Shown here: positions 1 to 24,225 of the stretch, in pieces | Layout of the letters: each line of letters begins with the position of its first letter | How positions within the stretch are numbered: the stretch's first letter is position 1 | Source: Hyphomicrobiales bacterium | Lineage (GTDB): Bacteria; Pseudomonadota; Alphaproteobacteria; Rhizobiales; Aestuariivirgaceae | Assembly (NCBI GenBank): GCA_026987255.1 | Contig: JALSNA010000469.1 | Location: forward strand, 1-24,225 | DNA: 24,225 nucleotides | Direction of reading: 5' to 3' | Made by a program: the position numbers and the translations under genes | Notes under the pieces: generated by a model | Databases searched by the model: none | What the model saw: only the letters and a program-made list of their open reading frames with translations | What the model was told of the DNA's origin: nothing

Positions 1-146
1 TGCTGCACATGTGCGCGCACGTCGCGCGATCCTGTCCCGGTGTTCAGGCTGGCATAAATCCCGCCCGAAACACCCCCCTTGCGGGTGAAGAAACCATGCC
101 GCACCCCCGCCAGGGAGGTCAGGGCGCCGGCTTGCACGATCTCCAT
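1..146 (-). CDS. pgeF: Peptidoglycan editing factor PgeF / YfiH-type laccase-domain protein, 5' part only
   Basis: Only the first ~48 codons lie in the window; the gene runs off the left edge. The visible protein starts MEIVQAGALTSLAGVRHGFF and continues with the family's N-terminal block: HGFFTRKGGVS, then a Y..SLN.G.GS.D pattern, diagnostic of YfiH/PgeF (Cu-oxidase_4). In E. coli PgeF removes wrongly incorporated amino acids from peptidoglycan precursors; older annotations say polyphenol oxidase. It is the third gene of lgt-midA-pgeF, an order common in alphaproteobacteria. I prefer the ATG at 146, which has a purine-rich Shine-Dalgarno stretch (AGGGGGG) about 5 nt upstream. An in-frame ATG at 161 overlaps the midA stop as ATGA and is a possible longer start (MRGEG extension). 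Either way it is translationally close-coupled to midA. Confidence 0.88.
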   Translation of the reverse strand, partial: MEIVQAGALTSLAGVRHGFFTRKGGVSGGIYASLNTGTGSRDVRAHVQ

Positions 147-157
147 TCCTTCCCCCC

Positions 158-1246
158 TCATCCTTTCATCTCCCGAAAAGGCGCAACGCACGCCATCCCC
201 GCCGGGACGGCCGCCAGCGCCTTGAACAATTGGCCCATGCCCTTTGGCCCCGCGATGCGCTCAGCACCCTTGCGCAGGATGCGCGCCTGCTCGGCGCGGG
301 CCGTTTTCAACAGGGCATCCAGCCGCTCGCGCAGCCCCATGCGCAACAGGAACTCGCCTTGAGTCATGGGGGCGCAGACCTTCAATCCCCCCGCCGCCAG
401 CGCCGCCCCCAGGGCGGAAAAATCCACATGCGCCGTCAGATCGCTCATCCCGGGGCGGAAGAAGACATCCACCTTTTCATGCCCATGGACGGCCTGCAAG
501 GTCTCCCCCGGCCCGGGGTGCACATGCCCGTAATCCAGCGTCAGGAAGGCCCCTCCACAGGCCGCCAGCCGCGCCCCCAGAGCGCCCGCCAGCGCCCTGC
601 GCTCGGGCGATAGCTCGATCACCGCCCCCACCGGCAGATCCGCCGCCCAATCCGGCACTTCGGCGAGAACATCGCCCACCGCCGCAAAGCCCAACGCCCC
701 CGATGCGTCCACCACAACCATGCGCTCGCGCCAGCCTTCCCTGACGCGCTCATAGTGATGCACCGGCAGGGCATCGAAGAACTCGTTGGCCACCACGATC
801 ACCGGCCCTTCCGGAAGTGTGGAAATCTCCCCGTGCCAGCGCAGGGAAACATCGCTCCCCGCCAGGGTCTTTTGCTGCTCCGCCCGCAGCCGTGGCGAGG
901 TCTCCACCAGATGGACGCGCACCGCCTTGCGGCAATCGGGGAGGACGCCCATGGCGCGCAGCATGTCGGCCATGAGCACACCCCGCCCCGGCCCCAGCTC
1001 CACCAGATGGAAGGGATCGGGCGCGCCCATCCCTTGCCAGGCCATCATCACCCACAGGCCGGTCAGCTCGCCGAAGATCTGGCAGGCCTCCGGCGCGGTG
1101 AGAAAATCCCCCTCCGCCCCGAAGGGCTGGCGGGTCATGTAATAGCCATGGCGCGGATGCCCCAGGCACAGGGCCATGTAACGCGCCACCGAAAGCGGCC
1201 CGCGCTGCGCGATCTCGTCGCGCACGATGCCCTCAAGCGGGGTCAT
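158..1246 (-). CDS. midA: MidA/NDUFAF7-family SAM-dependent methyltransferase
   Basis: A 362-aa class I methyltransferase of the DUF185/Methyltransf_28 family, of usual length. Family landmarks are GDFLTAPE (46-53), the SAM-binding glycine-rich loop VELGPGRG (82-89), an acidic strand end VHLVETSP (111-118), and [12 protein letters not shown] (152-163). Its mitochondrial relative NDUFAF7/MidA methylates an arginine of the 49-kDa complex I subunit during assembly, so assembly of bacterial NADH:quinone oxidoreductase is the likely role. That is inference from the eukaryotic homologue. The ATG lies 14 bp inside the 3' end of lgt, so the two are translationally coupled. No truncation or odd residues are visible. 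Confidence 0.9.
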
Positions 1247-2057
1247 GGCGCAAGGCCCTTGCGATCAGCCATCCGCCCACCGCCATGAGCGGCGCCGACA
1301 GCACCATGCCCATGGTCAGCCAGCCCCCGGCCAGATAGCCCAGCTGGGCATCCGGCTGGCGGAAGAACTCGACGATGAGGCGCGCCGTGCCATATCCGGC
1401 GCAGAAGGCCCCGGCCACCAGCCCCGGCCGCGCCAGCGCCCCGCGCCGGATGAGCACATGCAGCACGATGAACAGCACAAGCCCCTCCAGGGCGGCCTCG
1501 TAGAGCTGGCTGGGATGGCGCGGATCGGGCCCGCCACGGGGAAAGACCATGGCCCAGGGCACATCCGTCACCCGCCCCCACAGCTCGCCATTGATGAAAT
1601 TGGCGATGCGGCCCAGAAACAGCGCAATGGGCACCGAGGCCGCCGCCAGATCGAGCAGCCTGTCCAGGCGCAGCCCATGGCGGCGGCAGAACAGCCAGGC
1701 GGCCAGGATCACCCCGGCAAAACCGCCATGAAAGGACATCCCGCCCTTCCATACCGCCAGCATCTGTCCCGGATGGCCGAGGTAATAGGGAAAATTGTAG
1801 AACAGCACATAGCCGAGCCTTCCCCCCAGCACCACGCCCAGCATGGCCCAGAGCATGAAATCGTCCATCTGCGCCTTCGTCATGAAGGGCCTGCCCGGCC
1901 GCCAGAAATCCTCCCGCCCCAGCAGCCACTTGGCATGGGCCACCGCCAGCAGCAACCCCACGATATAGGCCAGGGCATACCAGCGCACATGCACCGGCCC
2001 CAGCGAAATGGCCACCGGATCGATCACCGGAAAAGGTATGGCGAAAAGAATCGGCAT
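1233..2057 (-). CDS. lgt: Prolipoprotein diacylglyceryl transferase
   Basis: Lgt moves a diacylglyceryl group from phosphatidylglycerol to the lipobox cysteine of prolipoproteins in the inner membrane, the first step of lipoprotein maturation. The 274-aa protein is polytopic. It carries the N-terminal signature [19 protein letters not shown] (9-27), the essential-histidine region MSFHGGF (107-113), the Lgt signature [14 protein letters not shown] (149-162) and HPSQLYEA (181-188). I start it at the ATG at 2057, because the family begins just before the FP.IDP motif. The frame stays open upstream to a TTG at 2180, but that stretch runs through a 25-bp inverted repeat and has no family similarity I can see. 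Its product enzymes feed on the phosphatidylglycerol pathway that includes pgsA, also in this window. Confidence 0.95.
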
Positions 2058-2140
2058 GCCCGCACCGTGGCCCGCAAACCCGGCAAGGTCAAGCGGGGGA
2101 AGGAAAGCCCCCTTGGGGGTCCTGAAAATCGCTTGCGCGC

Positions 2141-2208
2141 CCATCCTCACCCCTGCCAACCATCCCAGATCATGGGACACTACGGGTGGTTGGCAGGGGT
2201 GAGGATGG
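2141..2208. repeat. Large hairpin-forming inverted repeat between lgt and ubiK
   Basis: The arms at 2141-2165 and 2184-2208 are reverse complements. The outer 21 bp match perfectly, then one more pair, one G-T and two further pairs follow, with an 18-nt loop. It sits in the 244-bp gap between the divergent lgt and ubiK starts, upstream of both. There is no T-run on either side, so it does not look like a rho-independent terminator. It could be a REP-like repeat unit, a two-site operator, or an RNA stem in a 5' leader of lgt. Confidence 0.85.
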
Positions 2209-2236
2209 TCTTCAGACAGTTAATGGAGATGCCCCC

Positions 2237-2265
2237 TTGCCCTGATCCGGCGCAGGACTTACATT
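2237..2265 (+). promoter_or_regulatory. Candidate sigma70-type promoter for ubiK-csaA
   Basis: A -35-like TTGCCC (2237-2242) and a -10-like TACATT (2260-2265) are separated by exactly 17 bp. Transcription would begin near 2272, about 30 nt before the ubiK ATG. It is read by eye only. Confidence 0.4.
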
Positions 2266-2301
2266 GCCGCCGAGTTGACATCAGCACAGGCATCACCGGA
2301 A

Positions 2302-2565
2302 ATGAGCACCCCCACCCGATTTTTCGACGAACTGGCCAAGGTCCTCTCCGGCGCCGCCGGGGCCGCGCAGGGGCTGCGCAACGAGATCGACAGCCTGGTC
2401 AAGTCGCAGGTGGAGCGGCTGGCCGCCGACATGGATCTGGTGCGCCGCGAGGAGTTCGACGTGGTAAAGGACATGGCCAGCAAGGCGCGGCAGGAAAACG
2501 AGGCGCTGAAAGTCAGGCTGGCCGAATTGCAGGCCGAAATCGACAAGCTCAAGAGCAGCTCATGA
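2302..2565 (+). CDS. ubiK: Accessory factor UbiK-family protein (YqiC/BMFP)
   Basis: This 87-aa protein begins [15 protein letters not shown] and has the UbiK/BMFP layout: an amphipathic N-terminal helix ([14 protein letters not shown], ~6-20), a middle helix with [20 protein letters not shown] (~34-53), and a C-terminal coiled coil rich in E/K/L (~60-85). In E. coli UbiK is a trimeric, membrane-associated accessory factor for aerobic ubiquinone synthesis, acting with UbiJ and the Ubi complex. The ATG at 2302 has an ACCGGAA stretch just upstream; a TTG at 2275 would add nine poorly conserved residues. It is divergent from lgt, as in many alphaproteobacteria. Its TGA overlaps the csaA ATG (ATGA). 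Confidence 0.88.
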
Positions 2566-2918
2566 CCACCCCGGACAGTCCCGCACAGATCGCCTTCGAG
2601 GATTTCCTGCGCGTCGATATCCGCGCCGGAACGGTGGTGGATGCAAAACCCTTTCCCGAGGCGCGCAAACCGGCCATCAGGCTGTGGGTGGATTTCGGTC
2701 CCGAAATCGGCATCAGAAAATCCTCCGCCCAGATCACCGCCCATTATACGCCGGAAAGCCTCACCGGCCGCAAGGTCATGGCGGTGGTCAATTTCCCGCC
2801 GCGCCAGATCGGTCCCTTCATGTCGGAGGTTCTGGTGCTGGGATTCGAGGACGAAAACGGCGCCATCGTGCTGGCCGCCCCGGACAGGGATGTGCCCGAT
2901 GGCGCACGCCTGTGCTGA
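2562..2918 (+). CDS. csaA: CsaA-type tRNA-binding OB-fold protein
   Basis: The 118-aa product is a stand-alone tRNA-binding (EMAP/Trbp111-type) OB-fold domain of usual length. Landmarks are [15 protein letters not shown] near residue 12-26, [19 protein letters not shown] and a C-terminal [19 protein letters not shown]. Homologues form homodimers, bind tRNA non-specifically, and in Bacillus CsaA has export-related chaperone activity; the role in proteobacteria is not settled. The ATG overlaps the ubiK stop by four bases (ATGA), so both are probably made from one transcript. The overlapping long open frame running from 1227 to this stop is not a gene: its upstream half is antisense to lgt. Confidence 0.9.
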
Positions 2919-2929
2919 TCCGGCGCCCT

Positions 2930-2957
2930 TTGCCTCCCTGTGCATCGTTGCTATACT
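2930..2957 (+). promoter_or_regulatory. Candidate sigma70-type promoter for the small membrane protein gene
   Basis: A -35-like TTGCCT (2930-2935) and a -10-like TATACT (2952-2957) lie 16 bp apart, in the gap after csaA. Transcription would begin about 50 nt before the ATG at 3017. It is one of the few good -10 boxes in this GC-rich window. Confidence 0.45.
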
Positions 2958-3016
2958 GACTCACCGGCAGAGCGCGCCGTCCACCCGCGGGTGTGACGAA
3001 AAAAGGATCATGCGCC

Positions 3017-3349
3017 ATGGGCTTCATCAGCAGCGATCTTTATCTGGCCTTCGCTCTGGCCGTCTTTTTTCTGCCCTTGCCGGCCATCTCTGTCTGGTTC
3101 CACCGCCGCATCCTCCGCACTCCGGGTGGACGCCGCCTCATGCAGGCGCAAAGAGGGGCCAGCCGCGTCAACATCTCCCTCAACGCCCCCGCCAGTCTGC
3201 GCGATGGCCTGCGCATGTTCAAGGATCTGCGCGCCGGAAAATACGGCCAGGACGCCAGGCATGTCATGCGCCGCACCTGGCAATTGCTGGCCCTGTGGCT
3301 GGCAGCCTGCGTTCTTGCCTTCGTCCCCCTGATCCTTACCCGCCCGTGA
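3017..3349 (+). CDS. Uncharacterised two-TM membrane protein
   Basis: I do not recognise this 110-aa protein. It has a hydrophobic segment at ~6-27 (DLYLAFALAVFFLPLPAISVW), a basic soluble middle (~28-86, with about ten Arg/Lys), and a second TM segment near the C-terminus (~88-107, LALWLAACVLAFVPLIL). The charge pattern predicts the middle in the cytoplasm. The ATG at 3017 has AAGGA nine bases upstream; a GTG at 2993 would add eight residues. It has its own candidate promoter and a tail-to-tail overlap of 14 bp with moaD. Codon use resembles its neighbours, so it is probably real, but the function is unknown. Confidence 0.7.
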   Translation: MGFISSDLYLAFALAVFFLPLPAISVWFHRRILRTPGGRRLMQAQRGASRVNISLNAPASLRDGLRMFKDLRAGKYGQDARHVMRRTWQLLALWLAACVLAFVPLILTRP

Positions 3350-3587
3350 CCGGCGGGAAGAAGGCCACCTCGCGCGCCCCGGCAATGGGCGTATCCAGAT
3401 CCGCATGCTCCTGATCCACCGCCACGCGCAGGCTTTCGCTCTCGCTCAAGGCATCGGCATGGGCCGCGTCGCGCCCTTTCAGCCATTGCAGCAGATCGGC
3501 CACGGTGCGCACATCATCGGGCGGGGTGACCTCCTCGCAGGCCATGCCCGCCTTCTGGCGCACCCAGGCAAAATAGAGGATTTTCAT
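3336..3587 (-). CDS. moaD: Molybdopterin synthase sulfur-carrier subunit
   Basis: The 83-aa protein has a ubiquitin-like MoaD fold pattern: it starts MKILYFAWVRQKAG, contains VRTVADLLQWL, and ends FFPPVTGG. The terminal Gly-Gly is the thiocarboxylated tail that donates sulfur to precursor Z (cPMP) in the MoaD/MoaE synthase. Its ATG overlaps the pgsA stop (ATGA), so it is the last gene of uvrC-pgsA-moaD. In other alphaproteobacteria moaE often follows immediately. Here a convergent, unrelated membrane-protein gene overlaps its last 14 bp instead, so moaE must lie elsewhere. Confidence 0.93.
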   Translation of the reverse strand: MKILYFAWVRQKAGMACEEVTPPDDVRTVADLLQWLKGRDAAHADALSESESLRVAVDQEHADLDTPIAGAREVAFFPPVTGG

Positions 3588-4168
3588 GCCCCTGTTTCTC
3601 CATCATCCTTCATGACATGATGCAACCCGGCGCGGAAATAGTCATAGCCGGTATAAAGCGTCAGGGCCGCCGCGATCCACAGACCCGCCAGGCCGATATC
3701 CGTATTGTGCGCCAGCACCTTGTCGCCCGCCGGCCCGGCGATGAGAAAGCCGATGGCGATGAGCTGGATGGCCGTCTTCCACTTGGCCATCCAGGTGACC
3801 GGCACCGAGACCTGCAACTGGCCCAGGAACTCGCGCAGGCCGGAAACCAGCACCTCGCGCGACAGGATGATGATGGCCGCCCACAGATGCGCCCCGTGGA
3901 TGGTGCCTTCCGCCCCCAGCATGAGCAGAACCCCGGCCACCAGCAGCTTGTCTGCTATGGGATCGAGCATCCGCCCCAGGGAGGATTGCTGCTTCCACAT
4001 GCGCGCCAGATAGCCGTCGAGAAAATCGGTGATCGCCGCGGCGATGAACAGCCCCAGCGCCAGCCAGCGCGACTGATCGGTGTTCCACATCAAGCAGCCG
4101 GCCACCAGAGGCACCGCCGCGATGCGTCCATAGGTCAGCAGGTTGGGAATCTGCATGGCGACATGCAC
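3584..4168 (-). CDS. pgsA: CDP-diacylglycerol--glycerol-3-phosphate 3-phosphatidyltransferase
   Basis: PgsA makes phosphatidylglycerophosphate, the committed step to phosphatidylglycerol and cardiolipin, in the inner membrane. The complete CDP-alcohol phosphotransferase motif D..DG..AR........G...D...D is present at residues 48-73 (D48, D51-G52, A55-R56, G65, D69, D73). Several TM helices surround it. I start it at the GTG at 4168, because a strong Shine-Dalgarno (AAGGGAGG, 4183-4176) lies 7 nt upstream, and the resulting 194 aa fits the family. The ATG at 4216 would add 16 residues without a ribosome site; the ATG at 4156 is also possible. The gene follows uvrC and overlaps moaD by four bases. 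This enzyme supplies the lipid that Lgt consumes. Confidence 0.93.
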   Translation of the reverse strand: MHVAMQIPNLLTYGRIAAVPLVAGCLMWNTDQSRWLALGLFIAAAITDFLDGYLARMWKQQSSLGRMLDPIADKLLVAGVLLMLGAEGTIHGAHLWAAIIILSREVLVSGLREFLGQLQVSVPVTWMAKWKTAIQLIAIGFLIAGPAGDKVLAHNTDIGLAGLWIAAALTLYTGYDYFRAGLHHVMKDDGETGA

Positions 4169-4234
4169 GCGCTTGCCTCCCTTGCCCCGCTCCATCCGTG
4201 TGTTGCTCATGCTCATGCGCCCAGTATCGCGCCA

Positions 4235-6136
4235 TTATCTGAAATAATCGTATATGGCCCGCGCCAGGTGCTCCGAGATTCCATCCACCGCCGCCAGCTC
4301 GCTGATGGCCGCCCTGGAGACCGCCTTGGCCGAGCCGAAAGCCGCCAGCAATGCCCTTTTGCGCGCCGGGCCGATCCCCGGCACCTCGTCGAGCGGATTG
4401 CTGATGGTCTCCTTGCTGCGTTTCTTGCGATGCGTGCCTATGGCGAAACGGTGCGCCTCGTCGCGCAGCCTCTGCAAGTAGTATAGCACCGGATCGCGCC
4501 GCTCAAAGCGCATTTTGCCGCCATCCGGAAGATGAAACTCCTCGCGCCCGGCATTGCGCTGGCGCCCCTTGGCCACGCCGATGAAGGTCACCCCCGCAAC
4601 GCCCATGTCCCGCAGCTCGTCCAGCACCACGTTGAGCTGCCCGCGCCCGCCATCGACGAGCACCAGATCGGGCCAGTCCGGAAAGCCCCCCGGCGGCACA
4701 TCCTCGGCCAGCGGCCCGCCCGGCTTGTCCTTCACCAGGCGGGAAAAGCGCCGCCGCATGACCTCGCGCATCATGGCGAAATCATCGCCAGGGGCAATAT
4801 TGGCATCCTTGATGTTGAACTTGCGGTAATGGGCCTTCATGAAGCCCTCCGGCCCGGCGGCGATCATCGCCCCCACCGCATGCGCGCCCTGGATGTGGGA
4901 ATTGTCATAGACCTCGATGCGCCGCGGCGGGCGCGGCAGGCCGAAGGCCCGCGCCGTCTCCTCCAGAAGCCTGCCCTGCGCCCGGCTGGTGGCCAGCCTG
5001 CGGCCCAGGGCCTCGCGCGCATTGGCCAGCGCCGTTTGCACGAACTGGCGCTTTTCGCCCCGCCGCGGCGCATGCAGGCGCACCCTGCATCCGGCCCGTT
5101 CGGAAAGCGCCTCCTCCAGCAAGGCCGCCTCCCCGCTCTGGTGGGAAAGCAGGATGAGCGGCGGCGCGGGCCGGGTGTCATAGAACTGGGCCACGAAAGC
5201 GGCCAGAATATCGCTCTCGTCCCGGCCCGGCTGAATGCGCGGATAAAAGGCCTGATTGCCCCAGTTCTGCCAGGCGCGGTAGAAATAGACCTGGATGCAG
5301 GCCTGCCCGCCCTCCACCGCCAGGGCAAAGACGTCCGCCGTCTCGAAGCTGCGCGGATTGACCCCCTGTCCGGCGGCGATATGGGCCATGGCGGCGATGC
5401 GGTCGCGCAGCACCGCCGCGGTTTCATAATCCAGCCGCTGCGCCGCCTCTTCCATCTGCCGGGTCAGCTCCGCCTGCACCTTGTGCGAGCGCCCGGAGAG
5501 AAAATCCTCCGCCTGGCGCACCAGGGCATCGTGTTCGGCAATGCTCACCTCGCCGGTGCACGGTGCCGCGCAACGGCGGATCTGGTGCAAAAGACATGGC
5601 CGGGTGCGGTTGGCATAGACCGAATCGGAACAGCTGCGGATCAGAAAGGCCTTCTGCATGGCGTCGATGGCGCGGTTGACCGCCCCGGCATTGGCGAAGG
5701 GGCCATAATAGGAGCCCTCGATCCGCCGCGCCCCGCGATGCTTGCTCAGCCGCGCCGCCGGATGATCCTTGGCGATGAGGATATAGGGAAAGGACTTGTC
5801 GTCGCGCAGCAGGACATTGTAGCGCGGCTTCAGGCGCTTGATGAGATTGGCCTCCAGGAGCAGGGCCTCGGCCTCGGTCCCGGTGACCGCGCACTCCATC
5901 CGCGCCACCTTGGCCAGCATCATGGTCACCGCGTTGGTATGGCCCTGGCCGCGCGCATAGGTGCTCACCCGCGCCTTAAGGTCGCGCGCCTTGCCCACAT
6001 AGAGCAGATTGCCCTCGGCATCATACATCCGGTAGACCCCGGGCTTGCGCGGCAGCGTCGCGGCAAACTCGGCAATCACCGCCACCCCGGCCCTCAGGTC
6101 CTGCTTTTCACGCCCTTTTCCGGCATCCTCATCCAT
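4235..6136 (-). CDS. uvrC: Excinuclease ABC subunit C
   Basis: UvrC makes the 3' and 5' incisions in nucleotide excision repair with UvrA and UvrB. All domains are present in the 633-aa protein. They are a GIY-YIG nuclease (GVY at 33-35, LYVGKA at 45-50), a cysteine cluster C169-C181-C189-C193, a UVR domain for UvrB contact (~218-250), an RNase H-like nuclease with DNSHIQG near D411, and a C-terminal tandem helix-hairpin-helix (VPGIGPARKRALL, then ISEHLARAIYDYF at the end). The cysteine spacing (12, 8, 4) equals that reported for the Fe-S ligands of E. coli UvrC. I start at the ATG at 6136. A TTG at 6172 is also in frame but would overlap the likely promoter. Confidence 0.96.
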   Translation of the reverse strand: MDEDAGKGREKQDLRAGVAVIAEFAATLPRKPGVYRMYDAEGNLLYVGKARDLKARVSTYARGQGHTNAVTMMLAKVARMECAVTGTEAEALLLEANLIKRLKPRYNVLLRDDKSFPYILIAKDHPAARLSKHRGARRIEGSYYGPFANAGAVNRAIDAMQKAFLIRSCSDSVYANRTRPCLLHQIRRCAAPCTGEVSIAEHDALVRQAEDFLSGRSHKVQAELTRQMEEAAQRLDYETAAVLRDRIAAMAHIAAGQGVNPRSFETADVFALAVEGGQACIQVYFYRAWQNWGNQAFYPRIQPGRDESDILAAFVAQFYDTRPAPPLILLSHQSGEAALLEEALSERAGCRVRLHAPRRGEKRQFVQTALANAREALGRRLATSRAQGRLLEETARAFGLPRPPRRIEVYDNSHIQGAHAVGAMIAAGPEGFMKAHYRKFNIKDANIAPGDDFAMMREVMRRRFSRLVKDKPGGPLAEDVPPGGFPDWPDLVLVDGGRGQLNVVLDELRDMGVAGVTFIGVAKGRQRNAGREEFHLPDGGKMRFERRDPVLYYLQRLRDEAHRFAIGTHRKKRSKETISNPLDEVPGIGPARKRALLAAFGSAKAVSRAAISELAAVDGISEHLARAIYDYFR

Positions 6137-6143
6137 GCCGCAA

Positions 6144-6172
6144 GATGTAGGGCAAGCAAGCTTTCGGAACAA
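6144..6172 (-). promoter_or_regulatory. Candidate uvrC promoter giving a nearly leaderless mRNA
   Basis: On the minus strand a -35-like TTGTTC (6172-6167) and a -10-like TACATC (6149-6144) lie 17 bp apart. The expected start site is within a base or two of the uvrC ATG (6136), which has no Shine-Dalgarno. A leaderless transcript is the simplest reading. The large palindromic element at 6191-6453 ends only 18 bp upstream of the -35 box. Confidence 0.35.
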
Positions 6173-6188
6173 GTTTTGCCCGCTCCGC

Positions 6189-6455
6189 TAGGGCGTAGAC
6201 CCATAAACCACGCGCCGCCAGTTAGCCGGATTTTTGTTCTGGCAAGGCGCAGCCCCGCAGGAATAGCAGGGCTATTTCAAGGGGTTGCAACACTGCCAGG
6301 ACAAAAAATCCGGCTAACCCGAAGGGCGAGGATATCGCTTCATCCCAGCGGCTCGCGCCGCTTGCCAATAGAACCACTATTGACGGCGCATCGCAAGCCA
6401 CTGATATTTCGCGATATTCACGCTGGCGGCGCGGGGTTTATGGGTCTACGCCCTA
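6189..6455. mobile_element. MITE-like element A, 263 bp, with 31-bp terminal inverted repeats
   Basis: The ends 6191-6221 and 6423-6453 are inverted repeats matching at 30 of 31 positions, starting GGGCGTAGACCCATAAA. Each is flanked by TA inside a CTAG (6188-6191 and 6453-6456), consistent with a TA target duplication. A second, inner inverted repeat is at 6221-6244 and 6294-6318, with one mismatch and one extra A. The 104 bp at 6319-6422 interrupt the symmetry and form their own hairpin (GCGCCG 6355-6360 with CGGCGC 6384-6389; CAATAG 6366-6371 with CTATTG 6377-6382; ATATCGC 6332-6338 with GCGATAT 6411-6417). There is no open frame of note, so the element would depend on a transposase in trans. 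A truncated relative is at 9697-9790. Confidence 0.8.
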
Positions 6456-6519
6456 GGATCTGGTCTCAATAAAGGCGTGGATGCCAGTCTGGCGCCACGT
6501 TTTTGTTGAGTCCGGACCC
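6456..6519. mobile_element. Short palindromic element C, 64 bp, abutting element A and acting as a probable terminator
   Basis: The two halves pair over about 25 bp with 19 matches: GGATCTGGTCTCAATAAAGG at the left against GGGTCCGGACTCAACAAAAA read inward from the right. The element lies between TA at 6454-6455, which it shares with element A, and TA at 6520-6521. The core hairpin (CGTGG 6476-6480 with CCACG 6495-6499; GCCA 6483-6486 with TGGC 6490-6493) has TTTTT on its plus side and a TTTATT run on its minus side. It therefore reads as a bidirectional rho-independent terminator. On the minus strand it follows the permease stop codon directly. Its end GGGTCCGGACTCA resembles the end of element D (GGGTCAGCACTCA). 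Confidence 0.65.
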
Positions 6520-7673
6520 TAATCCAGGGTGCGGCGGAAGCGGACGACGGCGATGCCCATGACCACAAGCATGAAGATCAGCAGGGCGAAACCCTCGCGC
6601 GCCATGTCGGCAAAGCCCGCCCCCTTGAGCATGATGCCGCGCACGATGCGCAGATAATGGGTCAGCGGCAAAAGCTCGCCGATGAAGCGCGCCCACACCG
6701 GCATGCCGTGGAACGGAAACATGAAGCCGCTCATCAGGATGGAGGGCAGGAAGAAGAAAAACGACATCTGCATGGCCTGCAACTGGTTGCGGGCGATGGT
6801 GGAGATGGTATAGCCCAAGGACAGGTTGGCGGCGATGAAGATCAGGGTAAAGACCAAAAGCACCTGCGCAGGGCCGGCCAGCGGCACGCCGAAAAGCAGC
6901 CGCCCCGCCCCCATGATGATGGCCATCTGGATGAATCCGGCGATGATGTAGGGGGCGATCTTGCCGAGCATGATCTCCACCGGCCGCAAGGGCGTGGCCA
7001 AAAGCGCCTCCATGGTGCCGCGCTCCACCTCGCGGGTCACCGCAAGGCCGGTGAAGACCAGCATGGTCATGGTCAGGATCACGCCGATGAGCCCCGGAAC
7101 GATGTTGATGGCCGTCTTGCCGGCCGGATTGTAGCGCTTGTGCACCACCAGTTCGAAAGGCGCAGGCGTGGCCAGCAGATCCGCCCCAGGTCCGCGCAGG
7201 GCGCGGCGGAACACCCGCGTGGCCAGCGCCGATACCGCCGCCACCGCCCCGGAGGTGGTCACCGGATCGGTGGCGTCGGTGGCCAGCAGCATCTGCGGGC
7301 GCATCCCGGCGCGCAATTTGCGGCCGAAGCCGGGCGGAATCCGCAAGATGGCGATCACCTGCCCGGAACGCAACATGGCCTTGGCGCGCGCCTCGCTGGT
7401 CACTTCGCCGCGAATGTCGAAATAGCCGGTCTGCTTGACCGCGGCGACGAAATCGCGCGCCAGGGCGGAGGTATCGGCGCTCAGCACCGCCAGCGGCAGA
7501 TGCCTGGGCGTCATGTTGATGGCATAGCCGAAGAGCAACAGCTCCATCAGCGGAATGATGACGATCATCGCCAGGCTCAGCCGGTCGCGCTTGAGCTGGA
7601 TGAACTCCTTGATGATCATCGCCCACAGGCGCGGCACAAGGCGCGGCAGGGCATGTCCCTTCCGCCCGCTCAT
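6519..7673 (-). CDS. ABC-2 type exporter permease (YhhJ/YbhR family)
   Basis: The 384-aa inner-membrane protein has the DrrB/YhhJ layout: one TM segment near the N-terminus (~33-53, LSLAMIVIIPLMELLLFGYA), a periplasmic domain of ~120 residues, then five TM segments in the C-terminal half. The conserved segment VTREVERGTMEALLATPLRP (cytosolic coupling region) precedes TM3. It forms the export channel with the ATPase encoded just upstream; its ATG overlaps that gene's stop (ATGA). E. coli YbhFSR uses two different permeases; only one is encoded here, so it probably works as a homodimer. The substrate is unknown. Its stop codon is TAG, whose TA is the flank of element C and whose G is the first base of that element. 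Confidence 0.92.
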   Translation of the reverse strand: MSGRKGHALPRLVPRLWAMIIKEFIQLKRDRLSLAMIVIIPLMELLLFGYAINMTPRHLPLAVLSADTSALARDFVAAVKQTGYFDIRGEVTSEARAKAMLRSGQVIAILRIPPGFGRKLRAGMRPQMLLATDATDPVTTSGAVAAVSALATRVFRRALRGPGADLLATPAPFELVVHKRYNPAGKTAINIVPGLIGVILTMTMLVFTGLAVTREVERGTMEALLATPLRPVEIMLGKIAPYIIAGFIQMAIIMGAGRLLFGVPLAGPAQVLLVFTLIFIAANLSLGYTISTIARNQLQAMQMSFFFFLPSILMSGFMFPFHGMPVWARFIGELLPLTHYLRIVRGIMLKGAGFADMAREGFALLIFMLVVMGIAVVRFRRTLD

Positions 7674-8635
7674 GCGCCAGCCTCCCCGCCGCAGACCTTT
7701 GGCCTGTCCTCCATGAAGTGGATGAAAACGTCTTCCAGGGTCGGCGCATCGGCCGTGCAGGTCAGGCGCCGCGCCTTGCAGGCGGCATGGACGGCATCGG
7801 CCAGGGCCTTGCCCGCGCGCCCGGCCACGTGCATTTCGTCGCCGCGGAAGGTGACGCTCTCCACCTGTGGCAGGCCGGCCAGGTGCCGCGCCAGATCGTC
7901 AAGCCCCCGCCCTCCGGAAATGGAAAAGGCGGCCAGGCCGGATTGCGCCACGATCCTGTCCACCGGGCCATTGGCCAGGATGCGGCCCTTGTAGATATAG
8001 GCCAGTTCATGACAGCGCTCGGCCTCGTCCATGTAGTGGGTGGAAACCAGCACCGTCACCCCACGCGAGGCCAGGGCATGAATGCTGTCCCAGAAATCGC
8101 GCCGCGCCTTGGGATCGACCCCGGCGGTGGGCTCGTCCAGCAGCAGCAGTTGCGGATCGTGCAAGGTGCAGGCGGCCAGCGCCAGACGCTGTTTCCATCC
8201 CCCCGAAAGGGTGCCGGCCAATTGGTTGAGGCGCGCCCCCAGACCCATTTCGCGAGCCGTCCTTTCCGCCAGCTCCACAGGGCGGGCCATGCCATAGACA
8301 CGCGCCACGAAGGCCAGGTTCTCGCCCACGGTGAGGTCGGAATAGAGCGAGAACTGCTGCGTCATGTAGCCCACGTGCAGGCGGATCATGCGGCTTTCGC
8401 GCACGATGTCATAGCCCAGGCAGCGCCCGCCGCCACCGCTCGGCGTCAACAGGCCGCACAACATGCGGATGGTGGTGGTCTTGCCCGATCCGTTGGGGCC
8501 CAGAAAACCATAGATCTCGCCACGGCGCACCTTCAGGGAAATGCCCCTGACCACCTCGCGCCCGCCGAAGCTCTTGCGCAGGTTGTGCGCATCGATGGCC
8601 CATCCGGCAGCCTCTGTCCGGCCCTGCGCGCTCAT
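7670..8635 (-). CDS. ABC exporter ATP-binding protein (YbhF/DrrA type, single nucleotide-binding domain)
   Basis: The 321-aa protein has a full nucleotide-binding domain: Walker A GPNGSGKT (46-53), Q-loop around Q93, signature LSGGWKQR (143-150), Walker B LLLLDEP (163-169) and the switch histidine H200 in STHYMDEA. The C-terminal ~90 residues end in PTLEDVFIHFMED, typical of the DrrA/YhhH group. It powers the HlyD/permease exporter. The ATG overlaps the hlyD-like stop and the stop overlaps the permease ATG, both as ATGA. E. coli YbhF and RbbA carry two ATPase domains in one chain, while this one has a single domain. The open frame extends upstream to 9172 only as antisense-free read-through of the adaptor gene in another frame. 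Confidence 0.95.
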   Translation of the reverse strand: MSAQGRTEAAGWAIDAHNLRKSFGGREVVRGISLKVRRGEIYGFLGPNGSGKTTTIRMLCGLLTPSGGGGRCLGYDIVRESRMIRLHVGYMTQQFSLYSDLTVGENLAFVARVYGMARPVELAERTAREMGLGARLNQLAGTLSGGWKQRLALAACTLHDPQLLLLDEPTAGVDPKARRDFWDSIHALASRGVTVLVSTHYMDEAERCHELAYIYKGRILANGPVDRIVAQSGLAAFSISGGRGLDDLARHLAGLPQVESVTFRGDEMHVAGRAGKALADAVHAACKARRLTCTADAPTLEDVFIHFMEDRPKVCGGEAGA

Positions 8636-9636
8636 TTGCCCCTGTCTCCGGGGATCGTGAAGACATCCACCGGCTGGCCGATGGCCAGGCGCCCCATGCC
8701 ATCTTTCCCGGCCGGCCGCGCCTCGAAGCGATAGACCAGCCTGGCGCGCTCCCGCGGCGAGAAGATCACCGGCGGGGTATATTCCGCCTGACCGGAAATG
8801 TAGCTGATGCGGGCGAAAAAGTCCCTGCCGCAACCATCGCAACGGATGCGCACCTTGTCCCCAATGGCATGGCGGGCCCGCTGGCGTTCGGGGACATAGA
8901 AGCGGATTTTCAACATGGCAGGCGGCAGCACGGTGACCACCGGGCGCCCCGCGGCGACGATCTCGCCGGGGCGGAAATGCACCTCCTGCACCCGCCCGGC
9001 CACCGGCGAGAGCACCTTTGCGCGCAGCAATCGCACCCGCGCGGCGCGCACCTGGGCCTGCGCGGCGCGCACCTGCGCCATGGCGGCGTTGATCTGCTCG
9101 GCCCGCGCCGGCAGGCGCGCGCTTTGCAACTGGCGCAAGGCCTGATCGAAACGCGCCTTGTCGCGCTGCCATGCGCCGCGCGCCGCATCCAGCCGGGCGC
9201 GCGAGACCACCTTGCGGGCAAAAAGGCGGCGCATGCGCTCATATTCCGCCCGGCTCACCGCCAGGGCGGCGCGCGCCTCGTCCACCGCCGCCTCAAGGGC
9301 CTTGATCTCCTCCGGCCTGCGCCTTTGCGCCTCGGCAAGGCGCAGACTGGCGCGCGCCTGCTCCAGGCGCGCCGCAGCCAGCTCCAGGTCGGCCTGCAGC
9401 ACGCTGTCATCGAGCGCAAAGAGCTCCTGCCCGATGCGCACCGCATCGCCCTCGCGCACGTCCAGCTGCACCAGCCGCCCGGCCAGCTGTGGGCCAACAT
9501 GGATCAGATCGCCATCCACATAGCCCTGAAAGAACCGCTCCGCAGGCGGTGGAACCACCTTGTCCCAATACCGGTAGATCCCGGCCCCGGCGGCGGCCAG
9601 CGCCACGATGACCACAACGGGCAAAAGCCGTTTCAT
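8632..9636 (-). CDS. HlyD/YbhG-family membrane-fusion (periplasmic adaptor) protein
   Basis: The 334-aa protein has an N-terminal signal anchor (MKRLLPVVVIVALAAAGAGI), a split biotinyl-lipoyl domain (VDGDLIHVGPQLAGRLVQL and later SPVAGRVQEVHFRPGEIV), and a long alanine/arginine-rich coiled coil between them (~75-190). A C-terminal barrel region carries IRCDGCGRDFFARISYIS and AEYTPPVIFS, both characteristic of the YbhG/YhiI subgroup. It should bridge the inner-membrane ABC pump and an outer-membrane channel, perhaps a TolC-type protein; none is encoded here. The ATG at 9636 has GGGAGGA eight to nine bases upstream, which decides it against the upstream in-frame start at 9663. It is the first gene of a three-gene operon joined by two ATGA overlaps. 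Confidence 0.93.
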   Translation of the reverse strand: MKRLLPVVVIVALAAAGAGIYRYWDKVVPPPAERFFQGYVDGDLIHVGPQLAGRLVQLDVREGDAVRIGQELFALDDSVLQADLELAAARLEQARASLRLAEAQRRRPEEIKALEAAVDEARAALAVSRAEYERMRRLFARKVVSRARLDAARGAWQRDKARFDQALRQLQSARLPARAEQINAAMAQVRAAQAQVRAARVRLLRAKVLSPVAGRVQEVHFRPGEIVAAGRPVVTVLPPAMLKIRFYVPERQRARHAIGDKVRIRCDGCGRDFFARISYISGQAEYTPPVIFSPRERARLVYRFEARPAGKDGMGRLAIGQPVDVFTIPGDRGK

Positions 9637-9696
9637 GAGCAATGTCCTCCCGCCCCCGTCCATCCGCCACCTGCGGGCATTGTTTCACCACATGGG

Positions 9697-9790
9697 CGGC
9701 AAGGCAAGCGCGGGGCTGTTTCAAGGGGTTGCAACACTGCCAGGACGAAAATCCGGCCAACTGGCGGCGCGGGGTTTATGGGTCTGCGCC
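9697..9790. mobile_element. Truncated relative (copy B) of element A
   Basis: This segment shares with element A the block GGCTxTTTCAAGGGGTTGC, then CAACACTGCCAGGAC, AATCCGG and finally CTGGCGGCGCGGGGTTTATG up to GGTCT. Here the inner repeat runs directly into the terminal repeat, as on the left side of element A read in reverse. The 104-bp block seen at 6319-6422 is absent. The opposite end is missing or eroded (GGCAAGGC at 9697 is the last recognisable part), and the outer tip reads GCGCCTTGG rather than CGCCCTAG. It lies in the 172-bp gap between folB and the exporter operon and is probably immobile. Confidence 0.75.
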
Positions 9791-9808
9791 TTGGAGCGCT
9801 TGCGCCCT

Positions 9809-10231
9809 TCAGGGCAGATCCTTGCGCCGTTCGATCTCCACCCCGACCGAGGCCGCTTCGGGGAAGATGTCGGGCTTTTCCACCCGCACCCGGACGGCCA
9901 GCACATAGGGGTTCTCCAGGCTTTTCCGGGCGATCATGTCCGCCAGGGTTTCCACCAGATGCACATGCCCATCGGAGACGATGGCCTTGATGTGATCGAC
10001 CACCTTTTCATAGGAGACCACCTTGTGAATGTCGTCCTCCAGCGGATCGTTGCGCTCGCGCACCGTCAGATCGACATTGATGATCACCCTTTGCGGCTCC
10101 AGCTTCTCGAAGTCATGCACCCCCAGCATGGCCTTCAAGGTCAGATCGCGCACGAAGACATGCGCCAGCCCATGACGGGCCGAGGCAATGGCCCCGCTCA
10201 TCACCGAAGCGGCGGTATTTTCCCTGTCCAT
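9809..10231 (-). CDS. folB: Dihydroneopterin aldolase
   Basis: FolB cleaves 7,8-dihydroneopterin to 6-hydroxymethyl-dihydropterin and glycolaldehyde in folate synthesis. The 140-aa protein shows the family pattern: LTLKAMLGVHDFEKLEPQ with the likely pterin-binding Glu at 42, SYEKVVDHI (73-81), HLVETLADMIA (91-101) and the catalytic-lysine segment VEKPD (117-121, K119). The ATG at 10231 has AGGGGA about 8 nt upstream; a second in-frame ATG at 10201 would remove a 10-residue non-conserved extension. It follows the FolM/PTR1-like reductase on the same strand after 89 bp. folK, which often comes next in related genomes, is not here; an eroded MITE fragment occupies the downstream gap. Confidence 0.92.
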   Translation of the reverse strand: MDRENTAASVMSGAIASARHGLAHVFVRDLTLKAMLGVHDFEKLEPQRVIINVDLTVRERNDPLEDDIHKVVSYEKVVDHIKAIVSDGHVHLVETLADMIARKSLENPYVLAVRVRVEKPDIFPEAASVGVEIERRKDLP

Positions 10232-10320
10232 GATGAAATCCCCTGGATGATGAAGCCTGCCCGCACACCTTGCGCCATCGCGGCATGGAGTCAAGCGCAG
10301 CCTTGCGCCGGAGGCCCTCG

Positions 10321-11100
10321 TCACTCGTTCACTTCGGTGATGTCCGGCGTCTGCCAGTTCAGGTGCTGGCCGCCGTCCAGGGTGATCATCTGCCCGGTCA
10401 TCGCCGGGGCCGAAAGGATGAACATCACCGCATCGGCGATTTCCTCCGGGCTTGCCCCGCGCCCCAGCAGCGTCAGGGCGCACTGTCTGGCGAAATCCTC
10501 CTCGCTCATGCGCGCATTGGCCAGGGTGGGGCCGGGCGAGATGGCGTTGACCCGGATAGCCTCCACCGCCAGCGCCTGCGCCATGGTGCGCGTCGCCGTC
10601 CACAGGCCCGCCTTGCTCAGGGTATAGGAGAAGAACAGCGGATTGAGCTTCAGCACCCTTTGGTCGATGATGTTGATGACATTGCCCTCTTCCCCCTTGC
10701 GTTTTTGCCCGGCGAAGGCCTGGGCCAGCAGCACCGGGGCGCGCAGATTGATGTTCATGTGCGCCTCCCAGTCCTCCAGCAGCATGGTCTGGATGGTATC
10801 GGGCTCGAACCGCGAGGCATTGTTGATCAGCACCGACAAGGGCCCCAGCGCCCTGACCGCATCGAGCACGATCTTCAGGGGCGTTTCCGCATCGGCCAGA
10901 TCGCCCTGCACCAGCGCCGCCACCCCGCCCGCCGAGACGATCTCGCGCGCCAGCTCTTCCGCCTCCTGCCGCGAGGAGCCGTAATGGATGGCCACCGGAT
11001 GACCCGCCTTCGCCAGCCGCAACGCAATGGCCCGCCCGATGCGCATCGCCGCGCCGGTCACCAGGGCAGCGCCTTTCCCGCCGTCACGCTCCATCGTCAT
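10321..11100 (-). CDS. FolM/PTR1-type pteridine reductase (short-chain dehydrogenase)
   Basis: This 259-aa Rossmann-fold SDR looks like a pteridine reductase rather than a generic SDR. It has TGAAMRIG (15-22) with the Arg that the PTR1 family uses to contact NADPH, HYGSSRQEA (39-47), and NNAS (93-96). The catalytic set is D146, Y159 and K163: an aspartate replaces the usual serine, 13 residues before the tyrosine, as in Leishmania PTR1 (D181/Y194/K198). Related FolM enzymes reduce dihydromonapterin or dihydrofolate. Its neighbour folB supports a pterin role. The ATG overlaps the stop of the CCA enzyme (ATGA); an in-frame ATG at 11094 is a minor alternative. The substrate is inferred, not shown. 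Confidence 0.85.
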   Translation of the reverse strand: MTMERDGGKGAALVTGAAMRIGRAIALRLAKAGHPVAIHYGSSRQEAEELAREIVSAGGVAALVQGDLADAETPLKIVLDAVRALGPLSVLINNASRFEPDTIQTMLLEDWEAHMNINLRAPVLLAQAFAGQKRKGEEGNVINIIDQRVLKLNPLFFSYTLSKAGLWTATRTMAQALAVEAIRVNAISPGPTLANARMSEEDFARQCALTLLGRGASPEEIADAVMFILSAPAMTGQMITLDGGQHLNWQTPDITEVNE

Positions 11101-12323
11101 GCGCCCTCCTCCTCGATCACCCGCGCCAGCAGAGCCAGCAGGCCCTCCCTGCCTTCCGGAACGAACCCTTGCGCCAGCCAGCGCTCTTCCACCTTGCGCA
11201 GAATCTGCCCCACCCGCGCCCCCGGCGCAACGCCCGCCGCCAGCGCATCCGTCCCGCGCAGCGGGAAAACCGGCGCCGTCCATTCCTTCGCCAGCTTCAC
11301 CAGGGCGGCGAAGTCCGCATCCCCCAAGGCCCCGCGCGCATGCGCCAGGCGCGCCGCGCCGCAGGCCGCATCATTGCCATGCCGGTAGATGAACGCCCGC
11401 CAGTTCCCGTCCCCGGGCACCGCAAGGGCGCCAAGCTGCGCCACCACCCGGCTTTCCGCCCGCGACAGCCGGAAGGCATCGCGCAATTGCTCCCCCGGCC
11501 CGCACAGGGCGCACAGGCGCAACAGCCAGTCCGCCGCCAGTCCGAAACGCTCATCGTCCAGGGCCATCCGCGCCAGCGCCATGCGATCGCCCTCGCAGGC
11601 GGCCGGGAACACCTGCCCATCCACCCCCGTTCCGGCCATGAACAATACCGCCTCCACGGCCCGCGGCGCCACCAGCAGCCGCGAGATTTCCGCCCGGATG
11701 CGCTCGCGCGAAATGCGCCCCAGCCCCGCCCGCTCCGCCTCGCAGGCGGCCAGCGCCTCGGCATCCGGCGCATCCGCCCCATAGCGCGCCCAGAAACGAA
11801 AAAACCGCAAGATGCGCAGATAGTCCTCGCCAATGCGCGCCCGCGCATCGCCGATGAAACGCACCCGGCGCGCCATGAGATCGCCATATCCCCCCAGGGG
11901 ATCGAACACATGTCCAGCGGCATCCGCATAGAGCGCGTTCATGGTGAAATCGCGCCGCGCCGCGTCCGCCGCCCAGTCCGCCGTGAAGGCCACCTTGGCA
12001 TGGCGGCCATCCGTTTCCACATCGCGCCGCAAGGTGGTCACCTCGAAGGCCCGCCCGCGCCTGGAGACGATGACCGAGCCATGATCGAGCGCCACCGGAT
12101 GCACCGCGAACCCCGCCTCTTTCGCCAGCCGCATGGCCTCTTGCGGCGGCCAGGCGGTGGCGATATCGACATCCTCCACCACCTCGCCCAGCAGGGCATT
12201 GCGCACCGCTCCGCCGACGATGCGCGCCTTGTCCCTCCCCAGGGCGCGCAACAGCCCCTGCAATTGCGGATCCATGAGCCACGGCTGGCCCTTCAGGGAG
12301 GGCAATTCAGGCGTTTTCGTCAT
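11097..12323 (-). CDS. cca: CCA-adding enzyme / tRNA nucleotidyltransferase (class II)
   Basis: The 408-aa protein belongs to the class II nucleotidyltransferases. It has the GG.VR active-site loop (VGGAVRNALLG, 36-46), the metal-binding DVD (51-53), RRDFTMNALY (123-132), which flips between CTP and ATP pairing, and the neck EDYLRILRFFRFWARYG (166-182). It should build or repair the 3' CCA of tRNAs. The alternative poly(A) polymerase (PcnB) has near-identical motifs, but the genomic setting next to CoA pyrophosphatase favours the CCA enzyme in this class. The ATG at 12323 has GGGAG 7 nt upstream and overlaps the Nudix gene by 17 bp; an upstream in-frame start (12386) is not needed. Confidence 0.9.
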   Translation of the reverse strand: MTKTPELPSLKGQPWLMDPQLQGLLRALGRDKARIVGGAVRNALLGEVVEDVDIATAWPPQEAMRLAKEAGFAVHPVALDHGSVIVSRRGRAFEVTTLRRDVETDGRHAKVAFTADWAADAARRDFTMNALYADAAGHVFDPLGGYGDLMARRVRFIGDARARIGEDYLRILRFFRFWARYGADAPDAEALAACEAERAGLGRISRERIRAEISRLLVAPRAVEAVLFMAGTGVDGQVFPAACEGDRMALARMALDDERFGLAADWLLRLCALCGPGEQLRDAFRLSRAESRVVAQLGALAVPGDGNWRAFIYRHGNDAACGAARLAHARGALGDADFAALVKLAKEWTAPVFPLRGTDALAAGVAPGARVGQILRKVEERWLAQGFVPEGREGLLALLARVIEEEGA

Positions 12324-12951
12324 GAACCAGCTCCCACATCTGCCGCAAGATGGCCGCCGTCGCCCCCCAGACGCGATATGCGCCATATTGCATCACCCAG
12401 TAGCGCCGCATCTTGCCGCGCCAGAAAATCTCCTCCCGGCGATGATTGCGCGCATCCATGAAAAAGGCCAGCGGAATGGTGAAGACCTCCGCCACCTCGC
12501 GCGCGCAGGGACAGACCGGATACCCGGCCCCCACCACCCCCACCAGCGGCGCGATGACGAACCCCGTGGCCGTCTCGTGGGCCGGCAGAAAGCCTAAGGG
12601 CGTGATGAAGTCCGCCCCTATGCCCACCTCCTCGCCCGTCTCGCGCAGCGCCGCCTGCAGGGCCGTTTCACCTGCCGCCATGCCGCCGCCGGGAAAGGCG
12701 ATCTGCCCCGCATGGGCAGGCATGTCCGCGCTGCGCCGCGTCAGCAGCACATCGAATCCCTGCGCCCCTTCCACCAGCGGCACCAGCACCGCCGCCCGCC
12801 GCCCGCTGGCGCGCGAAAGATCCGGCGCATCCGGTGCAAGCCGCCGCGCCAGGCGGCGTAAAATCTCCCTGTCCGTCCCCCTTGCGTCCATGCTCTCCCG
12901 GCCCTGCCCTGTGCCCGCCTGTGAACCATCTTGCGAAAGCGCCACATCCAT
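12307..12951 (-). CDS. Nudix hydrolase, CoA pyrophosphatase (NudL/NUDT7 type)
   Basis: This 214-aa Nudix protein carries both diagnostic motifs. The NuCoA motif LLTRRSADMPAHAGQIAFPG (69-88) directly precedes a full Nudix box (89-111: GG...GE, seven residues, RETGEEVGI). Such enzymes split CoA or its acyl/oxidised forms into 3',5'-ADP and 4'-phosphopantetheine. It is the first gene of a minus-strand run with cca and the pteridine reductase, and is divergent from the MoxR operon. Two starts are possible: the ATG at 12951 (AGG close upstream) or the ATG at 12891 (GGGAG three bases upstream), which gives a 194-aa protein closer to the family length. The first 20 residues are low-complexity and not obviously conserved. 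Confidence 0.9.
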   Translation of the reverse strand: MDVALSQDGSQAGTGQGRESMDARGTDREILRRLARRLAPDAPDLSRASGRRAAVLVPLVEGAQGFDVLLTRRSADMPAHAGQIAFPGGGMAAGETALQAALRETGEEVGIGADFITPLGFLPAHETATGFVIAPLVGVVGAGYPVCPCAREVAEVFTIPLAFFMDARNHRREEIFWRGKMRRYWVMQYGAYRVWGATAAILRQMWELVHDENA

Positions 12952-12963
12952 GACCTGTTTTTA

Positions 12964-12975
12964 ATGCTATAGCAT
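12964..12975. promoter_or_regulatory. 12-bp perfect palindrome between divergent operons, candidate operator
   Basis: ATGCTATAGCAT is a perfect palindrome in the short gap between the Nudix gene (start 12951) and moxR (start 13030). It contains TATAGC on both strands, so it could hold a -10 box for either operon. No convincing -35 box is seen at the right distance for either direction. Confidence 0.3.
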
Positions 12976-13029
12976 GAGCCGATGTTTTATGGATTCCATC
13001 ACGGTGGAAAAGACAAGGCAGGAATGCAC

Positions 13030-14031
<1,002 letters not shown>

Positions 14032-14032
14032 C

Positions 14033-14962
14033 TTGGCCCGCCCAGCCAAATCCGGCCCCGGCCAGCGCGCCGCCTTGCGCCATGATGCCGATGCCCTGGG
14101 CCATGCCCTGCCCGCCCTGCTCATCGAGGCGCGAAGGGTGGCGCAATCGGTCATGCACGGGGTGCATGGCCGCCGCCAGCCCGGCCCCGGCGAGGAGTTC
14201 TGGCAATACCGCGCCTATGCGCAGGGCGATTCCGCCGCCGAAATCGACTGGCGCAAATCGGCCCGCGCCGAACGCGTCCTGGTGCGCGAGAACGAATGGA
14301 TGGCCGCCAACACCCTGTGGCTGTGGGTGCAGACCGATGAAGGCATGAGCTATCATTCGCACCTGGCCCCGGTGAGCAAGGCACACCGCGCCGCCCTCAT
14401 CGCCCTGGCCCTGGCCACCCTGGCCACCCGCGCCGGAGAGCGCATCTGCGCCATCGGCGCGCCCCACCGCCCCGATCACACCGCCCGCGCCGTGGAGAAT
14501 CTCGCCGCCTGGATCGATCCGCAAGATCCCGCCAGACGCGACAATCTGCCGCCCGCCGCCCAGCTGCCGCGCTTTTCCACCTGCGTGCTCATCGGCGATC
14601 TTTTCGCTCCGCCGCAGGCCCTGGAGGAGCGCATCCGCCAGCTCGCCGCCCGCGGCGCGCGCGGCCACCTGCTGCAGGTGGTGGATCCGGCCGAGGAGAC
14701 TTTTCCCTTCACCGGCCGCACCATTTTCGAGGATTTCGCCTCCAGCGATTCCCTCACCCTGGGCAAGGCCGAGGAGCTGCGCGCCGCCTACCAAGAAAGG
14801 CTTACCGCCCACCGCGATCATCTGAAAACCCTGGCGCGGCGGCTGAACTGGACCTTCCAGGTGCACCGCACCGACAGCCCGCCACAGGCCGCCCTTCTGG
14901 CCCTGCATGCGCGCATCGGCGGCCAGGCGCGCGCATCTGTGGCCATGGGAGGGACATCATGA
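14033..14962 (+). CDS. DUF58 domain protein, partner of MoxR
   Basis: The 309-aa soluble protein has the DUF58 core in its first third: GRRQPGPGEEFWQYRAYAQG at about 46-65, then D...EIDWRKSARAERVLVRE. The C-terminal half has a vWA-like Rossmann pattern (CVLIGDLFAPP, RGHLLQVVDPAEE) but no clear metal-binding site. DUF58 proteins nearly always accompany MoxR ATPases; biochemical function is not established. The start is a TTG at 14033: it is the only in-frame start before an ATG that would cut into the DUF58 core, and AAGGAAAGG lies upstream. The stop overlaps the next ATG (ATGA). Confidence 0.9.
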   Translation: MARPAKSGPGQRAALRHDADALGHALPALLIEARRVAQSVMHGVHGRRQPGPGEEFWQYRAYAQGDSAAEIDWRKSARAERVLVRENEWMAANTLWLWVQTDEGMSYHSHLAPVSKAHRAALIALALATLATRAGERICAIGAPHRPDHTARAVENLAAWIDPQDPARRDNLPPAAQLPRFSTCVLIGDLFAPPQALEERIRQLAARGARGHLLQVVDPAEETFPFTGRTIFEDFASSDSLTLGKAEELRAAYQERLTAHRDHLKTLARRLNWTFQVHRTDSPPQAALLALHARIGGQARASVAMGGTS

Positions 14963-17790
14963 CCACCCTTTCGGCCATCACCTTCGCCCACCCGGCCGCC
15001 CTCGTGGCGCTCCTCGCCCTGCCGGTCATCTGGTGGCTGCTGCGCGCCACCCCGCCACGCCCCAGGCGGGTGCGTTTCGCCCCCTTCCGCATCCTGCTCG
15101 GAATAAGGCAACGCCAGCAGCAGGCCGCCCGCACCCCCTGGTGGCTGCTGGCCCTGCGCCTGGCCCTGGCCTGTGCCCTCATTCTCGCCGTGGCCGGCCC
15201 GCGCATCGCCCCGCCCGGCCCCTCCCTGGCCGCAAATGCGGCAAAGGGCCCCCTCCTCGTCATCCTCGATGACGGCTGGCCCTCGGCCGCCAACTGGCAG
15301 GCCATGAAAAGCGCCCTGGAAAGCGCCCTGCGCCAGGCGGAGCGCGCCGCCCGCCCGGTGATCCTCGCCACCACCGCGCCCCGGGCCGCCGCCATATCGC
15401 TTGCCGCCCGCCCCGCCCGCGCCTGGCTCGACGCCTTGCCCTCTTTCGTTCCCTCGGCCCTGACGCCCGATCGCGCCGCCTTGCAAAAGCGGCTGCAAAG
15501 GCTCTCGCCGCCGCCTGCCCACATCCTCTGGCTCTCCGGCGGGCTCGATCACGGCCAGGCCGCAGCCTTCGCCGCCGCCTTGCTGAAATTGACCGGCTCC
15601 GTGCGCCTGCTGGCCCCGCCTCCCCAGCGCCTGCCGCTCATTCTCTCCCCGCCCAGGCTTGCAAAAGGCGTCTTGCACATCGGCCTGCGCCGCGCCCATC
15701 GGCGCGCCAAAAGCTCCGCCCATGTCGTCCTGCGCGCCCGCAACGGCCGCCCCCTGGGCGAGGCCGTGGCCACATTCGCCCCCGGCAAGACCACCGCCGG
15801 CGCCCGCCTGTCCCTGCCCCTGGCGATCCGCAACGAGGCGGCCATGCTGACCATTTCCGGCCAGAACCACGCCGCCGCCACCTGGCTGTTCGACGACAGC
15901 TTCCGGCGCAAGAGCGTCCTTGTTCTCTCCGGCGAGAGCCGCCGCCGCGGCCAGCCCCTGCTCTCGCCCGCCTATTACATCCTGCGCGCCCTGCAACCCA
16001 TCGCCGAGGTGCGCGAAATCCCCTCCATCGCCGCCCTCGAGGGCAAACTCGATTCCACCCTCTCCATGCTCGTCCTTGCCGATATAGGCAAGCTCGATGC
16101 GCCTCGCGCCGCCGCCATCCGCAAGTGGGTGCGGGCCGGCGGCGTTCTGGTGCGCTTTGCCGGCCCGCGTCTGGCCGCCGGGCATGACGATCTGGTGCCG
16201 GTGCGCCTGCGCGCCGGTGGCCGCCAGCTGGGCGCGGCCCTGAGCTGGGAAAAGCCGCAAGGACTGGCCCCTTTCCCGAAAAACTCGCCGCTGGCCGGAT
16301 TGTCGCCGGATCGCGACATCAAGATCACCCGCCAGGTTCTCGCCGAGCCCGATGCCAATCTGGCCGCCCATACCTGGGCCGCCCTGGAGGACGGCACGCC
16401 ACTGATCACCGCCCGCAGACAAGGCGCCGGCCTGCTGGTGCTCGTTCACACCACCGCCAACCCGGACTGGTCGAACCTGCCCCTTTCCGGTCTTTTCGTC
16501 GACATCCTCGCGCGCATCACCGCCCTTGCCCCCGCCGCCCGCCCGCCCGGCTCCCGTGGCAAGGCCGCGGCCGCCACCGTTGCCCTGGCCGCCCCCTTCA
16601 CCCCCGTGCGCGCCCTCGACGGATTCGGCAACCTCGGCCCCATCCCGCCCGATGCCGCCCCCATCCGCGCCGCCGCCTTCGCCACCACCCGCCCCTCGCC
16701 GCGCCATCCGCCGGGCCTTTATGCCCGCCCCGGCCAGCAAAGGGCGCTCAATGTCACGGATGGGAAAACCCGCCTTGCGCCCTTGCCCGCCCTGCCCGCG
16801 GCAATCGCCCGCTCAGGTTATGAAGCCGCCCCGGCGCGCGATTTTGCCCCTGCTCTCTTCGCCGCTGCCTTCGCGCTTTTCGTGCTCGATCTGGCCGCCA
16901 TGCTGGCCCTGTCCGGAGCCGGTTTCAGCCTGCGCAAACAGACCACATCCGCCGCCCTTGCGCTTTTCGCCCTCTTGCTGGCCACGGCTCCCCAGCCCGC
17001 ATACGCCGCCCGGGACGGCAAGCAGCCAGACCCCCAGGCCCTGCAATTTGCCTTGCGCGCCACCTCCCGCACCCATCTGGCCTATGTTCTGACCGGCAAC
17101 GCCGAAGTGGACGAGATCTCCCGCGCCGGCTTGTCGGGGCTGTCCGCCTATCTGACCATGCGCACCTCCGTGGAGCCCGGCGAGCCCTTCGGCATCAACC
17201 TGGAGCGCGACGAGATCGCCTTCTTCCCGCTCATCTACTGGCCTATCACCGCCGATGCCAGGCCGCCCTCGGCAAAGGCGCGCGAAAAGCTCGACATCTA
17301 TCTGAAAAACGGCGGCATGATCCTTTTCGACACCCGCGATGCCGCCGAAGCCGCCACCCGGCCCGGCACGCCCACCCCCCGCGCGCGCGCCCTGCGCCGC
17401 ATCCTCGCCGGCCTCGACATCCCGCCGCTGGAGCCCGCTCCGCCCACCCATGTGCTGACCCGCACCTTCTATCTGCTCAAGAGCTGGCCGGGCCGCCATG
17501 ATTCCTCGCCGCTGTGGGTGGAGGCCACCTCCGCCGGGGCCGAACAGCGCAAGCTCTCGCCGGGCAACGCCGATGGCGTCTCCGCCATCCTCATCACCGG
17601 CAACGACATGGCCGGGGCCTGGGCCACATCCGCCTCCGGGCGGCCATTGCTGCCGGTCATTCCCGGCGGCGCGCGCCAGCGTGAATACGCCATCCGCGCC
17701 GGCATCAACATCGTCATGTATGCCCTGACCGGCAACTACAAGGCCGACCAGGTGCACATTCCGGCCATACTCAAAAGGTTGGGACAATGA
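14959..17790 (+). CDS. BatA/DUF4159 membrane protein with glutamine-amidotransferase-like middle
   Basis: The 943-aa protein is a known alphaproteobacterial fusion. It starts with a BatA-type N-terminus with two TM helices (~11-29 and ~62-80) around RRVRFAPFRILL. A vWA-like strand VILDDGWPSA (101-110) follows, in which the metal-site DxSxS motif is not intact. A long middle domain (~330-540) resembles class I glutamine-amidotransferase folds (VLVLADIGKLD, KWVRAGGVLVRFAGP) without an obvious catalytic cysteine. Two TM helices follow near 631-653 and 666-683, then a C-terminal DUF4159 domain (~690-935: FGINLERDEIAFFPLIYWPI, YLKNGGMILFDTR, IPGGARQREYAIRAGINIVM). The second of these TM helices ends in AYA-ARDG, like a signal-peptidase site. 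It is coupled by ATGA overlaps to both neighbours. Function unknown. Confidence 0.87.
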   Translation: MTTLSAITFAHPAALVALLALPVIWWLLRATPPRPRRVRFAPFRILLGIRQRQQQAARTPWWLLALRLALACALILAVAGPRIAPPGPSLAANAAKGPLLVILDDGWPSAANWQAMKSALESALRQAERAARPVILATTAPRAAAISLAARPARAWLDALPSFVPSALTPDRAALQKRLQRLSPPPAHILWLSGGLDHGQAAAFAAALLKLTGSVRLLAPPPQRLPLILSPPRLAKGVLHIGLRRAHRRAKSSAHVVLRARNGRPLGEAVATFAPGKTTAGARLSLPLAIRNEAAMLTISGQNHAAATWLFDDSFRRKSVLVLSGESRRRGQPLLSPAYYILRALQPIAEVREIPSIAALEGKLDSTLSMLVLADIGKLDAPRAAAIRKWVRAGGVLVRFAGPRLAAGHDDLVPVRLRAGGRQLGAALSWEKPQGLAPFPKNSPLAGLSPDRDIKITRQVLAEPDANLAAHTWAALEDGTPLITARRQGAGLLVLVHTTANPDWSNLPLSGLFVDILARITALAPAARPPGSRGKAAAATVALAAPFTPVRALDGFGNLGPIPPDAAPIRAAAFATTRPSPRHPPGLYARPGQQRALNVTDGKTRLAPLPALPAAIARSGYEAAPARDFAPALFAAAFALFVLDLAAMLALSGAGFSLRKQTTSAALALFALLLATAPQPAYAARDGKQPDPQALQFALRATSRTHLAYVLTGNAEVDEISRAGLSGLSAYLTMRTSVEPGEPFGINLERDEIAFFPLIYWPITADARPPSAKAREKLDIYLKNGGMILFDTRDAAEAATRPGTPTPRARALRRILAGLDIPPLEPAPPTHVLTRTFYLLKSWPGRHDSSPLWVEATSAGAEQRKLSPGNADGVSAILITGNDMAGAWATSASGRPLLPVIPGGARQREYAIRAGINIVMYALTGNYKADQVHIPAILKRLGQ

Positions 17791-19895
17791 CCCAGACACA
17801 CCTGTCCCTCACCTTCGCCCCCGCTTTGCCGCTGTGGCTCATCGCCGCTGGAGCCATGGCCGCGCTCGTCCTCATCGTGCTGCTGTGGCGCGCCCGCCGC
17901 CAGACCCCGGCCATGCTGGCGCGCCTCGCCGCCGCCGCCGTGCTCACCCTGGCCCTGCTCGATCCGCGCATGGAACGCCAGCAACGCCAGCCCCTGGAGA
18001 GCATCGCCGTGGTGCTCACCGACGATTCCCTCTCCCAGGCGGTGAACGGCCGCCGCCAGCGCGCCCGCAAGGCCGAAGGCCTGCTGCGCCAGCGCCTCGC
18101 CGCCATCAAGGGCCTGCAAACCCGCTTCGTCACCCTGCCGCCCGCCCCCGGCCGCGATGGCACCCGCCTCATCCATGCCCTGCGCGAGGCCCTGGCCGAT
18201 GTTCCCCCGGAGCGTTTCGCCGGCGCCATGCTCATCACCGATGGCCAGGTCCACGACATGCCAAGGGATGCGCGCGCCGCCCTGCCCCCGGGCTATGACG
18301 CCCCTGTCCATGTGCTCATCGACGGACGCAAGGACATGCCGGACCGCCGCGTGGTCATCCGCCAGGCGCCCCGTTACGGCATCGTCGGCAAGGACCGGAC
18401 CATTCGCTTCACCATCACCCAGACCCCGCCGCCTGCGCCGGGGGCGCGCATCCGCGTCACCATCCGCACCGGCGGCGAGGAATGGGGCGTCCTTTCCGTG
18501 CGTCCCGGCGAGCCGGTAAACCTGGATCTGCCGGTGGCCCACGCCGGGCAGAACATCCTGGAGATCATCGCCGCGCCCATGCCCGGCGGCGAACTCTCCT
18601 TGCGCAACAACCACGCCGTCATCATCACCAAGGGCGTGCGCGACCGGCTGCGCGTGCTGCTCATCTCCGGCGAGCCGCACCCGGGCGAGCGCACCTGGCG
18701 CGACCTGTTGAAATCCGACCCTTCCGTGGATCTGGTGCATTTCACCATCCTGCGCTCGCCGGAAAAGCAGGACGGCACACCCATCCGCGAGCTTTCCCTC
18801 ATCGCCTTTCCCACCCGTGAGCTTTTCGTCGACAAGCTCGACAGTTTCGATCTGGTCATTTTCGACCGCTACCAGCGCCGCTCCATCCTGCCTGCCGCCT
18901 ACATGGAGAACGTCGCCGATTATGTGAACAACGGCGGCGCGGTGCTCTTCACCGCCGGGCCGGAGTTCGCCGGCGTCTTCTCCCTCTCCCGCACCCGGCT
19001 GAAAAGCGTCATTCCCGCCAGCCCCGCCGGTGTCCTGGAACAGCCATACCGCCCCCGCCTCAGCGCCACCGGCCTGCGCCATCCGGTAACCCGCGGCCTG
19101 GCGGGAGCCAACGCAACCGCCACCACCGCCCCCACTTGGGGCCGCTGGTTCCGCATCGTGCGCAGCCATGCCGCCCCCGGCGCGCAGGTGCTCATGACGG
19201 GGCCGCGAAAGTCCCCCTTGCTGGTGCTGGCCCGCCGTGGCGAGGGCCGCATCGCCGCCCTGCTCTCCTCCCAGATCTGGCTGTGGGCACGCAAGTATGA
19301 CGGCGGCGGCCCCCATGTGGAGCTCTTGCGCCGCCTTGCCCACTGGCTGATGAAGGAACCGGAACTGGAGGAGGAGGCCCTCTCCGGCGCGTCCGAAGAT
19401 GGCGGATTGCGCATCACCCGCCGCAGCATGAAGACGGATTTGCCGCCGCTGCGCGTCACCGGCCCCGATGGCAAGGTGCGCGAACTCCCCCTGCGCCAGC
19501 GCGCCCCTGGCATTTTCACCGCCATGCTCAAGAACGCCCCGCCCGGCCTCTACCGGCTGCAAAACGGCGCTCTGGAGCGCCTCGCCGCCGTCGGCGGACT
19601 GAACACCCTGGAAAGCCGCGCCCTGGCCGCCACCGGCAGCATCCTCGCCCCCCTGGCGGCTTTCACCGGCGGCGCCGTGCGCTGGATCGCGCGCGGACAA
19701 AAGGAGGTCTTTGTGCCACGCGTCATCATGATGCCGCAAGGCCGCGCCATGTCCGGCGGCGGCTGGCTGGGGCTGAAGAAATCGCAAGCCTCACGCCTGA
19801 TCGCCACCTCCCGCATCGGGCTCTTTTCCACCCTGCCCATGCTCGCCGCCGCCCTTTTGCTGCTCGCCCTGGCCTGGCGGCTCGAGGGCCGCTGA
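17787..19895 (+). CDS. Large membrane protein with vWA domain, last gene of the MoxR operon
   Basis: The 702-aa protein has two N-terminal TM helices (~13-33 and ~44-59) and a C-terminal one (~675-698). Just after TM2 is a vWA domain with what looks like an intact MIDAS site: DxSxS as D79-S81-S83 (LTDDSLS), a threonine in DGTRL (T126) and an aspartate in LITDGQVHD (D152). The middle contains amidotransferase-like segments (LRVLLISGEPHPGERTWRDL; DYVNNGGAVLFTAGPEF). Its partner proteins are encoded upstream; the ATG overlaps the previous stop. vWA proteins are the usual clients of MoxR ATPases, so this is the likeliest client here. Its last 105 bp overlap the GNAT gene on the other strand. Confidence 0.85.
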   Translation: MTQTHLSLTFAPALPLWLIAAGAMAALVLIVLLWRARRQTPAMLARLAAAAVLTLALLDPRMERQQRQPLESIAVVLTDDSLSQAVNGRRQRARKAEGLLRQRLAAIKGLQTRFVTLPPAPGRDGTRLIHALREALADVPPERFAGAMLITDGQVHDMPRDARAALPPGYDAPVHVLIDGRKDMPDRRVVIRQAPRYGIVGKDRTIRFTITQTPPPAPGARIRVTIRTGGEEWGVLSVRPGEPVNLDLPVAHAGQNILEIIAAPMPGGELSLRNNHAVIITKGVRDRLRVLLISGEPHPGERTWRDLLKSDPSVDLVHFTILRSPEKQDGTPIRELSLIAFPTRELFVDKLDSFDLVIFDRYQRRSILPAAYMENVADYVNNGGAVLFTAGPEFAGVFSLSRTRLKSVIPASPAGVLEQPYRPRLSATGLRHPVTRGLAGANATATTAPTWGRWFRIVRSHAAPGAQVLMTGPRKSPLLVLARRGEGRIAALLSSQIWLWARKYDGGGPHVELLRRLAHWLMKEPELEEEALSGASEDGGLRITRRSMKTDLPPLRVTGPDGKVRELPLRQRAPGIFTAMLKNAPPGLYRLQNGALERLAAVGGLNTLESRALAATGSILAPLAAFTGGAVRWIARGQKEVFVPRVIMMPQGRAMSGGGWLGLKKSQASRLIATSRIGLFSTLPMLAAALLLLALAWRLEGR

Positions 19896-20408
19896 AGACT
19901 TGCCCACCCACCTGTGAGCGGGCAGCACCAGCCCCCTTGCCCCGGCCAGCGCCCCCGGCACAAGCTCCAGCGCCAGCAACCGGTGCGGGTCGAAGGGGCC
20001 GGGCATGAGCAACTGCCCTTCCGGCACCGGCTGAAACCCGAAGCGGCCATAATAGGGCCCATCCCCCACCAGCAGGATCAGGCGCTGTCCGCCCGCCCGC
20101 GCCGCCGCCAGCGCCTCCGCCATCAGCCGCCCGCCCAGCCCCCGGCCATGAAAGTCCGGATGCACCGCCAGGGGCCCCAGCAGCAGCGCCTCATGGCCAT
20201 CTTGCCCGATGCGCAAGGGCCACAGGGAAACCACCCCGGCCAGCCGTCCCGTGGCCGCTTCATGGGCGCTGAAGGAAAAAACGGGCCGCGCCCCCTCGCG
20301 CAGCCGGTAGGAGGTCTTCATCCGCCGCAATGGCCCGAAGGCCGCATCCAGCAGATCGTTGGCCGCGTCTTCCGGCGCGGCCGTCCCGGCAATGACAAAA
20401 TCGCTCAT
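19791..20408 (-). CDS. GNAT N-acetyltransferase (COG3153/YhbS type)
   Basis: The 205-aa protein has the GNAT acetyl-CoA loop HGRGLGGR (87-94) after LLGPLAVHPDF, and the C-terminal YYGRFGFQPVPE (119-130) typical of YhbS-like enzymes. The substrate is unknown. I start at the ATG at 20408; the frame is open to 20495 but that part lies over a hairpin and shows no family similarity. No strong Shine-Dalgarno is seen. The last ~35 residues (rich in Gly, Glu, Gln) are antisense to the C-terminal TM helix of the vWA protein. The tail beyond WVGKSSAALEPPG is probably not part of the fold. Confidence 0.87.
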   Translation of the reverse strand: MSDFVIAGTAAPEDAANDLLDAAFGPLRRMKTSYRLREGARPVFSFSAHEAATGRLAGVVSLWPLRIGQDGHEALLLGPLAVHPDFHGRGLGGRLMAEALAAARAGGQRLILLVGDGPYYGRFGFQPVPEGQLLMPGPFDPHRLLALELVPGALAGARGLVLPAHRWVGKSSAALEPPGQGEQQKGGGEHGQGGKEPDAGGGDQA

Positions 20409-20464
20409 GGAAAAATCAGCGGCAAAACCCGCTCTCCCGGAAAAACCATCTCGAACACATGGAT

Positions 20465-20489
20465 CATGAGCCCACCCGGGGGGCTCATG
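20465..20489. repeat. GC-rich hairpin upstream of the GNAT gene
   Basis: CATGAGCCC (20465-20473) and GGGCTCATG (20481-20489) form a 9-bp perfect stem with a 7-nt loop. On the minus strand it lies 14 nt after the stop of a 17-codon open frame and about 56 nt before the GNAT ATG. A TTTTT run comes 17 nt after it, preceded by a weak CCAT/ATGG stem. It may be an attenuator-like leader or a terminator for miaA. There is no direct evidence for either. Confidence 0.5.
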
Positions 20490-20502
20490 GAACAAGGCAC
20501 GC

Positions 20503-20556
20503 CTACAGCGCCGCGATTCGTCGTCGCAATGTGTTCTTGAACGCCGTCATGTCCAT
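20503..20556 (-). CDS. Possible 17-residue leader peptide
   Basis: The frame encodes MDMTAFKNTLRRRIAAL and ends with TAG, 14 nt before the hairpin at 20465-20489. It has three consecutive arginine codons of one type (CGA CGA CGA), a rare type in GC-rich genomes. No good Shine-Dalgarno precedes it; the second ATG at 20550 is an alternative start. It could be a leader peptide of an attenuator or chance. I do not recognise the sequence. Confidence 0.2.
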   Translation of the reverse strand: MDMTAFKNTLRRRIAAL

Positions 20557-20608
20557 ATCCGGCTGGATGTTTTTCCGTTTGCGCCCCGCTTGGGAGACAA
20601 AGACGAGT

Positions 20609-20774
20609 TAGGGTCAGCACTCATGAAGAGGGATGGCAGATGCAGGATTTGGGCAAAATATCAGCGTTCTTTCGTCCGCAGGCAATACCTTGAAGGTATT
20701 GTCAAGGGCGAAAGGGCGCTGATATGCAGCATAAATCCTGCAGATGCCGTGCAAATTCGTGAGTGCTGACCCTA
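20609..20774. mobile_element. MITE-like element D, 162 bp, inserted at the miaA stop codon
   Basis: The ends GGGTCAGCACTCATGAA (20611-20627) and its inverted copy (20756-20772) match at 16 of 17 positions. They are flanked by TA at 20609-20610 and 20773-20774 (TTAG on the left, CTAG on the right). The whole element is one long imperfect palindrome centred on 20692, where CAATACCTT and AAGGTATTG flank a single base; further paired blocks include GCAGGATTT with AAATCCTGC and ATATCAGCG with CGCTGATAT. There is no transposase frame. On the minus strand the right TA plus the first G of the element make the TAG stop of miaA. Confidence 0.82.
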
Positions 20775-21680
20775 GCACCAATCGTTTTCGCGCGCAAGCC
20801 GCAGCGCCTCTGCCCGCGCCTCCTCCGGGCTCGGCCAATGCCAGTCCTTCATGAACTTGCGCGCCCAGGTCATCTGCCGCTTGGCGTATTGGCGCGTCGC
20901 ATTGACCGATTTTTCCACCGCCTCCTCCATGGAGATGTCCCCCGCCAGCGCCCGGCCGATCTGCGGCACGCCGATGGCCCGCATCACCGGCAGATCCGCA
21001 TCCAGACCGCGCGCCATGAGCGCGGCCACCTCCGCCACCGCCCCGGCCCGCATCATCCAGGCAAAGCGCTCGGCGATGCGCGCCCGCAGGATGCCGCGCT
21101 CCGGCGCCACGAACAGCCGCAGGACATCCACGCCAGCCAGCACCCCCGCCTGCCCCGCCGCCTGAAAGTCCTCCAGCCGCCGCCCCGTCGCCAGCCGCAC
21201 CTCCACAGCCCGCGCCAGCCTCTGGAGATCAAGGCCGGCATCGATCCCCAGCGCCTCTGCCTTCCGCCGCAAGGCCCGCGCGTCCTTTCGCGCCAGGGCG
21301 CGCACCTGGGCGCGGATGTCCTCCGGAATGGGCGGCACCCCGGCCAGCCCCTCTTCGAGCACCTTGAAATAGAGCCCCGTGCCGCCGGTGAAGATGGGCA
21401 CGCCCCCTTCCCGCCAGATGCCTTGCGCCGCATCGCGCGCCTCGGCGAGCCAGCGCCCGGCGCTGTAGGGCGCATCCGCCGCCACATGCCCATAGAGCAC
21501 ATGCCGCGCCCTGGCCTCGTCTGCGGGCGAAGGCCGCGCCGTGAGCAGCCGCAGATCGCCATAGACCTGCATGGAATCGGCATTGACGATCACCCCGCCC
21601 AGACCTTGCGCCAGGGCCAGCGCAATTGCCGACTTGCCCGAGGCCGTCGGCCCTGCAATAAGGATGGCGCGCCTGTCCAT
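20772..21680 (-). CDS. miaA: tRNA dimethylallyltransferase
   Basis: MiaA adds the isopentenyl group to A37 of tRNAs that read codons starting with U. The 302-aa protein has the P-loop GPTASGKS (10-17), DSMQVY (35-40) with the catalytic Asp, GGTGLYFKVL, the RAIGVPQIGRAL region and the C-terminal QYAKRQMTWARKF. The length is normal and the C-terminus (ARENDWC) is not obviously truncated. The ATG at 21680 is divergent from serB with only 34 bp between the start codons. The stop codon TAG is built partly from element D: removal of the element and one TA gives GATTGGTGCTAACTCGTC, so the ancestral stop was TAA at the same place. Confidence 0.95.
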   Translation of the reverse strand: MDRRAILIAGPTASGKSAIALALAQGLGGVIVNADSMQVYGDLRLLTARPSPADEARARHVLYGHVAADAPYSAGRWLAEARDAAQGIWREGGVPIFTGGTGLYFKVLEEGLAGVPPIPEDIRAQVRALARKDARALRRKAEALGIDAGLDLQRLARAVEVRLATGRRLEDFQAAGQAGVLAGVDVLRLFVAPERGILRARIAERFAWMMRAGAVAEVAALMARGLDADLPVMRAIGVPQIGRALAGDISMEEAVEKSVNATRQYAKRQMTWARKFMKDWHWPSPEEARAEALRLARENDWC

Positions 21681-21714
21681 GGTGTTTCTCTTTCGGCCCT
21701 TCAGCGGATGGATC

Positions 21715-22626
21715 ATGCAAGACCACGTTATCGTTCTCATTCATGCCCCCGGCAAGGGCGAAATTGACGCCGATGCGCGCGCCGGGGCCCTCTCCACCGT
21801 GGCCCCTTTCAATCCGGAGCTGCGCTGGCTGGACGAAACCGGTGGAGAGGCGCTGGAAATCGCCTTCACCCCGCCCCCGGCCAGCCATTTCCATCCGCGC
21901 TCCCTGGAGGAGCGCCTGCGCGCCCGCCTCATGGGCGAGGCCCTCGACATCGCCGTTCTGCCCCTGGGCGGGCGGCGCAAGAAACTGCTCATCGCCGATA
22001 TGGATTCCACCATCATCGGCCAGGAATGCATCGACGAGCTGGCCGCCGAGGCCGGCGTCGGCGAGGAGGTGGCCGAAATCACCGAGCGGGCCATGCGCGG
22101 CGAGCTGAACTTCCGCGAAGCCCTCAAGGAGCGCGTCGCCCTGCTGACCGGCGAGCCGCAGGAGGCCATCGACCGGGTCATCGTCGGGCGCATCTGCACC
22201 AATCCCGGCGCCCGCACCCTGGTGCGGACCATGAAGGCCCACGGCGCCTATACCGCTCTGGTTTCGGGCGGCTTCATCCCCTTTGCCGAACATGTGGCCA
22301 GGGTGACCGGTTTCGATGAAATCCAGGCCAATGCCCTGCCGTGCGAAAACGGCCTGCTCACCGGCCGCACCGCCGAGCCCATCCTCGGCCGCGAGGCCAA
22401 GGCCGAGGCCCTGGAGCGGCTGGTGAAAAAGCTCGGCATTGCGCAACACGATGTCCTGGCCGTGGGCGATGGGGCCAATGACGCCGATATGATCACCCGC
22501 GCCGGTCTGGGCGTGGCCTATCACGCCAAGCCCCTGTTGCGCGATGTGGCCGATGCCCGAATCGATCATGGCGATCTGACCGCCATTCTCTATCTGCAAG
22601 GCTACAGGAAAGCCGAATTCGTCTGA
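21715..22626 (+). CDS. serB: Phosphoserine phosphatase
   Basis: SerB hydrolyses O-phosphoserine, the last step of serine synthesis. The 303-aa protein has an N-terminal ACT-like domain (~1-85, without a strong signature) and a HAD phosphatase core: DMDST (95-99, nucleophile D95, acid/base D97), VSGGF, a lysine in REAKAEALE, and GDGANDADM (~D251). The ATG at 21715 is chosen because the HAD core and the MQDHVIVLIHAPG N-terminus align with the usual family length; the upstream frame crosses into miaA. It is divergent from miaA, an order common in alphaproteobacteria. Promoters for both must overlap the opposing coding sequence. Confidence 0.95.
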   Translation: MQDHVIVLIHAPGKGEIDADARAGALSTVAPFNPELRWLDETGGEALEIAFTPPPASHFHPRSLEERLRARLMGEALDIAVLPLGGRRKKLLIADMDSTIIGQECIDELAAEAGVGEEVAEITERAMRGELNFREALKERVALLTGEPQEAIDRVIVGRICTNPGARTLVRTMKAHGAYTALVSGGFIPFAEHVARVTGFDEIQANALPCENGLLTGRTAEPILGREAKAEALERLVKKLGIAQHDVLAVGDGANDADMITRAGLGVAYHAKPLLRDVADARIDHGDLTAILYLQGYRKAEFV

Positions 22627-22762
22627 AAAACCCGCCACCTTGGCCCCTTTTTGCACCTTTGGGCGCAAATCCCCTGTGGAGGAATCATGTCCTGACTCTT
22701 GCGGGCGGATTCGCCTTGCGGCATCGTAAGGCATCGGGTGATTCGTCCATCACCACCAGCCA

Positions 22763-23290
22763 ATGACGCAAGGGATTCACGAAAAGATGACAGCCGCACT
22801 GAAGGTTCGAGACGGCCTCTTCACCAGCCCCCTGGAGCATGTGGAGCTGGTGGCCAGCGGCAATGGCTGGCCCCTGGTGCGCACCGGCGAATCCGAAGCG
22901 CAACTGGTGATCGAGGCCTCCGGCCTGGGCCTGCAACTGACCGTGAGCTGGAACGAGGACTCCGAAAGCCTCTTCGTTGCCTGCATGTTCGATCTGAAAA
23001 TCCCCGCCGCCCGCCAGGCCGAGACCACCCGCCTGGTGCAGATGATCAACGAGCGCATGCTCATGGGCCATTTCGACTACTGGCGCACCGAAGGGCTCGC
23101 CCTTTACCGCAACGGCCTGTTGCTCTCCGGCGGCGCGCGGGCCACCGCCGCGCAATGCGAATCCCTCATTCACCTGGCCGTGGAGGCCTGCGAGCGCTAT
23201 TATCCGGCCTTCCAGTTCGTCATCTGGGCCGGCAAGAGCGCCGAAGAGGCCCTCCAGGCCTGCCTTTTCGAGACCGCCGGCAACGCCTGA
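22763..23290 (+). CDS. YbjN-domain protein
   Basis: The 175-aa protein matches the YbjN/DUF1790 type III-chaperone-like fold: it has GNGWPLVRTGESEAQLVIEA near 33-52, LTVSWNEDSESLFVACMFDL, INERMLMGHFDYW (~95-107) and a C-terminal AVEACERYYPAFQFVIWAGK. YbjN proteins are linked to regulation of motility and stress in enterics; in alphaproteobacteria the role is not known. The start may be the ATG at 22763 or 22787 (AAGGGA upstream); neither has an ideal Shine-Dalgarno. It precedes proC by 24 bp on the same strand, an order conserved in the class. Confidence 0.88.
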   Translation: MTQGIHEKMTAALKVRDGLFTSPLEHVELVASGNGWPLVRTGESEAQLVIEASGLGLQLTVSWNEDSESLFVACMFDLKIPAARQAETTRLVQMINERMLMGHFDYWRTEGLALYRNGLLLSGGARATAAQCESLIHLAVEACERYYPAFQFVIWAGKSAEEALQACLFETAGNA

Positions 23291-23314
23291 AGACATCCGC
23301 GCAAGGAGTCCGCC

Positions 23315-24157
23315 ATGACCGCCATGCCACGATTGAAAGGCCCCCTTGTCCTGCTCGGCGCCGGCCGCATGGGACAGGCCATGCTGAACGGCTGGCTCAA
23401 GGCCCGGTTGCCCCCCCGCCAGATCATCGTCATCGATCCTGCCCCCGCTCCGGCCCTCTCCGCCCTGGCGGAGGAAACCGGCCTGACCCTCAATCCGCCG
23501 CCGGAGGCCCTGGGCGGCGCACAGGTGCTCGTCGCCGCCGTCAAGCCCCAGGTCATGGACGAGGCCATTTCCGCCATCGCCCCGGCCCTGGGCAAGCAGG
23601 CCCCGCTCATTCTCTCCATCGCCGCCGGACGCACCATAGCCTCCTTCAAGGCCCATTTCGGCCCCGGCAGCCCGGTCATCCGCGCCATGCCCAACACCCC
23701 GGCGGCCATCGGCGAGGGCATCACCGCCCTGGCCGCCAGCCCGGAGGTCACCGCGGACCAAAGGGAATTGGCCCGCGCCCTGCTGTCGGCCCTGGGCGAG
23801 GTGGTGGAGGTCGAAACCGAAGAGATGATCGACGCGGTCACCGCCGTTTCCGGCTCCGGCCCGGCCTATGTCTTTCTGCTCGCCGAGTGCATGGCCGCGG
23901 CCGGCGCCTCCCTGGGCCTGCCACCGCAACTGGCCGAAAGGCTGGCGCGCGCCACCATCGCCGGCTCTGGCGCCCTGCTGGCCCGTTCCGGTGAACCCCC
24001 GGCCGCCCTGCGCGAAGCCGTCACCTCGCCCGGCGGCACCACCGCCGCCGCCTTGCGGGTGCTGATGAAAGGGCAAGGCCCCACCCTGTGCGATCTCATG
24101 CAGGAGGCCATCACCGCCGCCGCCGCCCGCTCCCGCCAACTGGCCTGCGGCAAGTGA
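23315..24157 (+). CDS. proC: Pyrroline-5-carboxylate reductase
   Basis: ProC reduces 1-pyrroline-5-carboxylate to proline using NAD(P)H. The 280-aa protein has the Rossmann motif LLGAGRMGQAM (13-23), VKPQVMDE, RAMPNTPAAIGEG, SGSGPAYVFLLAE and the C-terminal TSPGGTTAAAL, all family hallmarks. The ATG at 23315 has an excellent AAGGAG six bases upstream. It is 24 bp downstream of ybjN and probably co-transcribed. The remaining 68 bases to the window end hold no gene that I can support. Confidence 0.96.
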   Translation: MTAMPRLKGPLVLLGAGRMGQAMLNGWLKARLPPRQIIVIDPAPAPALSALAEETGLTLNPPPEALGGAQVLVAAVKPQVMDEAISAIAPALGKQAPLILSIAAGRTIASFKAHFGPGSPVIRAMPNTPAAIGEGITALAASPEVTADQRELARALLSALGEVVEVETEEMIDAVTAVSGSGPAYVFLLAECMAAAGASLGLPPQLAERLARATIAGSGALLARSGEPPAALREAVTSPGGTTAAALRVLMKGQGPTLCDLMQEAITAAAARSRQLACGK

Positions 24158-24225
24158 CCTTGCGCCGCCCGCGCCCCCATCCCATATTTTGGCCACCAAG
24201 CCATGCCACCATGGCACAGTGACAA

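Follow-up and report, generated by a model that had tools for sequence, protein, structure and literature searches.

IS427-like MITEs of an alphaproteobacterium probably insert at YTAR and rebuild the stop codons that they hit

The window analysed here, a 24,225-nucleotide contig (C469) of the Hyphomicrobiales bacterium assembly GCA_026987255.1, carries three palindromes, elements A, C and D, which have related ends and a TA on each side and are probably non-autonomous MITEs of IS5-family, IS427-like ISs. It is probable that these MITEs insert at the tetranucleotide YTAR, that the G with which they begin rebuilds the stop codons they enter, and that harmful insertions are mostly lost. Landing in stop codons is partly a by-product of this target choice.

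As a preliminary description of this DNA had stated, C and D occupy the TA of a stop codon, that of a permease gene and that of miaA respectively, and A shares the TA of C (Table 1). Its further statement that all elements begin with GGG holds for the stop-side end of C (GGGTC) and fails for its left end (GGATC).

Table 1. Positions of the elements and of the sites that they occupy in the window.
Feature	Position	Strand	Description
Element A	6191..6453	.	~263-bp palindromic MITE-like element, ends GGGCGTAGACCCATAAACC
TA common to elements A and C	6454..6455	.	
Element C	6456..6519	.	64-bp form made of both tips of a 250-bp element; bounded by TA 6454-6455 and TA 6520-6521
Permease stop TAG	6519..6521	-	made of the target TA and the G that opens element C
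A-type end remnant without flanking TA	9738..9790	-	
Left TA of element D	20609..20610	.	
Element D	20611..20772	.	162 bp, of a 161/162-bp family, ends GGGTCAGCACTCA; bounded by TA 20609-20610 and TA 20773-20774
miaA stop TAG	20772..20774	-	made of the target TA and the G that opens element D

The host assembly (2.50 Mb, 529 contigs) contains many related copies. Element D gave at least 58 alignments in the host (40 of the 66 first-look candidates were scored) and no match to plasmids. Of these alignments, 41 are direct copies, and in the other 17 the palindrome matches itself on the reverse strand. The genome-wide search for the end types, an idea of the preliminary description, returned 97 host matches to the end pattern TAGGGNNNNGNCYCAN{0,1}TAAA and none to the reversed control pattern. 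RNA folding compared with shuffles yielded z-scores of -12.9 for D, -5.7 for C and -14.3 for A. The alignments of D, the end matches and the folding scores together show that the family is not a product of chance. No match at gathering score was obtained when the window was scanned with Rfam. The C family comprises copies of 250/251 bp as well as 64-bp forms built from both tips, and a copy of A of similar length is found on contig C89.

Comparison with relatives indicates that neither MiaA nor the permease is truncated and that both keep their native C-termini. The window MiaA matched 57 loci, nearly all alphaproteobacterial, with 40-59% identity. In genomes G005 and G009, the last residue of MiaA is that of the window protein and the stop is TAA, and the left flank of D likewise gives TAA as the miaA stop prior to insertion; MiaA of G002, G003, G004 and G006 has different C-termini. 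The permeases of G002, G003 and G005 share the end residue of the window permease, with the stop TGA, and the outer flank of A gives TAG as the permease stop prior to insertion. The first G of an incoming element rebuilds an in-frame UAG and leaves the protein whole, as shown for miaA and the permease. The earlier proposal that insertion recreates UAG is borne out; it follows from the first base being G and implies no additional property.

A fuzzy end search gave 131 matches, from which those with at least three mismatches and no TA, and also one match on C229, were removed before pairing. Pairing of ends in the 61 contigs with pattern matches led to 83 elements, and these were reduced to 68 sites by merging neighbours and removing unpartnered ends without TA; D copies on contigs lacking an exact end-pattern match (e.g. 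C119 and C148) are outside this tally. The 68 sites display 93 outer ends flanked by TA, of which 89 have C or T before the TA. A TA is present on both visible outer sides at 27 of the 68 sites, the others running off a contig or carrying a change on one side, and 24 of these 27 are YTAR (CTAG 9, CTAA/TTAG 12, TTAA 3). The flanks in the host are YTAR, as noted for the window, and the 2-bp TA target duplication seen in the flanks is that expected of IS427-like MITEs.

The preliminary description had assumed that TA is scarce inside genes. This was not the case: among the 4,500 free TAs of the element-bearing contigs, 3,524 lie in predicted CDS, 910 in intergenic DNA and 66 at stops. The scarce sequence in genes is YTAR rather than TA, since only 35 of the 3,524 free CDS TAs belong to a YTAR; 145 free YTARs are intergenic and 16 are at stops.

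We then compared the occupancy of stops with that of other sites in the host. Predicted stops contain 16 of the 93 outer ends, against tetranucleotide-weighted expectations of 4.8 from the element-bearing contigs (p 2e-5), 9.3 from a background of 40 contigs taken by contig number, C260-C299 (p 0.02), and 6.1 from both pooled (p 3e-4), these being small numbers that derive from partly non-independent copies, from loci chosen for carrying elements and from home-made gene calls that, with GC-rich DNA, may choose an antisense frame. Among the 27 two-sided sites, 8 coincide with stops, where 2.8 (element-bearing contigs, p 0.005), 3.5 (both backgrounds, p 0.02) or 5.4 (40-contig background, p 0.16) were expected; reading of their flanks gives TAG as the stop before insertion at six and TAA at two. 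Stops thus exceed the non-coding YTAR background, except in the 40-contig two-sided test, and a scatter without enrichment at stops is not what we observed.

Occupied and free ends were tabulated at CTAG, CTAA or TTAG; TTAA and non-Y ends are omitted, both here and in the corresponding tables for relatives, which turns the 16 stop ends of the host into 13. The ratio of occupied to free is 13/10 at stops, 9/4 up to 20 bp downstream, 9/13 at 21-60 bp, 13/45 further downstream and 28/68 on the 5' side of genes. In occupancy, stops exceed the remaining non-coding ends taken together (odds ratio 2.8, p 0.03) and are similar to YTARs within 20 bp downstream (Fisher p 0.50). Because stops and these close downstream sites are equally occupied, tolerance of gene 3' ends suffices in the host, where the bias is towards gene 3' ends generally. 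The notion of homing to stops, put forward in the preliminary description, is upheld as far as the excess over expectation goes; it does not account for the 77 of 93 ends that lie elsewhere or for the equal occupancy just downstream.

In these tables a CDS row of 0/n is no evidence, as occupied CDS sites could not register there. Interruption of genes was instead examined by joining the flanks of two-sided sites and counting gene calls that span the junction. Such calls were found at 3 of the 27 host sites; the genus set has them at 4 of 14 sites and family f41 at 1 of 25. A strict absence of copies from genes is thereby rejected: calls span 8 of 66 joined sites overall, which counts against our explanation, one case (C229) being apparently true. 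The three host cases are the window A+C site, C124 and C229. The call across A+C is an antisense artefact, the minus-strand permease being backed by orthologues; the stop at C124 is doubtful, and both C124 and A+C are among the sites tallied as stops. The insertion at C229, 28 bp before the end of a gene, looks real. Insertions into genes are few, yet not absent.

The source of transposase was sought by means of the element ends. In genome G001, of the same genus, an end identical to the C family over 18/18 bp leads into a decayed DUF4096 gene, an IS remnant that the window's own C copy matches over 15/15 bp. In G007, a DUF4096 orfA cut by the contig edge lies behind a D-type end GGCTCAGGACCCATAAA, to which D is identical over 14/14 bp. 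No similarity outside the tips was reported for either pair. A complete IS of 844 bp with both ends is present in G036 (locus L206), and its ORFs match PF13340 (DUF4096) and PF01609 (DDE_Tnp_1). These common ends agree with the earlier suggestion that an IS5-family group could supply the transposase, of which it is the likely source. A full-length IS with matching ends, which the preliminary description had proposed to look for, exists in relatives; the host assembly yielded none, and no full-length IS with the ends of element A was found. Among 11 genomes of the genus, 5 have a PF13340 match, which exceeds the cut-off in 4 of them; the host assembly has none, and the transposase itself was not seen there, which also counts against our explanation. 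The 101 host contigs examined, out of 529, are all at least 2,530 bp long, and repeated ISs may be missing from such an assembly. Two host transposases match PF01609, on C221 and C16; the loci read show no TA-flanked end of this type, and both were rejected as the source.

Assignment to the IS630 (Tc1/mariner-like) family, which the preliminary description had also offered, is very improbable. This family targets TA, and both the TA duplication and the CTAG preference would fit. DDE_3 (PF13358) has 0 matches in the host assembly, and the ends match those of ISs with DUF4096 and DDE_Tnp_1 transposases, so that IS630 was discarded as a source.

We favour the following sequence of events for IS427-like MITEs. 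An IS427-like transposase would act in trans and insert the element into the TA within a YTAR, duplicating this TA, as the flanks show. YTAR is seldom met inside genes, and a stop TAA or TAG preceded by a pyrimidine is itself such a site. Most gene-damaging insertions would be lost; if so, the survivors collect at stops and gene 3' ends. A single CTAG could even serve two convergent stops at once, both being rebuilt. Such a case is suggested by the sequence of locus L376 in a relative of genus g117: a LysR-type gene and a convergent dehydrogenase gene apparently had one CTAG as their common stop, and a 264-bp element rebuilds both stops.

Relatives allow this explanation to be weighed against a true preference for stops. 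Such ends are present in 40 of 298 relatives; a narrower pattern, applied to 397 genomes from the order with the host included, likewise finds them in 40. Loci were chosen for carrying ends, among the matches listed per genome, and within these matches the sites at stops number 1/14 in G007, 3/8 in G010, 0/4 in G008, 1/10 in G108+G147, 6/8 in G297 and 1/2 in G111+G145. With 20 loci added, and still among the matches listed, 13 of 29 ends are at stops in genus g117 (G297, G417, G329, G343 and G395), where several one-sided sites have a missing or diverged far end and no readable original tetranucleotide, as compared with 2 of 29 in genus g50 (G108, G147 and G278) and 2 of 3 in G236. Seventeen stop-ending genes were listed in relatives; ten of them were scanned, and in nine a Pfam domain scored above its cut-off with a matched stretch, the gene at L370 having marginal matches only. 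Genus g117 shows a strong stop bias, the host a moderate one and g50 none.

This unevenness bears on the idea that the transposase, before any selection, prefers stop YTARs by responding to sequence or DNA structure beyond the tetranucleotide, which we regard as unlikely on the whole. It draws on g117, where occupied/free YTARs among the matches listed are 13/10 at stops, 13/142 at other non-coding positions and 1/4 within 20 bp downstream. The excess of stops over close downstream sites goes beyond simple tolerance and speaks against our explanation; true homing is most plausible in this genus. Family f41, among the matches listed, points the same way, with odds ratios of 5.6 (p 1e-5) for stops versus the rest and 5.4 (p 0.05) for stops versus 20 bp downstream. 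The idea is weakened by g50, whose stop YTARs are 2/9 occupied/free among the matches listed, by the low counts in G008 and G007, and by the equality of stops and downstream sites in the host; the counts are small and depend on home-made gene calls. That some IS427-like MITEs home to stops, by target choice or by strong retention, beyond YTAR and 3'-end tolerance, is a view to which we give little credence, since copies do occur inside genes. Retention could also arise from benefit: a hairpin just past the stop would protect or terminate the mRNA, so that copies at gene ends would be kept. In its favour are the strong hairpins predicted for RNA of D (-87.3 kcal/mol) and A (-168.6 kcal/mol) and the excess of host copies at gene 3' ends. 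However, many copies lie upstream of genes, as shown by the 28 occupied 5'-side ends in the host, and an age test of D copies revealed no visible difference in divergence between 6 stop-located and 14 other copies, the former being neither older nor younger. We find such a benefit quite improbable.

The kind of element described here is already known, and its stop-codon bias is the interesting part. IS870 of Agrobacterium requires CTAG and makes the stop codon of its own gene from it; the window's elements likewise form a stop codon with their target, and in IS870 this stop belongs to the IS's own gene and not to a host gene. The IS427-group ISs of Paracoccus are 832-865 bp long, with mostly 2-bp direct repeats and two overlapping ORFs (PMC3281130). 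In length, ORF arrangement and repeats they agree with the ISs of the relatives, and Paracoccus also belongs to the alphaproteobacteria; they are autonomous, whereas the window's elements measure 64-263 bp and have no transposase. The terms 'stop codon' and 'CTAG' are absent from the main text of that paper. IS5 of E. coli shares the Py-T-A-Pu target, CTAG being commonest with 15 of the 24 listed, and differs in duplicating four bases instead of TA only (PMC5493358). RUP and Correia MITEs are described as short, stem-loop forming, with TA at their ends and thought to move in trans (PMC2229807), and the window's elements are alike in being short, hairpin-forming and TA-flanked. RUP, unlike them, is tied to IS630-Spn1, and this description makes no mention of rebuilt host stops (PMC2229807). 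Host stops rebuilt by MITEs or IS5-family elements did not appear in the titles and abstract openings listed by searches of the open-licence literature for such elements at stop codons.

These elements provide a countable case in which the target of a mobile element half-overlaps the stop codon and the first base of the element repairs it, which offers a simple way of spreading through a GC-rich genome almost without harm. As the bias is uneven among genera, a direct test can set insertion preference against selection. The model of a YTAR target also accounts for neighbouring elements with a common TA, which would result from a new insertion at the junction of an older element: by eye, eight host sites show two elements with one intact common TA, like A and C.

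Many host contigs, such as C11, C89 and C129, start or end within the interior of a D element, the 161/162-bp type of palindrome. From these end points, the palindromes seem to break the host assembly. The window also carries a decayed A-type remnant, listed with the other mapped features below.

Positions of features in the window and in relatives' loci
Feature	Sequence	Position	Flanks or sequence
Decayed A-type element remnant	window	9710-9791	no flanking TA
Inverted repeat (25 nt, 96% identity)	window	2141-2208	around GGTTGGCAGGGGTGAGGATGG
Related element	L376 (G329)	3112-3375	single CTAG
Distinct DUF4096 IS	L232 (G002)	~1400	preceded by GACTAGGCCGTGTTTACA

In the relative G329, two convergent genes, one for a LysR-type regulator and the other for an amino-acid dehydrogenase, apparently both had their stop codon in the one CTAG that now holds the element. 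In genus g50, related elements of 263-265 bp (loci L280-L288 and L364-L369) often lie between divergent genes and not at stops. The IS of G002 perhaps also occupies a CTAG-like site.

Across 101 host contigs, units resembling the inverted repeat of the window, with at most 2 mismatches, have 8 occurrences, spread over 7 contigs; two of the 8 are the window arms themselves. These units possibly represent another dispersed repeat family.
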